DNA of 64,000 nt from Halothece sp. PCC 7418 (GTDB taxonomy: Bacteria > Cyanobacteriota > Cyanobacteriia > Cyanobacteriales > Rubidibacteraceae). The position numbers and the translations under genes are program-made. How positions within the stretch are numbered: position 1 is the stretch's first letter; each line of letters opens with the position of its first letter. The stretch covers positions 806,001-870,000 of the forward strand of contig NC_019779.1 in assembly GCF_000317635.1 (NCBI RefSeq). Reading direction: 5' to 3'. Below, piece by piece: positions 1-64,000 of the stretch. The notes beneath the pieces are model-generated. The model was not told where the DNA came from. It saw only the letters and a program-made list of their open reading frames with translations, and did no database searches.

Positions 1-1
1 C

Positions 2-1225
2 GCTCAATCTCAAAATCTGGTGTCCACAGATGATCAAGACTGCTTACCGCAGGTGATTTGCTCAACCGCGATTCATCCTGATAATAGTGAATATCAAGCT
101 GCTTTGGCAAGGGGCTGCCCAATTTTTCATCGCTCTGATGTGCTTGCTGGGTTAGTCGCGGAATATGAAAGCATTGCGGTGGCGGGAACACATGGCAAGA
201 CAACCACGAGTAGTTTACTGGGTTATGTTTTGTTAGAGGCTGGGATTGATCCGACTGTGGTGGTGGGAGGAGAAGTGGCTGCTTGGGAAGGGAATGCTCG
301 GGTTGGCGAAGGGCGTTATTTAGTGGCGGAAGCGGATGAATCGGATGGGTCTTTGGTGAAATTAAAGCCCGCGATCGGTATCGTTACCAATATTGAATTA
401 GATCATCCTGACCATTATCAGAGTTTATCAGCCGTGGTGGATATTTTTCAAACCTTTGCTGAACAAACTGAAACATTAATTGGATGTATTGATTGTGAAA
501 CGGTACGGGAGACTTTACAACCTGATATTAGTTATAGCTTAGATTGTAATCAAGGAGCAGATTATACAGTAACGGATATTACTTATCATGGACAGGGGGC
601 AAAAGCCACTGTTTGGGAACAGGGGAAAGCACTGGGTGAGCTCAACTTAAAGTTATTGGGTTGTCATAATTTGAGTAATGCTTTGGCGGTGATAGCAGCA
701 GCGAGAAAAATTGGGATTGAGTTTGAGGTTATCGCCAGCGCGATCGCGCAATTTACTGGGGCAAAACGACGCTTTGAAATCTATGGCGAAGAAAATGGCA
801 TTCTCTTTGTAGATGATTACGCCCATCATCCCAGCGAACTGCTTGCAACCCTTGCTGGGGCAAAATTACGAGTTGAAAGTCAACAAGCCCAACGTCTGGT
901 TGCCATTTTTCAACCCCATCGCTACAGTCGCACCGCTGCGTTTTTGCAAGAATTTGCCACTGCTTTTAAGTCAGCAGACTTAGTGGTGTTAACGGATGTT
1001 TATAGTGCTGGAGAAAGTCCCACTGATATCAATGGGGAACAATTAGCCCAACTGATGACTCAATATCATTCAGATGTAATTTATCATCAAGATTTATCTT
1101 CTCTCTCCAATCGCTTAAGAGACATTTTACGTCCTGGGGATATTGCGCTTTTTCTCGGTGCAGGAAATCTGAATCAAATTATCCCCGAAACGATGACCTG
1201 TGTAACGGAAAAAAAAGCAGCATGA
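2..1225 (+). CDS. murC: UDP-N-acetylmuramate--L-alanine ligase, 5' end outside window
   Basis: MurC adds L-alanine to UDP-MurNAc with ATP in the cytoplasm, the first amino-acid step of peptidoglycan precursor synthesis. The visible part has the Mur-ligase ATP loop AGTHGKTTT (about residue 55 of the visible part), the ESDGS and ELDHPDHY motifs, the central GCHNLSNALA segment and the C-terminal VDDYAHHPSE and FQPHRYSRT motifs. The reading frame is open to the window edge. A GTG at position 20 is in frame, but it lies after the Rossmann-like N-terminal domain that every MurC has, so the true start is probably upstream of the window. It overlaps murB by 4 bp (ATGA), which suggests translational coupling in a cell-wall operon. 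Confidence 0.95.
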   Translation, partial: AQSQNLVSTDDQDCLPQVICSTAIHPDNSEYQAALARGCPIFHRSDVLAGLVAEYESIAVAGTHGKTTTSSLLGYVLLEAGIDPTVVVGGEVAAWEGNARVGEGRYLVAEADESDGSLVKLKPAIGIVTNIELDHPDHYQSLSAVVDIFQTFAEQTETLIGCIDCETVRETLQPDISYSLDCNQGADYTVTDITYHGQGAKATVWEQGKALGELNLKLLGCHNLSNALAVIAAARKIGIEFEVIASAIAQFTGAKRRFEIYGEENGILFVDDYAHHPSELLATLAGAKLRVESQQAQRLVAIFQPHRYSRTAAFLQEFATAFKSADLVVLTDVYSAGESPTDINGEQLAQLMTQYHSDVIYHQDLSSLSNRLRDILRPGDIALFLGAGNLNQIIPETMTCVTEKKAA

Positions 1226-2121
1226 CACTCTATATTCCCGATACGAACTGCATTTTACAATCTCAAGTTGATCTTGCCCCTCATACCTCATTGCGAGTGG
1301 GAGGAAAAGCCCAATGGTATGTTGCTCCTAAAGACAGTGAGCAGTTACAAGCCAGTTTGCTGTGGGCGCAAGAAGAACAATTACCCATTACCTTTTTAGG
1401 CGGTGGGTCGAATTTACTGATCAGCGATCGCGGTTTATCTGGTTTAATTATTAGCGCCCGTCATTTCCGCAACTTAACCATAGACGAAGATAACGCAACT
1501 ATAACAGCAGCAGCAGGACTGCCTTTAGCAACTGTTGCTTGGAAAGCAGCTAAACGGGGTTGGAGTGGCTTAGAATGGGCTGTCGGAATCCCCGGTACGG
1601 TTGGCGGTTCAGTGGTGATGAATGCAGGGGCGCATGGGGCTTGCATGGGCGATGCACTCTTAGAAATTATTGTCGCAACTGCAGAAGGTAAACTGGAACG
1701 TCTCACTCCTGCTGATTTGGAATTTCGTTATCGCACCTCAAACTTACAAAATCGTCCGCGTTGGGTAATGGAAGCAACGTTTCAACTCCAACCTGGGTAT
1801 TCCCGAGAAACCATTACCGAGCAAACGAGAGCCAATCTTAATCAAAGACGGAGCAGTCAACCTTATGATAAGCCCAGTTGCGGTAGCGTTTTCCGTAATC
1901 CGAAAGAGCAAGCAGCAGGTTGGTTAATTGAACAAGCTGGCTTAAAAGGATATCAGGTTGGAGGCGCACAAGTGGCGCATCGCCATGCTAATTTTATCCT
2001 CAATTGTGGGCAAGCTAAGGCTCAGGACATTTATCAGATCATTGAGCACATACAGGAAAAAGTAGAGCAGCAATGGTCAATTTTATTGCAACCAGAAGTT
2101 AAACTATTGGGTGAGTTTTAA
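1222..2121 (+). CDS. murB: UDP-N-acetylenolpyruvoylglucosamine reductase
   Basis: MurB is the FAD enzyme that uses NADPH to reduce UDP-GlcNAc-enolpyruvate to UDP-MurNAc, immediately before MurC in the pathway. The 299-aa product is normal in length. It shows the FAD-binding segments [11 protein letters not shown] (about residue 59) and [18 protein letters not shown] (about residue 121), the substrate segment FRYRTSNL, the catalytic serine region CGSVFRNP (about residue 219), and a C-terminal glutamate in QPEVKLLG. The start ATG overlaps the murC stop. Together the two genes form a compact peptidoglycan-precursor unit. Confidence 0.97.
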
Positions 2122-2153
2122 ATTTACATTATCGAGACGAAGGTTTATTCATC

Positions 2154-2498
2154 ATGACAGAAGGAAAAGGTTTTGGCTTTGGCTTAGGTAAAATGAAAGA
2201 ATTACGAGATGCCTTTGCGAAAGCACAACAAGTTCAACAAGGTGCTCAAGAACTCCAAGAGGAATTGGAGCAAATGAATATTGAAGGGCAAAGCAGTGAC
2301 GGTTCAGTGAAAGTTGTGATGAGTGGGAACCAAGAACCCCGTAGTGTTGAAATTTCTCCAGAAGCTGCGGAGAAAGGCGCTGAAGCTCTCTCAGCATCAG
2401 TGACAGAAGCACTTAAAGATGCTTACACCAAATCCACTGACACCATGAGAGAAAAAATGGAAGCCTTAACCAGTGGCTTACAACTCCCTGGGATGTAA
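2154..2498 (+). CDS. YbaB/EbfC family nucleoid-associated protein
   Basis: A small (114 aa) protein of the YbaB/EbfC family, known as dimeric DNA-binding proteins that influence nucleoid structure and expression. A Gly/Phe-rich N-terminus ([11 protein letters not shown]) is followed by a long helix rich in Gln/Glu, the family core around [20 protein letters not shown], and a C-terminal helix ending in a short hydrophobic tail. It lies 32 bp after murB on the same strand and may be co-transcribed. This order (murC-murB-ybaB) is common in cyanobacteria. The 293 bp that follow show no further gene that I can support. Confidence 0.9.
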
Positions 2499-2791
2499 TT
2501 AGTGATCGGAGAGTGTTGGAAAGGCAGATCAAATGTGATCTAATGTTTTGATTACTTTTTGACGCTCTCGCCTCAATTGACTAATGATCGACTCATTGCA
2601 CTGAGAGAAAATGAATCAGACAACAGCCATGTCTTTACAAGAAGAAACTGATAAACAGTTTTCAGGTTAGCTTGATAGCCTTCTTGTCTTCTTTTGAGCA
2701 TCCCGCCATTATGTGACAGGATAATCCCTACCCGAATCAGCAACACGATCGCGCTTTTAGATAAGATGGAAGGGCAGTATTGTAAAGTTTT

Positions 2792-4693
2792 ATGACAGCA
2801 ACAACCACTCCTTCCACTCAAACCCAACTCCCACCTTTAATTCCCCGTTCCTTATTATTTGGCAACCCGAAACGGGCGCGTCCCCGTCTTTCTCCTGATG
2901 CGAAATACATGGCGTATATTGCACCGGATGAGAAAGATGTTTTGCAAGTCTGGGTGCGTACCATTGGGGAAAGCGATGACCGACAAGTGACTCAAGATAA
3001 AAAACGGGGGATTCGTGCCTATTTTTGGACATATAAACCCGATCAACTGATTTATCTTCAAGATTCCGATGGCGATGAAAACTTCCACCTCTACGCGGTT
3101 GATCTCGCCAAGAATATTGTCCGCGATTTAACACCCTTCCAAGGGGTAAAAGCGCAACCGATTGATCTCGATCCAGAAACCCCTGATGAAGTGTTAGTGG
3201 GCTTAAACCTGAATAATGCTCAAAAATTTGATGTGTATCGCATCAACTTAAATAACGGTGCAGTAGAATTTGATAGCGATAACCCTGGTAATATCGTCAG
3301 TTGGACGGCTGATGCCCAATTTCAAGTTCGTGCAGCCGTTGCAGCTACTTCAGACGGGGGATCAGATCTCCTTTATCGGGAAACCCCTGACCAAGACTGG
3401 GAACTGCTGCGCCATTGGAGTGCGGATGATGAAGGCGGTGCGCTGAGTTTTTCTAAGGATGGTAAAACCCTTTATATTTTAGGGTCACATGATGCAAATG
3501 CAGAACGGTTGCTATCTCTCAATTTAGAGAGTCGAGAAGAAACCGTTATCGCTGAGGATGAACAATATGATGTGGGCGATGTTCTGATTCACCCCACAAA
3601 ACGTCATATTGAAGCGGTTTCTTTCTATAAAGATCAAGAAGAATGGCAAGTTTTAGACAGCGCGATCGCGCCAGATTTTGAAGTCTTGCGCCAACTGCGA
3701 GAAGGCGAGTTTGGCATTGCTAGCCGAGATTTAGCGGATCAAAACTGGCTGGTTGCTTATGCCACTGATGATGGTCCAGTTTATTACTATCACTATCATC
3801 GCGACACGCAAAAAGCAGACTTTCTCTTTACCAACCAACCCGAGTTAGAAGACCTCCCCTTAGCGAAAATGGAACCGGTTTCTTATCAAGCAAGGGATGG
3901 TTTAACGATTCATGGCTATTTAACCACCCCAGTGGGAATCGAAGCCAAACAGTTACCCACTGTGTTATACGTTCATGGGGGTCCCTGGGCGCGAGATACT
4001 TGGGGCTATCAACCGACAGTGCAATGGCTCGCCAACCGAGGTTATGCTGTTTTACAAGTCAACTTCCGCGGATCAACTGGCTATGGAAAAGACTTTCTCA
4101 ATGCGGGTAATCGTGAATGGGGTGGTGCAATGCACAATGACCTCATTGATGCGGTGGAATGGTTAAAAGCAAAAGGCATTTCTGATCCGAATCGGATTGC
4201 GATTATGGGCGGATCTTACGGCGGTTATGCGACTCTAGCTGGGTTAACCTTTACCCCTGATGTCTTTGCTTGTGGCGTGGATATTGTTGGCCCGTCTAAC
4301 TTGATTACACTGATTAATAGTGTTCCTCCTTACTGGAAACCGATGATGTCCATGTTTGCCCATCGGGTGGGAGACATTGAAACCGAAGAAGAGTTTTTAC
4401 GGGCTTGTTCGCCTTTATTTTATGCGGATCGGATTCAAAAGCCCTTACTGATTGGTCAAGGGGCAAATGATCCCCGGGTGAAACAAGCGGAAAGTGAGCA
4501 AATTGTTGCAGAAATGCGAGAAAAAGGCAAGCCTGTGCAATATGCCCTTTATACCGATGAAGGACATGGTTTTGCTCGTCCTGAGAACCGAATGCACTTC
4601 TACGCGATCGCGGAAAACTTCTTAGCCGAATATCTAGACGGACGCGCGGAAGCCGTCGGGGAAATTGAAGGTCATTCTGGCATTGTCAGTTAA
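2792..4693 (+). CDS. S9 family (prolyl oligopeptidase/acylaminoacyl-peptidase type) serine peptidase
   Basis: A 633-aa cytoplasmic peptidase: no signal peptide is visible at the N-terminus. The first roughly 370 residues look like the beta-propeller of S9 enzymes (repeated short blocks such as LSPDAKYMAYIAP and LSFSKDGKTLYIL), and the last roughly 260 residues are an alpha/beta-hydrolase. The catalytic triad can be placed: Ser475 in GGSYGGYA, Asp560 in GANDPRV and His592 in DEGHGFARPENR. The oxyanion region GGPWARDTWGY also fits. The family cleaves small peptides or N-acylated amino acids from short peptides. The exact substrate cannot be read from sequence. It stands alone, with psbY following on the same strand. 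Confidence 0.92.
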   Translation: MTATTTPSTQTQLPPLIPRSLLFGNPKRARPRLSPDAKYMAYIAPDEKDVLQVWVRTIGESDDRQVTQDKKRGIRAYFWTYKPDQLIYLQDSDGDENFHLYAVDLAKNIVRDLTPFQGVKAQPIDLDPETPDEVLVGLNLNNAQKFDVYRINLNNGAVEFDSDNPGNIVSWTADAQFQVRAAVAATSDGGSDLLYRETPDQDWELLRHWSADDEGGALSFSKDGKTLYILGSHDANAERLLSLNLESREETVIAEDEQYDVGDVLIHPTKRHIEAVSFYKDQEEWQVLDSAIAPDFEVLRQLREGEFGIASRDLADQNWLVAYATDDGPVYYYHYHRDTQKADFLFTNQPELEDLPLAKMEPVSYQARDGLTIHGYLTTPVGIEAKQLPTVLYVHGGPWARDTWGYQPTVQWLANRGYAVLQVNFRGSTGYGKDFLNAGNREWGGAMHNDLIDAVEWLKAKGISDPNRIAIMGGSYGGYATLAGLTFTPDVFACGVDIVGPSNLITLINSVPPYWKPMMSMFAHRVGDIETEEEFLRACSPLFYADRIQKPLLIGQGANDPRVKQAESEQIVAEMREKGKPVQYALYTDEGHGFARPENRMHFYAIAENFLAEYLDGRAEAVGEIEGHSGIVS

Positions 4694-4820
4694 ATTGGGC
4701 TTCCTGACCGCCTTCTCGTTGATTCTTCCCCACCTTTTGCCAAAATTTTCCCCTTGTCAGTTATTATGGTTATCAGAAGAATCATAAAAAAATCTTTAAA
4801 GCGAGAGGTGAAAATCAATT

Positions 4821-4943
4821 ATGGACTGGCGAATTGTGATTGTGCTTTCTCCAATTATTTTGGCTGCAAGTTGGGCTTTGTTTAATATTGGTGCAGCAGC
4901 CATTAGACAAGCGCAGGACTTTCTGAATAACCAGAATGGTTAA
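4821..4943 (+). CDS. psbY: photosystem II protein Y
   Basis: A 40-codon gene. The product begins [15 protein letters not shown] and ends with a charged, Gln/Asn-rich tail ([12 protein letters not shown]). It is a single transmembrane helix whose length and sequence match cyanobacterial PsbY, a peripheral low-molecular-mass subunit of photosystem II in the thylakoid membrane, located next to cytochrome b559. A GA-rich ribosome binding region (GCGAGAGG) lies about 13 bp before the ATG. A strong hairpin-T5 terminator follows the stop, so the gene is probably a single-gene transcription unit. Confidence 0.88.
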
Positions 4944-4964
4944 CTATCCTCAATAACCTTTGAG

Positions 4965-5000
4965 AAGTCGTTGTTTCTAGTACAGAGACAGCGACTTTTT
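4965..5000 (+). terminator. Rho-independent terminator after psbY
   Basis: The arms AAGTCGTTGT and ACAGCGACTT pair over 10 bp (one G-U pair) around a 13-nt loop and run directly into TTTTT. It lies 22 bp after the psbY stop codon and just before the heptanucleotide repeat tract. Confidence 0.8.
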
Positions 5001-5003
5001 ATA

Positions 5004-5350
5004 TGGTCACTGGTCATTAGTCATTGGTCATTGGTCATTAGTCATTAGTCATTAGTCATTAGTCATTTGTTATTTGTTATTCGTTCTTTGGTAATTGGTA
5101 ATTGGTAACTGGTAACTGGTCACTGGTCACTGGTCACTGGTCACTGGTCACTGGTAACTGGTAACTGGTCACTGGTCATTAGTCATTAGTCATTAGTCAT
5201 TAGTCATTAGTCATTTGTTATTCGTTCTTTGGTAATTGGTAATTGGTAATTGGTAATTGGTAACTGGTAACTGGTCACTGGTCACTGGTCACTGGTAACT
5301 GGTAACTGGTCACTGGTCACTGATAACTGATTACTGATTACTGATTACTG
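5004..5350. repeat. heptanucleotide tandem repeat tract (TNGTNAY family)
   Basis: About 345 bp made almost wholly of 7-bp units of a few related types in blocks: TGGTCAT/TAGTCAT, TGGTAAT, TGGTAAC and TGGTCAC. The blocks themselves recur, which suggests that larger units have been duplicated. It has no coding capacity. Short tandemly repeated heptanucleotides are known in cyanobacterial genomes. This tract fills the whole gap between psbY and the convergent 842-aa gene. Related tracts are found at 9.24-9.37 kb (same strand) and 34.45-34.61 kb (opposite strand). Confidence 0.95.
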
Positions 5351-5390
5351 TTCCCCCTCCCACACCAAAAAGAGGGGGTCAACTTGAGAA

Positions 5391-7919
5391 TTAGACGTTG
5401 ATTGCTTCCACACCTTGTTCTTTGTCAATAAAATCTTGCACCCGTTGACGATATTCTCGCAAAGTATTATCGACCCACTCGCGATCGTCGCCATTGGCGA
5501 AAATATGAACTAAGGGTTCACCTGCATCAGGTAACACTAAAACCCAGTCATCGGTTTGCGGGTTAATCACTTTCACCCCATCAATCAGTTCTAACTGATC
5601 CGTGGGATGGGTTTCGACTAAATAGCGCATTAACGCCCCTTTCACCGTCCAAGGACAGCGCATGGTATAAGATTTATGACAGACGCGCGGTAATTCTGTG
5701 CGAATTTCTGCAAGCGACCGCTCTTGCACCGTCAACATTTCAATGAGTTTGGCAATACAGAACATAGCATCAAACCCAGGATGCAATTCTGGGAAGATAA
5801 AGCCCGTGTCACCACTTCCTCCTAAAACAACATTGGGGTTTTCTTGACAGGCTTCCATCAGCGCCGTGGGGCTTGCTTTCGTGCGAATGACTTTACCATC
5901 GTGACGGCGGACAATTTGTTCTACTGCACTAGACGCATGAACGGGGACAACAATCGTGCTACGAGGATGCGCGGTCATCATCATATTCACCATTAAAGCG
6001 GTTAGAATCTCACCACGAATTGATAAACCCGCTTCATCCACTAGAACCAACTGTTCACCATTTGCAGCCACTTGTACGCCCATATTGGCTTTCAGGGCTT
6101 CCACCACTTGACCGAGTTCATTGAGTAAGGTTTCTCGTTCCTCATTGGATAACGCCGTTTGGCTAAGACTCGCATTTAAGACAACCGCATCACAGCCAAA
6201 TTTCCCTAGAAGTAGCGGTAACACTGCACCAGAAACGGCATAAGCATAATCAATCACGATTTTTGCGCGACTATTATTGACCGCTTCTACATTCAGGTGT
6301 TTCTCAAAGCTATGGCTATAAACATCTAAGACTTGGGCGGGATAGAACACTTCACCAATCTCGGGAATTTGCGCTCGTCGTAAATCTTCTTTGAAATACG
6401 CTCCCTCAATTTTCTTCTCTTTGGCTTTCGAGATATTAATTCCCTGTTCATCCACAAATTCAATCAGCAGATGATCATGGCGACTGGGATGTAAGCGCAC
6501 ATGAATCCCACCCACAACTGACATTGTAGGAATTGTGGTGCGAGTAATCGGAATCGCTGAGGCTTCTAAATTTTGCACATTCACCCCTGTTGACATTAAC
6601 CCAGACACCAGCGATCGCGTGACCATACGAGAAACACTGCGTTGATCGCGAGAGACACTCACCGTTGCGCCTGTTTTCAGGGTTGACCCATAAGCAGCCC
6701 CTAGCTTAACCGCAAATTCAGGGGTAATATCAATATTGGCAATGCCAGTAACCCCTTGCTGTCCAAATAAATTCCGTTGCGCCATGTTCCCCCAAATGAG
6801 GTTAATATTTAAAGTTGCCCCTGACTCAATTTGTTTGCTGGGCCAAACTCGTACCCCTTGACTAATTTGAGCCTCTTCGCCAACGGTACATAATGCGCCA
6901 AGAGTTACCCCCTCTTGAATGTGGGCGCGTCGGTCCACTCTCACGCCTCTAGAAATCGAACACGCCCAGATGTGTGCTTGTTCCCCAATAATCACCCCAT
7001 TCCACAGAATGGGACTTTTGAGATCTGCTTCTGCGCCAACGGTTACGTTATCGCCAATGACGGTTCCTGCTTCAATATTCACTCTCGGTCCAATGCGACA
7101 ATTACTCCCAATGAGAACAGGCGGTTGAATATTCGCACTGGGGTCAATGGTGGTATTTTCCCCCACCCAAAGCCCTGGCGATTTTTCCTCATAAGCAAAA
7201 TCAATTTTTACTTTTTGGTGTAGCGCATCATATTGCGATTCGCGATAGGCTTCTAAATGACCCACGTCGCACCAATAATCGTCAGCAACATAACCATACA
7301 TCGGTTCTCCTTTCTCTAGCAGCAAGGGGAACAAGTCTTTAGAGAAATCACATTCTTCATTTTTAGGGAGATACTGTAAAACTTCAGGTTCAAGAATATA
7401 AGTTCCTGTATTCACCGTGTCAGAAAAAATTTCACTACTGGATGGTTTTTCTAAAAAGCGTTGAATCCGATTTTCTTTATCTGTAATGACAACCCCAAAC
7501 TCAACGGGGTTGGGAACTCGGGTTAAAACTAACGTTGCTTTCGATTGATTCTCTTTATGGAATTGGATGGCTTCAGAGAGGTCAAAATCAGTCATGCTAT
7601 CCCCACTGATCACTACAAAAGTGTCATCGAGGAGTTCTTCAACATTTTTGACGCAGCCTGCTGTACCGAGGGGTTGGTCTTCTTCCACCGCATATTCCAT
7701 TTGCACCCCAAAGTCGCTACCATCCCCGAAGTAGTCACGCATCACATCTGGGAGATAGTGTAAAGTGGCGATAATTTCACGAATATTGTGGCGTTTAAGT
7801 AAATTAACAATGTGTTCTGCCATTGGGCGGTTCAGAACCGGTACCATGGGCTTAGGCAGATCACAGGTTAGGGGTCGGAGTCGAGTTCCAGACCCACCAG
7901 CCATTAATACTGCACGCAT
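5391..7919 (-). CDS. NDP-sugar pyrophosphorylase (mannose-1-phosphate guanylyltransferase type) fused to a phosphomannomutase-like domain
   Basis: An 842-aa protein in three parts. Residues 1-235 are a nucleotidyltransferase with the signature MAGGSGTRLRPLT and the PKPMVPVLNRPM motif. About 250-380 is a left-handed beta-helix of hexapeptide repeats (runs such as IGSNCRIGPRVNIEAGTVIG). About 390-830 resembles phosphohexomutases. The first part should make an NDP-sugar (GDP-mannose or NDP-glucose) from the sugar-1-phosphate. The mutase part looks catalytically damaged: where active enzymes have TASHNP it reads HVRLHPSRHD, and where they have the metal loop DGDADR it reads AANGEQLVL. I therefore expect a regulatory or structural role for that domain. 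The gene is monocistronic and convergent with psbY. Confidence 0.85.
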   Translation of the reverse strand: MRAVLMAGGSGTRLRPLTCDLPKPMVPVLNRPMAEHIVNLLKRHNIREIIATLHYLPDVMRDYFGDGSDFGVQMEYAVEEDQPLGTAGCVKNVEELLDDTFVVISGDSMTDFDLSEAIQFHKENQSKATLVLTRVPNPVEFGVVITDKENRIQRFLEKPSSSEIFSDTVNTGTYILEPEVLQYLPKNEECDFSKDLFPLLLEKGEPMYGYVADDYWCDVGHLEAYRESQYDALHQKVKIDFAYEEKSPGLWVGENTTIDPSANIQPPVLIGSNCRIGPRVNIEAGTVIGDNVTVGAEADLKSPILWNGVIIGEQAHIWACSISRGVRVDRRAHIQEGVTLGALCTVGEEAQISQGVRVWPSKQIESGATLNINLIWGNMAQRNLFGQQGVTGIANIDITPEFAVKLGAAYGSTLKTGATVSVSRDQRSVSRMVTRSLVSGLMSTGVNVQNLEASAIPITRTTIPTMSVVGGIHVRLHPSRHDHLLIEFVDEQGINISKAKEKKIEGAYFKEDLRRAQIPEIGEVFYPAQVLDVYSHSFEKHLNVEAVNNSRAKIVIDYAYAVSGAVLPLLLGKFGCDAVVLNASLSQTALSNEERETLLNELGQVVEALKANMGVQVAANGEQLVLVDEAGLSIRGEILTALMVNMMMTAHPRSTIVVPVHASSAVEQIVRRHDGKVIRTKASPTALMEACQENPNVVLGGSGDTGFIFPELHPGFDAMFCIAKLIEMLTVQERSLAEIRTELPRVCHKSYTMRCPWTVKGALMRYLVETHPTDQLELIDGVKVINPQTDDWVLVLPDAGEPLVHIFANGDDREWVDNTLREYRQRVQDFIDKEQGVEAINV

Positions 7920-8246
7920 AAAACCTCCTTGAGATTACGAACAAAGTTAAGGGAGTCGAGATGCAATGAATGTCTTCCGTTCCCTGCAGTTTGCTGATCA
8001 GCTTAAAAATGATATCTATTTAAAGTTGTTTTCTCATCTTCCTTGTGCAATATTTTCTCTGTTTACTGCTAATTGAGGAAAGTTTGAGACAGACGACAAT
8101 TGATAATTCTTTTGGAGATTCGGCAGAACTGGGGAATCCCATAATATATATTCTAACTTTGGTCACTGATGAGGAACAAAATATGGCAGAATTAGTTAAA
8201 GAATTGTTGCAGTGTTTAAATCTTATTGATTGAGATTATTTAAGTT
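7920..8246. other. intergenic region between the divergent pyrophosphorylase and ndhO genes
   Basis: Two divergent genes must have their promoters here. The only coding-like element I see is a 16-codon frame at 8183-8233 (MAELVKELLQCLNLID) with GAGGA seven bases before its ATG, ending 13 bp before ndhO. It may be a leader peptide or chance. No repeat, tRNA or known riboswitch was recognised. Confidence 0.4.
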
Positions 8247-8465
8247 ATGGCTGGAAAAGTTAAGAAAGGGGCTTTAGTCCGCGTTATTCGTGAAAAACTT
8301 GAGAATAGTTTAGAGGCAATGGCGAGCGATAATCGCTTTCCCTCTTATTTATTTGAAAGTAAAGGGGAAATCTTAGAAACAGAAGGGGATTACGCTTTTG
8401 TTAAGTTTTATGTGGCGACCCCAGGGATGTGGCTTCGTCTTGACCAGTTGGAAGTCGCCGAATAG
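8247..8465 (+). CDS. ndhO: NAD(P)H-quinone oxidoreductase subunit O
   Basis: A 72-aa protein matching NdhO, a small peripheral subunit of the cyanobacterial/chloroplast NDH-1 complex on the thylakoid membrane, which takes electrons from ferredoxin for cyclic flow and respiration. Characteristic parts are the basic N-terminus (MAGKVKKGALVRVIREKLENS), FPSYLFESKGEI and the C-terminal LRLDQLEVAE. The whole sequence is an SH3-like small barrel without membrane segments. It is preceded by a possible 16-codon leader and followed by hairpins. Confidence 0.93.
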   Translation: MAGKVKKGALVRVIREKLENSLEAMASDNRFPSYLFESKGEILETEGDYAFVKFYVATPGMWLRLDQLEVAE

Positions 8466-8477
8466 TTGAAACTCTCA

Positions 8478-8535
8478 CCCCTCTCGCTGAGGGGAGGTTA
8501 CTAGTTATCCCTAAGGGCGAAGGGTCGTTCGCCCT
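8478..8535 (+). terminator. hairpins after ndhO, possible terminator
   Basis: Two hairpins follow the stop codon: CCCCTC/GAGGGG with a 5-nt loop, and AGGGCGAA/TTCGCCCT with a 6-nt loop. Neither is followed by a clear T tract, so termination here is an inference. Confidence 0.35.
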
Positions 8536-8622
8536 CAGACCAGTTACCAAAGAACAAAAATTTAGACTGTACCTCATGAGAGTGAAAATGACTATATTCA
8601 TAATTTGAGAGTTAAAAAAGTC

Positions 8623-9243
8623 ATGAGTATCACTTGTCAGCAATTAATTGAACGTCATCCCGATAGCTGGGAACAAGCAACGGTTCATCCTTTTTTAGAA
8701 GCCTGCCAATCGGGAAAAATTAAACCGAAACAATTTAATACTTGGTTAGTTCAAGATTATCTTTTTGTTATTGAATTTACTCGTTTGTTAGCAAAAACTT
8801 TGGCGAATGCACCCCCAGAGCATTTTGATGTTTTCTTAGGGGGATTAACTGCAATTAAAGATGAATTAAATTGGTTTCAAATAAAAGCAAAAGAGCGCGA
8901 TCTCGATTTAGAGACGGCAAAACAACAAACCTGTCAGGCTTATTGCGAGTATATGCAGAAAGTAGGAGAAATGTCTTATCCTGTGCAAGCAATGGTGATT
9001 TGGGCGATCGAGCTTGCTTATAATCAAGCCTGGCAAAAACCAGGACCAATGGTCGCGCCTTATGATGAATTTGCAGATCGTTGGGGGAATACTGATTTTA
9101 CCGAGTATGTAAAACAGCTAGAAAAACAAGCGAATCAGGCGCTTTATGAAGCCGATCAAGAAACCCAAAAATATTTAGAATCAGCGTTTGTCAAAATTGC
9201 TAGTTTAGAAAAAGATTTCTGGCAAATGGCATATAACAATTAG
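8623..9243 (+). CDS. TenA/thiaminase II-PqqC-like family protein
   Basis: A 206-aa all-helical protein of the TenA (haem-oxygenase-like fold) family, which in well-studied members hydrolyses aminopyrimidine breakdown products of thiamin for salvage. Visible family features are the N-terminal HPFLEACQSGKI, the FNTWLVQDYLFVIEFTRLLAK helix, and the C-terminal YPVQAMVIWAIELAYNQAWQ region. A TTG in frame 18 bp upstream would give MRVKKV extra. I prefer the ATG because MSITCQQLI begins the conserved part. The TAG stop codon is itself the first triplet of the heptanucleotide repeat tract that follows. A thiamin role is likely but not shown by neighbours. Confidence 0.8.
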   Translation: MSITCQQLIERHPDSWEQATVHPFLEACQSGKIKPKQFNTWLVQDYLFVIEFTRLLAKTLANAPPEHFDVFLGGLTAIKDELNWFQIKAKERDLDLETAKQQTCQAYCEYMQKVGEMSYPVQAMVIWAIELAYNQAWQKPGPMVAPYDEFADRWGNTDFTEYVKQLEKQANQALYEADQETQKYLESAFVKIASLEKDFWQMAYNN

Positions 9244-9368
9244 TCATTGGTCATTAGTCATTGGTCATTAGTCATTAGTCATTAGTCATTAGTCATTGGT
9301 CATTAGTCATTAGTCATTGGTCATTAGTCATTGGTCATTAGTCATTGGTCATTAGTCATTGGTCATTG
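9241..9368. repeat. heptanucleotide tandem repeat tract (TAGTCAT/TGGTCAT)
   Basis: Roughly 18 consecutive 7-bp units alternating TAGTCAT and TGGTCAT. It begins with the stop codon of the tenA-like gene and ends about 30 bp before the GST gene. It is the same repeat family as at 5.0 kb but less mixed, so this copy is either younger or better homogenised. Confidence 0.95.
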
Positions 9369-9397
9369 GCTGTTCTTTAAAGTAAAAGTTAAGTATT

Positions 9398-10597
9398 ATG
9401 CAGGCACTGAGTTGGGAAGAATTAGAAAACCGTACAAATTTTGAAATTGATCGCGTTAATGGACCGACGAATGCACAATCTCGTTTACGCTTATTTGGGC
9501 GCGATGAATCGGAGGTTCGAGTGACGTTATACCGTGACCATCATGCTTGGTGTCCCTATTGTCAGAAAGTTTGGTTATGGTTAGAAGAAAAACAAGTTCC
9601 CTATCGTGTGGAAAAAGTCACGATGTTTTGCTATGGGGATAAAGAGCGTTGGTATAAGCAGATTGTTCCTTCAGGGATGTTACCTGCGTTAAAACTCGAT
9701 GATCGTTTGCTTACTGAAAGTGATGATATTTTAAGCCAACTTGAGCAAACCTTCGGAACGCTGGGTTATAGTATGAACGATCGCGCCAGTATTGCCCTAC
9801 GGAAGTTAGAACGACTGTTATTTCGGGCGTGGTGTAGTTGGTTATGTGTTCCTGCGCGATCGCGCCGTGAAGACCAGTATAACCGCCAACAGTTTACGGA
9901 TGTGGTCTCCCAAGTTGAGGACGCGCTACAACAAACCCCGGGTCCTTATTTCCGAGACAGCTTTAGCATTATTGATCTTATCTTTACCCCGTTTCTGGAA
10001 CGGATGAACGCCAGTTTATTCTATTACAAAGGGTACTCCCTACGAGAAGAAAACCCTCAACTGGGCTTATGGTTTGATGGGATGGAACAGCGATCCACCT
10101 ATCGCGGAACGCAAAGTGATTTTCATACCCACGTTCATGATTTACCCCCACAGATGGGCGGTTGCTATGCTAACGATGAACCGCAAACAAAACTGAATCA
10201 AGCACGGGTGGATCAGGGACCTTGGCTAGGTTTACCTGATGTGATGTATCCTGAACCCGAAACCTCGCGAGAAGAAGCCTTACAACGGGTTTTAAAGCAT
10301 CGAGAGAACTTGTTAAACGTGAATCCAGCCTCAGAAGACTTATTTGAGGAAGCCTTGCGCTGTGCGTTAACCAATTTGATTACTGGTGAAGTGTGTTCTC
10401 CCCCTGCTGGATCAGCATCTGCATTAAGATATTTGCGCGATCGCGTGAGTGTTCCTAGAGATATGTCGATTTATGCAGCCAAACGCTTACGAGAAGCCTT
10501 AGAAAACACCGCCAGCTTAGCTGGAGACGAACAAGGAACACCGATTCCAGTTCGACATCGGCGCGATCAAGATCCCGCGAATTTTGCAAAAGTTTGA
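9398..10597 (+). CDS. glutathione S-transferase family protein
   Basis: A 399-aa cytoplasmic protein. Residues about 45-125 form a thioredoxin-fold GST N-domain with a [14 protein letters not shown] motif (a CPYC active site, like glutaredoxin or omega-class GSTs) and the cis-proline region [12 protein letters not shown] helical GST C-domain follows (about 135-240, including [22 protein letters not shown]). The last roughly 150 residues are a cyanobacterial extension without a known domain, rich in charged residues. It is longer than usual GSTs (about 200-260 aa). Substrate unknown. The CxxC suggests disulfide or glutathionyl chemistry rather than classical conjugation. Confidence 0.82.
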
Positions 10598-10616
10598 TCG
10601 CAGAGAAGAAAGACCA

Positions 10617-10812
10617 ATGAAAGGTAATTGAGTGGTCACAAGAGGATCAATGCTATGTGGCTAGCTTACCTGATTTTTATATCATGCAACCTGGCACTCA
10701 TGGAGATTCTTATCAAGAAACTATTGATAACGCCCAAGATGTCATCTATCTTTTAGAGGATATTTACGAGCAAAAACAGAAGCCTCTTCCACACACTGGG
10801 TTAGTTATTTAA
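10617..10812 (+). pseudogene. HicB-like antitoxin remnant, frameshifted at the second codon
   Basis: The frame beginning at 10621 encodes a HicB-type small domain: VIEWSQEDQCYVASLPDF, then THGDSYQETIDNAQDVIYLL, ending in taa. No start codon exists in that frame. An ATG at 10617 lies one base out of frame, so the ATGAAAGGT run looks like ATGAAGGT with one A too many. There is no hicA beside it. A copy about 88% identical by eye lies on the other strand at 53.5 kb, also without a start. If translated from the internal ATG at 10681, only a fragment would result. I call it a broken gene. Confidence 0.65.
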
Positions 10813-10958
10813 TTAATAGAGAGGAGAAAAAGCTTAAACTCAGATCGCACTCAAATGTTCCTTAACCTTTTTGCAACCGATGTGGCAATCAAGGGCTTAT
10901 ACCGCCTAAGATAAAATGAAACAGCAATCCACCCCAAGGTTGTAAGCCAGAAAGTGCC

Positions 10959-11369
10959 GTGCCAGTTTCCAAAGGTTTAAAAATTGACTTACACTCGGAA
11001 TATCCCTGTCCTTGTCGGCGAGCGGGACATTTAAAGCCAATTCTGTTAACTGAAGCATTTGGCTGCGATCGCTGCCACCAAATTTTTGTCGTTCAAGATG
11101 ATAATCACGAACTCGAACAGCTAGGAAGTGCTTACCCCTATAAACGCGCTTGGCGTTGGAATGGACAACGGTGGCTTGCAGTTCATTCTCGGCTCGGAGA
11201 AATTTATCTTCCCATTGCTTTAGGGCTGATTGTGGTACTCTTGGTGGTCTGGTTGCCTTTAACCTTACAGTCATCTTTTGAAGTAACGATTTTCTTTTGG
11301 GCGTTACTGGCTTTATTATTAGCATTATTACCCGCCTTAATGGTGTGGTTAGCCCATTGGCGTTCTTAG
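10959..11369 (+). CDS. cyanobacterial membrane protein with zinc-ribbon-like N-terminus
   Basis: A 136-aa protein of unknown function starting with GTG. The N-terminal part has CPCRRAGHLKP and, about 25 residues later, CDRCHQIF: two Cys pairs spaced as in a zinc ribbon. A basic, Trp-rich stretch (KRAWRWNGQRW) follows, then two hydrophobic segments of about 20-24 residues each (about 85-105 and 110-132) with a short turn between. This suggests a metal-binding head on the cytoplasmic face held by a helical hairpin. It ends 7 bp before proA on the same strand and may be co-transcribed. Confidence 0.7.
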   Translation: MPVSKGLKIDLHSEYPCPCRRAGHLKPILLTEAFGCDRCHQIFVVQDDNHELEQLGSAYPYKRAWRWNGQRWLAVHSRLGEIYLPIALGLIVVLLVVWLPLTLQSSFEVTIFFWALLALLLALLPALMVWLAHWRS

Positions 11370-11376
11370 GGATCAA

Positions 11377-12639
11377 ATGAAACGTGATGATAACGCTCGT
11401 AAGGCAAACTTGATTGAGACGGTGGTTACACAGTCTCACCAAGCCAGTGAACAGCTTGCGACCACGCAAGGAAGTCAACGTTCACAAGCAGTGGAAGCAA
11501 TGGCGCAGTCCCTTAGTGCTTCCTTTGACGAGATTTTAGAAGCGAATACCCTCGATTTAGAAACCTGTCGGGAGATGGCGATTCCCGCGTTAATTTTGGA
11601 ATGGCTGAAACTAACCCCTCAACGACTGGAAACCGCCATTAAAATCTTAGAACGGTTAGGGACGATCGCGGATCCGATTCAAAAGGTCAGCCACGCCCCT
11701 TATCCCCTCGATCCCGCCCAAACCTATTGTCAACGAATGCCGTTAGGAGTAATCACATTAATTTATGAAGCGTTTCCAGAACTAAGCGCGATCGCTGCGG
11801 GATTATGTGTCAAAACAGGCAACAGTTTAGTTTTGCGCGGGGGAAGCGAAGCGAGTCATTCCAATGAAACGATTGTCAACGCCTTGAATCAAGCCCTAGA
11901 GGAAACAAAACTTCCAGCGCACACCATCCAACTCCTTCCTTCCGATCAAGGCTGTTCCATACAAGAGTTAGTGCAACAAGAACCCTACACGAAATTAGTG
12001 ATTCCCTATGGTCGCCCCAGTTTAGTGCAACAAACCGCCCGCACCGCCAATGTCCCGATTTTACGGACGGCAATTGGCAATTGTTATTTATACTGGTCAA
12101 CCAGTGGCAGTGCCGAAAAAGTGAAAGATGTCATTGTTGACAGTCACGCCAGCGAACCTGATCCAGTGAATGCCATTGAGAAAGTATTGATTAACCGTAA
12201 TATCAAAGCCTCAATTTTGATTAACCTGTTTCATGCGTTACAAGAAAAAGGCTTTGTCCTGCGGGGTGAAGACAGCTTGCTGGAAGAATACAGTCAGTAT
12301 TTAACGCCCGTGCAAGAGCAAGAATGGTCAGAAAGCTATATTGATAAAATTGTTGCCTTTCGTTGGGTGGATGATATCAGCAGCGCGATCGCGTGGATTA
12401 ATCGTCATAGTAGCGGTCACGCCGACTGTATCATCAGCCAATCTTATCGGGAAACGCGCCAGTTTGCCCAAACTATTGATAGTGCTTTAGTTTACGTCAA
12501 TGCCTCCCCACGCTTCTTCCGCTATGCAGCTAATGGCGATAGTATTTTCTTAGGGATGTCGAATCAAAAAGGCTATCGGCGAGGATTAATCGGGTTAGAA
12601 AGCCTAACCACATTTAAGCAAGTGGTGCAAGGAAACTAA
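11377..12639 (+). CDS. proA: glutamate-5-semialdehyde dehydrogenase
   Basis: ProA (gamma-glutamyl phosphate reductase) reduces gamma-glutamyl phosphate with NADPH in proline synthesis, the step after ProB. The 420-aa length is typical. Recognisable parts are QRMPLGVITLIYEAFPE (about residue 120), the Rossmann segment LCVKTGNSLVLRGGSEASHSN, the catalytic-cysteine region RTAIGNCYLYW (about residue 230), and HSSGHADCIIS towards the C-terminus. No proB is in the window. The sequence is of the cyanobacterial ProA type, more divergent than the enterobacterial one. Confidence 0.92.
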   Translation: MKRDDNARKANLIETVVTQSHQASEQLATTQGSQRSQAVEAMAQSLSASFDEILEANTLDLETCREMAIPALILEWLKLTPQRLETAIKILERLGTIADPIQKVSHAPYPLDPAQTYCQRMPLGVITLIYEAFPELSAIAAGLCVKTGNSLVLRGGSEASHSNETIVNALNQALEETKLPAHTIQLLPSDQGCSIQELVQQEPYTKLVIPYGRPSLVQQTARTANVPILRTAIGNCYLYWSTSGSAEKVKDVIVDSHASEPDPVNAIEKVLINRNIKASILINLFHALQEKGFVLRGEDSLLEEYSQYLTPVQEQEWSESYIDKIVAFRWVDDISSAIAWINRHSSGHADCIISQSYRETRQFAQTIDSALVYVNASPRFFRYAANGDSIFLGMSNQKGYRRGLIGLESLTTFKQVVQGN

Positions 12640-12724
12640 GTCTTTTCGGTGATCCCCACTTCTGATAGACTCAGAAACGAAGGAACCAAGACCGCAGCTT
12701 TAGCTACGCACGGGAGAAAAGAAA

Positions 12725-13765
12725 TTGTTAGAAAAAACACTCGGTTTAGAAATTATTGAAGTTGTTGAACAAGCAGCGATCGCGTCCTCCCGTCTCATGG
12801 GGAAAGGACTGAAAGATGAAGCCGATCATCTCGCTGTTGAAGCCATGCGCGCTCGCATGAATGAAATTAATATGCGGGGTCGCATTGTCATTGGTGAAGG
12901 GGAAAGAGATGACGCACCCATGCTCTATATTGGCGAAGAAGTGGGAATTTGCACCCGCCCTGATGCCAAGGACTATTGTAACCCAGAAGAATTAATGGAA
13001 ATTGACATTGCCGTTGATCCTTGTGAGGGAACTAACTTGGTTGCAAAAGGTCAAAATGGCTCGATGGCAGTTTTAGCGATTTCCGAAAAAGGCGGACTGT
13101 TTGCAGCCCCAGACTTTTACATGAAAAAACTAGCAGCCCCCCCAGCAGCCCGCAATCATGTCGATATTCGGAAAACACCCACGGAAAACCTCAACATTAT
13201 TGCTGAGTGCTTAGATCGTACTGTGGAAGAACTCGTGGTTGTTGTCATGGATCGCTCTCGCCACGAAAGTTTAATTCAAGAAATTCGCGAAGCTGGTGCA
13301 AGAGTCCGTCTCATTGGAGATGGTGACGTTTCTGCTGCGCTATCTTGTGCGTTTGTGGGAACAAATATTCACGCTCTGATGGGCATTGGTGCAGCACCTG
13401 AAGGCGTTATTTCTGCTGCTGCTATGCGCTGCTTAGGGGGTCACTTCCAAGGACAACTGATTTATGACCCAGAAGTGGTTAAAACGGGTTTAATTGGGGA
13501 AAGTAAAGAAAGCAATATCGAGCGTCTCAAATCAATGGGAATTGAAGATCCCGACGCTGTTTATAATGCAGGAGACTTAGCCCGTGGCGAAACTGTTTTA
13601 TTTGCAGCTTGTGGGATTACTCCAGGTACTTTAATGGAAGGGGTTCGCTTCTTCCACGGTGGCGCACGGACACAATCTTTAGTTGTTTCTAGTCAATCCA
13701 TGACGGCGCGTTTTGTGGATACGGTTCACCTCTTTGAACAGCCCAAAATGATCCAATTACACTAA
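12725..13765 (+). CDS. glpX: class II fructose-1,6-bisphosphatase/sedoheptulose-1,7-bisphosphatase
   Basis: A 346-aa enzyme of the GlpX type, nearly identical in pattern to the bifunctional cyanobacterial FBPase/SBPase of the Calvin-Benson cycle. Metal and substrate motifs visible: [16 protein letters not shown] (about residue 57), [12 protein letters not shown] (about 96), [19 protein letters not shown], and [24 protein letters not shown]. The start is a TTG with GGGAGAAAAG before it. No ATG is available upstream in frame that keeps the conserved N-terminus ([16 protein letters not shown]). It lies alone, with a GC-rich hairpin after it. Confidence 0.93.
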
Positions 13766-13777
13766 ATCTTGTACCGC

Positions 13778-13824
13778 AATCCCCCCTTTAATTCCCCCCT
13801 TAATAAGGGGGGCTAGGGGGGATC
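13778..13824. terminator. GC-rich nested inverted repeat after the FBPase/SBPase gene
   Basis: Inner stem CCCCCCTT/AAGGGGGG with a 3-nt loop, and an outer ATCCCCCC/GGGGGGAT pairing. It is a cyanobacterial-type C/G-run palindrome often found between genes, and may act as a terminator or mRNA end protector. No long T tract follows. Confidence 0.5.
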
Positions 13825-13942
13825 GTCAGTTAATCTACTTTTTACAAATGAGATCATACTGCTATAAGATGTAAAATAATTGGTAAAAAGTCCCCTCTTT
13901 TTAATTTAAGTTAAATAAACTGCTATCTTGGGAGAATAAAAA

Positions 13943-14131
13943 ATGACTATTTTGTTTCAACTCGCGCTTGGTGCGTTGGTATTTCTATCTTTTGTGATGG
14001 TAATTGGTGTTCCTGTTGCCTATGCCTCCCCCCAAAATTGGGAACAGTCTAAAAGTCTGATTTTTGTCGGCTCTGGTGCTTGGCTGGTTTTAGTGGTAGC
14101 AGTAGGTGTTTTAAACTTTTTTGTGGTTTGA
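13943..14131 (+). CDS. psbZ: photosystem II reaction centre protein Z
   Basis: A 62-aa protein with two transmembrane helices (about residues 3-25 and 38-60) joined by a short loop, [11 protein letters not shown], matching PsbZ (Ycf9) closely in length and loop sequence. PsbZ is a core photosystem II subunit that stabilises the interaction with peripheral small subunits and antenna. A GGGAG ribosome binding site lies about 8 bp before the ATG. It is monocistronic; ribH follows after 120 bp. Confidence 0.95.
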
Positions 14132-14218
14132 TAACCAGATTTCAAAGTTAGTCCCTTGCTGGATTATCACTCAGCACAACTCCTCGCTCCTTTTGGGTGG
14201 GGAGTTGTTTGCTCAGTG

Positions 14219-14253
14219 AACAAAGAACAAAGAACAAAGAACAAAGAACAAAC
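14219..14253. repeat. short heptanucleotide repeat (CAAAGAA units) before ribH
   Basis: Four to five consecutive units of the 7-mer CAAAGAA end directly before the ribH start codon. The ribosome binding region of ribH therefore consists of repeat units and has no ordinary GGAGG. Confidence 0.75.
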
Positions 14254-14254
14254 A

Positions 14255-14827
14255 ATGACAGTTTTTGAAGGTACATTTGCTAATACTTCCTCCTTACGTT
14301 TCGCGATCGTCATTGGGCGTTTTAATGACCTTGTGACGGAAAAACTCCTCGCTGGTTGTCAAGACTGCTTAAAGCGTCATGGTGTGGATGCTAATCCTCA
14401 TGGGACACAAGTGGATTATGTTTGGGTGCCTGGAAGTTTTGAACTGCCGATGATGGCGCGACAAATGGCGTTAACTGGACGCTATGATGCGATTATTTGC
14501 CTTGGTGCAGTGATTCGAGGACAAACGGCTCATTTTGATTATGTGGCAAGTGAAGCAGCCAAAGGCATTGCTGCAACCAGCTTTCAAACGGGGGTTCCCG
14601 TTGTCTTTGGGGTAATTACCGCAGAAAATATGCAGCAAGCCCTAGAGCGGGCTGGCATTAAAAGTAACTTAGGCTGGGATTATGCGCTGAATGCTCTAGA
14701 AATGGGCAGCTTGATGCAGCAAGTCCAAAGCACACAACCCGATCAGCAAACCCAAGCCTTACCCCACTCCAATGACCAACCCTTAAATCCATCAGAAACG
14801 AAAGAACAAACTTATCTTACGTCCTGA
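14255..14827 (+). CDS. ribH: 6,7-dimethyl-8-ribityllumazine synthase
   Basis: RibH condenses 5-amino-6-ribitylaminouracil with 3,4-dihydroxy-2-butanone-4-phosphate, the penultimate step of riboflavin synthesis; the enzyme forms pentamers or 60-mers. Motifs: [51 protein letters not shown] (with the catalytic His), [21 protein letters not shown] start at the ATG right after the CAAAGAA repeat because MTVFEGTF begins the family core; a longer in-frame extension upstream would run through the repeat. The product (190 aa) carries a roughly 35-residue Gln/Ser/Thr-rich tail beyond the usual end. Confidence 0.93.
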
Positions 14828-14847
14828 GAAGATTCTCACTTCGCTCC

Positions 14848-15196
14848 GATCCATCATAATCTTTGATTTGATGGGTTGACGGGGCGTATAAACATCTGGG
14901 GAGACCCCAGATGACAGCTCCTCACGCTTTGCTCCGGTCATGAATCAGGACAGTTGTGGTATAACGAAAAATTGAGTTGGGCGGTAACTTAACAGTTTGT
15001 CCAATCATTTTCTGTACCGGTAGTCCATCGGGAATTAACGAGCAAGCCTGAATTGACAGGATGTCCAATTAAATTGGATGGAGATATGACTAACCGTTAG
15101 GTGGTCAGCCTGCTAACCCTCAATTTGAGTGGAGGAGAGTCTGAGTGATCAGGTTCTAGAATCTCCCATCATAATCTCTGATTTGATGGGAGAGGT
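14848..15196. mobile_element. probable non-autonomous IS200/IS605-like element (two bulged-T end hairpins)
   Basis: A 427-bp gap with no gene contains two copies of the same hairpin about 310 bp apart in the same orientation. The left one (14851-14874) has a 10-bp stem with a single unpaired T and a 3-nt loop. The right one (15162-15193) has a 14-bp stem with the T bulge at the same place and a 3-nt loop. Subterminal imperfect hairpins with an extrahelical T are the hallmark of IS200/IS605 ends, recognised as single strands by the Y1 transposase. Between them lie a perfect 9-bp hairpin (CATCTGGGG/CCCCAGATG, 14893-14913) and a palindrome TCCAATTAAATTGGA near 15061. No transposase frame is present, so it would be a PATE/MITE-type derivative or decayed remnant. 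Confidence 0.45.
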
Positions 15197-15216
15197 TCAA
15201 TCTTAACCAATGCTAA

Positions 15217-15256
15217 TTGAGACGTTTCCGAGAACGTCTCAACAGCGACTTTTTTT
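15217..15256. terminator. 10-bp hairpin beside the ArsA gene end
   Basis: Perfect arms TTGAGACGTT/AACGTCTCAA with a 6-nt loop. On the + strand a T7 run follows 8 nt later. On the - strand the hairpin follows the stop codon of the ATPase gene by about 13 nt. It could end transcription from either side; neither arrangement is canonical. Confidence 0.4.
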
Positions 15257-16433
15257 AACTGGCAAAGCGAATTTTCAAGTAATCCTCGTCCATTTTTGCT
15301 CCTCGGGGTTGGAGTGCAGCTAAGGCTTGTGGCAATACTAAGTTCCGCCGATGGTTGCCAATGCGAATATTTAATTCATCTCCAGTTTTATTGAGTTGAA
15401 TCTTATCCTTAGTAATTCCGGGCAGATATAACTCTAAACTGTAAGCCCCATCTTCTTGTTGTTTCACTTGAATGGTATTTTCTTGGTGATAAACTTGCGT
15501 CGGATCTTCCCCTTGATACAAAGTCTCTTTGAGTAATTCCAACGCCTCTAAACCACACATTTCAGAAGAAAACAAGGGGACTTCTTTCACTGGTAAAGGA
15601 TGGAAGTTTTCATGGATCTCGTGGCGATAGACTTGCTGACTCTCTTTCCACTGTTTGAAAAACGGATCATTCACTTCATCGGGAATAATCCGATTGGCAA
15701 CCACCATATCCGTTGCTACATTATAGAGACTGAGATAAGCATGAGCTCTTGCTGATTCTTTAATCACCATCTTTTCAGGATTGGTCACTAATCGTACGGA
15801 TGTTTTCTGATTATCCGTTAAAACTTTTTCTAGGGCTTCAATTTCTTCGTAAAATTCATAAGGCGCGTCCATGACCTCTTCTGTCGGGAGAGAAAAGCCA
15901 GCAATGGGGCGGAAAATCGGTTCGACAATCGGACGTAATGCAGCAGACATTCCTCGAAAGGGCTTATAAAAGCGTCGCATATACCATCCCCCGACTTCTG
16001 GAATACTCAAAAGACGTAATGCCGTACCAGTGGGCGCAGAATCGACAATTAAAACATCATATTCCCCTTCATCGTAGTGCCGTTTCATGCGCACTAAGCC
16101 AAAAATTTCATCCATTCCTGGAAGAATCGCAAGTTCTTCCGCTTGCACCCCTTCTAAGCCTCTGGCTTGTAAGACTTCTGTGATATAGCGTTTGACAGCC
16201 CCCCAGTTGGCTTCTAACTCCATAAGGGCATCTAATTCTGCGCCATCAAGGTTTTCTCTCACCCGTGTCGGTTCATGGGTCATTTCTTGGTCAAAACTAT
16301 CAGCAAGAGAGTGTGCTGGATCAGTGCTGAGAACCAAGGTTTTATAGCCTAACTTGGCACACTGTAATCCAGTTGCAGCAGCAACTGAGGTTTTCCCGAC
16401 TCCACCCTTTCCAGTCATTAAAATGACGCGCAT
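15255..16433 (-). CDS. ArsA/Get3-family ATPase with C-terminal Hsp20-like domain
   Basis: A 392-aa P-loop ATPase related to ArsA and Get3/TRC40. The deviant Walker A motif [15 protein letters not shown] is near the N-terminus, followed by [15 protein letters not shown] (Switch I-type aspartate) and [17 protein letters not shown] (Switch II). Residues about 305-390 form an alpha-crystallin-like domain ([34 protein letters not shown]) seen at the end of many phototroph ArsA proteins. No arsenite pump is nearby, so a chaperone or membrane-protein targeting role is more likely than arsenite export. The ATG used here starts directly at [11 protein letters not shown]. An upstream TTG would add three residues. 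Confidence 0.85.
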
Positions 16434-16482
16434 GGTTATCAAACTCCTTGTTGTTTAAAAAAAGTTTACATTATTCTCATTG

Positions 16483-16860
16483 TTACAAAGAAAAATGCTG
16501 TTTGATAACCTCCCAACGGGAACAATGCCAATAATCAATATGAGAGATAATTTTGTGATCAGCATTGACTTTTAATTCACTCCAACCAGGAATAGAGATG
16601 CGCGGTTGCCAAGGAAGGGGTGTTGTCCAGTTTAGTGTCCACTCAGTCTGGATGGTGTTGTCTTCTTGCCGAATATCATGGAGTTCGAGGTTGATGTCTT
16701 GAAACCAAGTGCTGATAAAGTCAATTAGAGATTGATAGCGTTGGAGTCCTCGAAACTCGGTTAAGGGATCTTTGAAATAAACGTCTTCGGCATAAATATC
16801 GTAGCTTTGGTTGGCGGGAAAGCGTTGGTAATCCGCTTGAATCGTTTCAATAAGCGTCAT
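16483..16860 (-). CDS. DUF2358 family protein
   Basis: A 125-aa protein of the SnoaL/NTF2-like DUF2358 family found in cyanobacteria and plastids. Visible blocks are YDIYAEDVYFKDPLTEFRGLQRY, WTLNWTTPLPWQPRISIPGWSEL and HIDYWHCSRWEV. No signal peptide or membrane segment is visible. Function unknown; NTF2-like folds bind small hydrophobic ligands. It lies upstream of and on the same strand as the ArsA-type gene (50 bp away), so the two may be co-expressed. Confidence 0.8.
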   Translation of the reverse strand: MTLIETIQADYQRFPANQSYDIYAEDVYFKDPLTEFRGLQRYQSLIDFISTWFQDINLELHDIRQEDNTIQTEWTLNWTTPLPWQPRISIPGWSELKVNADHKIISHIDYWHCSRWEVIKQHFSL

Positions 16861-16972
16861 GAGTTATATAATTATTGTGATTAAAGACAAAATCAGAGCA
16901 ATCGTTAATTACAGATCATCACTCTAGAGTAGGATAGGCTTTGCCCTAAATTAAATTTACTCTGACTAATTC

Positions 16973-17884
16973 ATGTTTCAAATTTTATCTAGATTCAACT
17001 CTAGTGTTTCTCTGGTTGGTGGCGGAATCATTGCAGGACTAGCAATTATTGGTGTGTTGGGTGCAAACTCGGTTTATATTAATGATGAAACTGAACGCGC
17101 GATCGTCACCAATTCTGGAGAATATGTGAAAACCACAGGACCTGGAATGCACTGGAAAATTCCATTTCAACAAAGTTATCGTCAATATCCAGTGAAGATT
17201 AAATCCCTAGAATTACAAGGTGTTAGTACCTCCACAATTGATAATTATGCGATTAATGCTACGATTGTTGTCCTCTATCGACTTCCTGAAGAGGAATTAG
17301 AAAGTATTCATCGTAATGTCCCAGACTACCAAGCCAAAATGGAAGTTATTGCTACGAGTCGGTTTAAAAACGAACTGGGAAACATTAAGATGGATCAACT
17401 TGCCGATCAACGATCTGAAATTGAGAAAAAAGTTTATCAAAGCGTGAAGGAAGAAATTAGCCGTTTATTTGAGATTAATGTAGTTGATTTCACCATTCCC
17501 TATTATGGTTGGTCAGAGTCTTTTAAACAAGCAGCAAAACGAGAAGCCAAAGCGGAAACAGATTTAGAAGTTGCACGTCAAGAGACCAAACAAGCGAAAG
17601 TGGAAGCAGAACGCCAAAAAATTGAAGCGAAAGCGCAAGCAGAGGCAAAAATTGAAGCAGCAAGAGGAGAAGCAGAATCCAAACGATTAGCAGCAGATGC
17701 AGAAGCCCATTCGATTCGCGTGCGTGGAGAAGCAGAAGCAGAAGCCCTACAAGCGAAATCTCAAGCCCTGAGTGAAAATCCTCAACTGGTCGAGTTAGAA
17801 AAGGCAAAAAAATGGGATGGCAAACTCCCAGCAAATATGTATGGTCAAGCACCCATCCCCTTTCTGCAATCTGGCAATAATTAA
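16973..17884 (+). CDS. prohibitin/SPFH (band 7) family membrane protein
   Basis: A 303-aa protein anchored by one N-terminal transmembrane helix (about residues 14-32), followed by the SPFH/band 7 domain (INDETERAIVTNSGEYVKTTGPGMHWKIPF onward) and a long Ala/Glu/Lys-rich coiled coil (about 185-270, with many EAKA/EAEA repeats). Prohibitin-like proteins form large rings that organise membrane domains and modulate proteases such as FtsH. It ends at the stop of the convergent agmatinase-family gene with no gap, so the two 3' ends abut. Confidence 0.88.
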   Translation: MFQILSRFNSSVSLVGGGIIAGLAIIGVLGANSVYINDETERAIVTNSGEYVKTTGPGMHWKIPFQQSYRQYPVKIKSLELQGVSTSTIDNYAINATIVVLYRLPEEELESIHRNVPDYQAKMEVIATSRFKNELGNIKMDQLADQRSEIEKKVYQSVKEEISRLFEINVVDFTIPYYGWSESFKQAAKREAKAETDLEVARQETKQAKVEAERQKIEAKAQAEAKIEAARGEAESKRLAADAEAHSIRVRGEAEAEALQAKSQALSENPQLVELEKAKKWDGKLPANMYGQAPIPFLQSGNN

Positions 17885-18949
17885 TCAGAAGCTCGTTGCG
17901 GATTGAGAAGCAAGCATAAAATTTGCTAGTTTATAAGCTAATCTCGCGCCGACATTAGCATCCCATTCGTCATCGGGATTATTCAAATCAGGTGAGACTT
18001 CACATAGATCAAAACCGATAATTGTTTTACCCGCTTTCACTACCCTTTCTATTAAATAGATTGCTTGATTAAAATCTAGCCCTCCTGGAACCGGTGTCCC
18101 CGTATGAGGACAAAACTCTGGACGCAACCCATCCACATCAAAACTAATATAAACTTGCTTCGGTAAACAATTAATAATTTCCTGACACTGATCAGCCCAA
18201 ACATAACCTTGATATGCCTTTTCTTTTAATTCCCAGTCTGTAAACCATTGCACTCGCTGATCGGCTTTTGCTTGCTTTTTTTCCCCCTCAGAAAAATCTC
18301 GAATTCCTACCTGTATGAGATGAGAAATTGCAGAGAATTGCAAGGCGTTGTGCATAATCGAAGCATGAGAGTAAGTAAATCCTTCATAAGCATTTCTTAA
18401 ATCAGCGTGAGCATCAATTTGTAAAATTCCATAGTGACTATACTTTTCGGTTAATGCTTTCATCAATCCCAAAGGAACACTATGATCGCCCCCAATCAGA
18501 CCAATTAATTGATTTTGTTTGAGTAACGAAATTGTTTCTTCATAAACCCATTGGTTGAGTTGTTCGGAGCTATGATTGACCTCGTTTAAATCTTTTTCAA
18601 TCTGTTGATCTTGATGATGACCGCCAGCTTCTTGGTAGTCAATAATTCGTTTCGCAATAATCCGTATTTTATCATTTTTAGCAAGGATGTCTGCATTAAC
18701 GGGTAAAGTATAATGACCCATTTTCCATGCTTCAAATACATGATAATCTGTTGGTTCTAATTGCACAGAAGCATCAATAATTGCTTGCGACCCTCTCGCT
18801 GTTCCTTCACCATAAGAGGTGGTTACATCCCAAGGAACAGGAAAAAACACCATTTTTGCTTCTTCTAACAAAGTCGGAAATCCTAAAAATTGACCATTCG
18901 GTCGAGAAATATCATCAGGGTCTAAAGAATCTAAATAAAATTGTTTCAT
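17885..18949 (-). CDS. agmatinase/ureohydrolase family protein
   Basis: A 354-aa metal-dependent ureohydrolase. The metal-binding motifs are GGDHSVPLG (about residue 157), IDAHADLRNAYEG (about 181) and SFDVDGLRPEFCPHTGTPVPGG (about 270). Family members hydrolyse guanidino compounds (agmatine, arginine, guanidine) to urea. The insert at about 90-150 (Gln/His/Asp-rich, including GGHHQDQQIEKD) makes it longer than classical agmatinases, and some cyanobacterial relatives are in fact nickel-dependent guanidine hydrolases, so the substrate should not be assumed. I use the ATG at MKQFYLDS. An upstream in-frame GTG would add five residues. Confidence 0.8.
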   Translation of the reverse strand: MKQFYLDSLDPDDISRPNGQFLGFPTLLEEAKMVFFPVPWDVTTSYGEGTARGSQAIIDASVQLEPTDYHVFEAWKMGHYTLPVNADILAKNDKIRIIAKRIIDYQEAGGHHQDQQIEKDLNEVNHSSEQLNQWVYEETISLLKQNQLIGLIGGDHSVPLGLMKALTEKYSHYGILQIDAHADLRNAYEGFTYSHASIMHNALQFSAISHLIQVGIRDFSEGEKKQAKADQRVQWFTDWELKEKAYQGYVWADQCQEIINCLPKQVYISFDVDGLRPEFCPHTGTPVPGGLDFNQAIYLIERVVKAGKTIIGFDLCEVSPDLNNPDDEWDANVGARLAYKLANFMLASQSATSF

Positions 18950-18983
18950 TAAATTTGAATACACGGAATCATAAGCGAAGAAA

Positions 18984-20729
18984 TTAATGGGTTAGCGTCG
19001 GTTGTCCTTTCTCATAAAAAGGGCGGAGAGACTGGATAATTGCACCGACCACTTGGGTTAAACCTTCTTCTTGATTAAAATGTCTAGCAGTTTCATAGAG
19101 TCGGCTTTCTAGTTCTGATAAATTAGGAAACATTTGTATGATTTGTTTGAGCAAACTATCAAGCTGATGGCTCATCATTAATGACCAGTCTTGCTCACTA
19201 AATCCAATTTTATAATAGAGCATGGAAAAGAGTAAAATCTTAATACGAAGGGGGGTTGTGTAGCGAGTAATTTCGTAGCGTAGATCAAATAAACTGCAAT
19301 GATTACCGTTTGCTTCTCCCCATGCTCCACCTGCGACAATTTGAGATGGAATTGAGGTGTCTTCTAAGCCAGCATCAGGTGAATCTGATTCCTGACAAAC
19401 TTCTGTTTCATTTTTATATGATTGCTGAGAAACAATTAAGCTCTCTGATTCTTCTCTTTTTTTAAGGTTAGTCTGACCGCTAGAGGAGTTCGTTTGGTTT
19501 GCTCCTGCTCTTCTAATTTCGGTTACTTTTGAGGAAACATGATCTTCAGGCTCTTCTTCGGATAAGGGGTTTGATAAATCATAGAGCAAGGTAACTTCAT
19601 TAATAATGAAATTGGCAACCAGTTGATATTTATCTTTTTTATTTAAAGTTTTCACCACATCGTTAATAGAATTTTTAAAGTCATTTATGCTTTTTTCCCG
19701 TTTCCAAAGTTCTTGAATCAAATATTTAGTCCGATATTTAGACAAAATTCTAGGGCTATTTTCCCAACGGTGTTTATAAGCACAGAAAAGTAATTTCTTG
19801 ATCCGAGTAATTTCGGGATTTTGTTTCAAATTGCGAACAATTTTATCAAGAGTTGATCCCGTTTTCGTTTTTGCTCTTTTTTTGGGGGTTAATCCAGAAG
19901 GAAGTTTTTGAAAATAAGGACTTAAATCATGAATTACTTCCGGCACACTTTGATAACGATCGCGCGCATTCCATTTCACCATACCACTGAGAATCTCAGC
20001 AAAAACATCATCAATATTGACCAAATGTCGCCATAATAATTCTCCCGTTTGTGGATCATCATTGAGTCGCTTTGGAGAAACCCCCGTTAAGCCCTGAATC
20101 ACAATTTTTCCTAAGGCATAAATATCACTATTATAGGAGGGTTTTCCTCCCTGCTGTTCCATGGGCATATAAGCAGGAGTCCCAATGGCAACAGTAAATC
20201 CAGATTCTTCGCGCTCTTGGTCATAAAGGGTCGTAATTTTTTTGACTGACCCAAAATCAATCAAAACCAGTTTCTGATCACTCTGACGGCGAATAATATT
20301 TTCGGGTTTTAAATCGCGGTGAATCACCTGATTTTCATGAATAAACTTTAAGACTTCAAGGGTATCTTCGAGAAAGAAAATTGCCTGTTCTTGACTCCAA
20401 ATCTGACCGTCTTTCAGTTCTTTCGATAATAAATCACCTTCAATAAAATCTTGAACTAAATAAAACTGTTCATCTTCTTCAAAATGGGCTTTTAATTGAG
20501 GAATTTGCGGATGACTGCCAATACGAGCAAGAACCGAAGCCTCTAAATCGAATAGACGGCGTGCTGTCTGTAACATCCAAGGTTCTTTCACTTGAGGTTT
20601 GAGTTGTTTCACGACACACCACGGTTGCCCTGGAAAATCACAATCTTGAGCCAGAAAGGTTTGACCAAACCCTCCAACCCCCAGTTCCTTGAAGATATAG
20701 TATCGATTACGTAGCTTGGTTCCCAACAT
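18984..20729 (-). CDS. serine/threonine protein kinase
   Basis: A 581-aa Hanks-type kinase. The N-terminal kinase domain (about 10-270) is complete: glycine loop ELGVGGFGQTF, lysine in WCVVKQLKP, catalytic loop VIHRDLKPENII, DFG in VLIDFGSVKKI, and an activation segment with GTPAYMPMEQQ. No transmembrane helix is obvious. The C-terminal half (about 280-581) is a cyanobacterial extension rich in Lys/Glu with a Ser/Thr-rich linker (about 395-445) and a final helical part that I cannot assign. Such kinases act in cytoplasmic signalling. The target is not indicated by neighbours. Confidence 0.88.
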   Translation of the reverse strand: MLGTKLRNRYYIFKELGVGGFGQTFLAQDCDFPGQPWCVVKQLKPQVKEPWMLQTARRLFDLEASVLARIGSHPQIPQLKAHFEEDEQFYLVQDFIEGDLLSKELKDGQIWSQEQAIFFLEDTLEVLKFIHENQVIHRDLKPENIIRRQSDQKLVLIDFGSVKKITTLYDQEREESGFTVAIGTPAYMPMEQQGGKPSYNSDIYALGKIVIQGLTGVSPKRLNDDPQTGELLWRHLVNIDDVFAEILSGMVKWNARDRYQSVPEVIHDLSPYFQKLPSGLTPKKRAKTKTGSTLDKIVRNLKQNPEITRIKKLLFCAYKHRWENSPRILSKYRTKYLIQELWKREKSINDFKNSINDVVKTLNKKDKYQLVANFIINEVTLLYDLSNPLSEEEPEDHVSSKVTEIRRAGANQTNSSSGQTNLKKREESESLIVSQQSYKNETEVCQESDSPDAGLEDTSIPSQIVAGGAWGEANGNHCSLFDLRYEITRYTTPLRIKILLFSMLYYKIGFSEQDWSLMMSHQLDSLLKQIIQMFPNLSELESRLYETARHFNQEEGLTQVVGAIIQSLRPFYEKGQPTLTH

Positions 20730-20961
20730 AGCTCTTTTGGATTCAATTTACACTAAAGTAATGAATGATTTCGTTCTAGCGTTGGCTTCTTGGCTTAGTG
20801 ATCTCCCCTAAGCCCAACCCTGAGTGCTGCAAGGGCAGACCAAAAATTTTCCACTCTTATTAACCTCATCATAGTCTTTTCCATGATACCGATGACGGCA
20901 TCTTAACATTTTAATAAACTTAAAAATTGTTATTTACATCACCTTAAAGGTCAATTTGATT

Positions 20962-21423
20962 ATGTTGAAAGTTGTTTTATACGAACCTCAAATCCCTCCC
21001 AATACAGGGAACATTGCTCGCACCTGTGCTGCGACCAAAACCGAGTTACATCTTGTTGGTAAATTAGGCTTTGACATCAGCGATCGCGCTGTTAAGCGAG
21101 CCGGCTTAGATTATTGGCCCTATGTCGATTTACATCGGCATTCCGACTGGGCTAGCTTCATCACCGTGCAACATCAGCGAGGAGGACGGTTAATTGCATT
21201 TAGCGTCAAAGGAGAATCCTCTCATTTGAGTCAAACTTTCCGAGAAGAAGATTGGCTTTTATTTGGTCAGGAAAATAAGGGATTACCTCCAGAAATTATG
21301 GCAAGCTGTGACCAAATTTTACGCATTCCCATGCCACATCCTAAAGTTCGCAGTCTTAACCTCTCTGTCAGCGTTGCGATTGGTTTATATGAAGCCAAAC
21401 GACAAATTGGCGAGTTGAGTTAG
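20962..21423 (+). CDS. trmL: tRNA (cytidine(34)/uridine(34)-2'-O)-methyltransferase
   Basis: A 153-aa SPOUT-class methyltransferase of the TrmL/SpoU-short type that 2'-O-methylates the wobble base of certain leucine tRNAs. Motif 1 is PQIPPNTGNIARTCAAT. The knot-forming motifs LLFGQENKGLPPEI and RIPMPHPKVRSLNLSVSVAIGLYE are complete. I start at the ATG before LKVVLYEP; a TTG six bases earlier would add two residues. AAAGG lies about 12 bp upstream of the ATG. Monocistronic. Confidence 0.92.
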   Translation: MLKVVLYEPQIPPNTGNIARTCAATKTELHLVGKLGFDISDRAVKRAGLDYWPYVDLHRHSDWASFITVQHQRGGRLIAFSVKGESSHLSQTFREEDWLLFGQENKGLPPEIMASCDQILRIPMPHPKVRSLNLSVSVAIGLYEAKRQIGELS

Positions 21424-21829
21424 GTAATCGCGTTTTGTAGTCTCTTGAAAGACAAAATGAATGAGTGGTATTTCTATAAAATCTTCCATGGAACATCTTT
21501 AGCTGATTCCTGATTTCTGATGAAAGAAATTCCCCAACCATAAGGAACAACAGACAACCCAACTGAAATTCGTACTTGATGAGGGTGAAAATTGCTATAT
21601 TTTTTGTGTAATTGATCAAGACAAATGATCATGATTCAAATCATTTTCTTCTTCATTAAATAAATTCAGCCAAAAAAGTCGAAAACAGTTTATTATGGGC
21701 TTGTGCTTCTCTAGAAGCTGAGCAGAAAAACTTATCAGACAGCATTATTCCTAGATCATCACCCCAGAAGAGTCGAGGATGCTGTTGCCAAATCGACCCC
21801 AAAACTAATTCCAGATAACTTTTATTCCC
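21424..21829. other. intergenic region before the LysM/M23 peptidase gene
   Basis: About 400 bp with no convincing coding frame on either strand. It is AT-rich, with palindromic stretches such as ATGATCATGATTCAAATCAT near 21627. Cyanobacterial cell-wall hydrolase genes of this type are sometimes preceded by a c-di-AMP riboswitch, but I could not find its conserved core here. Confidence 0.4.
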
Positions 21830-21859
21830 ATGTTTAAGGCAGCGCAAAAGGAGGTTTTC

Positions 21860-23146
21860 TTGAAGTATTTACTCAATCGTATTCATGGCTTGTCCTCATC
21901 TTGGCTTGCTTCTCATGATCAAAATGAGCAACATCATTCCCTAGGAAGTTCTAGCCCATGGCAAGCTCAACAGGTCTCTAGACCCAGATTAATCAAAACC
22001 ATGGCAACCCTAACCCTTCCCCTCCTAATGGTGTCTGGGCTTGCTGAACCGATCGCAGCTTGGGAAACGCCAACCACCATCACTCAACCCAAAAATCAAA
22101 AAGTGATGTCCCCTAGGCTCAGTCATCCACCAGTAATTAATTATCAAATTCAACGAGGGGATACACTATGGGAGCTCGCTCGGCAGTATAATTTATCCAC
22201 TCAGGAAATTGCAGAATATAACGGGATAGAAGCGCAACAATTACTTCAAATTGGCGAGACCTTGCAAATCCCTGTGAATCAGAACTTAGCCCTACAATCC
22301 CCACAACTGTCTCCATTTTTAGGGGCTATTGGTGGTGCAATTGAGTCCAAAAATATGGTTTTAGATCCTTGGGCGGAAGGAAGCTCAATTCCTCCTGTCC
22401 CTCGTGTGATCAATCGCAGCCCAGTCTCGGTTAGTGACCAGAGTGAGACAACCTTATCAGAACTTCCCATTCAACAGTTTCTCGCTGATGTGAAACAACT
22501 ACGAACCAACTATCAAAAACAGCCCTGGCAAACCGAAGACAGAACCAATATCGAGTGGAATGAAAATACTGCAAGCGATCAAGGAAAAGTGTTTTCTCCT
22601 GGGGAACCCTCTTCTCCACCTTCCTCTTCCAGTTCTCTTGCTACTGCTCCCATTAAAGTCGAATTTTATAACCCCTCTTTGTCTGCTCCCATTGGAGAAA
22701 CAGTGAGCCCTAAACTTCCTCCTCTGTCTTCTCCAGAACAATATCTTCCCAATCGTCCTCAAAAATTTAATGGTTATATTTGGCCAGCAGAAGGCGTTTT
22801 CACCTCTGGATATGGAATGCGTTGGGGTCGAATGCATCAGGGAATTGATATTGCAGCACCGATTGGCACTCCCATTCTCGCTGCTGCCCCTGGAGAAGTG
22901 GTTGTTGCTGGTTGGAGTCGCGGTGGCTATGGTAATTTAGTGAAACTCAAGCATCCCGATGGGAGTTTAACCCTTTATGCCCATAACAATAAAGTTTTGG
23001 TGCGGAAAGGGCAGGAAGTGGATCAGGGACAACAAATTGCAGAAATGGGGAGTACCGGGCGCAGTACCGGACCCCATTTACATTTTGAAATTCATCCCCC
23101 AGGCAAAGGCGCAAGAAACCCCTTAGCTTATCTGCCGAAACGTTAA
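21860..23146 (+). CDS. LysM domain M23 family metallopeptidase
   Basis: A cell-wall endopeptidase. A signal or anchor-like hydrophobic stretch (MATLTLPLLMVSGLAEPIAAW) occurs about 50 residues in. A LysM domain (about 95-140: YQIQRGDTLWELARQYNLSTQEI), a Pro/Ser-rich linker, and a C-terminal M23 domain (about 315-425) with HQGIDIAAPIGTPI, GGYGNLVKLKHPDG and HLHFEI follow. The H...D and HxH zinc ligands are present, so it should cut peptidoglycan cross-bridges. I choose the TTG at 21860 because AAAGGAGG stands five bases before it. An in-frame ATG 30 bp upstream would give 10 more residues and has no such site. Confidence 0.88.
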   Translation: MKYLLNRIHGLSSSWLASHDQNEQHHSLGSSSPWQAQQVSRPRLIKTMATLTLPLLMVSGLAEPIAAWETPTTITQPKNQKVMSPRLSHPPVINYQIQRGDTLWELARQYNLSTQEIAEYNGIEAQQLLQIGETLQIPVNQNLALQSPQLSPFLGAIGGAIESKNMVLDPWAEGSSIPPVPRVINRSPVSVSDQSETTLSELPIQQFLADVKQLRTNYQKQPWQTEDRTNIEWNENTASDQGKVFSPGEPSSPPSSSSSLATAPIKVEFYNPSLSAPIGETVSPKLPPLSSPEQYLPNRPQKFNGYIWPAEGVFTSGYGMRWGRMHQGIDIAAPIGTPILAAAPGEVVVAGWSRGGYGNLVKLKHPDGSLTLYAHNNKVLVRKGQEVDQGQQIAEMGSTGRSTGPHLHFEIHPPGKGARNPLAYLPKR

Positions 23147-23256
23147 TCTGGCATTCAATTGGGAAATTCGATGAGCTCTGTCCCCTTCGCTACCCATCAG
23201 GGCGTGGTCTCCCTCGATGGGACAAATTGTTTATTATTGATTGTTAAGTCTTGATC

Positions 23257-24108
23257 ATGTCTCAACTCCCCGAAATTGATTGTATTTATACTGACGGCGC
23301 TTGTACGGGAAACCCAGGCCCTGGCGGGTGGGGCGCTGTCTTTTACTTTAAAAATGGTTCAGTATATGAAATCGGTGGCGCGGAGCCGGAAACGACCAAT
23401 AATCGGATGGAAATGCAAGCAGCGATCGCGTCATTAGAGTTATTTCAAGCCAGTGAACAAAAAACACCGATTGTTCTCTACAGTGACAGTCAGTATCTGA
23501 TTAAAGGTCTCACCCAATGGCTCAAAGGCTGGAAGAAAAAAGGCTGGAAAACGTCAACGGGCAAAGCTGTTTTAAATCAAGACCTGTGGACAACATTAGA
23601 CCAACTGAATCACTCTCTTATTGAGTGGAAGCACGTGCGCGGTCACGAAGGAATTGCAGGGAATGAACGGTGCGACGCGATCGCGCGGACTTTTGCTGCT
23701 GGAAAACGTCCTCATTTAAAGAAAAATTTAGATTTTCCTCTTCCCGCTAACTCCGATACCGTAATGAGTGTTAACAAAACGATACAATCAGAAACGCCAG
23801 CACAAACACCGATCTCGGATGGAACAAATATGCAAGAACTAGAGGAACGGACAATCGAGGATTCTCGCCTGGTGCAAGGCGATCGGATGGAAGGACTGAA
23901 TCATTTAATTGAATCCCTCAGAATTGCCGATGAAATTGCCGAAAAAGGCTATCTCATTAGTAGTTCTGAACTTGCGGATTTAATGAATGTTAACGCCAGC
24001 GCCGTTACCAGTAGAGGCAATCACTGGTCTTGGCGCAATTGGGTCGTTTCACGAGTTCGACGGGAGGGAAACCAAATTCTCTGGCAACTAGAACGAGCAG
24101 AAGGCTAA
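23257..24108 (+). CDS. rnhA: ribonuclease HI with C-terminal extension
   Basis: Residues 1-155 are a complete RNase HI: IYTDGACTGNPGPGGWG, NNRMEMQAAIASLE, LYSDSQYLIKG and the final Asp in GNERCDAIAR give the DEDD active site that cuts the RNA strand of RNA-DNA hybrids. The enzyme is 283 aa, well beyond the usual about 155. After a low-complexity linker (about 160-205), a conserved-looking domain follows (about 210-283: LIESLRIADEIAEKGYLISSSELADLMNV, WRNWVVSRVRREG), which resembles a small winged-helix/HTH and may bind nucleic acid. The gene overlaps the end of cruG by 4 bp (convergent). Confidence 0.9.
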   Translation: MSQLPEIDCIYTDGACTGNPGPGGWGAVFYFKNGSVYEIGGAEPETTNNRMEMQAAIASLELFQASEQKTPIVLYSDSQYLIKGLTQWLKGWKKKGWKTSTGKAVLNQDLWTTLDQLNHSLIEWKHVRGHEGIAGNERCDAIARTFAAGKRPHLKKNLDFPLPANSDTVMSVNKTIQSETPAQTPISDGTNMQELEERTIEDSRLVQGDRMEGLNHLIESLRIADEIAEKGYLISSSELADLMNVNASAVTSRGNHWSWRNWVVSRVRREGNQILWQLERAEG

Positions 24109-25292
24109 TAAACTCGTCCTCGCCATTGTGTCGGACGTTGACTCGCCGAGAGAAAAATCCGTAGCACTGCTGCCAGATCAGCCAATGGAGAAAGCCAAAA
24201 TAACCAAGATGCGGAAGTCGAGGTGCGATCATAAGATGGGGAAACGGCAAATAATAATCCCAAACGCATCAATAACAATCCTCCATTCCATCCCCCCATG
24301 AGGAGAAACATCAAGCTCGTTTCTCCCTTCAATAATCCGACCAGAAAGCCCATAAACAGGGGTAAAGGAAGAGCTTGTAACGCCAGTAATAACCACAGTT
24401 CCAACAACAAGAGACTGGGCGTAGAAGCATCCTTGAGATCAAGAGAACGTCCCCACTCTTGCCATGTTTCCCTCATTCCCTCATACATCCGAACTTTAAT
24501 CACCTTTGCCCCATCTAAAAAGCCAACCCGATAGCCCTGACTCGCTGCATAACGAGCAAGGGTAACATCATCACAAAAAGAGCTTTTCGCTGCACTATAG
24601 CCTCCCAGTGTTGATAAAACCTCCCGACGGGCTAAAAAACACTGTCCATTTGCCATTACTCGCTCTGGCGGGTGAGGACGCACCCCAGCCACATCAAAGC
24701 GATAGAGTAACGTCATGAGGAGAGCCGGTTGTAACCACCATTCTCCTGCTGATTTCAGCTTAAATTGAGGGGATAAAGATAAAATCTCGTATCCTTCCGC
24801 CTCTGCTGTTGCAATCACCCCAGCAACTAAACCAGACTGAGGTTCTGTATCCGCATCAATCCCTAAAATCCAATCACTTTTTTCCGAACTTGCTAAAAAG
24901 CCATTATGAAGCGCCCAAGGACGACCCACCCAGTCGGGAGGTAAGGGATCATCGTTGAGTAAGCGGAATCGGGGGTCATGCTGTTGTGCTGTTTTGACTA
25001 ACTCAGGCGTGCCATCAGTGGAATAGCTGTCCACAATTAAAATCTCTCGCACTTCATACCCTTGCTGAGTGAGTCCTTTTAAGCAGGGAGTAATCCGATC
25101 CGCTTCATTTAATGTCGGGACAACAATGCTAACCGTTCCCAACTGATCAGGAGTGCTGGGTTTGGGTTGGATGGGAGAAAGTCGTTTTGCTCCTTTGAGT
25201 AAACGAGAAAGAAGAATCAACGTTGCTGGAACTTGCAAGAGAACTAGTAAAAAGAGTCCTGCTAGCCCAGCGATTTCTAAATTAACTGTCAT
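24105..25292 (-). CDS. cruG: glycosyltransferase family 2, probable 2'-O-glycosyltransferase of myxol-type carotenoids
   Basis: A 395-aa membrane-associated GT2 enzyme. The GT-A domain has VSIVVPTLNEADRI (about 52), DSYSTDGTPELV, the DADTE metal motif (about 152) and a CDD-type segment FCDDVTLARY. An N-terminal hydrophobic helix and three or four C-terminal ones place it in the membrane. The identification as CruG rests on overall sequence recognition and on its neighbour: cruF lies directly upstream on the same strand, as in other cyanobacteria, where CruF hydroxylates the 1' carbon of the carotenoid and CruG adds a sugar at 2'. The sugar (fucose, rhamnose or other) is not predictable. Confidence 0.8.
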   Translation of the reverse strand: MTVNLEIAGLAGLFLLVLLQVPATLILLSRLLKGAKRLSPIQPKPSTPDQLGTVSIVVPTLNEADRITPCLKGLTQQGYEVREILIVDSYSTDGTPELVKTAQQHDPRFRLLNDDPLPPDWVGRPWALHNGFLASSEKSDWILGIDADTEPQSGLVAGVIATAEAEGYEILSLSPQFKLKSAGEWWLQPALLMTLLYRFDVAGVRPHPPERVMANGQCFLARREVLSTLGGYSAAKSSFCDDVTLARYAASQGYRVGFLDGAKVIKVRMYEGMRETWQEWGRSLDLKDASTPSLLLLELWLLLALQALPLPLFMGFLVGLLKGETSLMFLLMGGWNGGLLLMRLGLLFAVSPSYDRTSTSASWLFWLSPLADLAAVLRIFLSASQRPTQWRGRVY

Positions 25293-25395
25293 TAACGAAT
25301 CATGCTACAAAATTGGACATTACTTGGCTATTGCCAAATAAAGTCATCATACCGTGTTGGCAGGGGGCAGAGGGTTAACCTCTAGTTTCAAGGTA

Positions 25396-25414
25396 GGGTG
25401 GGCAATGCCCACCC
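25396..25414. repeat. perfect 8-bp hairpin between cruF and cruG
   Basis: GGGTGGGC and GCCCACCC flank a 3-nt loop, preceded by GTA. This short palindrome type occurs widely between cyanobacterial genes. Here it sits in the 154-bp spacer inside the probable cruF-cruG transcription unit and may be an RNA-processing or attenuating hairpin. Confidence 0.6.
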
Positions 25415-25446
25415 GACAAGGTATAGCTATTACCTTACCTGCAATT

Positions 25447-26364
25447 CTATAATTGAGCTACCGAGACAGGATTTTGTTCTTGTCCTTCTGCGGAAATCAC
25501 TGTGTTATTACTCACGGTCGGTGTAAGCCAATACAGAAGTGAACAGGGAATAACGGCAAAAACTAAGCCCATGGCAACGGGAATCCAAATGCCACTGGCA
25601 AGGCTGAGAACCGCGCCAAAGAGAATATTAAAGAAATAAATGGCAAAGGGTAAGCCAAGGTGACGACGGACTAGACCTAGGGGTTGACTTCCCCAGAATA
25701 GATGAGCCGTGGTCATAAAAATCACCCCTGTCATGAACCAACCCGCAAAGTTTTGATAGGGCATTCCGAAGAAAGCTCCTGGTTGATCCCACACCCAGAA
25801 AGGAACATCCGTTTGACTCATGGCTGGATCGAGGACAAAATCCCAGAAGGTTAAGAGTAATGAACCGATCGCGATCGCGCCAACACTCCGCACCCAACTG
25901 GGTAAGGGACGACTTTCTAAACCGACACGAGCAATTAAATAAGTACAAAATCCGACATAGAACCAAGATAAAGGAATCGTAAACGGGACTAAATCCGCAA
26001 TTTTATAGCCTAATCCACTTAAATAACGATATTCACCAAAGGGAAAGCCAGTGCTGGTTCCCAACAGTTCACTAGCTAAAGACAGGCTCACTGCAGGCAC
26101 TAAAAATGTCAGTAAGCGTCTTGCTCCTAAAATTTGATAACCATAAAAGGCGACTGCACCCGCCCCAAGTAACATATAAACGACACCACCGCCCGCCATC
26201 GAGTAGCGAAAGGCAACTTGTCCAATCGGTGGCAGACTGGCAATGAATTCCCCATTGGGCAATACTAAGACTAAGCCAGCAATGCCAAACAGCATGGCAA
26301 GGATATGACCAATCAGCATTCCGGTCGCTGGGGAGAACCCGATGCCATATTGTTGTAATTTCAT
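25447..26364 (-). CDS. cruF: carotenoid 1',2'-hydratase (gamma-carotene 1'-hydroxylase)
   Basis: A roughly 305-aa polytopic membrane protein (about eight hydrophobic segments) of the CruF/CrtC-like hydratase family. Diagnostic parts are the acidic and aromatic loops STGFPFGEYRYLSGLGYKI, LLTFWDFVLDPAMSQ, FWVWDQPGAFFGMPYQNFAGWFMTG. It hydrates the psi-end of gamma-carotene, leading with CruG to myxol glycosides. The ATG at 26364 (MKLQQYGIG) has AGGAAG about 8 bases before it and is preferred over a start 27 bp upstream (MYQQKEEN). Confidence 0.88.
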   Translation of the reverse strand: MKLQQYGIGFSPATGMLIGHILAMLFGIAGLVLVLPNGEFIASLPPIGQVAFRYSMAGGGVVYMLLGAGAVAFYGYQILGARRLLTFLVPAVSLSLASELLGTSTGFPFGEYRYLSGLGYKIADLVPFTIPLSWFYVGFCTYLIARVGLESRPLPSWVRSVGAIAIGSLLLTFWDFVLDPAMSQTDVPFWVWDQPGAFFGMPYQNFAGWFMTGVIFMTTAHLFWGSQPLGLVRRHLGLPFAIYFFNILFGAVLSLASGIWIPVAMGLVFAVIPCSLLYWLTPTVSNNTVISAEGQEQNPVSVAQL

Positions 26365-26852
26365 TAAATTTTCTTCCTTTTGTTGATACAACTTGTTAAA
26401 TGATAAAGAGGTTTGGTTGCAAAAATAGCACTCAAGTTAAACTGAGGCTGATCGGCAAATATTAATTAATAGTTTACAAAAATTTACAAACAATGTTGCA
26501 AGTTGAGAAAAAATCTTTTCTTATTTGCCAATCAACGATTAGACTTTCTGATGGGTGGAAGCCCCTGCTTGCCGTTGAGCCTGAGTCAACCCCCCAAAAT
26601 AAGGGACTGTAGCTCAGAGTAAAGTTTTTCTGCTTTCGGGTTCGGAGGCAAGTGGGGGAGAATCGGCAAAACCGTTAAGATCAAAGGAACTGTGTACAAA
26701 ATAATCAGTCAACCCTGAGCCCTTCCTGAACGCCTGTGAGTCATTCTAGTCGGATGATCAGGCTCTCATCATTGGAAGACGCTTGTCCTGAATTGAGAGT
26801 TGGTGAGTGTTGGTCATCGCTAACGAAAAAACCTATTAAATAATAGATCAAA
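26365..26852. other. long intergenic region upstream of divergent cruF and GNAT genes
   Basis: About 490 bp without a supported gene. The cruF-proximal half is AT-rich, as expected for a promoter. From about 26550 to 26790 the composition becomes mixed and several short complementary runs appear (for example CCTGAG near 26579 with CTCAG near 26616), so a small RNA could be encoded here. I cannot assign it to a known family. Confidence 0.35.
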
Positions 26853-28040
26853 ATGAATTTTATTCTTCCTGAAGAAAACAACATCACGATTCGCCCTGTC
26901 CAATATCGAGACCTAGGCGCGATCGAAAGTCTCGTCAGTAAGTCCGATGAACTTCATCATAGTGGTTCGGCATTGGCCTTAAGTCAAGACTTAGGGAATC
27001 TTCGCCAATGGTATAGTCCCCTCAAGCTCTTAAGTCTCTTTCCGAACCCAGCTCAACATCATTTTTCCTTCTATGTTGCCGAACAAGAGGAACAAGTTTT
27101 AGGAGCGATTAAAGTTTCTCCCACCAATAGTACCCGCACCACTTGGCAAGTCGAACACATTCTCGTCGATCCCGACTACCCCGTCGCTGGAAAGCGGATT
27201 GGGTCACAACTCTTACGATACTGCTTTGAAAGTATTTGGGAAGCTAGGACTTGGACTTTAGAAATTAATATTCATCATAAGAGCATTTTGAGCCTCTATC
27301 GGAGCAATGGCTTTCAACCGTTAGCTCAATTTACCTATTGGTCGATCGCGCCGGAAAAACTTCATGCTTTAGCGCAACATGAACCCAAACTGCCGAATTT
27401 ACTCCCCGTGAATAACGCCGATGCCCAGTTGCTCTATCAGTTAGATACGGTTTCCATGCCTCCCTTGCTGCGTCAAGTCTTTGATCGGCACATTAACGAC
27501 TTTAAACGGAACTTAATTGATCTGACCGTGGGTCGATTCCAACAATGGTTTGGGCAACAGCACATCCGACAAGGGTATGTTTTTGAACCGCAAAGAAAAG
27601 CAGCGATCGCGCATTTTCGATTGAACCAAACCCCACAAAATCAGCCTGATCAATGTCAACTCACTGTTCATCCCGCTTACACTTGGCTCTATCCTGAAAT
27701 GCTCGCGAAAATTGCTCAATTCTTCTCCGAAGCAGAAAAACCGCAACTGCTTCTGGCTTCTGCAGACTATCAACCCGAGCGGGAAGAATACCTAGAAGAA
27801 ATCGGCGCTGAACGAGTGGAACATACCCTGCTCTTATCTCGTTCTGTCTGGCATAAACTCCGAGAAGCCCCCTCATCTCTCGAACGGTTACAATTATCAG
27901 GGGTATTACAAGGCTTGCGTCCAGGTCGCGCTCCCATTCCCAGTCGGTTACCCTGGCTCAACTCATTTTCTGAAGAATCTAATCACGATCATCCCTCGCC
28001 ATCGGATCATGCTCACCGAGAAGAGGAAGAAGACCATTGA
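26853..28040 (+). CDS. GNAT family N-acetyltransferase, cyanobacterial two-part type
   Basis: A 395-aa soluble protein. Residues about 10-160 form a GNAT acetyl-CoA domain (ITIRPVQYRDLGAIESLV; VEHILVDPDYPVAGKRIGSQLLRYCFE with the pyrophosphate-binding glycine-rich loop; NIHHKSILSLYRSNGFQPL). The second half (about 175-360) looks like a degenerate second GNAT-like domain, ending in a His/Glu-rich tail. Substrate unknown. It overlaps ruvX by 4 bp and is likely translationally coupled to it. Confidence 0.8.
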   Translation: MNFILPEENNITIRPVQYRDLGAIESLVSKSDELHHSGSALALSQDLGNLRQWYSPLKLLSLFPNPAQHHFSFYVAEQEEQVLGAIKVSPTNSTRTTWQVEHILVDPDYPVAGKRIGSQLLRYCFESIWEARTWTLEINIHHKSILSLYRSNGFQPLAQFTYWSIAPEKLHALAQHEPKLPNLLPVNNADAQLLYQLDTVSMPPLLRQVFDRHINDFKRNLIDLTVGRFQQWFGQQHIRQGYVFEPQRKAAIAHFRLNQTPQNQPDQCQLTVHPAYTWLYPEMLAKIAQFFSEAEKPQLLLASADYQPEREEYLEEIGAERVEHTLLLSRSVWHKLREAPSSLERLQLSGVLQGLRPGRAPIPSRLPWLNSFSEESNHDHPSPSDHAHREEEEDH

Positions 28041-28507
28041 AAACCAAACTCTCAGTTTTAGGACTCGATATTGGAAAAAAACGAATCGGAATTGCTGGGT
28101 GTGATGGAACGGGACTGATTGCAACGCCGATTATGACCCTTGAACGCACCGGCTTTACTGATGATGTGGAACAACTCATTGATTTAATTGCCAAACGAGA
28201 AGTCACCCTTTTAGTAATCGGAATGCCTTACGCTATGAATGGCGAACTGGGTCATCAGGGAAAACGCATTGAAAAATATGCCCAACGCTTACAAAAGGTT
28301 TTAAAACTTCCCATGGAGTATGTTGATGAACGGTTAAGCTCGATCGAAGCAGAAGCCCGACTCAAAACCAAGCGGGGGTTTTCACCGCGCCGAGATAAAG
28401 CTCAAATTGATGCTCATGCTGCTGCTATCATTCTCCAACAGTGGTTAAATCAACGTCGCACTCCCACTAACAATCAACTGAATCAGCAACCATCCAACAT
28501 CGAATAA
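28037..28507 (+). CDS. ruvX: Holliday junction resolvase-like protein (YqgF/RuvX)
   Basis: A 156-aa RNase H-fold protein of the YqgF family. In other bacteria members process the 5' end of pre-16S rRNA, and the family was first proposed as Holliday-junction resolvases. Motifs: LGLDIGKKRIGIAGCD, VIGMPYAMNGELGHQGKR, MEYVDERLSSIEAEA and the C-terminal KAQIDAHAAAIILQQWL with its catalytic Asp. The start is TTG, inside the ATTGA overlap with the GNAT stop codon; the conserved core begins immediately after it. Confidence 0.9.
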   Translation: MKTKLSVLGLDIGKKRIGIAGCDGTGLIATPIMTLERTGFTDDVEQLIDLIAKREVTLLVIGMPYAMNGELGHQGKRIEKYAQRLQKVLKLPMEYVDERLSSIEAEARLKTKRGFSPRRDKAQIDAHAAAIILQQWLNQRRTPTNNQLNQQPSNIE

Positions 28508-28577
28508 TATATTCTAAAGTGCTATCATGGAAAGTCGCATTACTATGATTTGAAGGATAGGAAACAACGAAACAATC

Positions 28578-28847
28578 ATGAGTCTGACCCAAGAAAAAAA
28601 GCAAGAAATCATCAACGATTATCAAGTTCACGAAACTGATACCGGATCAACTGAAGTTCAAATTGCCATCTTAACCAAGCGCATTACCCGTTTAACCGAA
28701 CATCTGAAATCCAACGATAAAGACCACTCCTCACGACGGGGACTCCTGAAATTAATTGGTCATCGTCGCAGTTTGTTATCCTATTTACAGAAAGAAGATC
28801 AACAACGCTATCAAGACTTAATCAAACGCCTTGGTATTCGTGGCTAG
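28578..28847 (+). CDS. rpsO: 30S ribosomal protein S15
   Basis: An 89-aa protein with all S15 features: [31 protein letters not shown] and the [23 protein letters not shown] 16S rRNA-binding region. It binds the central domain of 16S rRNA early in small-subunit assembly. It is followed 16 bp later by the PAM68-type gene, the same pairing as in other cyanobacteria, and is probably co-transcribed with it. Confidence 0.97.
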
Positions 28848-28863
28848 TTTTTTAGAGATAGTT

Positions 28864-29340
28864 ATGGCTTCTCAACCAGAAGAACAACGCACCAACTTAC
28901 CCTTTGAACCCACTCGCAAGCGGAAAAAGAAAGCAAAAACCGCACCCGCCAATCCCCCTGAGTCTAAGTCTGAGCCTCAGATCTCACCGCAAGCTCAACG
29001 GAAAGCTCAAGCCTCTCTCTCCGCCATTCCCGACGGTGTGAGTCAGCGGATGGTGCGCCGAATGGCTTTCTTTTCAGGAATTCCCACGAGCTTAGGAATT
29101 TTGAGCTTTTTCGTTTTTTACTGGATCGTTACCCAAGAACTTTTAGAGCTTCCCCCTTACACCGTTGTGTTGGTTAGTATGGGGCTGTTTGGGCTGGGCG
29201 TTTTAGGACTCAGTTATGGTCTTATTTCCGCTTCTTGGGACGAAGAACGAATTGGAACGTGGTTTGGTTGGGAAGAATTTACCACGAATGTGCAACGGAT
29301 TTTCTCCGCTTGGCGCAGTGCGAGAGGTAGTAACAAGTAA
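28864..29340 (+). CDS. PAM68-like photosystem II assembly protein
   Basis: A 158-aa protein with a long basic, Lys/Pro-rich N-terminus (RKRKKKAKTAPANPPESK), the conserved IPDGVSQRMVRRMAFFSGIPTSLG segment leading into two transmembrane helices (about 75-97 and 107-128), and a C-terminal SWDEERIGTWFGWEEF block. These are the hallmarks of the PAM68/Sll0933 family, which helps assemble CP43/CP47 into photosystem II. The start ATG (MASQPEEQ) is preferred over an upstream frame extension that overlaps rpsO. Confidence 0.88.
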   Translation: MASQPEEQRTNLPFEPTRKRKKKAKTAPANPPESKSEPQISPQAQRKAQASLSAIPDGVSQRMVRRMAFFSGIPTSLGILSFFVFYWIVTQELLELPPYTVVLVSMGLFGLGVLGLSYGLISASWDEERIGTWFGWEEFTTNVQRIFSAWRSARGSNK

Positions 29341-29515
29341 CGAAATACATACCTAAACAAGAACGTCGTCAAGAATAATGAAATAAAAAGTTTTAGTTAA
29401 TTGAAAATTGCTTTCAAATTAGCAAAGATAGATCGTAAAAGAAGAGAATTGTTCTGAAGTCTCTCTCTTGATCCGATCAAATTGAGAACACCATTATAGC
29501 GAAACTGTAACGATT

Positions 29516-30574
29516 ATGATCATTGTCATGAAAGTCGGCTCCCCTGAAGCCGAAATTAACCGCCTCTGTGAAGATTGTGCTACTAAGGGGCTGACTCCAG
29601 AAAAAATCGTTGGTAAGCATAAAGTTGTCATTGGCTTAGTTGGCGATACTGCTTCGATGGATCCATTGCAACTCCAAGAAATGAGTCCCTGGATCGAAGA
29701 AGTCGTCCGAGTCGAACAGCCTTTCAAGCGAGCCAGCCGAGAATTCCGTCACGGTGAACCCAGTGAAGTCTGGGTTGATACTCCCAATGGGGCTGTTCCT
29801 TTTGGTGAACATCATCCAGTGGTGCTAGTAGCCGGTCCTTGTTCCGTTGAGAATGAGGACATGATTGTAGAAACCGCAAAAGCAGTAAAAGCATCTGGTG
29901 CGAAGTTTTTACGGGGTGGCGCGTACAAACCGCGGACTTCTCCCTATGCGTTCCAAGGTCATGGCGAAAGTGCCTTAGGACTCCTCGCAGCAGCGAGAGA
30001 AGCCAGTGGCTTGGGGATCATTACTGAAGTCATGGACACGGCTGATGTGGATAAAATTGCTGAAGTTGCCGATGTGCTACAAGTCGGAGCGCGAAATATG
30101 CAGAACTTCGCGTTACTGAAAAAAGTCGGCGCTCAGGATAAGCCTGTGTTACTGAAACGGGGAATGTCGGCGACCATTGAAGAATGGATTATGGCAGCCG
30201 AATATATTTTAGCTGCAGGGAATCCCAATGTGATTTTATGTGAGCGTGGAATTCGCACGTTTGATCGTCGCTACACTCGCAATACTTTAGACTTGTCAGT
30301 GATTCCTGTGTTGCGGTCTTTAACCCACTTGCCGATTATGATTGATCCGAGCCATGGAACAGGTAAGTCGGAATATGTGCCAGCTATGGCTATGGGCGCG
30401 ATCGCGACGGGAACGGATTCTCTGATGATTGAAGTCCATCCTAACCCCTCGAAAGCATTGTCCGATGGCGCACAATCGCTCACTCCCGCCCGTTTTGATG
30501 AATTGGTAGAAGAGTTAGGGGTAATCGCAAAACCCTTAGGACGTTGGGAAAATGCACCAGTCAGTGTAGCCTAA
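29516..30574 (+). CDS. aroF: 3-deoxy-7-phosphoheptulonate (DAHP) synthase, type I-beta
   Basis: A 352-aa enzyme for the first step of the shikimate pathway, joining PEP and erythrose-4-phosphate. Residues 1-75 are the ferredoxin-like N-terminal regulatory domain of the I-beta group (MIIVMKVGSPEAEINRLCEDC), and the TIM barrel follows with AGPCSVENEDMI, FLRGGAYKPRTSPYAFQG, LQVGARNMQNFALL, KRGMSATIEEW, RRYTRNTLDLS and DPSHGTGKS. Cys, Lys, His and Glu metal/PEP ligands are all in place. It is convergent with hspA across a terminator. Confidence 0.94.
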   Translation: MIIVMKVGSPEAEINRLCEDCATKGLTPEKIVGKHKVVIGLVGDTASMDPLQLQEMSPWIEEVVRVEQPFKRASREFRHGEPSEVWVDTPNGAVPFGEHHPVVLVAGPCSVENEDMIVETAKAVKASGAKFLRGGAYKPRTSPYAFQGHGESALGLLAAAREASGLGIITEVMDTADVDKIAEVADVLQVGARNMQNFALLKKVGAQDKPVLLKRGMSATIEEWIMAAEYILAAGNPNVILCERGIRTFDRRYTRNTLDLSVIPVLRSLTHLPIMIDPSHGTGKSEYVPAMAMGAIATGTDSLMIEVHPNPSKALSDGAQSLTPARFDELVEELGVIAKPLGRWENAPVSVA

Positions 30575-30582
30575 GCGCAATC

Positions 30583-30616
30583 AAAAAAAAGTGGGGTAAA
30601 ACTGCTGCCCCACTTT
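30583..30616 (-). terminator. Rho-independent terminator of hspA
   Basis: On the minus strand the arms AAAGTGGGG/CCCCACTTT (9 bp, 11-nt loop) run into TTTTTTTT. It stands about 25 bp after the hspA stop codon. On the + strand it may also stop aroF transcripts, but only a short T run follows there. Confidence 0.85.
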
Positions 30617-30641
30617 CATCATCACTAATGAGTGTCATTAA

Positions 30642-31109
30642 TTAATTGTTTTCGTTCAGCTTTGGATTGGGCTTACTCCCGAGATTAATTTTCACAGGAC
30701 GATTTACCGCATCTTCAACTTTCGGAAGCGTTAACGTAACAATGCCATTTTGATAGTTAGCACTGACTTGATCTTGTTGGATTTCAACAGGTAAGCTAAT
30801 CGTGCGACTGAATTTGCCATAACGGAATTCAGAGTGATAAGTTCCTTTCCCTTCACTTTCTTCTTCACTACTATATTCACCGCTAATGGTTATCGCATCA
30901 CGACTGGCACTGATATCAAGATCGTCTGGTTTCAAGCCTGGTAATTGAGCTTTTAACACTAAATTTTCACCGTTGTCTTCAAGTTCAATCGCAGGTTGCC
31001 AAGTGTGTTCGCCTAAAGCAGTTTGGCTGGCAATGTCATCAAACAGGCGATCAAGTTGACGGCGGAAGGAATTCATTTCAGCATAAGGATTCCAGCGTGT
31101 TAGAGCCAT
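30642..31109 (-). CDS. hspA: small heat shock protein, Hsp20/alpha-crystallin family
   Basis: A 155-aa chaperone that holds unfolding proteins and stabilises thylakoid membranes under heat or light stress. The alpha-crystallin domain spans about residues 40-135 (WQPAIELEDNGENLVLKAQLPGLKPDDLDISAS; YGKFSRTISLPVEI; NGIVTLTLPK), and the N-terminal MALTRWNPYAEMNSFRRQLDRLF is typical of cyanobacterial HspA. A perfect AGGAGGTGA ribosome binding site precedes the ATG but is buried in a hairpin (separate entry). No CIRCE operator was found upstream, so control by that hairpin and possibly by other promoter elements is likely. Confidence 0.95.
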   Translation of the reverse strand: MALTRWNPYAEMNSFRRQLDRLFDDIASQTALGEHTWQPAIELEDNGENLVLKAQLPGLKPDDLDISASRDAITISGEYSSEEESEGKGTYHSEFRYGKFSRTISLPVEIQQDQVSANYQNGIVTLTLPKVEDAVNRPVKINLGSKPNPKLNENN

Positions 31110-31115
31110 ATAATA

Positions 31116-31137
31116 TTCACCTCCTATGAAAAGTAAA
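31116..31137 (-). promoter_or_regulatory. candidate RNA thermometer covering the hspA ribosome binding site
   Basis: In the mRNA the run UUUACUUUU pairs with GGAGGUGAA around the 4-nt loop CAUA: nine consecutive pairs, of which four are G-U, four are A-U and only one is G-C. The whole Shine-Dalgarno sequence is inside the stem, seven bases before the AUG. A stem this weak should melt with modest warming. Small hairpins of this kind are established thermosensors in the 5' leaders of cyanobacterial hsp17/hspA genes. The structure is seen in the sequence; the function is inferred. Confidence 0.7.
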
Positions 31138-31287
31138 GTTTGAATTGTTCGCGTCGCTTAACTTTGACCTTTCATCTCCTATCTTGACGGATGAATGAAA
31201 AATTGACGGTGAGGTTTACCACAAAAAAAGTAGTCGATTACCGTATCGGTCAAAACCATGCACGCGATCGCGCTATTTCAGCAGACC

Positions 31288-33291
31288 CTAGTTAACCGTT
31301 GATTCGACAAACTCTCGGAAGCGAATGAGATCTTGATGGGGATCAGCAGCGACCACTTCTACTTCCACGCGATCGCCGAGGTCAACATTCGTCTGGAAGC
31401 GATGGGGTAACTCTAAGCCTAAATCTTCCAACAAGATAATCCCCAAATTATCCTCTTCCCGTAACCAACGCAGAACGATCGCGCTCCAGCGTTGTTCCCC
31501 ATTGCGACGCAGATATTCTAACGCCCAATACCGTTTGGTTTGCCGTTCCACCAGAGTCGCTTCATAAGCAGCACTCCCCGCACTATAAGCAATTTCCTGC
31601 ACTTGTTCCGCCGAAAACGGACAAGGTTCACCGCGCAAATAAGCCTTAATTTGAAAATGCCCAAGCAAGTCCACATAACGGCGAATGGGAGAAGTCACCT
31701 GCGTATAAACTTCTAGCCCTAAACCCGCATGACGAGCCGGGGTGGTACTCATTTCACTCCGAGGCATACACCCGCGAATCGCGCAATAACGAACCGGTCC
31801 TGCGGGTAATTGTAATAACTCTTCTTCTGGGGGTAATTCTGGCTGCGGTTGCGAGCGAAACGGTAGCGGAATCTCGTGATCAATGGCAAATCGGGCTGCC
31901 ACTTCTCCCGTCAGAATCATCATTTCCGCCACCAGTTGACGGGCGGGAGAGTCGTCTAAGAGTTCAATTTCCACTTCTTCTTCCTGACTCACTTTAATCA
32001 CCGCTTCCGGTAAGCTAATATTAATTGACCCTTGAGACTGTCGCCATTGTTTCCGTTGTTGTGCCCACTGAGCCAGTTGAGCAATTTCAGGTTCTGCAGT
32101 TACGCCCAACTCTAGCATTTCATCCACATCCTCATAGGTAAGGCGATAAGTGGGTTTCACCCAACTCGCTGCAATGGTATAGTCTGAAATTTCCCCATTG
32201 GCTTCTAAAATCACCCCAAAACTCATCGCAGGACAAATTTGTCCCTGGACTAAGCTCATGGGGCCAGTAGCAAGTTCTGAAGGAAACATGGGAATCATCC
32301 CCGTGGGGAGATACAAACTGGTGCTGCGTCGGCGGGCTTCTTGATCCAGTTCATCTTCAGGCTGCACCAAGCGAGTGGGATCAGCGATATGAATCCAAAT
32401 CTGCTGTCGTCCATCTTCTAAGGTTTCAATACTGACCCCATCATCAATTTCTTTTGTGCTTTCATCATCAATGGTATAAACCTTTTGCTGGGTCAAGTCT
32501 GCGCGATTATACTCGCTATCATCTGGAGGAGTCTCTAAATATTGTTGCGCCACATCTAACACCTTTTTCGGGAACTGTTTAGGATAGGAGCTACGACGCA
32601 AGAAAAGGTTTTCATGGCGACTCCATAAGCCGAGGTCAACCAGCAGGGTAAATGCTGCATCAGGGGTGGGTGAGCGTCCAATTTCCGCAAGGGTTTCTTG
32701 CGCCAGACGAACTTCTTGTTCGGGTTGGAGGATATACCGTTCTAGAGCTTCCAAGCGAGCGCGATCGCTGCTTTGCCATTCTACCGCTTCCCCTGCTAAC
32801 GCCTGTTGGACTCGACGAATAAATTCTGCTTTTTCTTGATTCCGTTGCTGTTCAACTTCAATTTGGTGTTTAATTTCCGCAACCTGTGACGCTGAGCGCG
32901 GTTCAAACACATTCCCTTTCTGCTTAAAATAAATCTTATCTTCGGCTAACAGCGAGTAAGCTGCATAACAGGGGGCTGCACTCTGGTCTGAAAACAAAAC
33001 TTCTGCCATGTCTTCTGGTGTGACCGCTTCTCCGTCTTCCACCAGTAATTCCCAAGCCACTTCTAAGCTGGATGGGTCTAAATAGGCTTCAACTTCTCTT
33101 AAAAACGCTGAAATATCTTGGGGGCGTTTGGGGTCGCCTCCCACTTCATACTCCACTTGTCGTGGGTGTAGGGTGTGAGACTGACCCCATTGATCCAAAA
33201 CAATCCAATGTTTTTTTCCTTCTGGTCGTTCAGCAACCGCAAGACGACGCTCGCCTTGAGCCTTAAATTCGATTAACGTTCCCTTTTCCAC
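31288..33291 (-). CDS. RNase II/RNB-family 3'-5' exoribonuclease
   Basis: A 667-aa protein. The central RNB domain (about 250-570) contains the catalytic aspartate block KEIDDGVSIE and IHIADPTRLVQPEDELDQEARRRSTSLYLP, GMIPMFPSELATGPMSLV, and the later RYVDLLGHFQIKAYL. The N-terminal 1-70 (IEFKAQGERRLAVAERPEGKKHWIVLDQWG) looks like a small barrel, and the C-terminal about 610-660 like a degenerate S1 domain. It degrades single-stranded RNA 3' to 5' in mRNA turnover. The start codon is GTG. It follows rpmG and rpsR on the same strand, a common cyanobacterial order. Confidence 0.9.
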   Translation of the reverse strand: MEKGTLIEFKAQGERRLAVAERPEGKKHWIVLDQWGQSHTLHPRQVEYEVGGDPKRPQDISAFLREVEAYLDPSSLEVAWELLVEDGEAVTPEDMAEVLFSDQSAAPCYAAYSLLAEDKIYFKQKGNVFEPRSASQVAEIKHQIEVEQQRNQEKAEFIRRVQQALAGEAVEWQSSDRARLEALERYILQPEQEVRLAQETLAEIGRSPTPDAAFTLLVDLGLWSRHENLFLRRSSYPKQFPKKVLDVAQQYLETPPDDSEYNRADLTQQKVYTIDDESTKEIDDGVSIETLEDGRQQIWIHIADPTRLVQPEDELDQEARRRSTSLYLPTGMIPMFPSELATGPMSLVQGQICPAMSFGVILEANGEISDYTIAASWVKPTYRLTYEDVDEMLELGVTAEPEIAQLAQWAQQRKQWRQSQGSINISLPEAVIKVSQEEEVEIELLDDSPARQLVAEMMILTGEVAARFAIDHEIPLPFRSQPQPELPPEEELLQLPAGPVRYCAIRGCMPRSEMSTTPARHAGLGLEVYTQVTSPIRRYVDLLGHFQIKAYLRGEPCPFSAEQVQEIAYSAGSAAYEATLVERQTKRYWALEYLRRNGEQRWSAIVLRWLREEDNLGIILLEDLGLELPHRFQTNVDLGDRVEVEVVAADPHQDLIRFREFVESTVN

Positions 33292-33427
33292 CAGCTTTGT
33301 GCTTGTTTAACAACTTGTAATCTAGTGTAACTTTCACTGGTCGGAAATCAATAGTTTTGTTCCTCGTTATTGCTAATTAATCTGCTAAAGACGTTCGGGC
33401 GAACGCCTGATCAGATTAAGGACAAAT

Positions 33428-33643
33428 CTAGCTTTCTGCATCAACATAGGGGAGTAACGCCAAGATTCGAGCATAATTAATCGCCCGAGTTAAATCTCTT
33501 TGTTGTCTTGCGGTTAAGCCCGTAATGCGACGGGGTAAAATTTTTCCCCGCTCGGTGATAAACTTCCGAAGCAGTTCCACATCTTTGTAGTCAATGGGAT
33601 CTCCTGGTTTAATCGGAGATAGACGTTTGCGATAATAAGCCAT
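33428..33643 (-). CDS. rpsR: 30S ribosomal protein S18
   Basis: A 71-aa protein with the S18 core: [50 protein letters not shown]. It binds S6 and 16S rRNA in the platform of the small subunit. It follows rpmG by 28 bp and precedes the RNase II-type gene; the trio is probably one operon. Confidence 0.97.
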
Positions 33644-33671
33644 AGTTTAAGTTTCTTTTGGGGTTTGCGTG

Positions 33672-33866
33672 TTACTTGGTTTCTTTGTGAACAGTGTGTC
33701 GGTTACAGTAGGGGCAATATTTTTTAAATTCGACCCGTCCTGAATGATTCCGACGATTTTTTTCTGTGGTGTAACGAGAGACACCTTTTTTCCGTTTATC
33801 GGTATTGGTGCGACATTCGGTACACTCTAAGGTGATAATAATCCGCGTGCCCTTTTTACTTGCCAT
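33672..33866 (-). CDS. rpmG: 50S ribosomal protein L33
   Basis: A 64-aa L33 of the zinc-binding (C+) type, with two CxxC pairs: [29 protein letters not shown] and [12 protein letters not shown]. It is located near the E site of the large subunit. It is the first gene of the apparent rpmG-rpsR-RNase II operon. Confidence 0.97.
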
Positions 33867-33924
33867 AACTCAGGTTAGATAATGGTTAACTCAATTTCGT
33901 CAATAATGATGACACAGCCCACTA

Positions 33925-34452
33925 TTATCTCATACGATCCATAAGAAGATCAACCCAACGCCGAATCCGTAGATCAAGAGAGTAACCGCGACGACTGGGG
34001 ACAACAACGGTATCAAAAAAGCGATCATGAATGGCTTGCTGGTTTTCTTCATCACCAATAGCGACGACTAAATCCACTAATAGGGGAGAAATTAAAATCG
34101 TAATACTGAGAAAATTCGGAAAACCATATTGCAACCCCACTAAGCCAAGAAATGCAATTAAACTCAACCCCCCTTCCCGCTTGGTTAATGACATTACATC
34201 AGGAAGTCTTCCCCGTCGCCCATCAATAATTTGAAGATCAAACGCCCATCGTCCTAAACTTTGTCCTTTGAAACGAGATGCACCAAAAACCCGTAGCCCA
34301 TACCAAACAGCAACAAAAACAATAAATTGAAACAGCGCAACACCAACTAACGCACTCACAAACCAAGCAACCGCAAAATCAAGCAAAAACGCATAAATAC
34401 GGCGTTGAATGGGAACGCGAGGATAACGGTAGGGGAGGGGTTCTTTAAACAT
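33925..34452 (-). CDS. RDD family membrane protein
   Basis: A 175-aa protein with the RDD hallmark: an Arg in IQRRIYAFLLDFAVAWFVSALVG, then Asp residues within the first helix. About three to four hydrophobic segments are present (about 20-55, 90-125), followed by a basic C-terminal tail. RDD proteins are small integral membrane proteins, some linked to ion transport; this one's role is unknown. Its upstream region on the same strand is a heptanucleotide repeat tract, so its promoter must be inside or beyond that tract. Confidence 0.82.
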   Translation of the reverse strand: MFKEPLPYRYPRVPIQRRIYAFLLDFAVAWFVSALVGVALFQFIVFVAVWYGLRVFGASRFKGQSLGRWAFDLQIIDGRRGRLPDVMSLTKREGGLSLIAFLGLVGLQYGFPNFLSITILISPLLVDLVVAIGDEENQQAIHDRFFDTVVVPSRRGYSLDLRIRRWVDLLMDRMR

Positions 34453-34454
34453 GA

Positions 34455-34606
34455 GGAGTGACCAGTTATCAGTGACCAGTGACCAGTGACCAGTTATCAG
34501 TTATCAGTTATCAGTGACCAGTTATCAGTTATCAGTGACCAGTGACCAGTTGTCAGTGACCAGTTGTCAGTGACCAGTGACCAGTGACCAGTTATCAGTT
34601 ATCATT
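34455..34606. repeat. heptanucleotide tandem repeat tract, opposite orientation
   Basis: About 150 bp of CAGTGAC/CAGTTAT/CAGTTGT units: the reverse complement of the TNGTNAY family at 5.0 and 9.3 kb. It fills the whole space between the RDD gene and tatA, both on the minus strand. It begins 2 bp from the RDD start codon. Confidence 0.95.
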
Positions 34607-34611
34607 AAAAC

Positions 34612-34785
34612 TTATTTTTGATGAAAGTCGGATTCTTCGTCTTCTTGCGGTGCATTCATTTCATCCCGAAAGCCTCTAAGAGTTTTACCGAGAGAGTTAC
34701 CCATTTCAGGGAGTTTTTTCGGTCCAAAAATTAAGATCGCAACGCCTAAGATAACAGTTACTTCTAGCCAGCCTAAACCCAACAT
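34612..34785 (-). CDS. tatA: twin-arginine translocase subunit TatA/E
   Basis: A 57-aa protein: one N-terminal transmembrane helix (LGLGWLEVTVILGVAILIF), the FGPKKLPEMG hinge typical of TatA, an amphipathic helix (NSLGKTLRGFRDEM), and a short acidic tail (APQEDEESDFHQK). TatA forms the pore of the Tat system, which exports folded proteins across the plasma and thylakoid membranes. It is shorter in the tail than many TatA proteins (about 80-90 aa). No tatC is nearby. Confidence 0.9.
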   Translation of the reverse strand: MLGLGWLEVTVILGVAILIFGPKKLPEMGNSLGKTLRGFRDEMNAPQEDEESDFHQK

Positions 34786-34949
34786 AATTTGTTCTCTTTG
34801 GTTATTAAATGTTTTTTACAACGATTCACCCAAAAATTGACAATTGACTATGAACAATTGAAAATAAGGGTTTGTCGCCTCTGTTCAACTTAAGAGAGGG
34901 GAATCATCTTCAGTATATCTTGAGCAACGTTATTTCTAGCGAGGGAATT

Positions 34950-35696
34950 ATGTCTGAATCATTATCATCTTTGCGTTCCCAGCAACATCCTTTAATTCGG
35001 AATCTTGCGGATACGATTGAATCAGTCTGGAAAACAGAATTAAAGTTACTTCCTTATGAGTTACCCGAAGATCTTGGTTATATTGAGGGACGGCTAGAAG
35101 GGGATAAACTCACAATTCAAAATTATTGTTATCAAACGCAACCCTTTCGGAAACTCCATTTGGAATTAGCGAAGGTCGGGAATAATCTAGATATTCTCCA
35201 TTGCGTGGTTTTCCCGCGACCTGAATATAACTTACCTATTTTTGGCTGTGATTTAGTGGGCGGACGCGGACAAATTAGTGCCGCGATCGCGGACTTATCT
35301 CCCGTCGCTCAAGATAGCACATTACCCCCAGCGTATCAAACCCAGTTATCAGCACTTCCCTCTCTAACCTTCTCTCAACCGCGAGAATTACCCCCTTGGG
35401 GCGACATCTTTTCTGAGTTTTGTCTGTTTATTCGTCCAGAAAATGAGGAAGAGGAAGAGCAGTTTTTAGGGCGAGTACGGGACTTTTTAACGGTTCACTG
35501 TCAGCAAGGAAAGTCAGCAGAAGCGGTTTCCCCCGAACAACAAAAGCTCAATTTAGCGGGACAACAACGGTATTGCAGCCAACAGCAAAAAAATGACAAA
35601 ACTCGGCGCGTGTTGGAAAAGGCGTTTGGAGAAGCCTGGGCGGAGCGTTATATGAATACAGTGTTATTTGATATTCCTCTTGAAATTTCTTTGTGA
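34950..35696 (+). CDS. pcyA: phycocyanobilin:ferredoxin oxidoreductase
   Basis: A 248-aa radical enzyme that reduces biliverdin IX-alpha by four electrons from ferredoxin to phycocyanobilin, the chromophore of phycobilisomes and phytochromes. Family blocks: [44 protein letters not shown], which carries the catalytic Glu, His and Asp; [17 protein letters not shown]; and the C-terminal ARG-poor [18 protein letters not shown] start at ATG 34950 because [16 protein letters not shown] fits the family N-terminus. An in-frame upstream extension to 34872 has no similarity to the family. Confidence 0.94.
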
Positions 35697-35824
35697 ACGC
35701 TTAGCAGTTCACGCGAATTATGCAACAATGGTAAAGCTATATTCGCTAATTGCGGGTTTAGCTCCCTATTTCCTTTTAATTTAACCCCCAATCGATAAAT
35801 TAGAGTAAAAGTAAGATAAGTTAT

Positions 35825-36055
35825 ATGAAACCTGGCGATCGCGTTCGCGTTACTGAATCTGTTATTGTTTATCACCATCCTCAACACAAAAAACAAGCCT
35901 TTGATATTAAAGGTCTCGAAGGAACGATTCAAGAAATTGTCACTGAATGGCAAGGAAGACCCATTAGTGCGAATCTACCAGTAAAGGTGAAGTTTGAAAA
36001 GAAGTTTACCGCGCACTTGCGGGAAGATGAAGTGGAAGTGATTGCAGAAAGTTAA
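35825..36055 (+). CDS. ftrV: ferredoxin-thioredoxin reductase, variable chain
   Basis: A 76-aa SH3-like protein matching FtrV: MKPGDRVRVTESVIVYHHPQHKKQAFDIKGLEG and HLREDEVEVI. With the catalytic [4Fe-4S] chain (not in the window) it forms the enzyme that passes electrons from ferredoxin to thioredoxin, linking light to redox regulation of the Calvin cycle. It stands between pcyA and the MOSC gene, all on the + strand, with 128 bp and about 20 bp spacing. Confidence 0.93.
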   Translation: MKPGDRVRVTESVIVYHHPQHKKQAFDIKGLEGTIQEIVTEWQGRPISANLPVKVKFEKKFTAHLREDEVEVIAES

Positions 36056-36075
36056 CCCTCTCCGTGGTCAGTGTC

Positions 36076-36849
36076 ATGGTTGCCAAAATTGCCAAAATTT
36101 TAGTTTATCCCATCAAGTCTTTAGATGGGGTTTTGTGTGATTATGGGACGATTGTCACCCCTGGAACTTTGAACTTTGATCGGAGATGGGCAATTTTTGA
36201 CGATCAAGGCGAATATGTGAATGGAAAACGTAATTCTCGGGTGCATCAATTATGCACTGAGTTTGATTTAAGTCAACTCATTGTTACGTTTCGTCACAAC
36301 CAAGGGTCGGTCTCCTTTAACTTAGTCACTGAAACCGATCCAATGAATCAATGGTTGAGTGAGTATTTTCAACAGCCTGTTTTTCTGCAAGAAGAAGCAG
36401 CAGGGGGCTTCCCTGACGATTTAGAGGCGTATGGCCCCACGGTGATTAGCACAGCAACCCTAGAAACCGTAGCGAGTTGGTTTCCTTCTTTGACGGTAGA
36501 AAATGCGCGATCGCGCTTCCGAGCCAATTTAGAAATTAGTGGTGTTCCCCCGTTTTGGGAAGATCAGTTGTTTGCAGAAACGAGAGAAACTGTTAAGTTT
36601 GAAGTGGGTTCAGTCCAGTTAGAAGGCGTTAATCCCTGTCAACGGTGCATTGTTCCCACCCGTGACCCTCACTCAGGAGAAACCTATCCCCAGTTTCAGC
36701 GCATCTTTATTCAGCAACGCCAAGCCACCCTCCCTTCATGGACAGTACCGACTCGTTTTAACCATTACTATCGCCTCAGCGTGAATACCCGTATTCCGCC
36801 CTCTCAAGTCGGTAAAATTATCAGTGTTGGTGATAAAGTAACAATCTGA
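36076..36849 (+). CDS. MOSC domain-containing protein
   Basis: A 257-aa protein with a MOSC N-terminal barrel (AKIAKILVYPIKSLDGVLCDYGTIV, NFDRRWAIFDDQGEYVNGKR) and a C-terminal MOSC domain (RFRANLEISGVPPFWEDQLF, GVNPCQRCIVPTRDPHSGE). The Cys pair in NPCQRC is typical of YcbX/mARC-like molybdenum-cofactor proteins that reduce N-hydroxylated compounds with a partner ferredoxin. No such partner is attached here. The ATG at 36076 is preferred over a GTG 12 bp upstream. Confidence 0.82.
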   Translation: MVAKIAKILVYPIKSLDGVLCDYGTIVTPGTLNFDRRWAIFDDQGEYVNGKRNSRVHQLCTEFDLSQLIVTFRHNQGSVSFNLVTETDPMNQWLSEYFQQPVFLQEEAAGGFPDDLEAYGPTVISTATLETVASWFPSLTVENARSRFRANLEISGVPPFWEDQLFAETRETVKFEVGSVQLEGVNPCQRCIVPTRDPHSGETYPQFQRIFIQQRQATLPSWTVPTRFNHYYRLSVNTRIPPSQVGKIISVGDKVTI

Positions 36850-37004
36850 TAGCAATTCTGACTGCAAGGGATTGAATGATGGATTGCCAATAGATAGTAC
36901 TTCTAACGTATAATGCTCATTAATTTCCAAAGAACAAATAACGAAGAACCAATAACATTAACCAGCCTACTTTCTACTCTCACCGATTCGGAAGCGCGAT
37001 CAAA

Positions 37005-37817
37005 ATGCGTTTAATAAAAAATATTTCTCCCTCAACTTTCCATTCTCTTCTCCTTCCCAGTTTAGATGCGCTGACTTTTTTCGCATGGGGAATTGTCTTA
37101 TTTAAGTATTGGTTAACGGGGGAAATTCGATTATTAATTCATCCGAATTATATTGGTCTAGTTATGGTGACTGGGGGAGTTTTATTATTTCTAGGATGTC
37201 TGAAATCATTTCAAATTTATGAGAATCAAAAACGGAAAAAGCATCAGGAAAAAGTGATGCAGCACGTGACGCTGTTTCCCGTGGGATGGAGTTCTTTTTT
37301 TCTGCTGGGAACAGCAATTTTAGGATTACTCATTCCACCGAAGGTATTAGGAAGTGATATTGCATTACAACGAGGGATTCGAGAAACGCTTCCTGTAACC
37401 GAAAATCAACCAGAAGCCTTTCGGGTTAATGTCAAGGCTGAGGATCGATCGCTGATTGATTGGATTAAAACGATTAATGCGTATCCCGAACCCGATGCGT
37501 ATCAAGGGGAAAAGGTGAAAGTGAGGGGGTTTGTGATTCAAAAAGAACAGCTTCCAGAAAATTATTTTTTATTAGCTCAGTTTATTATTACTTGTTGCGC
37601 GATCGATGCTTATCCAGTCGCCCTTCCTGTTAAGATTGCTAATTCTGATCAACAATATAAAAATGATACTTGGTTAGAAGTGGAAGGAGAAATGATGAGT
37701 GAGCGTTTAGCTTTTATGACTGCTACAGATTTAGAAAGCCAAGAGAAACGTCAAGTGGTGATTGGTGCTGAAACGATTACTGAAATTCCTACGCCCCGTA
37801 ATCCTTATGGTTTTTAA
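37005..37817 (+). CDS. TIGR03943/DUF1980 family membrane protein
   Basis: A 270-aa protein with three N-terminal hydrophobic segments (about 15-35, 45-65, 92-112) and a soluble C-terminal domain (about 130-265: INAYPEPDAYQGEKVKVRGFVIQKEQLPENYF, FIITCCAIDAYPVALPV, WLEVEGEM). This is the architecture of the TIGR03943/DUF1980 family, usually encoded beside a YraQ-type permease (DUF318). No permease is present on either side here. Role unknown. It overlaps the next gene by 11 bp. Confidence 0.75.
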   Translation: MRLIKNISPSTFHSLLLPSLDALTFFAWGIVLFKYWLTGEIRLLIHPNYIGLVMVTGGVLLFLGCLKSFQIYENQKRKKHQEKVMQHVTLFPVGWSSFFLLGTAILGLLIPPKVLGSDIALQRGIRETLPVTENQPEAFRVNVKAEDRSLIDWIKTINAYPEPDAYQGEKVKVRGFVIQKEQLPENYFLLAQFIITCCAIDAYPVALPVKIANSDQQYKNDTWLEVEGEMMSERLAFMTATDLESQEKRQVVIGAETITEIPTPRNPYGF

Positions 37818-39288
37818 GCGTCATTTCCAGCCCATTGATCGGATTTCAATTCTTGCCATTATTTTACTCGGTTTTGTTCTATCTGGACTCATTTTTGGTG
37901 AGAATATTTGTGGGAAAGATTGTTGGTTAAAATCCAAACCAAGGGTGGAAATGTTTAGTTGGAAAGAGGAAAAAATTAGTGCAAACGATCGCGCTTTTAT
38001 TATTCGTTTTAGTCGTCCGATGGAGCAAGAAACTGTTGAAAATAATATTAAATTGAATCCTGAGTTAGTGGGAAAAATCAGTTGGTCTGGGAAACGGATG
38101 GCTTATACTTTAGAGCAACCCGCCCCTTATGGAACAGAATATGAATTAACGATTAATGGTGCAAAAGACCGTCTCGGGAGTGAAATCCGACCGTTTCAAG
38201 AAACCTTTCAAACGCGCGATCGCGCTTTTGTTTATTTAGGGGTAAAAGGACAAGAAAAAGGACGCTTAATTTTATATAACTTGACGCAACAAGAAAAAAC
38301 GATTCTGACACCCGCTAATTTAGTAGTGAATGATTTTAAGAGTTATCCCCAGCGCGATCAGATTTTATTTAGTGCGATTCCCCAAGAGAATTGGCAAGAG
38401 GGAACACTAGACCAACAATTATATACAGTGACAACAGGAATTAATGAAAGTGATACCCCAGTCGGAAAAGTGGAATTAATTTTAGATAATAAAACGTATC
38501 AAATTCTTGAGTTTGAACTGTCCCCCAATGGTCAAAAAATTGTTGTGAGACGAGCCAAAAAAGATGATTTGAAGGATATGAGTTTGTGGATTATCGAAGG
38601 AAAAACTCCTCCTAAGCGAATTGAAAACAGTCAAGGAGGAGAATTTATCATTCCTCCCGATAGTCAAAGTATCGCTATTGCTCAAGGTCAAGGAGTCGCT
38701 CTCATTCCATTAGAAAAAGATACTAATCCTGCTAATTTTTTACCACAATACGGTCAAGTTTTAACCTTTTCCCCTGATGGTCGTGCAGCAGCAATGGTCA
38801 ACTTTAATACGCAAGATCCAGACAAACAATACACTCGTTCTCTCGATTTAGTAACTAATCGGGGGGTTGAAAAAAATCTCCTGAATACAGAAGGATCGAT
38901 TCTCAATTGTGAATTTAACCCCACTGCAACTCACCTTTATTGCTTATTGACAGAAGTAGTTGATCAGGAACAATATCGAGAACAACCCTATCTAGTCAGT
39001 ATCAATCTTGAAACAACAGAAATTCTTCCACTATTGAGCTTACCAGAATATCAAGATATTGATATGAGTCTCTCTCCTGATGGTTTCGCCTTACTATTCG
39101 ACCAAGTGATGACAGTTAGTAGTGCTAACCCCAATAATTACACTCTTAGAAGTGATTCTGGCAAAGCAATTATTGATAGTCGTCTATGGTTATTAGTTCC
39201 TACACCAACGCTAACCAATAATCCAGCCCAACAACCAAAACTGGAAGAATTACCGATATCGGGAGTAACGCCCCTGTGGCTACCGTGA
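37807..39288 (+). CDS. membrane-anchored protein with Ig-like domain and beta-propeller-like repeats
   Basis: A 493-aa protein of unknown function. After a short cytoplasmic start, one hydrophobic helix (about 11-30: ISILAIILLGFVLSGLIFG) anchors it. About 45-140 resembles a bacterial SbsA-type Ig-like domain (FIIRFSRPMEQETVENNIKLNPELVGKISWSG). About 150-480 shows repeated LSPNGQKIVVRR, FSPDGRAAAMVNF, LSPDGFALLFDQ blocks like WD40/TolB propellers. The overlap with the preceding DUF1980-type gene suggests coupled translation and perhaps a shared envelope function. Similar pairs should be looked for in other cyanobacteria. Confidence 0.7.
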   Translation: MVFKRHFQPIDRISILAIILLGFVLSGLIFGENICGKDCWLKSKPRVEMFSWKEEKISANDRAFIIRFSRPMEQETVENNIKLNPELVGKISWSGKRMAYTLEQPAPYGTEYELTINGAKDRLGSEIRPFQETFQTRDRAFVYLGVKGQEKGRLILYNLTQQEKTILTPANLVVNDFKSYPQRDQILFSAIPQENWQEGTLDQQLYTVTTGINESDTPVGKVELILDNKTYQILEFELSPNGQKIVVRRAKKDDLKDMSLWIIEGKTPPKRIENSQGGEFIIPPDSQSIAIAQGQGVALIPLEKDTNPANFLPQYGQVLTFSPDGRAAAMVNFNTQDPDKQYTRSLDLVTNRGVEKNLLNTEGSILNCEFNPTATHLYCLLTEVVDQEQYREQPYLVSINLETTEILPLLSLPEYQDIDMSLSPDGFALLFDQVMTVSSANPNNYTLRSDSGKAIIDSRLWLLVPTPTLTNNPAQQPKLEELPISGVTPLWLP

Positions 39289-39374
39289 CAACGCAATAAC
39301 TGTCCTGAAACTTGGCAAAAAAACTGCGCTATCACTTACATTAATAAGTAGAAGCCCCCACCTTACTTTAAAGA

Positions 39375-40115
39375 ATGCCTGATATCACTGTCTCTCCTTG
39401 GTTAAGTCGCTTAGTGTATCCTTTAGGCTGTTATCTGCTTCTTCCAGCCTATTTTGGGAAATTAGAAATTATCGGACGTGAAAACATTCCTCGCAATGGT
39501 CCAGTCTTACTCGCCCCCACTCATCGTTCTCGTTGGGATGCTCTCCTTGTTCCTTATACCGCAGGACGTTGGAAAACGGGTCGCGATTTACGATACATGG
39601 TTTCCGAAAATGAAATGCGGGGCTTGCAAGGTTGGATTATTCGTCGTATGGGGGGGTTTCCCGTTGATCCGAAACATCCTGGCTTAAGCACAATTAGGAA
39701 CAGTATTCAGGTTTTATCTCAGGGGGAAATGCTGGTCATTTTTCCAGAGGGAGATATCTATCGTAATCAACCAGTACAGCCCTTAAAAGCGGGTATTGGT
39801 CGCATTGCTCTTCAGGCGCAATCACAACGTCAAGTCAGTGAGAGTGTTAAGGTTGTTCCCATGAGCATTCATTATTCTCAAGCCTATCCCAATTGGGGAA
39901 CAGGGGTGAAAGTCAAAGTGGGAACGCCGATTAATGTCGCAGACTATCCTTCTGATCACAGTAAGAAAAGTGCACAATGTCTGACTCAGGATCTCGAAAC
40001 CGCCTTAAAAGATTTGTACGAAAACGATCCCGCCTACAAACAATTCTCTTGTTGTGATCAGCTTGCATCCCATCAACACAGCACAACCGAACAATCCGCA
40101 TCAATGCAACATTAA
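39375..40115 (+). CDS. 1-acyl-sn-glycerol-3-phosphate acyltransferase (PlsC-like)
   Basis: A 246-aa acyltransferase. The family motifs are present: PTHRSRWDALL (HX4D catalytic pair, about residue 50), FPVDPKHPGLSTI, and FPEGDIYRN (about residue 125, the phosphate-binding EGT-like motif). It acylates lysophosphatidate or a related lysolipid at the membrane. The N-terminal hydrophobic stretch (VYPLGCYLLLPAYFG) is likely a membrane-surface helix. The gene ends in a 4-bp overlap with the convergent aminotransferase gene. Confidence 0.85.
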   Translation: MPDITVSPWLSRLVYPLGCYLLLPAYFGKLEIIGRENIPRNGPVLLAPTHRSRWDALLVPYTAGRWKTGRDLRYMVSENEMRGLQGWIIRRMGGFPVDPKHPGLSTIRNSIQVLSQGEMLVIFPEGDIYRNQPVQPLKAGIGRIALQAQSQRQVSESVKVVPMSIHYSQAYPNWGTGVKVKVGTPINVADYPSDHSKKSAQCLTQDLETALKDLYENDPAYKQFSCCDQLASHQHSTTEQSASMQH

Positions 40116-40837
40116 CGAATAACGGTGTGAATGGGAATCACTTGCACAACACAGTTGCTATAACCTAAGGCTTCTAAGCTGTTAACAAATTCGGGAGTCC
40201 AAACGGTTTCTTGCACAGGGCTATTTTGAGCTTTTAAAAGGGAAATCAAGCGCGATCGCGCTATTCCAGACAAAGCATCATGAACCGAGGGAGTCCACCA
40301 AATACCATCTTTCCAACCCCATAAATTCCCTGTGCTGGTTTCTAACCAATTCCCCGCTTCATCCACTAAAATAGCTTCTTGCGCCCCCTTCACTTTTGCG
40401 GTTTGCAACGCCAACCAACTGCTTAAATAATTTCCTGTTTTATGAGTCGGAAAACTTCGTCGGTATTTCCCAGCAGCAGCTAACCAAGCTGTGATTCCTG
40501 ATTGTTGTTTTTGCGCTAAATCTGGCGGTAACTCACGTCCAGTAATCCATTCTCGCCCATCTGGAAAAATTGTCATGCGTAACACTGGAAAATAGGCACT
40601 TAATTGTTTCGCTCCTTCCCGCAGTCGTTTCCAGTTGGGTTGTTGCCAAGAAAAGGCTTGCAGAGATTGCTCAAGTCGCTGACAATGGTCTTGCCATTGC
40701 GTCAAATCGTGATCCAAATTCTGTTCATAAACTCGTAGCGTGGTAAAAACCGTTGCGCCATACAATAAACCAGGATCATTAAGGGAGAGGGGAATCGTTT
40801 GTTGATTATAGAGTTGACCCTCATACCAATGCCACAT
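40112..40837 (-). CDS. class IV aminotransferase (4-amino-4-deoxychorismate lyase-like)
   Basis: A 241-aa PLP enzyme of fold type IV. Key parts: LYNQQTIPLSLNDPGLLYGATVFTTLRVYE (N-terminal), the PLP lysine in THKTGNYLSSWLALQTAKVKGAQEAILVDEAGNWLETSTGNLWGWKDG, and RSRLISLLKAQ in the C-terminal half. Length and sequence suit 4-amino-4-deoxychorismate lyase (PabC), which makes p-aminobenzoate for folate. D-amino-acid or branched-chain aminotransferases of the same fold cannot be excluded. Confidence 0.82.
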   Translation of the reverse strand: MWHWYEGQLYNQQTIPLSLNDPGLLYGATVFTTLRVYEQNLDHDLTQWQDHCQRLEQSLQAFSWQQPNWKRLREGAKQLSAYFPVLRMTIFPDGREWITGRELPPDLAQKQQSGITAWLAAAGKYRRSFPTHKTGNYLSSWLALQTAKVKGAQEAILVDEAGNWLETSTGNLWGWKDGIWWTPSVHDALSGIARSRLISLLKAQNSPVQETVWTPEFVNSLEALGYSNCVVQVIPIHTVIR

Positions 40838-40933
40838 TTTGACCTCTGGAAAGCTGTTTCCTCATCCTACCAGTAGCAGAGAATTTTTCTTTTATCATGA
40901 AGGTATCTTTTGCACTGAATCAAGCAACGCTAT

Positions 40934-41740
40934 ATGGTTACTCCTGCTAATCCTTATTCTCTTTTCCAAGAAACAAAATTACAATCTGTGAGCCGTGGCG
41001 AGCCCTGTTTTCTTCTCAGTGGTTGTGAAAACGCAACTCATTTGCTGGTGATTCTTTTTCCGCAACTGGGCGACTTTGATAGTTTAGAATACGCTTGGTG
41101 GTTGCAACGATCGCGCTGTGAACTCGAAGCCTTAAACGTAACCGTGCGAGCCGTAGGAATTGGTAATCTTGCTTCTGGTCAGCGTTTCTGTCATTTTACC
41201 GAATTCCCAGAAGAGAATTTATTAGTTGATCCCAAAGCGAGTCTCCATCAACAACTCGGACTCTACACTGGTTTATTCCTCAACATTCCAGGTTTATCTG
41301 CACCGCAACAGGCCTGGGTCAACTTATTGCTGATGTGTGCGGGAATTGGCAGCCCTGGCACCCTCAAAGAAGTCTTACGAGGCTATACTGGCGATCGCGC
41401 TGCACCGCAACTGATTGGCGATGATGAAGTCATCAAAGCCCCACCGCTTCCCCCCTTACAAGGCTCATTTTTCAACGGCGCAGGAGGAAATGGTTTCCAG
41501 CGTCCCTTTGAACTGGCGACTCTACGCTTGCGGAATATGGGAGAAGTATTGAGTCATTGGGGAACGTATGTTCCAGATGCAAGTTATCTCACTCAGCGCG
41601 GAGGAACATTTCTGTTTAACCCCGAGCGAGAATTGATTTATGAGTGGCGCGATCGCGCGATATTAGGCTTTGCAGAAAATATGAGCTCTCCCTTGGATTT
41701 TCTCCGCACTCGTCTGTCTGCGGAAACAGTTACCGCTTAG
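40934..41740 (+). CDS. peroxiredoxin-like (AhpC/TSA_2) family protein
   Basis: A 268-aa cyanobacterial protein resembling the AhpC/TSA_2 (PRXL2) branch of the thioredoxin fold: LLVILFPQLGDFDSLEYAWWLQRSRCELEALNVTVRAVGIG, FPEENLLVDPKASLHQQLGLY, and the C-terminal GGTFLFNPERELIYEWRDRAILGF. The usual peroxidatic TxxC motif is absent; the nearest Cys is in SRCELEALN. Peroxidase activity is therefore doubtful. It is convergent with the SRPBCC gene, overlapping it by 4 bp. Confidence 0.72.
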   Translation: MVTPANPYSLFQETKLQSVSRGEPCFLLSGCENATHLLVILFPQLGDFDSLEYAWWLQRSRCELEALNVTVRAVGIGNLASGQRFCHFTEFPEENLLVDPKASLHQQLGLYTGLFLNIPGLSAPQQAWVNLLLMCAGIGSPGTLKEVLRGYTGDRAAPQLIGDDEVIKAPPLPPLQGSFFNGAGGNGFQRPFELATLRLRNMGEVLSHWGTYVPDASYLTQRGGTFLFNPERELIYEWRDRAILGFAENMSSPLDFLRTRLSAETVTA

Positions 41741-42294
41741 CCAAACAACTGATCAACCCGTTGGCGAATCGCAACTAAATTCAATGATAAATCTTTACTC
41801 AACCGACGTTCAATTAAACTGACAGGCATGGTGCGCGGGGGCCAAACAAAGATACTGTAAACCAGTTGGGTTGTCTTCTCTTTTGGTTCTAAGAACCAAT
41901 AGCCAGAAAATGCCTTAAAGTCCCCTTCCACCATCTCAAAATCAATGCGTTCGGGGTGAGCTTCTTCTAAATCTAGCACCACACGGGCACTAAAATTCAT
42001 TTTCAGTAGTTTCTGTTTTCCCACTTGTTCTAAACGAACTTTTTCTCCCTCGGGATGTTCCAGACGTTGACTTTTTTCTAGGCTGGGAATAAATTCAGGC
42101 AATGATTCATAATCAGTCAACACCTTCCACACCGATTCTCTCGGGTGCGCGATTGCGATCTGACTGGTAATGCGCCGTTGACGCTTTGCCACCTCCTCAG
42201 TCTGAATCTCTACCGCTTCTAGCTGTGCTTCTAACTCAGAATCCCCCGCATGGGCTGCATCTGCTGGTTCGTTCTTAAATTGTGGGTCAATCAC
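41737..42294 (-). CDS. SRPBCC family protein (cyclase/dehydrase-like)
   Basis: A 185-aa protein with a START/Bet v1-like fold: an acidic N-terminal tail (about 1-40), then RRITSQIAIAHPRESVWKVLTDYESLPEFIPSLEKSQRLE, FKAFSGYWFLEPKEKTTQLVYSIFVWPPRTMPVSLIERRLSKDL. The family binds hydrophobic ligands such as lipids or quinones. The start codon is GTG. It begins 5 bp after the histidine kinase stop and is the second gene of that operon. Confidence 0.82.
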   Translation of the reverse strand: MIDPQFKNEPADAAHAGDSELEAQLEAVEIQTEEVAKRQRRITSQIAIAHPRESVWKVLTDYESLPEFIPSLEKSQRLEHPEGEKVRLEQVGKQKLLKMNFSARVVLDLEEAHPERIDFEMVEGDFKAFSGYWFLEPKEKTTQLVYSIFVWPPRTMPVSLIERRLSKDLSLNLVAIRQRVDQLFG

Positions 42295-42299
42295 GATTT

Positions 42300-44165
42300 T
42301 TATGTTTCTAATACTTCATCTAAAGAGCGAGGAAGAGTGACATGAAATGTCGTTTCCCCAACTCCATCAGGATTATACTCGCTGTTGAGATCAATTTTGC
42401 CACGAAGATGTTGCACCAGAGACTGAACTAATGCTAATCCTAATCCAGTGCCAGGAATTGCTTTTTGAGTTGCGCCTTTTCCGCGCCGAAACCGATCAAA
42501 AATATAACTTTGTTCACTCGGAGCAATCCCATACCCAATATTTTTGACACTCATGCAAATCCAGTTGTGGATTGTTTCCGAAAGCATGATTTCGACTGTT
42601 GTCTTTGCCCGAGAATACTTTCCCGCATTACTCAATAACTCTAAAACAATCCGTCGCACACTTTCTTCATCACTCTCAATGGTAAACCGTTCATCAGAAT
42701 GCTGCGGTGGTGCTAAACGCAAGGTCAAATCTAGCTGTTTCTCTTGCCATTTCCACTGAAATTCATCAGCGATTTCTCTTAATAATTGTTTAACATTAAC
42801 TGGTTTGACTTGTAGAGATGTTCCTTCATCCTCGACTTTTTGTAAGGTCAATAGATCTTTAATCAGGTTATGTTCTCGATTCCATTCTTGTTCTAAAATC
42901 CCCAGATACTTTTGTTTGCGCTCTGGGGGCAGTGCTTCATTATGTAACATCCGAATCGCCATTTTCATCGTTGCTAAAGGCGTATTCAACTCATGGCTAA
43001 TTGTGGCTAAAAATTCATCTTTGAGTTGATTTAATTCTTGTAACTGTTCGACTTGATTGCGACTGGTTTCATAAAGTTTTGCTTGTACATCTAAACTCCG
43101 TTGCAATTGTGCAGTCCGCTCATCAACCAGAGACTGCACCCGTTGTAGAGTTTTATTATGGACAATTGTCGTGCTGACTTCTGTACTCACCCAACTCAAT
43201 AATTCTTGCTCTTCTTTGTACCATTGTCGGGGCTGATCGTTTTCTAAAAGCAGAAATCCTAAGACCATCTGTGACTCGGGGCGACCACTGCTTGTTCCCA
43301 TGAGAGGCGTAATGATCCAAGCCGATGTCGGGCAAGACTCTTCTAAGAAATAAAGTTGATACGGATCATCCACGACCTGCTGAGAAAGAGGAATGGGGGC
43401 TTGTTGCCAGGCTTTTAAGCAAAGAGGACTGTTGCTGAGGGGAAAAGAGGTTAAAGAGGTTTTGAAAGGCGAAGATTGTGCCCATTGGGTTAATAGTTGC
43501 ACTTCGACATTTGGGTTGTTAATTTCTCGGCGATTGCCAAAAATCGGTTCAGCATAGCGCAACATGAGGACAATACCGCGAGTCACTTCTAGAGCTTGGC
43601 TAGTTTGCGCGATCGCGCTGTATAAAATCGTCTCTAAGTCTTGAGAATTATGAATCAACTCCGTGACATTTTGTTGCAGCCATTTATAACGTTCTTTCTT
43701 ATGCAACTCAAATTGCAATTGTGCCGTTTTCATCGCCAAACACAACGCACTTGCTAGAGACGATTCCAACCTACTATTCAACCCTAGCTCTTGATTGCTC
43801 CCTAAAATTAACCAACCCCAAAGCTGATCTTGAGCAATCGGGCACACCTCCCAATGCGGAAGGGCTAATTCCTGTTGCAAATCAGCTAAAAGGTTGATGG
43901 GAACTTCACTCTCATTAGAATGGATTTCCTGAGTTTTCCAAAGAATGGTTTGCAGTTTTGCTTCCCATAAGGTTAACTGTCTTTTGTCAATACCATTTTC
44001 TCGACTCCAGCTAGCAGTGGGTAAACTCACAAAGGGAATTAAAAAACACACTTGCGCTGATAAACTCTGGGTCATTTTTTTCGGGAGTTCCCAGAGCAGT
44101 GTTTTTGCGTTGACACTCCCCAGGGTTAAGGCATTAATCTCTTGTCCAATCAGTGTTAGTTTCAC
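42300..44165 (-). CDS. GAF-domain sensor histidine kinase
   Basis: A 621-aa cytoplasmic-type kinase. The N-terminal roughly 360 residues contain one clear GAF-like domain (about 170-335: NSQDLETILYSAIAQTSQALEVTRGIVLMLRY) and perhaps a second, decayed one before it. A coiled-coil linker (about 345-385) leads to the HisKA H-box LATISHELNTPLATMKMAIRML and to HATPase with VLELLSNAGKYS (N box), GIAPSEQSYIFDRFRRGKG (F/G1) and GTGLGLALVQSL (G2). No transmembrane helix was seen. No response regulator is adjacent. The start is a GTG. The SRPBCC gene follows in the same operon. Confidence 0.88.
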   Translation of the reverse strand: MKLTLIGQEINALTLGSVNAKTLLWELPKKMTQSLSAQVCFLIPFVSLPTASWSRENGIDKRQLTLWEAKLQTILWKTQEIHSNESEVPINLLADLQQELALPHWEVCPIAQDQLWGWLILGSNQELGLNSRLESSLASALCLAMKTAQLQFELHKKERYKWLQQNVTELIHNSQDLETILYSAIAQTSQALEVTRGIVLMLRYAEPIFGNRREINNPNVEVQLLTQWAQSSPFKTSLTSFPLSNSPLCLKAWQQAPIPLSQQVVDDPYQLYFLEESCPTSAWIITPLMGTSSGRPESQMVLGFLLLENDQPRQWYKEEQELLSWVSTEVSTTIVHNKTLQRVQSLVDERTAQLQRSLDVQAKLYETSRNQVEQLQELNQLKDEFLATISHELNTPLATMKMAIRMLHNEALPPERKQKYLGILEQEWNREHNLIKDLLTLQKVEDEGTSLQVKPVNVKQLLREIADEFQWKWQEKQLDLTLRLAPPQHSDERFTIESDEESVRRIVLELLSNAGKYSRAKTTVEIMLSETIHNWICMSVKNIGYGIAPSEQSYIFDRFRRGKGATQKAIPGTGLGLALVQSLVQHLRGKIDLNSEYNPDGVGETTFHVTLPRSLDEVLET

Positions 44166-44184
44166 AATTTCAGCTTACTGATAC

Positions 44185-44268
44185 TTAAGTAGAAGCGAGT
44201 CTCCACTCAATGGCATTAAACACAAATTCTAGACAGTCAGTCACTTTTAGATCATAGTGAGAACTCAT
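44185..44268 (-). CDS. putative 27-aa small protein
   Basis: A short frame between carB and the histidine kinase, on their strand. It encodes MSSHYDLKVTDCLEFVFNAI and seven more residues (EWRLAST). GGAG stands eight bases before the ATG in a TTTAGGAGTG context, a better ribosome site than the kinase itself has. It ends 19 bp before the kinase start. I do not recognise the sequence; it could be a real small protein or a leader peptide affecting kinase translation. Confidence 0.35.
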   Translation of the reverse strand: MSSHYDLKVTDCLEFVFNAIEWRLAST

Positions 44269-44321
44269 TCTAACACTCCTAAACTATCACACTCTTTGTA
44301 CAGTATTGATCTGTTTTTCAC

Positions 44322-47300
44322 TCAGGTAGCACTGATATATTCCTGTAAGGCTTTCACATCCAATGATCCAGACTGCAGCGCCCGAATCGCAGCAACATTG
44401 GCTCTTGCACCCGCAATGGTTGTTACCATCGGAATTTTATACGCTAGGGCAGTACGGCGAATCAGTTGACCGTCCGTTTGCGCTTCTTGTCCAGTGGGGG
44501 TGTTAATAATCAGTTGAATCTTGCGGTTTTTAATGGCATCTAAGACATGAGGGCGACCTTGATGGAGTTTCAGAAGAAGTCCCACCTCTAATCCTTCTGC
44601 TTCTAACGCTGCTTTCGTGCCTTCCGTGGCAATAATATCAAAGCCTAACTCAATAAAGTCTTTCACCACTGGAATAACGAGTTGTTTATCGCGATTATTC
44701 GTAGAGACAAATACTGTTCCCGAAAGGGGTAAGCGTTGACCCGCTGCGAGTTCGGCTTTAGCAAAGGCTTTCCCAAACTCATAGTCAATGCCCATCACTT
44801 CCCCAGTGGAGCGCATTTCAGGACCTAAAATCACATCCGTCCCTGGGAATTTATCAAAGGGAAAAACAGCTTCTTTGACGGCGATATGGTCAGGACGCGG
44901 TTCTTCTGTAAAGTTGAGTTCGGCTAAGGTTTTCCCAGACATCACCAAAGAGGCAAGTTTTGCCAACGGAAAGCCCGTTGCTTTCGATACAAAGGGAACG
45001 GTACGGGAGGCGCGAGGATTGGCTTCTAGGATGTAAACCGTTTCGCCTTGTACTGCAAATTGAATGTTCATCAAGCCTACTACTTTGAGGGCGGTTGCCA
45101 GTTGTGCGGTAGCTTTGCGAATGGTAGCGAGAACCGTTTCACTTAAGGAAACATAAGGGAGAGAGCAAGCAGAGTCGCCCGAGTGAATCCCCGCTTGTTC
45201 AATATGTTCCATGATACCACCGATGACCACATTGCCTTCTTGATCCGCGATCGCGTCCACATCAACTTCGATCGCGTTTTCTAAGAATTTATCAATCAGA
45301 ATCGGGTGTTCGGGTTCTACCTGCACCGCAAAATTCATGTAATGTTCTAATTCTGCATCAGAATAGACAATTTCCATGGCGCGACCCCCGAGAACATAAG
45401 ACGGACGCACAACCACAGGATAGCCAATATTTCCTGCAATTACCAGTGCTTCATCATAACTCCGCGCCAGTCCATTCGGCGGTTGATCAATCACCAGTTG
45501 GCGCAAAATTTGCTCAAATCGTTCTCGATCTTCAGCAATATCAATGGAATCGGGAGACGTTCCCCAGATTTTCGTCGGAATCGTATCTTGATGGCGGTGG
45601 AGATATTCTTCCAGAGAAACCGCAAGTTTTAAGGGCGTTTGTCCGCCAAATTGAATAATAATTCCTCGGGGACGTTCCACCGCAATAATATTAAACACAT
45701 CTTCTCGCGTTAGCGGTTCAAAATAAAGCCGATCGCTGGTGTCATAATCGGTAGAAACGGTTTCGGGGTTAGAATTGACCATAATCGTCTCATACCCCGC
45801 ATCTCCCAGCGAGAAAGACGCATGACAGCAGCAATAGTCAAATTCAATCCCTTGTCCAATGCGGTTCGGTCCTCCCCCTAAAATCATTACTTTTGGCTTC
45901 TCAGAGGGGATCACTTCCGTCTCGCCCACTTCATAGGTGGAATAGTAATAGGGCGTAAAGGCTTCAAATTCTGCTGCACAGGTATCCACCATTTTATACA
46001 CGGGGAAGACATTTAATTCTCGGCGTTTGTCTGCTACTGCTGCTTCTGTAGTCTGGGTGGCAAAAGCAATTTGTGGGTCACTGAAGCCTAACTGTTTAAT
46101 TTCCCGCATTTGTTCGGCGGTGATTTGGTCTAACGGCGTTGCTTTCAAAAATTTCTCACCCGCAATAATCCGTTCCATATTCGTTAAAAACCAAGGATCA
46201 ATGCTGGTTAACTGATGAATCTCTTCTACAGTCATCCCGAGGTGGAAGGCGTGATGAACCGCAAAAATGCGTTCTGGGGTTGCGGTGCGTAAACTGGCGC
46301 GAACTTGGGTAATAGAGGGTAACCCCCCTCGGGAGGTAAGGGGGGTACATCCCCACCCCATACGTCCTGTTTCCAGCGATCGCAGCGCCTTTTGGAACGA
46401 TTCACAGAAAGTGCGTCCGATTGCCATTGCTTCCCCCACAGACTTCATCTGTGTGGTTAAATTGGGGGTAGAACCAGGGAATTTCTCGAAGGTAAAGCGG
46501 GGAATCTTAGTCACCACATAATCAATGGTCGGTTCAAAGGAAGCGGGTGTTTTCTTGGTGATATCATTAGGAATTTCATCAAGGGTATAACCTACAGCTA
46601 ACTTGGCAGCAAACTTCGCGATCGGAAATCCAGTGGCTTTCGAGGCTAACGCCGAACTTCGCGAGACCCGGGGATTCATTTCAATGACGACCACTTCCCC
46701 ATCATCAGGGTTCACCGCAAACTGAATATTCGATCCGCCCGTTTCTACCCCAATTTCGCGGATAATCTTCTTAGAATAATCCCGCAGCCGTTGATATTCT
46801 TTATCGGTTAACGTTTGCGCTGGTGCAACCGTAATCGAGTCGCCCGTATGAACTCCCATGGGATCAAGGTTCTCGATCGAGCAGATAATGACCACATTAT
46901 CCGCTAAATCCCGCATGACTTCTAATTCGTATTCTTTCCAGCCGAGTAAGGAGCGTTCAATGAGGATTTGGGAAACGGGACTGGCATCGAGTCCTAACTG
47001 GGCTTTTTCTTCAAATTCTTCTTGATTGTAAGCAATTCCGCCCCCACTTCCCCCGAGGGTGTAAGCGGGACGGATAATAATGGGATAACTGCCAATTTCT
47101 TGTTGGGCGATGATCTTCGCTTCTTCAAGACTACTGGCAATTCCCGACGGACAAACGGGAATATCAATCCGCGCCATCGCCTCCTTAAACAGCAAGCGAT
47201 CTTCTGCCATTTCAATTGCAGGGAGTTTCGCGCCAATTAAATCCACATTATAGGCTTCTAAAACCCCAGCATTGGCTAAATCCACCGCCACATTTAACGC

Positions 47301-47582
47301 CGTTTGTCCGCCCATCGTGGGAAGCAACGCATCAGGACGTTCTTTGGCGATAATTTTCTCGACGATTTCTGGCGTGAGGGGTTCAATATAAGTTCGTTCC
47401 GTCGTCTCGGGATCGGTCATAATCGTCGCAGGGTTTGAGTTGACCAACACCACATCATAGCCTTCTTCCCGTAGGGCTTTACAGGCTTGCGTCCCAGAAT
47501 AGTCGAATTCGCAGGCTTGTCCAATGATAATGGGGCCAGCACCCAGGACTAGAATTTTTTTGAGATCGGTACGACGGGGCAT
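44322..47582 (-). CDS. carB: carbamoyl-phosphate synthase large subunit
   Basis: A 1086-aa enzyme that, with CarA, makes carbamoyl phosphate for pyrimidines and arginine. It has the internal duplication of two ATP-grasp halves. The first half starts [24 protein letters not shown] and has [10 protein letters not shown]. The second starts [24 protein letters not shown] and has [17 protein letters not shown]. The C-terminal allosteric MGS-like domain (about 940-1080) ends in [13 protein letters not shown]. The ATG starts directly at [10 protein letters not shown]. Around residue 410-420 it carries a short extra segment ([13 protein letters not shown]) encoded by a C/G-run palindrome (separate entry). 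Confidence 0.97.
46318..46362. repeat. C/G-run palindrome inside carB
   Basis: On the + strand CCCCCC and GGGGGG flank an 11-nt loop, followed by ACATCCCCACCCC. It codes in frame for TPLTSRGG in CarB, about three residues longer than I expect between the conserved flanking motifs. The C6/G6 arms resemble those of the intergenic palindrome at 13.8 kb. Confidence 0.45.
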
Positions 47583-47661
47583 ATTTTTTTTCGCGCCTAG
47601 AACACAGTTGGAATCGAGACTATTTTATAGCACAACTGTGGTTCTTGAATAAATCCGAGCT

Positions 47662-48606
47662 TCATCTTGTCTCATCCATTTCTTCTTCATCCCATTCCTC
47701 ATCAAGGGGAGTGGTGGTAATACGCATTGAGTGACGAGTGGGGGTAATATGAGACCCAAATTTACGGGCATAAACTTCTGTAAATTCTGCACCGAGAAAG
47801 AGAATTTGTGCGGAGTAATAAATCCAGGCCAACAAGACAATCAAAGAGCCAGCAGCGCCATAGGTTGAGGCAAAACTGGTTTTTCCGAGATACCATCCCA
47901 GCAGCGATCGACCAATGGCAAATAAAATCGAAGTAATGACTGCTCCAATCCAAACATCACTCCAAGCAACTTTTGCATCGGGAAGAAACTTGAAAACTAA
48001 GGCAAAAAATAAAGTCACTAGACCGAAGGTAACCGCAAAAGACAGAAATTGCCATAAAAAGGGAAATCCTGGTAATAATTCCAATTGACTTAAAGCAGAA
48101 ATAGCAGCACTCAGGAGCAGGGAAAGGATAACAAATAATCCTAAGCCTAGAACCATGGCAAAGGATAAAATCCGTTTGCTGATAAACTGTTTGACGACTC
48201 GTCCTGGTCGCGGTTGCACACTCCAAATCGTATTGAGGGCATCTTGTAATTGGGCAAATACCCCAGAAGCACCAAATAAAAGAATGGCAATACTAATTAA
48301 AGAGGCAATGTTACTTAAATCGGGTCGGCTGGCATTACTAATTGCTTTTTCAATCACACTCGCTGCATCTTGACCGACAAAACCGCTAATCCGCGCTACG
48401 ATTTCACCGCGAGCAGCATCTTCCCCAAAAATCGCCCCCGCAATGGCAATGGCAATGATTAGCAACGGCGCTAGGGAAAAAACCATGTAGTAGGCTAAAG
48501 CAGCAGCTAAACGTGGGACTTTATGCTCTAACCACTGACTAAAGGTTTCTTTAAGCAGAGCAATTAAGCCCTTAAGTTTTTTCATGGTTCTTTTTTTCGA
48601 TGACAT
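47662..48606 (-). CDS. YihY/virulence factor BrkB family membrane protein
   Basis: A 314-aa inner-membrane protein with six hydrophobic segments (about 35-65, 95-120, 140-170, 180-205, 210-235, 245-275). Family blocks: LKETFSQWLEHKVPRLAAALAYYMVFSLAPLLIIAIA, LLFGASGVFAQLQDALNTIW, GAAGSLIVLLAWIYYSAQILFLGAEF. Once misnamed RNase BN, the family is now regarded as membrane proteins of unclear transport function. The tail is acidic (EEWDEEEMDE). It is divergent from the ndhP-like gene, 54 bp apart. Confidence 0.87.
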   Translation of the reverse strand: MSSKKRTMKKLKGLIALLKETFSQWLEHKVPRLAAALAYYMVFSLAPLLIIAIAIAGAIFGEDAARGEIVARISGFVGQDAASVIEKAISNASRPDLSNIASLISIAILLFGASGVFAQLQDALNTIWSVQPRPGRVVKQFISKRILSFAMVLGLGLFVILSLLLSAAISALSQLELLPGFPFLWQFLSFAVTFGLVTLFFALVFKFLPDAKVAWSDVWIGAVITSILFAIGRSLLGWYLGKTSFASTYGAAGSLIVLLAWIYYSAQILFLGAEFTEVYARKFGSHITPTRHSMRITTTPLDEEWDEEEMDETR

Positions 48607-48660
48607 TGGCTCAAGATATAATGATCCCCAAAGTAAAGGAAACGAGACCTAGTATTAAAT

Positions 48661-48783
48661 ATGGATGTCAAATTAATTTTATTGGTTCTATCAGGATTAT
48701 TTATTGTTTCTTGTCTGTTTTTCGGGACAAAAAACGGCTTTTATGATTCTGAAGACTATCATGGTAACGGCTCTGCACACTAA
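48661..48783 (+). CDS. ndhP: small single-helix membrane protein, probable NDH-1 subunit P
   Basis: A 40-aa protein: MDVKLILLVLSGLFIVSCLFFG forms one transmembrane helix, followed by the soluble tail TKNGFYDSEDYHGNGSAH. Length, single helix and the NGFYD...YHGNGSAH tail fit my recollection of cyanobacterial NdhP (the Sml0013 type), which holds the ferredoxin-accepting NDH-1L complex together. The match is from memory of a very short sequence, so the name is moderately sure; that it is a real gene is much surer. It lies alone, 24 bp before the MBL-fold gene. Confidence 0.6.
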   Translation: MDVKLILLVLSGLFIVSCLFFGTKNGFYDSEDYHGNGSAH

Positions 48784-48807
48784 AAATTCGTGCTGGGGTA
48801 GAAATGA

Positions 48808-50451
48808 ATGATGAGGAACGCGCCTTCTCCAATTCCTAATGATCACGGTTGCTTGTTTTGCTATCCTTATGCGGTTGGTCATGAGGGGGAAGGCGTTTGT
48901 TTTTTGTTGCAGTTGGGAGACCATCGTTTACTCTTAGATTGTGGGGTGGCTGATGTTAAGGAATTAACAACATCTGAGGGTAATTTACCGCCCATTGATT
49001 TCATTTTATGTAGTCATGCCCACAGCGATCATGCGCGGGGTTTGTTGAGTCTGCATCGCGCTTTTCCTGATCTCCCTGTTTATGCTAGTGAAGTCACGGT
49101 TCAACTCTTGCCTCTCAACTGGTTAGAAGAAAAAGATGTTCCTCCCTTAGCTCATGCTCTTCCCACGCGATCGCGCATTGCTTTAGCGGATGATTTAACC
49201 GTAGAACTCTATCCAGCTGGTCATTTACCAGGGGCTTGCGCGATCGCGCTCACTTATACCACCCCTCAACGCCGTCATCGCATCCTCTACACTGGCGATT
49301 TTTTCCTCTCCAATTCTCGCTTAGCAGAAGGCTTATCCATTGAAGAACTGCGGGGCTTCTCTCCCGATATTCTGATTATAGAAGGCAGCTATGGCACGGC
49401 ACGGCATCCCCATCGCCGTCAGCAGGAAAATCAGTTGATGGCGCGGTTGAGTGAGACCTTAGCAGCTGGAAATAATCTTGTTTTACCAGTACCGTATTTT
49501 GGTTTAGCCCAAGAAATCTTAGTCTTGCTGCGATCGCATCATCAGTTTACTGGGCGCGATCTTGATATCTGGGTTGATCCGATGATTACTCAAGCCTGTA
49601 GTGCCTATCTTGAGATTCTGCCTCATCTTCCCGACTCCATTCAAAATTTTGCCAAACATCAACCTCTCTTCTGGGATGAACGGGTGCGCCCTCGGGTGCG
49701 TCCTTTGACCGCTCGCAGCGATATCACTGATTCTCCCACTATTCTTCTCGTTGAAGAAAACTCAGACTGGACACAACTGATTCCTGAAACGGATCAGCAA
49801 TGGGTTGTTTTCCAACCTGAAGATCCCGCTCCCCCAGAGATCAATCGTCAAGATCTGCCTTGGCACAGTGAAACTTATCTTCTTGCCCAACATAGCGATG
49901 GTTTAGGAACAACGCAACTGATTCATAACCTCCGTCCGCAGCACGTCATCTTTGTTCACGGACCGAAAAATTACTTGGTTGATTTAACAGGACTCGAAGA
50001 ACTTCAACATCGCTATCATCTGCATCTCCCGCAAGCGAAAACAGAAGTTGAACTTCATATTGGCGATGAATTTATTCAACCAGCAGCCCCACCAGAAACC
50101 AGCTACGAGGGAGAAGTGACAGAAGAAGAAAAAGTAGTCAATATTCAACTTCCCAGTAGTATTGTTAATGATCCGCGATGGCACAATTTTGCGGATACAG
50201 GATTATTGAAAGCCCGTTGGCAAGGAGAAGAACTGGTTCTCAGAGGCTTATCACAGAAGGAGATTCTTCGCCAAACCAGTGACGAAAAACTCCCTCGTGA
50301 AATCGCAAGTTGTGGCAACTGTCGATATCGGCAAGGTCAACATTGTCGGAATCCAGCATCCCCCCTTTATGGCTTTCAAGTGACACCAGAGGGGTATTGT
50401 CCGCTGTTTGAGCCTTTACCGAACAATTCAGACAATGAGCAGACAGAGTGA
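48808..50451 (+). CDS. MBL-fold (beta-CASP-like) metallohydrolase with C-terminal four-cysteine module
   Basis: A 547-aa protein. The first 200 residues are a metallo-beta-lactamase fold with HAHSDHARG (HxHxDH), AGHLPGACA and YTGDFFLS, and the following part (PDILIIEGSYG; NLVLPVPYFGLAQEIL; HVIFVHGPKNY) matches CPSF/RNase J-like beta-CASP enzymes that act on RNA or DNA. The last roughly 45 residues contain SCGNCRYRQGQHCRNPASPLYGF and EGYCPLFEP: four cysteines spaced like a metal or Fe-S site, which I do not know from standard RNase J. The start MMRNAPSP is the first ATG; the core begins at YAVGHEGEGVCFLL. Confidence 0.8.
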   Translation: MMRNAPSPIPNDHGCLFCYPYAVGHEGEGVCFLLQLGDHRLLLDCGVADVKELTTSEGNLPPIDFILCSHAHSDHARGLLSLHRAFPDLPVYASEVTVQLLPLNWLEEKDVPPLAHALPTRSRIALADDLTVELYPAGHLPGACAIALTYTTPQRRHRILYTGDFFLSNSRLAEGLSIEELRGFSPDILIIEGSYGTARHPHRRQQENQLMARLSETLAAGNNLVLPVPYFGLAQEILVLLRSHHQFTGRDLDIWVDPMITQACSAYLEILPHLPDSIQNFAKHQPLFWDERVRPRVRPLTARSDITDSPTILLVEENSDWTQLIPETDQQWVVFQPEDPAPPEINRQDLPWHSETYLLAQHSDGLGTTQLIHNLRPQHVIFVHGPKNYLVDLTGLEELQHRYHLHLPQAKTEVELHIGDEFIQPAAPPETSYEGEVTEEEKVVNIQLPSSIVNDPRWHNFADTGLLKARWQGEELVLRGLSQKEILRQTSDEKLPREIASCGNCRYRQGQHCRNPASPLYGFQVTPEGYCPLFEPLPNNSDNEQTE

Positions 50452-50452
50452 C

Positions 50453-50764
50453 TTATTCTTGAGGATGATCGGGATGATGGGGATAGATTTGTTCGGCTTC
50501 AGGACATTCGTCAGATACTAAGGGATCAATGTTTGTCCGAGTCACTGAAGCCAGTTGGTGGGTAATGGAAGCAATACTTTCTAAACGAATAATCTCTTCC
50601 CAAGAACTAATCTCCTCATCCTCTTCCACTTCGTAACGCACCGTTACTAAATCACCTTCTAAGCTAACGATTCGTGCATCTTCGATCCAGCGTTGCTGAT
50701 CCCGCAAGAAAATGCAGACTTCACGACCTTCGTTACAAAATTGATTAATCTTGCGGTGTAGCAT
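50453..50764 (-). CDS. DUF6679-like cyanobacterial protein
   Basis: A 103-aa acidic soluble protein. The core MLHRKINQFCNEGREVCIFLRDQQRWIEDARIVSLEGDLVTVRYEVEEDEEISSWEEIIRLESI suggests an Sm/SH3-like barrel. It is conserved in cyanobacteria without known function. I start at the ATG six bases after AGGAG; an upstream in-frame ATG would add 15 residues but has no such site. It is convergent with the MBL-fold gene, 1 bp apart. Confidence 0.7.
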   Translation of the reverse strand: MLHRKINQFCNEGREVCIFLRDQQRWIEDARIVSLEGDLVTVRYEVEEDEEISSWEEIIRLESIASITHQLASVTRTNIDPLVSDECPEAEQIYPHHPDHPQE

Positions 50765-50938
50765 CGTCATCTCCTGAGCCAATGATGGGTGTCTAGTGTT
50801 ATTGATCAAGATATCTTACAGACTAATTGAATGGCTTAAATCTGGTTCTATTTTGACATATCAAGTTAGCAAAATTTTTAAGGAAGATCAAATTAGTGGT
50901 TTTCCGATTAAATTTTAAGATGAATTCAAGATTTAAAC

Positions 50939-50966
50939 CCCACTTGCAAGAAACAAGCGGGGAACA
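50939..50966 (-). terminator. hairpin after the DUF4278 gene
   Basis: Arms CCCCGCTTG/CAAGTGGGG (one mismatch) with a short loop, followed on the minus strand by TTTAAAT. It lies about 37 bp after the DUF4278 stop and probably ends that transcript. Confidence 0.55.
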
Positions 50967-51002
50967 AACTGCTATTAATGATTAAAGAACGGCTTCCAAG
51001 TG

Positions 51003-51344
51003 CTATTTCAGACCAATTTCAGCATTAGCCCGAGTAAGCATTGATTTTTGTCGTTTTTTGAAGTTCAGGACTTGGTTCCGCATCAGATTGCGGGCTTTCG
51101 CTTCAGTGGAGATGGAAGTGCTGTCAGGTTTAACTGATGTATCGGGGACTTCCGCACCTTGTGGATGAACTTGATAAGTAACACCCCGATAAGTGAGGTT
51201 TGCACGCGGTTGAAGGTGGAGTTGTTTTTTTAAGCCGTGAAAGCGCCAGTCTAAGCCACGATATTTTCCAGCAACTTGACCTTCTGTCGTTTCAATGACG
51301 GGAGTATTATTGTCGTATTGGACACCGCGATATGTTAATTTCAT
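51003..51344 (-). CDS. DUF4278 domain-containing protein
   Basis: A 113-aa basic protein. The DUF4278 motif MKLTYRGVQYDNNTP occurs at the N-terminus and a second, similar unit (ANLTYRGVTYQVHP) about 48 residues later, so it is a short internal duplication. The tail is basic (RNLMRNQVLNFKKRQKSML). The family is widespread in cyanobacteria; its role is unknown. An AAAGG-poor leader of about 100 bp upstream carries a 7-bp hairpin (CTCTCTA/TAGAGAG). Confidence 0.8.
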   Translation of the reverse strand: MKLTYRGVQYDNNTPVIETTEGQVAGKYRGLDWRFHGLKKQLHLQPRANLTYRGVTYQVHPQGAEVPDTSVKPDSTSISTEAKARNLMRNQVLNFKKRQKSMLTRANAEIGLK

Positions 51345-51786
51345 GGATTCGCCTCCGAGATTTCTGTTGTGATCGTTTGAGGCGCGTTCCTTCGGGGAGT
51401 TCCCTACTTCCGTCTCTCTAGAAGATTTCCGTTAGAGAGATGAACGATTTCTTTGATTTCTGTATCTATTGTTACAGTTTGCAGAAAAATTTGTCAAGTC
51501 TTCCCCTTCTTCTGAAGCTGATCTGTAATCTTTCTTTAAACCTCCCATTCTTAAGCAATCTGGACAGGGTTTAAGATAAAATATGATCTGCTTTTTCTTA
51601 AGGTCCCTCAATCGTCAGCACCTCTTCTTCAGCGCGACCTGAACTGGTCGGTTGAAGGCGAAGCGAACTTTACTCGGTGTAGCGAAGTATCCCGTTATTG
51701 GGAATTGGAGAAGAAACTACACCTCTTTCTTCTTTACTCAAATACTAATGTCGTCTTCGACAGGGTTTCAGACCCTTTATTTAATG
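51345..51786. other. intergenic region upstream of dnaN
   Basis: About 440 bp between the divergent DUF4278 and dnaN genes. It holds a hairpin CTCTCTA/TAGAGAG near 51413-51438 and AT-rich stretches suited to promoters. The frame upstream of dnaN remains open back to 51652, but that extension is not part of the sliding clamp. I found no DnaA-box cluster (TTATCCACA or TTTTCCACA), so no origin is called. Confidence 0.5.
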
Positions 51787-52935
51787 ATGAAACTTGTTTG
51801 CAGCCAGAGCGATCTCAAAACCAATCTCTCCCTTGTTAGTCGAGCAGTTCCCTCGCGCCCCACTCATCCCGTTTTAGGTAATGTTCTTTTTCAAACGAAT
51901 GCGGAAACACAACGCATTACCCTAACTGCATTTGACCTAAGTTTAGGACTACAAACGAGTTTTCCCGCCCAAGTGAGTGAAAATCATACCTTTACCCTTC
52001 CCGCTAAACTCCTCAATGATATTGTGACTCGTCTTCCGGAAGGAGAAATCACCCTCTTAGGAATGGAAGATGAGGAAGGAGAAGATGATTTTAGTGCAAC
52101 TCTCATTTCCGCTTCTGGACGCTTTCGATTGCGTGGGATGACTCCAGAAGAATACCCGAACTTACCAGAAATTACAGACGGAGAAGCCTTACAAGTTCCC
52201 GTAGCAGCTTTAGCAGATGGTTTAAGTTCCACGCTGTTTGCAGCAAGTACCGAGGAAGCCAAACAAGTGCTCACGGGCGTGCATTTAACCCGCCAAGAAG
52301 ATAGTTTAGAATTTGCTGCAACGGATGGACATCGTTTAGCGGTTCTGGATGCGACCACAGAAGGGATTGCAGGAGCAACAGAAGGTTTTGCTGTTACCAT
52401 TCCCGCTCGGGCGCTGCGAGAGTTAGAGCGAATGGTCAAAATGCAAAAAGAAGAGGCGGTGGTGAGCTTGCGTTGTGACGATGTGCAAGTTGCTTTTGAA
52501 TTAGACTCCCAACGCCTAACCAGTCGTAAACTGGACGGATCTTATCCCGCTTATGACCAACTCATCCCGAAACAGTTTTCTAAACAAGTCACTTTAGAAA
52601 GGAAACGTTTATTAAATAGTTTGGAGTTAGTGGCTGTTTTAGCTGACCAGAAAAATAATGTGGTTAAATTCAGCATTGATAGTGAAAATCAACAGTTATC
52701 TCTCTCGGTGGATGCACAAGAAGTGGGGAGTGCTCAAGAGTCCATTCCTGCTCAAATTACAGGAGACAGTATCGACATTGCATTTAATGTCAAATATCTA
52801 ATGGATGGACTAAAAGCCTTTAAGGGGAATGAGATTCAAATGCAACTCAATGAAGCAACACAACCCATTATTTTTAGTCCATTAGGAGAGTTGAAAATGA
52901 CTTACTTGGTGATGCCAGTCCAGTTGCGGGATTAA
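51787..52935 (+). CDS. dnaN: DNA polymerase III subunit beta (sliding clamp)
   Basis: A 382-aa ring-forming clamp that tethers the replicative polymerase to DNA. The three structurally similar domains are evident: MKLVCSQSDLKTNLSLVSRAVPSRPTHPVLGNVLF; LTGVHLTRQEDSLEFAATDGHRLAVLD; and the C-terminal third, ending in YLVMPVQLRD, the usual clamp C-terminus. The start is placed at the second of two adjacent ATGs. An extension upstream to 51652 is in frame but unrelated to the family. No dnaA is next to it. Confidence 0.96.
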   Translation: MKLVCSQSDLKTNLSLVSRAVPSRPTHPVLGNVLFQTNAETQRITLTAFDLSLGLQTSFPAQVSENHTFTLPAKLLNDIVTRLPEGEITLLGMEDEEGEDDFSATLISASGRFRLRGMTPEEYPNLPEITDGEALQVPVAALADGLSSTLFAASTEEAKQVLTGVHLTRQEDSLEFAATDGHRLAVLDATTEGIAGATEGFAVTIPARALRELERMVKMQKEEAVVSLRCDDVQVAFELDSQRLTSRKLDGSYPAYDQLIPKQFSKQVTLERKRLLNSLELVAVLADQKNNVVKFSIDSENQQLSLSVDAQEVGSAQESIPAQITGDSIDIAFNVKYLMDGLKAFKGNEIQMQLNEATQPIIFSPLGELKMTYLVMPVQLRD

Positions 52936-52949
52936 TTAATTGAAGCAGG

Positions 52950-53351
52950 CTATCCCATCAACAAAACATTATCAATCACATGAATCACACCATTATCGGC
53001 TTCGATATCAGGTGCAGTCACTGTGGCGTTTTTAACTTCAAAGCCATCGCTACAATCAATGGATATGGGCGATCCTTCTATAGAGTTGACCATGCCTAAA
53101 TCAGCGAGTTCACTCTGATGATAGCGACCAGATAAAACATGATAGGTTAGGATGCGAGCAAGTTGCGGTGGATTTTGAACGAGGGTTTGAATCGTGCCTG
53201 GGGGTAATTTTGCAAATGCGTCATCTGTTGGCGCAAAGACAGTAAAGGGCCCTTCACTGGCAAGGGTATCCACTAAATCCGCAGCTTTCACGGCTTGTAC
53301 TAAGGTTTGAAAGGAGTCATTTTCAACGGCAATATCGACGATTGTTGGCAT
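52950..53351 (-). CDS. fasciclin (FAS1) domain protein
   Basis: A 133-aa protein that is a single FAS1 domain: [30 protein letters not shown], the H1 box [20 protein letters not shown], the YHVLSG segment and the H2-like [12 protein letters not shown] at the end. There is no signal peptide, so this copy may be cytoplasmic or exported by another route. FAS1 domains mediate adhesion. It is convergent with dnaN. Confidence 0.92.
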
Positions 53352-53497
53352 AGTTGATTCCCGAAGTAAAAGTCAATGATAATCAAATTTTGTATAGATT
53401 TATTCTTGATTTTAGAGCAACAGTGCTCAATTTTTTCTAAGTAAATTCTAATCGGTTGAATTAAAAATCCTCATCAATTTGGTTCATGCGACAACAG

Positions 53498-53697
53498 TCA
53501 AAGGTGAACGACTAACCCAGTTTGTGGAAAAGGCTTCTGTTTTTGCTCGTAAATATCCTCTAAAAGATAGATGACATCTTGGGCGTTATCAAGAGCTCCT
53601 TGATAGGAGTCTCCATGAGTACAAGGCTGCATCATGTCAAAGTCAGGTAGGCTAGCCACATAGCATTGATCCTCTGGTGACCACTCAAGATATCTCT
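53498..53697 (-). pseudogene. HicB-like antitoxin remnant, lacking a start
   Basis: The minus-strand frame encodes LEWSPEDQCYVASLPDFDMM, then QPCTHGDSYQGALDNAQDVIYLL, KQKPFPQTGLVVHL, stop: a HicB domain. Upstream in frame a TAG is reached before any ATG, GTG or TTG. The DNA is about 88% identical by eye to the broken hicB at 10.6 kb. There is no hicA beside it. Repeat copy A lies directly upstream (53709 on), so this remnant sits at the edge of the cassette island. Confidence 0.6.
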
Positions 53698-53708
53698 AGG
53701 AATACTCA

Positions 53709-53797
53709 CGCGATCGCGCTATCTGAATCGCGCACCATAGATAAATTACAATCGTACTAAAAACTGACTTAATCAAAGATCAGTTTGCATTCATAAG
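53709..53797 (+). repeat. island repeat, copy A
   Basis: CGCGATCGCGCTATCTGAAT, then the CACCATAGATAAATT block and a tail containing AATCGTACTAAAAACTGACT, which is shared with copy H (61.5 kb). It separates the hicB remnant from the methyltransferase-nuclease gene. The central GCAAAGACGG segment of other copies is missing. Confidence 0.8.
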
Positions 53798-53815
53798 TGA
53801 TTACCTAAATTGATA

Positions 53816-56431
53816 TTATTCCTCTTCAAATGTACTATCAAGCATTAGAGAATCTTCCTCCATTTCAATTTCATTAACCTCTTCATCGGTTAATCCTAAT
53901 TGCTTTTTAGCAAAAACTCGCTTGGCACGGCGATCAAGAATTTTAATAATATTAGTCTTATCTTCTTTAATTGCCTCAATCTCTTCTTTCTGAATTAAGA
54001 CCATATAATAACGAGATAATTCCATCATTCGATACGCATATTGAAAAGCATCTCTGGTAAATTCGCCAGTGGTTACAATCATAACCACATCTGCACCAGT
54101 AACAAAAGTCATTCCAATTTCTTTAGCTAAAACTTCTACATCAACTCGTTTAGTATTTTTACACTGAATTTGCCAACGGTGATAGACAAATCGATCTGAT
54201 GCTGCTAAAACATCAACTTCTCCCTTTCCTGTTTCAAAATCTCTTTTACGCCATTTTGTAAAGCGGAGACTGGTGAGACGAATCATCCAAATAGCTAATA
54301 ATTCTAAGGCTTTCCCTTTAATATGTTTATCAGGATTTTCCAGGTCATTAATAACATCTTCAAAACTCCGATTTAACTCAGTTTGGGAAATTTCTGTTAG
54401 ATCAGCAATGGATTCTAATAACTTAGCTAATAATTCTTTTTGTGCTTTTTCTGTGAGCTTTACTAAATTTGGTTTAGCACCACGACCTGTTGTTGTTTTT
54501 TGCGTTTCAATTAAATCTGCTTGCGCTAAAGGCTGAATGATATCTTTAACAAATGACTTAGATGTGAATCTTATTTTATAGACACTTTTTGTATAGTTAC
54601 TAATCTTATTCCAAGGGGTAAAATCAGTAATACTCATCTGAAGCATTGCCAATAAAAAATATTTTTGCTCAGATGTTAGAGTGTAGATTTCATCAATATA
54701 ATCTTTATCAAGTTCTAAAATTTCATCAACTCGATCCCAATTAATCTCATATTGTTTTTCAAATACTCCTGCTTGTTCTAACCATTGGCGCATGGTGCTA
54801 ACATAAATCGAGTTAGACGAAAGAGAATATCCCATCGCTTGTAATTCTTCAGCGATTAACTCCAGTTTTGGTTTTTCACCCCTACTATTAATTGCTTCTA
54901 TTGCTTTTAATAATGACATCCCAGTTAAGTTAGTTAGAATGTGGCGAGCAAAAACAAGATCAGCTTCCTTGGGATTATTTTGATGTTCTAATATTTGTTG
55001 AGCAATCTCTGTTATTTGATATTGCCAATCATCCTCATCAATTGACTCTACTAATTGATAAGCCCGAAGAGACAGAAACGTATTCATTGACAGCTTCTTC
55101 TGGTTTTCTTTCTTTTGAAAATCATTTTTACCCGAGTGATTGGCATAGTAGCGTTCCACAATTTTTTCCTGCAATATATTGCGATCATGTTGGCAATCTT
55201 CACAAAGTTGTATAATTCCCAATAAATTCATCGTTTTGGGTTCAAATTGATGCCCATAAGTAAATTTAAGCGGTTTATTTTCCATTTCGTTACTGGTAAT
55301 TTCAAATAAGTCTAACTGTTTCAACTTTTGATTGTCTTTGCTAGCAAATGTATTTTGAATACAATCAGGAACTAATGCTAATGCTTTTGCCTTAATTTCT
55401 TCCCGATCCTTTAATGGCGTAACAACCAAGGGAGCATCTTTTTCAAATCGAAACTGTGAGGCTTGAAGATACTTTTCATCAAGTTCAAAGGCTAACCAAC
55501 GGCGATCGAGTGTCTCAGCAACTCTTCCTGTCAAGTTTGAACCCGCAAATGGATCAAGTACAAGGTCACTTGGTTCAGTACAAAGTGCAATAAAAAATTC
55601 AGGGAGCGCTTTAGGAAACCGAGCAGGATGAGCTTTGATTCCTTCTTCTTTGCAGCGACGTTGATAGTAATCATTAGAAGCAGTATTAGAAGCAGCAATG
55701 ACATTAACAGGTTGCGCTAAATCATGCTCTAAAATCCAATTGAATTCACCTAATACAGGTTGACCGATCGCGCTTTCAGAGGCAAAACTAGGATCAGAAA
55801 TCAGGTTAGGAGGAATCGCGCCACCGCGATCATTTTTAAACTTAGTAGAAATATCATGTCCAGACGGGCGTAACTTTGCGTCATAGCCATGTTTTAAAAG
55901 ATTTTTCATCGCTTTACTGTAAGGACGTAAAACGTTTTTATTATTGGCTTTTGGGTGGGGGTCTTTTGATAGCCACCACACGGTATTCACTGCATCTTTT
56001 ACTCGTTCTCTCCGCACCGTCACCCACTCAGCAGGGGTAGGAAGTTTAGCTGGGTTGTACCAAAAAAGCTCTTGAGCCAGAAAGAAACCTAAACCTCCTT
56101 TTGATTGAGGTTTACAAAGTTCTACCACTAACTCAAAATGATACAGAGAACGTACTGGGAATCCTTTAACCCAACTCCCGCCAATATCTATGACCAAAGA
56201 CCCTTGAGGTTTAAGAAGACGATAAAACTCACTCGCAAATTCCTTAAACCATTCGAGATATTGATGAGCATCAACATTTCCATACTCCTTTTTTCTGACA
56301 AGAGCAAAGGGAGGGGATGTACAGATGAGATCAACGCTTTCATCTGGGAGTTCTGCCATAAGTTCTAGGCTATTGCCAAGATAGGAAGCACCGAGATGGG
56401 TTTTATAGTAAGGAATATTGCTAAGTTTCAT
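53816..56431 (-). CDS. DNA methyltransferase fused to a C-terminal Mrr-like restriction endonuclease domain
   Basis: An 871-aa protein. The N-terminal third is a beta-class amino-methyltransferase: motif IV is TSPPF (residues 38-42), and the AdoMet motif follows later as VLDPFAGSNLTGRVAE (about 293). TSPPF is usual for N4-cytosine enzymes. The middle (about 400-690) is helical with a winged-helix-like segment (about 600-690). About 700-830 is an Mrr-type PD-(D/E)XK nuclease: KALELLAIWMIRL, GEVDVLA (Asp about 738), WQIQCKN (QxK, about 755) and VTTGEFTRDAF. It therefore looks like a single-chain restriction-modification protein with the nuclease at the C-terminus, the reverse of the common type IIG order. 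No separate endonuclease or specificity gene is adjacent. Confidence 0.8.
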   Translation of the reverse strand: MKLSNIPYYKTHLGASYLGNSLELMAELPDESVDLICTSPPFALVRKKEYGNVDAHQYLEWFKEFASEFYRLLKPQGSLVIDIGGSWVKGFPVRSLYHFELVVELCKPQSKGGLGFFLAQELFWYNPAKLPTPAEWVTVRRERVKDAVNTVWWLSKDPHPKANNKNVLRPYSKAMKNLLKHGYDAKLRPSGHDISTKFKNDRGGAIPPNLISDPSFASESAIGQPVLGEFNWILEHDLAQPVNVIAASNTASNDYYQRRCKEEGIKAHPARFPKALPEFFIALCTEPSDLVLDPFAGSNLTGRVAETLDRRWLAFELDEKYLQASQFRFEKDAPLVVTPLKDREEIKAKALALVPDCIQNTFASKDNQKLKQLDLFEITSNEMENKPLKFTYGHQFEPKTMNLLGIIQLCEDCQHDRNILQEKIVERYYANHSGKNDFQKKENQKKLSMNTFLSLRAYQLVESIDEDDWQYQITEIAQQILEHQNNPKEADLVFARHILTNLTGMSLLKAIEAINSRGEKPKLELIAEELQAMGYSLSSNSIYVSTMRQWLEQAGVFEKQYEINWDRVDEILELDKDYIDEIYTLTSEQKYFLLAMLQMSITDFTPWNKISNYTKSVYKIRFTSKSFVKDIIQPLAQADLIETQKTTTGRGAKPNLVKLTEKAQKELLAKLLESIADLTEISQTELNRSFEDVINDLENPDKHIKGKALELLAIWMIRLTSLRFTKWRKRDFETGKGEVDVLAASDRFVYHRWQIQCKNTKRVDVEVLAKEIGMTFVTGADVVMIVTTGEFTRDAFQYAYRMMELSRYYMVLIQKEEIEAIKEDKTNIIKILDRRAKRVFAKKQLGLTDEEVNEIEMEEDSLMLDSTFEEE

Positions 56432-56607
56432 TCAACTGCTAAATTGAGAGCTACAATTGCACTTTTGATTTTACGGGTTTGGCATCACTAAGATCGGTAG
56501 TTTGAGTTTAGGTAACGAAACCTAACATCAGCTATGTGAATACGCTGCCATCAATAGATTACATTAGCTCCCTTTTGAGTGGGCATTGCTTAGCCTATAG
56601 CTTAGCA

Positions 56608-56794
56608 TTACTGATCCACAACCAATTGTTTCTCATTCACAGGTGTCTGTTCCTGCTTCCCATTAGAACGCTGATCGCCGTAATACATCAAGGGAATAAT
56701 AAACAGCGTGAGTGCAGAAGACGTTAACATCCCCGTTAATAAAGTCCATGCTAACCCAGACCACACGGGATCGCTGAGAATCGTTAACGTTCCT
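56608..56794 (-). pseudogene. 3'-end remnant of an RND efflux transporter gene
   Basis: The minus strand encodes the last about 62 residues of an RND permease (TLLTGMLTSSALTLFIIPLMYYG, then a polar tail ending NEKQLVVDQ) with its own stop codon. The similarity to the RND gene at the right edge of the window (63778 on) ends abruptly at about 56794. DNA identity to that copy is high but not perfect (by eye about 85-90%), so this is not a fresh duplication. It marks a junction inside the island. Confidence 0.8.
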
Positions 56795-56820
56795 ACACTC
56801 CAATCATCCCTGTAGCATAA

Positions 56821-56956
56821 ACATTGATCGCTGTTATTTTTTATAGAAAGTAGCGCGTTTGCAAAGCATGGACGGAGTCCAATCGCGTCTCATTTCTTTC
56901 CCAACGCGATCGCGCCTTGCAAAGACAGCATCCGATCGCGCACCATAGATAAATTC
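56821..56956 (+). repeat. island repeat, copy B
   Basis: The longest copy. It has the 35-bp leader (56823-56857) that is identical in copies C and F, then GCAAAG.ATGGACGGAGTC-like sequence, the CTCATTTCTTTCCCAACGCG block with HIP1, GCAAAGACAG, and the CACCATAGATAAATTC block. It lies between the RND remnant and the Rpn pseudogene. Confidence 0.85.
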
Positions 56957-57057
56957 GCAATTTCAGATCAGTTACTCCGTCAATGTCACTTTCCAATTGA
57001 TAAAATACGAATCAATTATCGCAGTTTTCTTTAAATCTTGAACAACCATTTTCTTTT

Positions 57058-57938
57058 GTGTCTAAAACGCCTTTTGATCAACTTGCCAAACAACTTTTCG
57101 AGGAACTTCTGCAACCCTTTGGAGAAGTACAAATCTCCTTAGAAGTGCCAGGGGAATCCCATTTAGTTGATATTTATTTTGCGCCGATTGCATACAGGAA
57201 TCAAGATCGATCTCCCTTGGGACTCTTGGGGGAAATGATCACCTCACCCTGTTTATTTGAACCGTTCCGAAATCCTCCTTCTCCATCAGATTACCATCGC
57301 TGTAAACTGAAGCATGAGTGGATTATTGCCGACTTTTATCGTCAGCGCGATCAGAGCTTATCTTTACAAGAACTCCCTATTTTATGGATTATTTCACCTA
57401 CCCTTAGCCAAAATTTCCTCACTTCAGCAGGAGCCATTGCAAAAGAGGATTGGTGTCATGGGGTATATTGCGGTGCGACCCCGCGGAGGCTTCCTCCGCA
57501 AGGGAACGCGCACCAAGACGGAAAGGGGAGATGGATCGCTGTGGGTTGATCGCTGTCCATCAACTGCCCAAAACTCCAGAGACTTTATGGTTGAGGTTAT
57601 TGGGAAAAGGAAACTTACAACAGCAGGCGATTCAGGAAGTCATGGCGCTACCCGAAGCCGATCAAAGGCGAGAAGAAGCGTTAAGATTATTATCAAACTG
57701 GAAGATGATCATTGAAACTGTCCCTCAAATTGAACAGGAAGAAGGAGCGTTAACAATGGCACTATCACAAGCCTTTTTGGAATGGGAAGAAAAGACTAAG
57801 CAAGAGGCTAAACAGCAAGCGAAGCGAGAAATTGCTCTTAATCTTCTCCGTGCTGGGATGAGCCCTGAACAGGTTTCCCAATTCACAGGACTTAGCGCAG
57901 ATACTGTAGAAGACTTACGCCAACAAATTGGAGAATGA
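57058..57938 (+). pseudogene. broken Rpn/DUF4351-type nuclease-transposase family gene
   Basis: Two frames together match one cyanobacterial protein family of about 270 aa. The first (start GTG) gives SKTPFDQLAKQLFEELLQPF through WCHGVY. The second, from about 57520, gives GLIAVHQLPKTPETLWLRLL, ALPEADQRREEALRLLSNWK and the coiled tail ending TGLSADTVEDLRQQIGE. The first half has the family's PD-(D/E)XK-like nuclease core. The break is at a 43-bp palindromic insertion (57472-57514), after which the frame is lost. Rpn proteins promote RecA-independent recombination. This copy should be inactive unless frameshifting rescues it. Confidence 0.75.
57472..57514. repeat. 43-bp palindromic insertion in the Rpn-type gene
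   Basis: Ends GGTGCG and CGCACC are inverted, and the centre GCGGAGG-CTT-CCTCCGC is a perfect 7-bp hairpin. Composition is far more GC-rich than the surrounding gene. It looks like a small dispersed repeat that landed in the gene. Its length alone does not restore the frame, so a few flanking bases must also have changed. Confidence 0.65.
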
Positions 57939-57952
57939 AAACTCATAATCAT

Positions 57953-57994
57953 AAACATTGATCGCTGTTATTTTTTATAGAAAGTAGCGCGATT
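57953..57994 (+). repeat. island repeat, copy C (leader only)
   Basis: Contains the same 35-bp leader as copies B and F (57957-57991) without a mismatch, then leaves the repeat after GCGCGATTG. It separates the Rpn pseudogene from the hicA/hicB pair and overlaps neither. Confidence 0.85.
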
Positions 57995-58022
57995 GTCATT
58001 CCTTAGAAAATTAGAGTTGACA

Positions 58023-58249
58023 ATGCCAAGGAAAATCAGAGACTAAAAGCCCAAATTGTACGAGAAGGGTTTGTTCTTCTACCAAAGCGAGGGAAAGGAA
58101 GTCATCAGCGTTGGCGACATCCACTCTTGAATAAAACACTAACGATTTCTGGTAAAGATGGAGATGATGTTCCCCCCTATCTGGAAAAACAGTTGTTAAC
58201 GTTACTCAACAAGCTAGAACAGTTAAGAAAGGAGGATGAAAATTCATGA
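58023..58249 (+). pseudogene. hicA: HicA toxin gene with a frameshift at codon 7
   Basis: The ATG begins MPRKIRD and then meets TAA. One base further the frame continues without a break as LKAQIVREGFVLLPKRGKGS, HQRWRHPLLNKTLTISGKDG, DDVPPYLEKQLLTLL to a stop that overlaps hicB by 4 bp. This is a complete HicA (double-stranded RNA-binding fold mRNA interferase with the GSHQ/RW histidine region). A single missing base in the seventh codon (GAC where GAGC is expected) explains it. No alternative start exists in the open frame. The toxin should be off. Confidence 0.8.
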
Positions 58250-58464
58250 ATCAATATAGCATGGTGATTCAGTGGTCAGAGGAAGACCAGTTATTTCTAG
58301 TGACAATTCCCGAGTTCAGCGATCGCGTTATGATGCCTTGTACTCATGGAAAAACCCGCCAAGAAGCTACTCATAATGGGGAAGAAGTGATTGAGATGTA
58401 TTTATCCGCATGGAAAAATGAAGGGCAATCCCTCCCAGAACCTTCGACGCTTCAGATTGCCTAG
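58246..58464 (+). CDS. hicB: HicB family antitoxin
   Basis: A 72-aa intact antitoxin: VIQWSEEDQLFLVTIPEFSD, CTHGKTRQEATHNGEEVIEMYL, a partially RNase H-like HicB fold. HicB proteins mask HicA and, when they carry a DNA-binding part, repress the operon; this short form has no obvious DNA-binding domain. It overlaps the frameshifted hicA by 4 bp and is now an orphan in function. A ribosome site AAAGGAGG lies 10 bp upstream inside hicA. Confidence 0.85.
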   Translation: MNQYSMVIQWSEEDQLFLVTIPEFSDRVMMPCTHGKTRQEATHNGEEVIEMYLSAWKNEGQSLPEPSTLQIA

Positions 58465-58544
58465 GATTTCCAAGTTTGATGAGAGAAACTTATCTTATTC
58501 GGGCTAAAACTAAGTTGTTAAGAGTAAGGTTTTGTTATGGACGT

Positions 58545-58637
58545 AATCGCGCTGTTCTCATTTCTTTTCAAACGCGATCGCGCCTTGCAAAGACGGAATC
58601 TGATCGCGCACCATAAATAAATTCCAATCGCGCAAAG
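58545..58637 (+). repeat. island repeat, copy D
   Basis: AATCGCGCTGTTCTCATTTC, HIP1, CCTTGCAAAGACGGAATCTG, CACCATAAATAAATTCC and AATCGCGC. It separates the two hicAB modules, which face each other. Confidence 0.9.
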
Positions 58638-58677
58638 CTTTCCCTTAGAAACAATCCCTCTAAAGAGCTTACTTTAT

Positions 58678-58917
58678 TCATTTATTTTGGCTGAAAATTT
58701 TCTGCCTACTACTAGCAACAGGGATTGCTTGATTTTTCTGTTGATAATCTTCTTTCACTAATTCCCAAGCAATTTTCAATTCTTCTAGAGCTTCTTGAGG
58801 CGTATCTCCAAAGGCAGAAATATTTGGCATTTCCTGAAAATGAGCAAGCCAGTCTCCTTGTTCATCAACATATAAATTAATAATAAAACCGTCAAAATTA
58901 TAATTTTCTAAAGACAT
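58678..58917 (-). CDS. HicB family antitoxin (second module)
   Basis: A 79-aa protein of the HicB/UPF0150 type: FDGFIINLYVDEQGDWLAHFQEMPNISAFGDTPQEALEELKIAWELVKEDY. It probably neutralises the HicA encoded directly upstream, with which it overlaps by 10 bp. Order toxin-antitoxin is normal for hicAB. No C-terminal DNA-binding domain is visible. Confidence 0.85.
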   Translation of the reverse strand: MSLENYNFDGFIINLYVDEQGDWLAHFQEMPNISAFGDTPQEALEELKIAWELVKEDYQQKNQAIPVASSRQKIFSQNK

Positions 58918-59153
58918 TGTTTTTCTTCCTCTTGATAATTAAGAAATTGTTGGACTTGATAAAGTTTTGCTTTGCCATCTTTACGAGGTTGAATGGGTAA
59001 TAATTGACGATTCGGTGAACACCATAAGCGATGACTTCCTTTCTGACGACTCAATATCCATCCTGATTGTCTCAATAAGGTTTCAAATTCCTCGAAAGTA
59101 AGATTTTGTGGTCTCTCCTTTGCTTTTTTCTCTAACTTCTCTTTTTTGGTCAT
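58908..59153 (-). CDS. HicA family toxin (second module)
   Basis: An 81-aa basic protein: the HicA core TFEEFETLLRQSGWILSRQKGSHRLWCSPNRQLLPIQPRKDGKAKLYQVQQFL with the catalytic His in GSHRLW. It should cleave mRNA when HicB is degraded. The N-terminal Lys-rich stretch (TKKEKLEKKAKERPQ) is longer than in most HicA proteins. It appears intact. Confidence 0.85.
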   Translation of the reverse strand: MTKKEKLEKKAKERPQNLTFEEFETLLRQSGWILSRQKGSHRLWCSPNRQLLPIQPRKDGKAKLYQVQQFLNYQEEEKQCL

Positions 59154-59245
59154 CTTCTAATTTTAGAATAATGTACCCTTTTAGTACCATGAACTAGGAC
59201 ACTAGAATTGTCTATCAGTTGGATTAAACAATTTACTATACTTGG

Positions 59246-59345
59246 GCGCGATCGCGCAGCAAAGTCTAATCGCGCTGTTCTCATTTTTTCTAAACGCGAT
59301 CGCGCAGCAAAGACGGAGTCTGATCGCGCACTATAGATAAATATT
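59246..59345 (+). repeat. island repeat, copy E
   Basis: Begins with an extra GCGCGATCGCGCAGCAAAGTCT, then CGCGCTGTTCTCATTTTTTC, HIP1, CAGCAAAGACGGAGTCTGAT and CACTATAGATAAAT. The leading part repeats the centre, so the copy is partly duplicated. It separates hicAB from higBA. Confidence 0.9.
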
Positions 59346-59448
59346 GAAATGCTTTATTCTTCAAGTACAATCGACCAATCATGGAATGAATTGATAACTT
59401 GTTTGATGATCTGTCATAGCAATAAGTCTCCCAAAATTAACCTGATCG

Positions 59449-59724
59449 CTATTTTTCAAAAGAAATTTTTAGATGAGTTCCAGTGGCTTTAGCAATACGC
59501 TCTAAGGTTTCAATTGTTGTATTTTGTTTACCGCTTTCAAGGCGTGCTATTGCCGATTGTTTCGCGTTCATGCGTTTGGCTAATTCTTGTTGAGTGATTC
59601 CCGCCTGAGTACGGGCTGTAATAATTGCCGAGGCTAATTCAAACTCAGAAGCCAGTTCTTGATATGCTTTCTGGTAATCTGGATTTTTTTGCCATTGTTG
59701 ATGTAAATCTGTAATTTTTGTCAT
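59449..59724 (-). CDS. higA: XRE family antitoxin (HigA type)
   Basis: A 91-aa protein with an N-terminal helical part (LHQQWQKNPDYQKAYQELASEFELASAI) and a C-terminal helix-turn-helix: ITQQELAKRMNAKQSAIARLESGKQNTTIETLERIAKATG. It should bind its toxin and repress the operon. Its start overlaps the toxin stop by 4 bp; toxin first, antitoxin second is the usual higBA order. Confidence 0.88.
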   Translation of the reverse strand: MTKITDLHQQWQKNPDYQKAYQELASEFELASAIITARTQAGITQQELAKRMNAKQSAIARLESGKQNTTIETLERIAKATGTHLKISFEK

Positions 59725-60053
59725 TCCTCTATCTCCTTGGCTCGTTGTAAGGCAAGTTTAATTTCTTTTCGGGGGGTTTTTTGCGTTTTTTTAATGAAGA
59801 CTCGAACAACAACAACTCGCTTGGGTTTTGCGGTTACATATAAAGCACGAGAAATGCCATCCTTACCTGTCATCCGAATTTCCCATAAGAAACCTTCTAA
59901 GTGTTTAACATAAGGTCTCCCAACGTTGGGTAACCCATGTTCAGCAATTAGTTCAGCAATTCTCACAAATCGTGCTTTCATATCCTCTGGTAAAGAGGAC
60001 AATTCTTCGTCCACGATTTCACTAAGAGTTTCCACACTCCAGTTCATGGACAT
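59721..60053 (-). CDS. higB: RelE/HigB-like toxin (phage Gp49-type)
   Basis: A 110-aa protein of the RelE superfamily: VDEELSSLPEDMKARFVRIAELIAEHGLPNVGRPYVKHLEGFLWEIRMTGKDGISRALYVTAKPKRVVVVRVFIKKTQKTP. HLEGFLWEIR and the VFIKKTQKTP tail are the HigB/Gp49 hallmarks; the family cuts mRNA on the ribosome. Upstream sequence (ATTATAACATATATGTTATAACG) is palindromic and may be the operator for the HigA repressor. Confidence 0.88.
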   Translation of the reverse strand: MSMNWSVETLSEIVDEELSSLPEDMKARFVRIAELIAEHGLPNVGRPYVKHLEGFLWEIRMTGKDGISRALYVTAKPKRVVVVRVFIKKTQKTPRKEIKLALQRAKEIEE

Positions 60054-60072
60054 AACTCATCATAGACATGAC

Positions 60073-60093
60073 TATTATAACATATATGTTATA
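60073..60093. promoter_or_regulatory. palindromic candidate operator upstream of higBA
   Basis: TTATAACATATATGTTATAA is a perfect 20-bp palindrome about 20-40 bp before the higB start on the minus strand. XRE-type antitoxins such as HigA bind such palindromes to repress their own operon. The function is inferred from position. Confidence 0.55.
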
Positions 60094-60126
60094 ACGCGAT
60101 AGTAAAGAGGAATGATGCGTTATAAG

Positions 60127-60200
60127 GATTGATCGCTGTTATTTTTTATAGAAAGTAGCGCGATCGCGTCTCATTTCTTTCCCAACGCGATCGCGGCAAG
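60127..60200 (+). repeat. island repeat, copy F
   Basis: Carries the 35-bp leader (60128-60162) identical to B and C, then HIP1, TCTCATTTCTTTCCCAACGC with a second HIP1, and stops before the AAAGACGG part. It separates higBA from brnTA. Confidence 0.9.
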
Positions 60201-60243
60201 CAGGAATTGCTTGAAGAATTATGATCGCACTTAGTAGGAAAAA

Positions 60244-60450
60244 TTACTTCACTCCTTTGCTCAAGTCAGAATCCATTTCCTTTCTCACAATTTCATTAAC
60301 CAATTCATTCCAATCAACTCCTTTTTCCTCAGCTTTTTTTCTCACAAATTCCTGTACTTCATCATCAAGATAGATAGGAGATTTAAACGTTGCGTTAGGA
60401 TAATAAAATTTACCCCGTTCTGCTTTAGAAAAGTCATATTCAGCTTTCAT
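60244..60450 (-). CDS. brnA: BrnA-type antitoxin (ribbon-helix-helix)
   Basis: A 68-aa protein: KSPIYLDDEVQEFVRKKAEEKGVDWNELVNEIVRKEMD. The beta strand plus two helices of a MetJ/CopG-like DNA-binding fold are evident, so it should dimerise, bind BrnT and repress the operon. Its ATG overlaps the toxin stop by one base (TGATG). Confidence 0.85.
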   Translation of the reverse strand: MKAEYDFSKAERGKFYYPNATFKSPIYLDDEVQEFVRKKAEEKGVDWNELVNEIVRKEMDSDLSKGVK

Positions 60451-60743
60451 CAGTCTTCTTCCTCATAACAACGAATTTCCTGCTTAGTTGCTCGTCTTGC
60501 GGAAATAATTCTCACATCAAGAACATTCGCATCCTCATCAATCGTATGAACGACTAGCAAATATTGACCGCTTGATATTACTCCCAGTGTAATCCATCGT
60601 TCTTCAACTAAGCTGTGTTCCTCATCAAAGATTGTCAAAGCCATCGGATCTGAGAAAACCCCCTCTGCTTCTCGAAAACTAACTCCATGTTTCTCTAAGT
60701 TTCTCTGAGCCTTAATTGGATCCCACTGGAAACGATACTGCAT
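60450..60743 (-). CDS. brnT: BrnT family toxin
   Basis: A 97-aa protein with all BrnT marks: FQWDPIKAQRNLEKHGVSFREAEGVFSDPMALTIFDEEHSLVEERWITLGVISSGQYLLVVHTIDE, VRIISARRATKQEIRCYEE. BrnT is a RelE-fold ribonuclease, induced by stress. It is intact. Toxin-antitoxin order as in known brnTA operons. Confidence 0.92.
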   Translation of the reverse strand: MQYRFQWDPIKAQRNLEKHGVSFREAEGVFSDPMALTIFDEEHSLVEERWITLGVISSGQYLLVVHTIDEDANVLDVRIISARRATKQEIRCYEEED

Positions 60744-60845
60744 CTATTGTCGGTTTAGACTTAAAAATATTGGCAAACCAGAGAACAATACCTTGTGAGA
60801 GGTGACTCGTCAATTTCAATACCTGATATTTTGAGAATTAAGAAG

Positions 60846-60908
60846 TCGCGATCACGTATCATTTCTTTCCCAACGCGATCGCGCAGCAAAGACGGAGTCT
60901 GATCGCGC
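60846..60908 (+). repeat. island repeat, copy G
   Basis: GCGATCACGTATCATTTCTT, CCCAACGCGATCGCG, CAGCAAAGACGGAGTCTGAT, CGCGC. It ends exactly at the stop codon of yoeB (TTA on this strand), with no spacer. It separates brnTA from yefM-yoeB. Confidence 0.9.
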
Positions 60909-61172
60909 TTATTCTTGGTAATGATACCGACAGGAAAGAATGGTCAAATAATTATCATCAACAGCATAAACAAGACGATTGGTTTCATCAATACGACGAG
61001 ACCAAAAACCTGATAAATTCTCTCTTAAGGGTTCAGGTTTTCCGATTCCTTCAAAGGGGTTAGATAAAGCATCTTCGATTAATCGATTGATTCTTTTTAG
61101 AGTCTTTTTATCTTGAGATTGCCAATAAAGATAGTCTTTCCATGCTTTACTACTCCAAGCTAATTTACGCAT
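60909..61172 (-). CDS. yoeB: Txe/YoeB family toxin
   Basis: An 87-aa RelE-fold ribosome-dependent mRNA interferase. Motifs: LAWSSKAWKDYLYWQSQDKKTLKRINRLIEDALSNPFEGIGKPEPLRENLSGFWSRRIDETNRLVY and the C-terminal CRYHYQE with the catalytic Arg, His and Tyr. I use the ATG (MRKLAW); a TTG lies one codon upstream. It overlaps yefM by 8 bp. Its stop codon touches repeat copy G. Confidence 0.94.
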   Translation of the reverse strand: MRKLAWSSKAWKDYLYWQSQDKKTLKRINRLIEDALSNPFEGIGKPEPLRENLSGFWSRRIDETNRLVYAVDDNYLTILSCRYHYQE

Positions 61173-61425
61173 CAATTAAATCATGTTCTTGTGTTTGCCC
61201 TGCTTTATATTCGGCGATCGCTGCTTCTAAATGTTGAGCATTAGCAGGAGAGTTTAATAGGTAAACTGTTTCCATTAGGCTGTCATAATAACTTTTAGAC
61301 ATGACAACTGCATCTTCTGCATCTCTCCTGACGATAACAGTACAATTTTTGTCGTTGGCTACTGTATCAAGTACAGATTTGAAGTTTTTTCTCGCTTCGC
61401 TAAAGTTGACAATGTTCATGTTCAT
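61165..61425 (-). CDS. yefM: YefM/Phd family antitoxin
   Basis: An 86-aa protein: MNIVNFSEARKNFKSVLDTVANDKNCTVIVRRDAEDAVVMSKSYYDSLMETVYLLNSP, the typical Phd/YefM DNA-binding dimer fold, with a C-terminal disordered toxin-binding tail. It represses the operon together with YoeB. Antitoxin first, toxin second is the normal order. Confidence 0.93.
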   Translation of the reverse strand: MNMNIVNFSEARKNFKSVLDTVANDKNCTVIVRRDAEDAVVMSKSYYDSLMETVYLLNSPANAQHLEAAIAEYKAGQTQEHDLIDA

Positions 61426-61511
61426 GGGATTTGTACATAGTTCAGTACAAGTATGATTATAGCGTTTCCAGAGAGTGATGATGTTGGGTTTGATCCGTCA
61501 ACTCAAACTAT

Positions 61512-61614
61512 GAACGCGATCGCGTAACAGATGCAGAGTCTGATCCCCTAGCATAGATAAATTCAAATCGCACTAAAAACTGACTCAATCATTCATTATT
61601 TTGCATTTATAAAG
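61512..61614 (+). repeat. island repeat, copy H
   Basis: GAACGCGATCGCG, a degenerate centre (CAGATGCAGAGTCTGATCCC), the CATAGATAAATTCAAATCGC block, then ACTAAAAACTGACTCAATCA and a TTTGCATTTATAA tail, the last two shared with copy A. It separates yefM-yoeB from mntA-hepT. Confidence 0.85.
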
Positions 61615-61748
61615 GTTTCGCCTCATTGAAAAACTGCTCTCGAATTAAAGGAGTTAACCTCTTGTTCAATGATGATTTCTACCTTACACTTTATCATTAA
61701 TTTAGTTACAATGTTTGTAAATCAATTGCATTCACACTTTTAATTATT

Positions 61749-62072
61749 ATGGTGACTCATAATACACTATTCATGATTGATCGCAATTTTGTTATTTCTA
61801 CTCTTGAAGAAAATTTAGATAAAGTTAAAAGTTTTGGAATTAAATCTCTTGCTCTTTTTGGTTCTGTTTCTCGTAATGAAGCAACGCCAGATAGCGATTT
61901 AGATTTTTTGGTAGAGTTTGAAGGTGCTGCGACATTTGATGGTTATATGGATCTAAAGTTTTTTCTTGAAGATCTCTTTAATAAGAAGGTCGATCTGGTA
62001 ACTCGACGATCTCTCAAACCGCAACTTACTGAAAAAGTTCTAAAAGAAGCAATTTATGTCACGGAGTCTTAA
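61749..62072 (+). CDS. mntA: MntA-type antitoxin (minimal nucleotidyltransferase)
   Basis: A 107-aa nucleotidyltransferase with the diagnostic GSX10DXD motif (GSVSRNEATPDSDLDFLV, about residue 37). In MntA-HepT systems this enzyme AMPylates the toxin's tyrosine and so silences it. The start may be the first ATG or the one eight codons later (MIDRNFV). It overlaps hepT by 17 bp. Confidence 0.9.
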   Translation: MVTHNTLFMIDRNFVISTLEENLDKVKSFGIKSLALFGSVSRNEATPDSDLDFLVEFEGAATFDGYMDLKFFLEDLFNKKVDLVTRRSLKPQLTEKVLKEAIYVTES

Positions 62073-62418
62073 ACTTTATTTAGAAGATATACTTAACAGT
62101 ATTCGTAAGATAAAAAGCTATACGAACCAAATGACTCAAGCTGAGTTATCAGAAGATGAACTTAAGTTTGATGCAGTTGTTTATAACCTACAAATTATTG
62201 GAGAAGCAACAAAAAATATTCCAGAAGATATCAGAGATCGACAAATACATATCGAATGGAAAAAGATAATTGCGCTACGGAATATTATCACTCATGCTTA
62301 TTTCTCTATCGATGATGAAATTGTCTGGGATATCATTCAAACAAAACTCGATCCTCTCAAAACTTGTATAGAATTGATTCTTAAAACTGAAAATTTGGAA
62401 GATAATAATGAGTTGTAG
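62056..62418 (+). CDS. hepT: HepT-type HEPN ribonuclease toxin
   Basis: A 120-aa DUF86/HEPN protein. The active RX4HXY motif is RNIITHAY (about residue 75). Other family parts are LYLEDILNSIRKIKSYT, FDAVVYNLQIIGEATKNIP. It cuts RNA when not modified by MntA. Its stop codon is the first triplet after GAGTTG and lies at the very start of repeat copy I. Confidence 0.92.
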   Translation: MSRSLKLYLEDILNSIRKIKSYTNQMTQAELSEDELKFDAVVYNLQIIGEATKNIPEDIRDRQIHIEWKKIIALRNIITHAYFSIDDEIVWDIIQTKLDPLKTCIELILKTENLEDNNEL

Positions 62419-62484
62419 CGCGCTAGCAAAGACGGAATCTGATCGCGCACTATAAATAAATTCCAATCGTACTCAAAAATTAAT
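62415..62484 (+). repeat. island repeat, copy I
   Basis: GTAGCGCGCTAGCAAAGACG, GAATCTGATCGCGCACTATA, AATAAATTCC, AATCGTACTCAAAAAT. It includes the hepT stop codon and separates hepT from the DUF3800 gene. Confidence 0.9.
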
Positions 62485-62509
62485 AAATGCTCCCTTCAGC
62501 AAATGAATA

Positions 62510-63649
62510 TTAATTTTCTGTTGTTCTATTTTCAAGAAATTCAGTTACATATTCTATCGCATTAGTTCCCTCTCCGGTTTGAGCATCTAAAGATTCAGGT
62601 GTAAAATTTTGTTGTGGCCAGTGAAGTTCAATTATAAGTTCAAAAAGATTAAGGTTATCGAGTTTTTTAAAGAACCGTTTTTCTTTTTTTAGAGTATTTT
62701 TGCTCTTGTTGGATTTTTTATTGATACCCTCTATATAGTTACTTGCCCAAAAGGAGATACAACCCGCCATAATATCTGCAAGTTGAATTCTAGGATCAAC
62801 CTTAGAATTTTCAAATTTAATTTTGCGAGCTTTTAATGGGAACATGTAGCTACGTGTATCATATCCAATTAGAGTTGTTTGTGTATCTGGCTCCATCATC
62901 ATTTCTAAAATATCTTGTGTTGCAGAGATTGGTTTTGAATCATCATGTATTAAATTGAATGGGCGATTTAATTCTTCACCCCATCGAACACAGTGTAAAT
63001 AAAAAGATGGGATAGCTGGATCTAAAGATAGATGATCATTTCCTAATAAAATTTCTTCTATATAGTCATAGGATTTAAGTATGATACTCAGTAAACCTTG
63101 AAAATATTCAACCTCTTGATTATCACCTAAATTTAGCATTGTTTCTACAATCGAATAAAATGCTTCTATAGAAGAAACTGTTTGATAGCGAATCATTGCG
63201 ACAAAATTATGAAGTAGTTGCTTAAAAGCAGATTCACCATAAAACGCGGGGAAACAAAAATAACATAGATTAGATAAAGCTATATTATAACCATATTTAT
63301 ATATATCAATATCATCTTGATGAGCACATTTTTCTAAAAGAATATCGATGATTTTGCCTATAGCTAAATATTTTTTGTGATAAATACTTACTTTTATTTT
63401 TTCGTGATTTGCTTGCGATGATGAAAGAAATCGAACTAGGTTATTTTCTCTTGATTTATTTCCTTTAATATCATCAGCAAATTTAGGATCGCTTACATGA
63501 TTACCAGAAAAAATAGAATTAATAATTGAATTGGCTTCTGATTTAGAATAATTAACAGATGCTAAGGTAAATATTGGTTGTTGAAAATCTACAAGATTCG
63601 CACCAGTATTACCAGATTCATCAAATGCGATTAGAGGATTTTCTGCCAT
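62510..63649 (-). CDS. DUF3800 family protein (RNase H-like fold)
   Basis: A 379-aa protein with the DUF3800 marks: IAFDESGNTGANLVDFQQPIFTLASVNY at the start (DES), and VDPRIQLADIMAGCISFWASNYIEG near the end (QLAD). Family members are predicted RNase H-like enzymes often found in defence and mobile islands. The gene is more AT-rich than the backbone and uses AT-ending codons heavily, which suggests recent acquisition. Function unknown. Confidence 0.8.
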   Translation of the reverse strand: MAENPLIAFDESGNTGANLVDFQQPIFTLASVNYSKSEANSIINSIFSGNHVSDPKFADDIKGNKSRENNLVRFLSSSQANHEKIKVSIYHKKYLAIGKIIDILLEKCAHQDDIDIYKYGYNIALSNLCYFCFPAFYGESAFKQLLHNFVAMIRYQTVSSIEAFYSIVETMLNLGDNQEVEYFQGLLSIILKSYDYIEEILLGNDHLSLDPAIPSFYLHCVRWGEELNRPFNLIHDDSKPISATQDILEMMMEPDTQTTLIGYDTRSYMFPLKARKIKFENSKVDPRIQLADIMAGCISFWASNYIEGINKKSNKSKNTLKKEKRFFKKLDNLNLFELIIELHWPQQNFTPESLDAQTGEGTNAIEYVTEFLENRTTEN

Positions 63650-63777
63650 ATTAAAATTAAGGTTTGTTTTTACTTCTAATATAGCAGTCAGAAATTATGT
63701 ATGAGCTTTAACCGTCCCTAGATTCTAGTGTTAGGGGAAATCAATTATTAGTTTTTAAGTTAATACTGATCTATAAA

Positions 63778-64000
63778 TTAATTATCCGCAACCAATTGTT
63801 TCTCATTCACCGATTTAGATTCCTGCTTCCCATTAGATCGCTGATTGCCATAATACATCAAAGGAATAATAAACAGCGTCAATGCAGAAGAGGTTAACAT
63901 CCCTGTTAATAATGTCCAGGCTAACCCAGACCACACGGGATCGCTGAGAATGGTTAACGTTCCTAACATGGTGGTGACACTGGTGAGGAGAATCGGGCGA
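63778..64000 (-). CDS. efflux RND transporter permease, C-terminal end (rest beyond window)
   Basis: The visible 74 codons encode the end of an AcrB/CzcA-type inner-membrane pump: RPILLTSVTTMLGTLTILSDPVWSGLAWTLLTGMLTSSALTLFIIPLMYYG, then a polar tail (NQRSNGKQESKSVNEKQLVADN). This is the last two transmembrane helices. The frame is open to the window edge, so the 5' part lies to the right. A diverged duplicate of the last about 62 codons is inside the island at 56.6 kb. Confidence 0.88.
   Translation of the reverse strand, partial: RPILLTSVTTMLGTLTILSDPVWSGLAWTLLTGMLTSSALTLFIIPLMYYGNQRSNGKQESKSVNEKQLVADN

Follow-up and report, generated by a model that had tools for sequence, protein, structure and literature searches.

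A one-direction repeat with joints at HIP1 punctuates an array of addiction and defence modules in Halothece sp. PCC 7418

When toxin-antitoxin and nuclease modules stand in a row with a repeat between each and the next, is the joining unit the gene or the repeat? The question is raised by a locus of Halothece sp. PCC 7418 at the far end of a stretch of 64,000 nucleotides (NC_019779.1, positions 806,001 to 870,000), which we call the window and in whose coordinates positions are given. Eight modules (toxin-antitoxin, nuclease and restriction-type) lie here in a row, with one locus-specific repeat between neighbours. A first-pass annotation of the sequence had proposed that nine related, HIP1-rich repeats, all reading in the same direction, are the joining units of a cassette-like array, as in an integron, with no integrase visible. 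Below, G000 denotes the organism's own genome (4.18 Mb), G001, G002, G004 and G005 genomes of the same genus, and G002 the sister species. The layout of the island is as follows.

53511-53688, minus strand: hicB remnant, a 91% copy of the stretch at window 10628-10805
53816-56431, minus strand: N6/N4 DNA methylase with an Mrr-type nuclease domain (Pfam PF01555, 3.8e-41; PF04471, 3.7e-9; PADLOC MTase_II)
56607-56795, minus strand: remnant of an RND efflux gene 3' end, 89% identity to 63777-63965
57058-57938, plus strand: Rpn-family nuclease, broken frame in two overlapping ORFs (TIGR01784 at 9.8e-8 on the second ORF, below cut-off)
58023-58464, plus strand: hicA, without an open frame of 50 aa, and hicB (Pfam HicB_lk just under cut-off)
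58678-59153, minus strand: hicB and hicA (HicA over cut-off; hicB, without a match, named by position)
59449-60053, minus strand: HTH antitoxin and Gp49/HigB-type toxin, of higBA type (domain matches)
60244-60743, minus strand: brnT toxin (BrnT, 3.8e-28) and presumed brnA, the latter without a match
60909-61425, minus strand: yoeB-yefM (domain matches)
61609-61688, minus strand: remnant of an mntA 3' end, opposite to the adjoining intact module, 80% to the G001 mntA 3' end
61749-62418, plus strand: mntA-hepT (NTP_transf_2 and HepT; NCBIfam MntA below cut-off)
62510-63649, minus strand: DUF3800 protein (domain match)
63777-64000, minus strand: 3' end of the intact RND efflux gene, the locus anchor common to G000 and G002

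In Pfam the second Rpn ORF has a weak YbjN match alone. The mntA remnant sits between the repeat called H below and the intact mntA-hepT, and the flank joined to it is common to repeat A and to the solo repeat copy of G004.

Comparison of 53400-64000 with itself by BLAST, made with no prior assumptions (repeats of 28-400 nt, E <= 1e-4), returns two clusters of direct repeats, the RND pair and a single cluster of exactly nine intervals, and these are the nine repeats that had been proposed. All nine lie on the plus strand, with modules on both strands, and from B to I there is, as the annotation had it, exactly one repeat per boundary, so that the one direction and one repeat per module of a cassette array are both found here. 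At the same threshold the search yields no inverted pairs; a laxer seed search adds some, such as hicB against the hicB remnant and short matches between HIP1 palindromes. The copies, described in terms of three blocks (L, M and R) that are taken up below, are:

Repeat A, 53721-53796 (53690-53796 with its left part), plus strand: end of the R block, then the Ra flank
Repeat B, 56816-56961, plus strand: L block, a 24-nt element set in HIP1, M block, R block
Repeat C, 57950-57995, plus strand: block L alone
Repeat D, 58544-58630, plus strand: M, HIP1, R; its left and right halves occur in two separate G002 junctions
Repeat E, 59263-59342 (59203-59342 with its long left flank), plus strand: long left flank common to the G004 solo copy
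Repeat F, 60122-60195, plus strand: L, HIP1, M, HIP1, then a flank also present at the G001 brnTA
Repeat G, 60847-60908, plus strand: M, HIP1, R; ends at the yoeB stop codon
Repeat H, 61513-61612, plus strand: HIP1 beside the yefM-side flank, degenerate R, Ra flank
Repeat I, 62418-62469, plus strand: R block, without HIP1

The description of the repeats as HIP1-rich stands for A, B, D, E (two HIP1s), F (two), G and H and falls for C and I, which have none. Between 53700 and 62480, nine of the 11 HIP1 octamers lie in repeats if the 25 nt to the left of each repeat are counted in, a margin that A needs; the first 53.5 kb of the window hold 33.

Could such a family be the work of chance, or be a generally abundant intergenic repeat? 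Chance is excluded by the 22-nt core of R, which with up to three mismatches occurs four times in the window as against 0.00 in 100 shuffles. As to abundance, a hand-made 136-nt consensus finds nine matches in G000 at E <= 3e-13, every one of them inside the island and on the same strand, whereas the next best has E = 0.003 (best 40 of 390 first-look candidates scored), and a 70-base stretch of D finds six at E <= 1e-5, again all in the island, with one elsewhere at E = 0.006 (best 40 of 99 first-look candidates scored). Strong matches in G000 are thus all in the island for both queries (nine of nine and six of six, among the best 40 first-look candidates scored), and the even genome-wide spread that the annotation had named as evidence against its reading did not occur in this search of the whole genome and its relatives with consensus and single-copy queries. 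A 74-base stretch of F, comprising L and M, matches five places in the G000 island (E <= 1.4e-4) and has copies in both G002 and G004; elsewhere in the genus it gives short matches only, of 22-48 nt and E >= 5e-5 (best 40 first-look candidates per genome scored), and the HIP1 end of block M is therefore weakly dispersed.

Of 388 genomes of the order, 11 have a match at E <= 0.001, namely four of the genus and seven others (best two candidates per genome scored). The seven have one match each, of 22-41 nt and E >= 5.7e-5, in six cases within the HIP1-rich first part of the query, and we take them as chance. Convincing copies outside G000 are found in the genus only, G002 having two and G004 a single full one; weaker are one short further match each in G004 (E about 5e-5) and G005 (9e-5) and a relic in G001 (E = 1e-4). 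The genus is represented by six genomes, one per species, two of them in more than 200 contigs and one of these 85% complete. With strong matches confined to the island and convincing copies to the genus, an abundant genome-wide repeat is rejected.

The build of the copies is a mosaic. In an alignment of the nine island copies with two from G002 (r1 and r2) and one from G004, block L is present in B, C and F, block M in B, D, E, F, G, r1 and the G004 copy, and block R in A, B, D, E, G, H, I, r2 and the G004 copy. M and R meet at HIP1. To the left of this point one finds M, the yefM-side flank (H and r2), the end of hepT (I) or a piece of another gene (A), and to the right of it either R or the flank that the G001 brnTA also has (F and r1). 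C shares nothing with A, H and I and is joined to the family through B and F. In A, a HIP1-bearing piece of unrelated coding sequence is joined to the end of the R block; this left part (53690-53728) matches the coding sequence of a glutathione-S-transferase-type gene (window 9398-10597) around the gene's HIP1 at 10435. Directly behind that gene lies a hicB-like piece without a Pfam match (window 10628-10812), which by our reading may be the source or sister of the hicB remnant at 53511-53688, 43 kb away.

The left and right arms of the copies vary independently. Among 12 copies, with the G001 relic included and C left out, left-arm and right-arm similarity are uncorrelated by Mantel permutation (r = 0.04, P = 0.35), the correlations within an arm, between neighbouring stretches on one side, being modest (r = 0.32 and 0.33). 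Where does the homology between copies stop? In the 32 pairs over the score limit, among 55 pairs of 11 copies, it has its left end at a HIP1-type site in 22 and its right end at one in a single pair, counts that we offer as a description without a P value because pairs share copies, and that are to be read against a background of about 9% of positions near a HIP1-type site, or up to about 18% if either copy counts. The list of such sites includes variant spellings picked by eye, and an end was counted if near a site in either copy.

The R block has relatives seated in HIP1 itself. In B an extra 24-nt element (56858-56881) lies between the GCG and the ATCGC of a HIP1, and 24-nt relatives of R with up to three mismatches occur at 12 places in the six genomes, 0 to 4 in each, the one in G000 being that in B. 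Six of these 12 have the GCG/ATCGC setting (B, two in G001, one in G002 and two in G004), and in three such places the flanks look coding by eye. The element within HIP1 in coding-looking sequence of G001 and G004 can be seen at loci L175, L179 and L187, near base 1510 on the reverse strand. A stricter pattern for relatives of R occurs at three places in G000 and one in G002, all in the arrays. The R of the arrays is a shortened relative, with GCG before it and ATCGC after it in seven of the 10 R-bearing copies (A, B, D, E, G, I and r2) and without this setting in H, the G004 copy and the G001 relic; E has an extra partial R at 59247-59275.

This seat recalls SDR5, which inserts between nucleotides 3 and 4 of HIP1 (Elhai 2008, as cited in PMC4390886). 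The likeness is that the 24-nt element (six of 12 places) and the array R (seven of 10) are both found between GCG and ATCGC; it is a likeness of the seat in HIP1, and the array form differs in being shortened and located at the locus. The portion of PMC4390886 available to us speaks of evidence for site-specific recombination at HIP1, of none for homologous recombination, and of a HIP1 that may even be without function; recombination at HIP1 between plasmids is cited in the available text of PMC9239245. With the HIP1-linked recombination of Akiyama 1998 and Robinson 1997, as cited in PMC4390886, the present array has in common that the exchange joints lie at the palindrome GCGATCGC, and it differs in that plasmids or cloned sequences are concerned there (PMC4390886, PMC9239245, as far as their available parts go), whereas here several modules with locus-specific repeats form an array in the chromosome.

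The sister species offers the test of whether the repeats are the places where arrays differ. In G002, a single-contig genome, an array lies beside the same RND gene as in G000, in the order: a binding-protein-dependent permease gene (by our reading pstA), hicA-hicB with hicA cut, r1, yefM, r2, hicBA, an RND remnant, an AbiEii-type piece and RND. Three modules can be compared, the hicB, yefM and hicBA of G002 against the hicB, hicBA, higBA, brnTA and yoeB-yefM of G000. The repeat r1 consists of the left of D (58162-58582) followed by F (60158-60221), and r2 of the left of H (61165-61569) followed by the right of D (58571-58714). The best breakpoint of r1 is at the first HIP1 and that of r2 within AACGCGATCGCG, and in both the repeat goes with the right-hand module. 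The two breakpoints do not share a HIP1 (in copy F the two HIP1s are 27 nt apart), so a single-point exchange would not give both without later conversion. The proposal that the repeat is the joining unit is thus supported: the order in G002 differs, both of its array junctions are recombinant repeats, and the arms vary independently. The evidence for shuffling comes from one other species with a clear array and from two junctions, at one genome per species; in these the changed order with junctions inside repeats that marks a cassette array is found.

The annotation had further expected that differences between strains would begin and end inside the repeats. This is so for the two recombinant junctions of G002 and not so for the missing brnTA, yoeB and front of hicA, whose ends fall within modules or in the flanks of modules. 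By eye, the brnTA flank behind r1 passes directly into the end of yefM, and brnTA, G and yoeB were probably lost in G002, which implies that brnTA beside yoeB-yefM would be the older order. Both arrangements can be explained by transfer of a circle-borne block, or by tandem duplication through unequal crossing-over followed by deletion, and both routes need exchange within a repeat. The orientation of repeat to RND gene is the same in G000, in G002 and in the weak relic of G001 (E = 1e-4). RND 3' ends are duplicated in G000 (window 56607-56795 and 63777-63965) and in G002 (L036:8546-8639 and 9388), framing different inserts, which looks like repeated entry at the gene end. The 3' end of the G002 hicB has an insertion of about 110 bases (L036:7882-7994), absent in G000, with inverted ends and MITE-like by eye.

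Relatives of single modules in the genus supply further edges. With a brnTA relative in G001 the similarity ends on one side at F's HIP1 (60186) and on the other at 60821, 26 nt short of G. In G002 the hicBA match stops at 59201, the long form of E starting at 59203 by the G004 copy, and the mntA-hepT match stops at 62413, adjoining I. The Rpn remnant of G002 lacks its middle; its match begins at 56999, about 37 nt beyond B, and ends within C at 57975, and part of block L is therefore natural Rpn flank. A higBA relative matches over the genes alone (59450-59994) and is uninformative on the repeats. Rpn-like genes (by reading; Pfam finds DUF4351 at the C-terminus alone) adjoin repeats in G001 and G004 as well, which is noteworthy in view of a reported link of Rpn proteins to RecA-independent transfer (PMC5350276, in the part available) and of their later description as toxin-antitoxin systems (PMC10327210, likewise). 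Elsewhere in G002 four Rpn-like matches about 1.08 kb apart (G002:C1:630998-634902) suggest a tandem Rpn array, and further ones lie near 3226594-3229434 and 3490231-3491986.

Among HicB-related loci (best 80 of 110; 3.7 to 16.3 kb), a sample picked by HicB and not by arrays, 10 of 80 have at least three direct repeats of 28-400 nt, with at most four copies, and the six of these 10 clusters whose sequences were inspected are, by eye, pieces of genes, repeats of palindromic or low-complexity type, or perhaps protein repeats. The HIP1 content and the cyanobacterial relatives of HicB both mark the organism as a cyanobacterium. At locus L141, which belongs to an uncultured Halomicronema, the final 140 or so bases of the ABC-transporter gene that precedes the modules recur once behind hicAB and once behind a second hicB (7507-7646, 8287-8422 and 10064-10204), all in one direction, so that here, too, a toxin-antitoxin module is joined through a duplicated gene end.

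The likeness to an integron did not survive the search for its parts. The absence of an integrase was upheld: the integron integrase model TIGR02249 has no match in G000 or G002 at E <= 1e-5, and none over cut-off in the six genomes (G001, G004 and G005 have matches below it) nor in 14 control genomes, a set that thus contains no positive control. The core motifs of attC sites are RYYYAAC and GTTRRRY, and no pair of them 40-167 nt apart is found on either strand of 53400-64000. Nor is there a consistent hairpin: of the seven copies folded, among nine, six have z between -1.8 and +0.3, and F (z = -3.8) is the only one clearly more stable than its shuffles. On integrase, attC core sites and conserved fold alike the locus fails as an integron. 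No recombinase was recognised among the 18 locus ORFs tested, and no transposase among their Pfam matches; the Rpn piece matches, below cut-off, a family also named putative transposase. No Rfam family reaches its gathering score in the island, no tRNA anchor was found at it, and the exact R pattern has no occurrence in viral contigs. A plasmid search with the island as query gave 52 records with a match, of which the 15 listed cover at most 8%, over toxin-antitoxin genes where annotated.

How, then, would such an array come about? The repeat-punctuated array itself is confirmed, and we consider it probable that its addiction and defence modules were put together and reordered through recombination of the direct repeats with one another, the joint being HIP1. 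The 3' end of the RND gene would be a site of insertion or shuffling, and most modules would be headed by a HIP1-bearing repeat, the DUF3800 gene and hicA-hicB following copies without HIP1. The direct repeats, with their HIP1 joint, would provide shared homology, and modules would be gained, lost or reordered by unequal crossing-over, by deletion or by excision of a circle and its re-entry, each exchange adding, removing or moving a unit of repeat plus module. Because the joint would fall at the HIP1 that marks the repeat's left edge, the repeat and the module to its right would travel together, and such an exchange of units works only with repeats of one direction, as is seen in nine of nine. 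The joining may be done by host recombination, a route made plausible by a small E. coli island that has no own recombinase and that, by the available part of PMC5426353, is excised between short direct repeats without RecA. The likeness is mobility by way of short direct repeats and host functions; one island is excised there, whereas nine repeats and eight modules, known from sequence alone, are concerned here. Because most modules are addiction modules, loss of a whole module would probably be costly, which would help to keep the array. We infer the enzymatic route, the circle and this stabilising role of addiction; the route itself may be ordinary short-homology recombination or recombination specific to HIP1.

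The latter would make the array the chromosomal product of a dedicated candidate cyanobacterial activity that cuts and joins at HIP1, with R as a small dispersed element seated in HIP1. The one-sided gathering of joints at HIP1-type sites (22 of 32 against one of 32) is what such an activity would leave, as are the position of both G002 breakpoints at HIP1, the fusion in A of an unrelated HIP1-bearing coding piece to the R block end, and the 24-nt relative of R between GCG and ATCGC in six of 12 places (B and five in three relatives), and the available portions of PMC4390886, on site-specific recombination and SDR5 insertion, and of PMC9239245, on plasmids, point the same way. No enzyme is recognised among the 18 locus ORFs, however, the two breakpoints are in different HIP1s, C and I have no HIP1, and HIP1 is common (33 in the first 53.5 kb), yet G000 has no second array of the repeat family; a dedicated activity is, on balance, quite unlikely. 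Somewhat unlikely, too, is that the repeats are a passive relic with no continuing role in joining, derived from an old intergenic segment that spread as duplications occurred and modules were inserted, and that their recombinant look stems from ancient unequal crossing-over and decay. Several copies are indeed eroded, hicA, Rpn, hicB and mntA remnants are decayed, and the Halomicronema locus has a module and its neighbour's 3' end tandemly duplicated in another cyanobacterium; but G002 and G000 differ by exchanges inside the repeats, and the cargo differs between repeats, so that tandem duplication of one unit does not build this array.

The remaining two readings fare worse. Shared promoters, terminators or regulatory RNAs would account for repeats that are intergenic and adjoin every module, but not for a direction that is constant whatever the strand of the neighbour, and no Rfam match at gathering scores and no consistent hairpin were found; we think a regulatory role very improbable. 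That the repeats are attC sites, of an integron or of a cluster (CALIN) without its integrase, is largely contradicted and scarcely credible. The array shares with such arrays its mostly toxin-antitoxin-type modules on both strands, its short repeat in one direction for each module and an order that differs between relatives; it differs in having no integrase match in G000 or G002 (and none over cut-off in six genomes, a search that lacked a positive control), no RYYYAAC...GTTRRRY pair on either strand at a spacing of 40-167 nt, folding stability at the level of shuffles for six of the seven copies folded, and modules that mostly comprise two genes and lie on both strands.

The reading that we prefer is thus recombination between direct repeats, joined at HIP1. 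In the titles and abstract openings of the literature matches listed, among which subscription papers are largely missing, no description of such an array was recognised. What we have is a natural addiction and defence array that behaves like a set of cassettes and fails the three integron hallmarks tested, with a sister species caught with some of the modules reordered. That order, with its breaks inside the repeat, suggests gene shuffling without an integron enzyme, and the array brings a chromosomal example to the long-standing question of how HIP1 relates to recombination. A bolder proposal, to which we lend rather little credence, is that cyanobacteria own an integrase-independent gene-cassette system with the HIP1 palindrome as joining site, in which addiction and defence modules headed by a HIP1-seated repeat would be cut and joined to build and reorder chromosomal arrays. 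If true, a cassette system joined at HIP1 would give HIP1 a concrete biological product.
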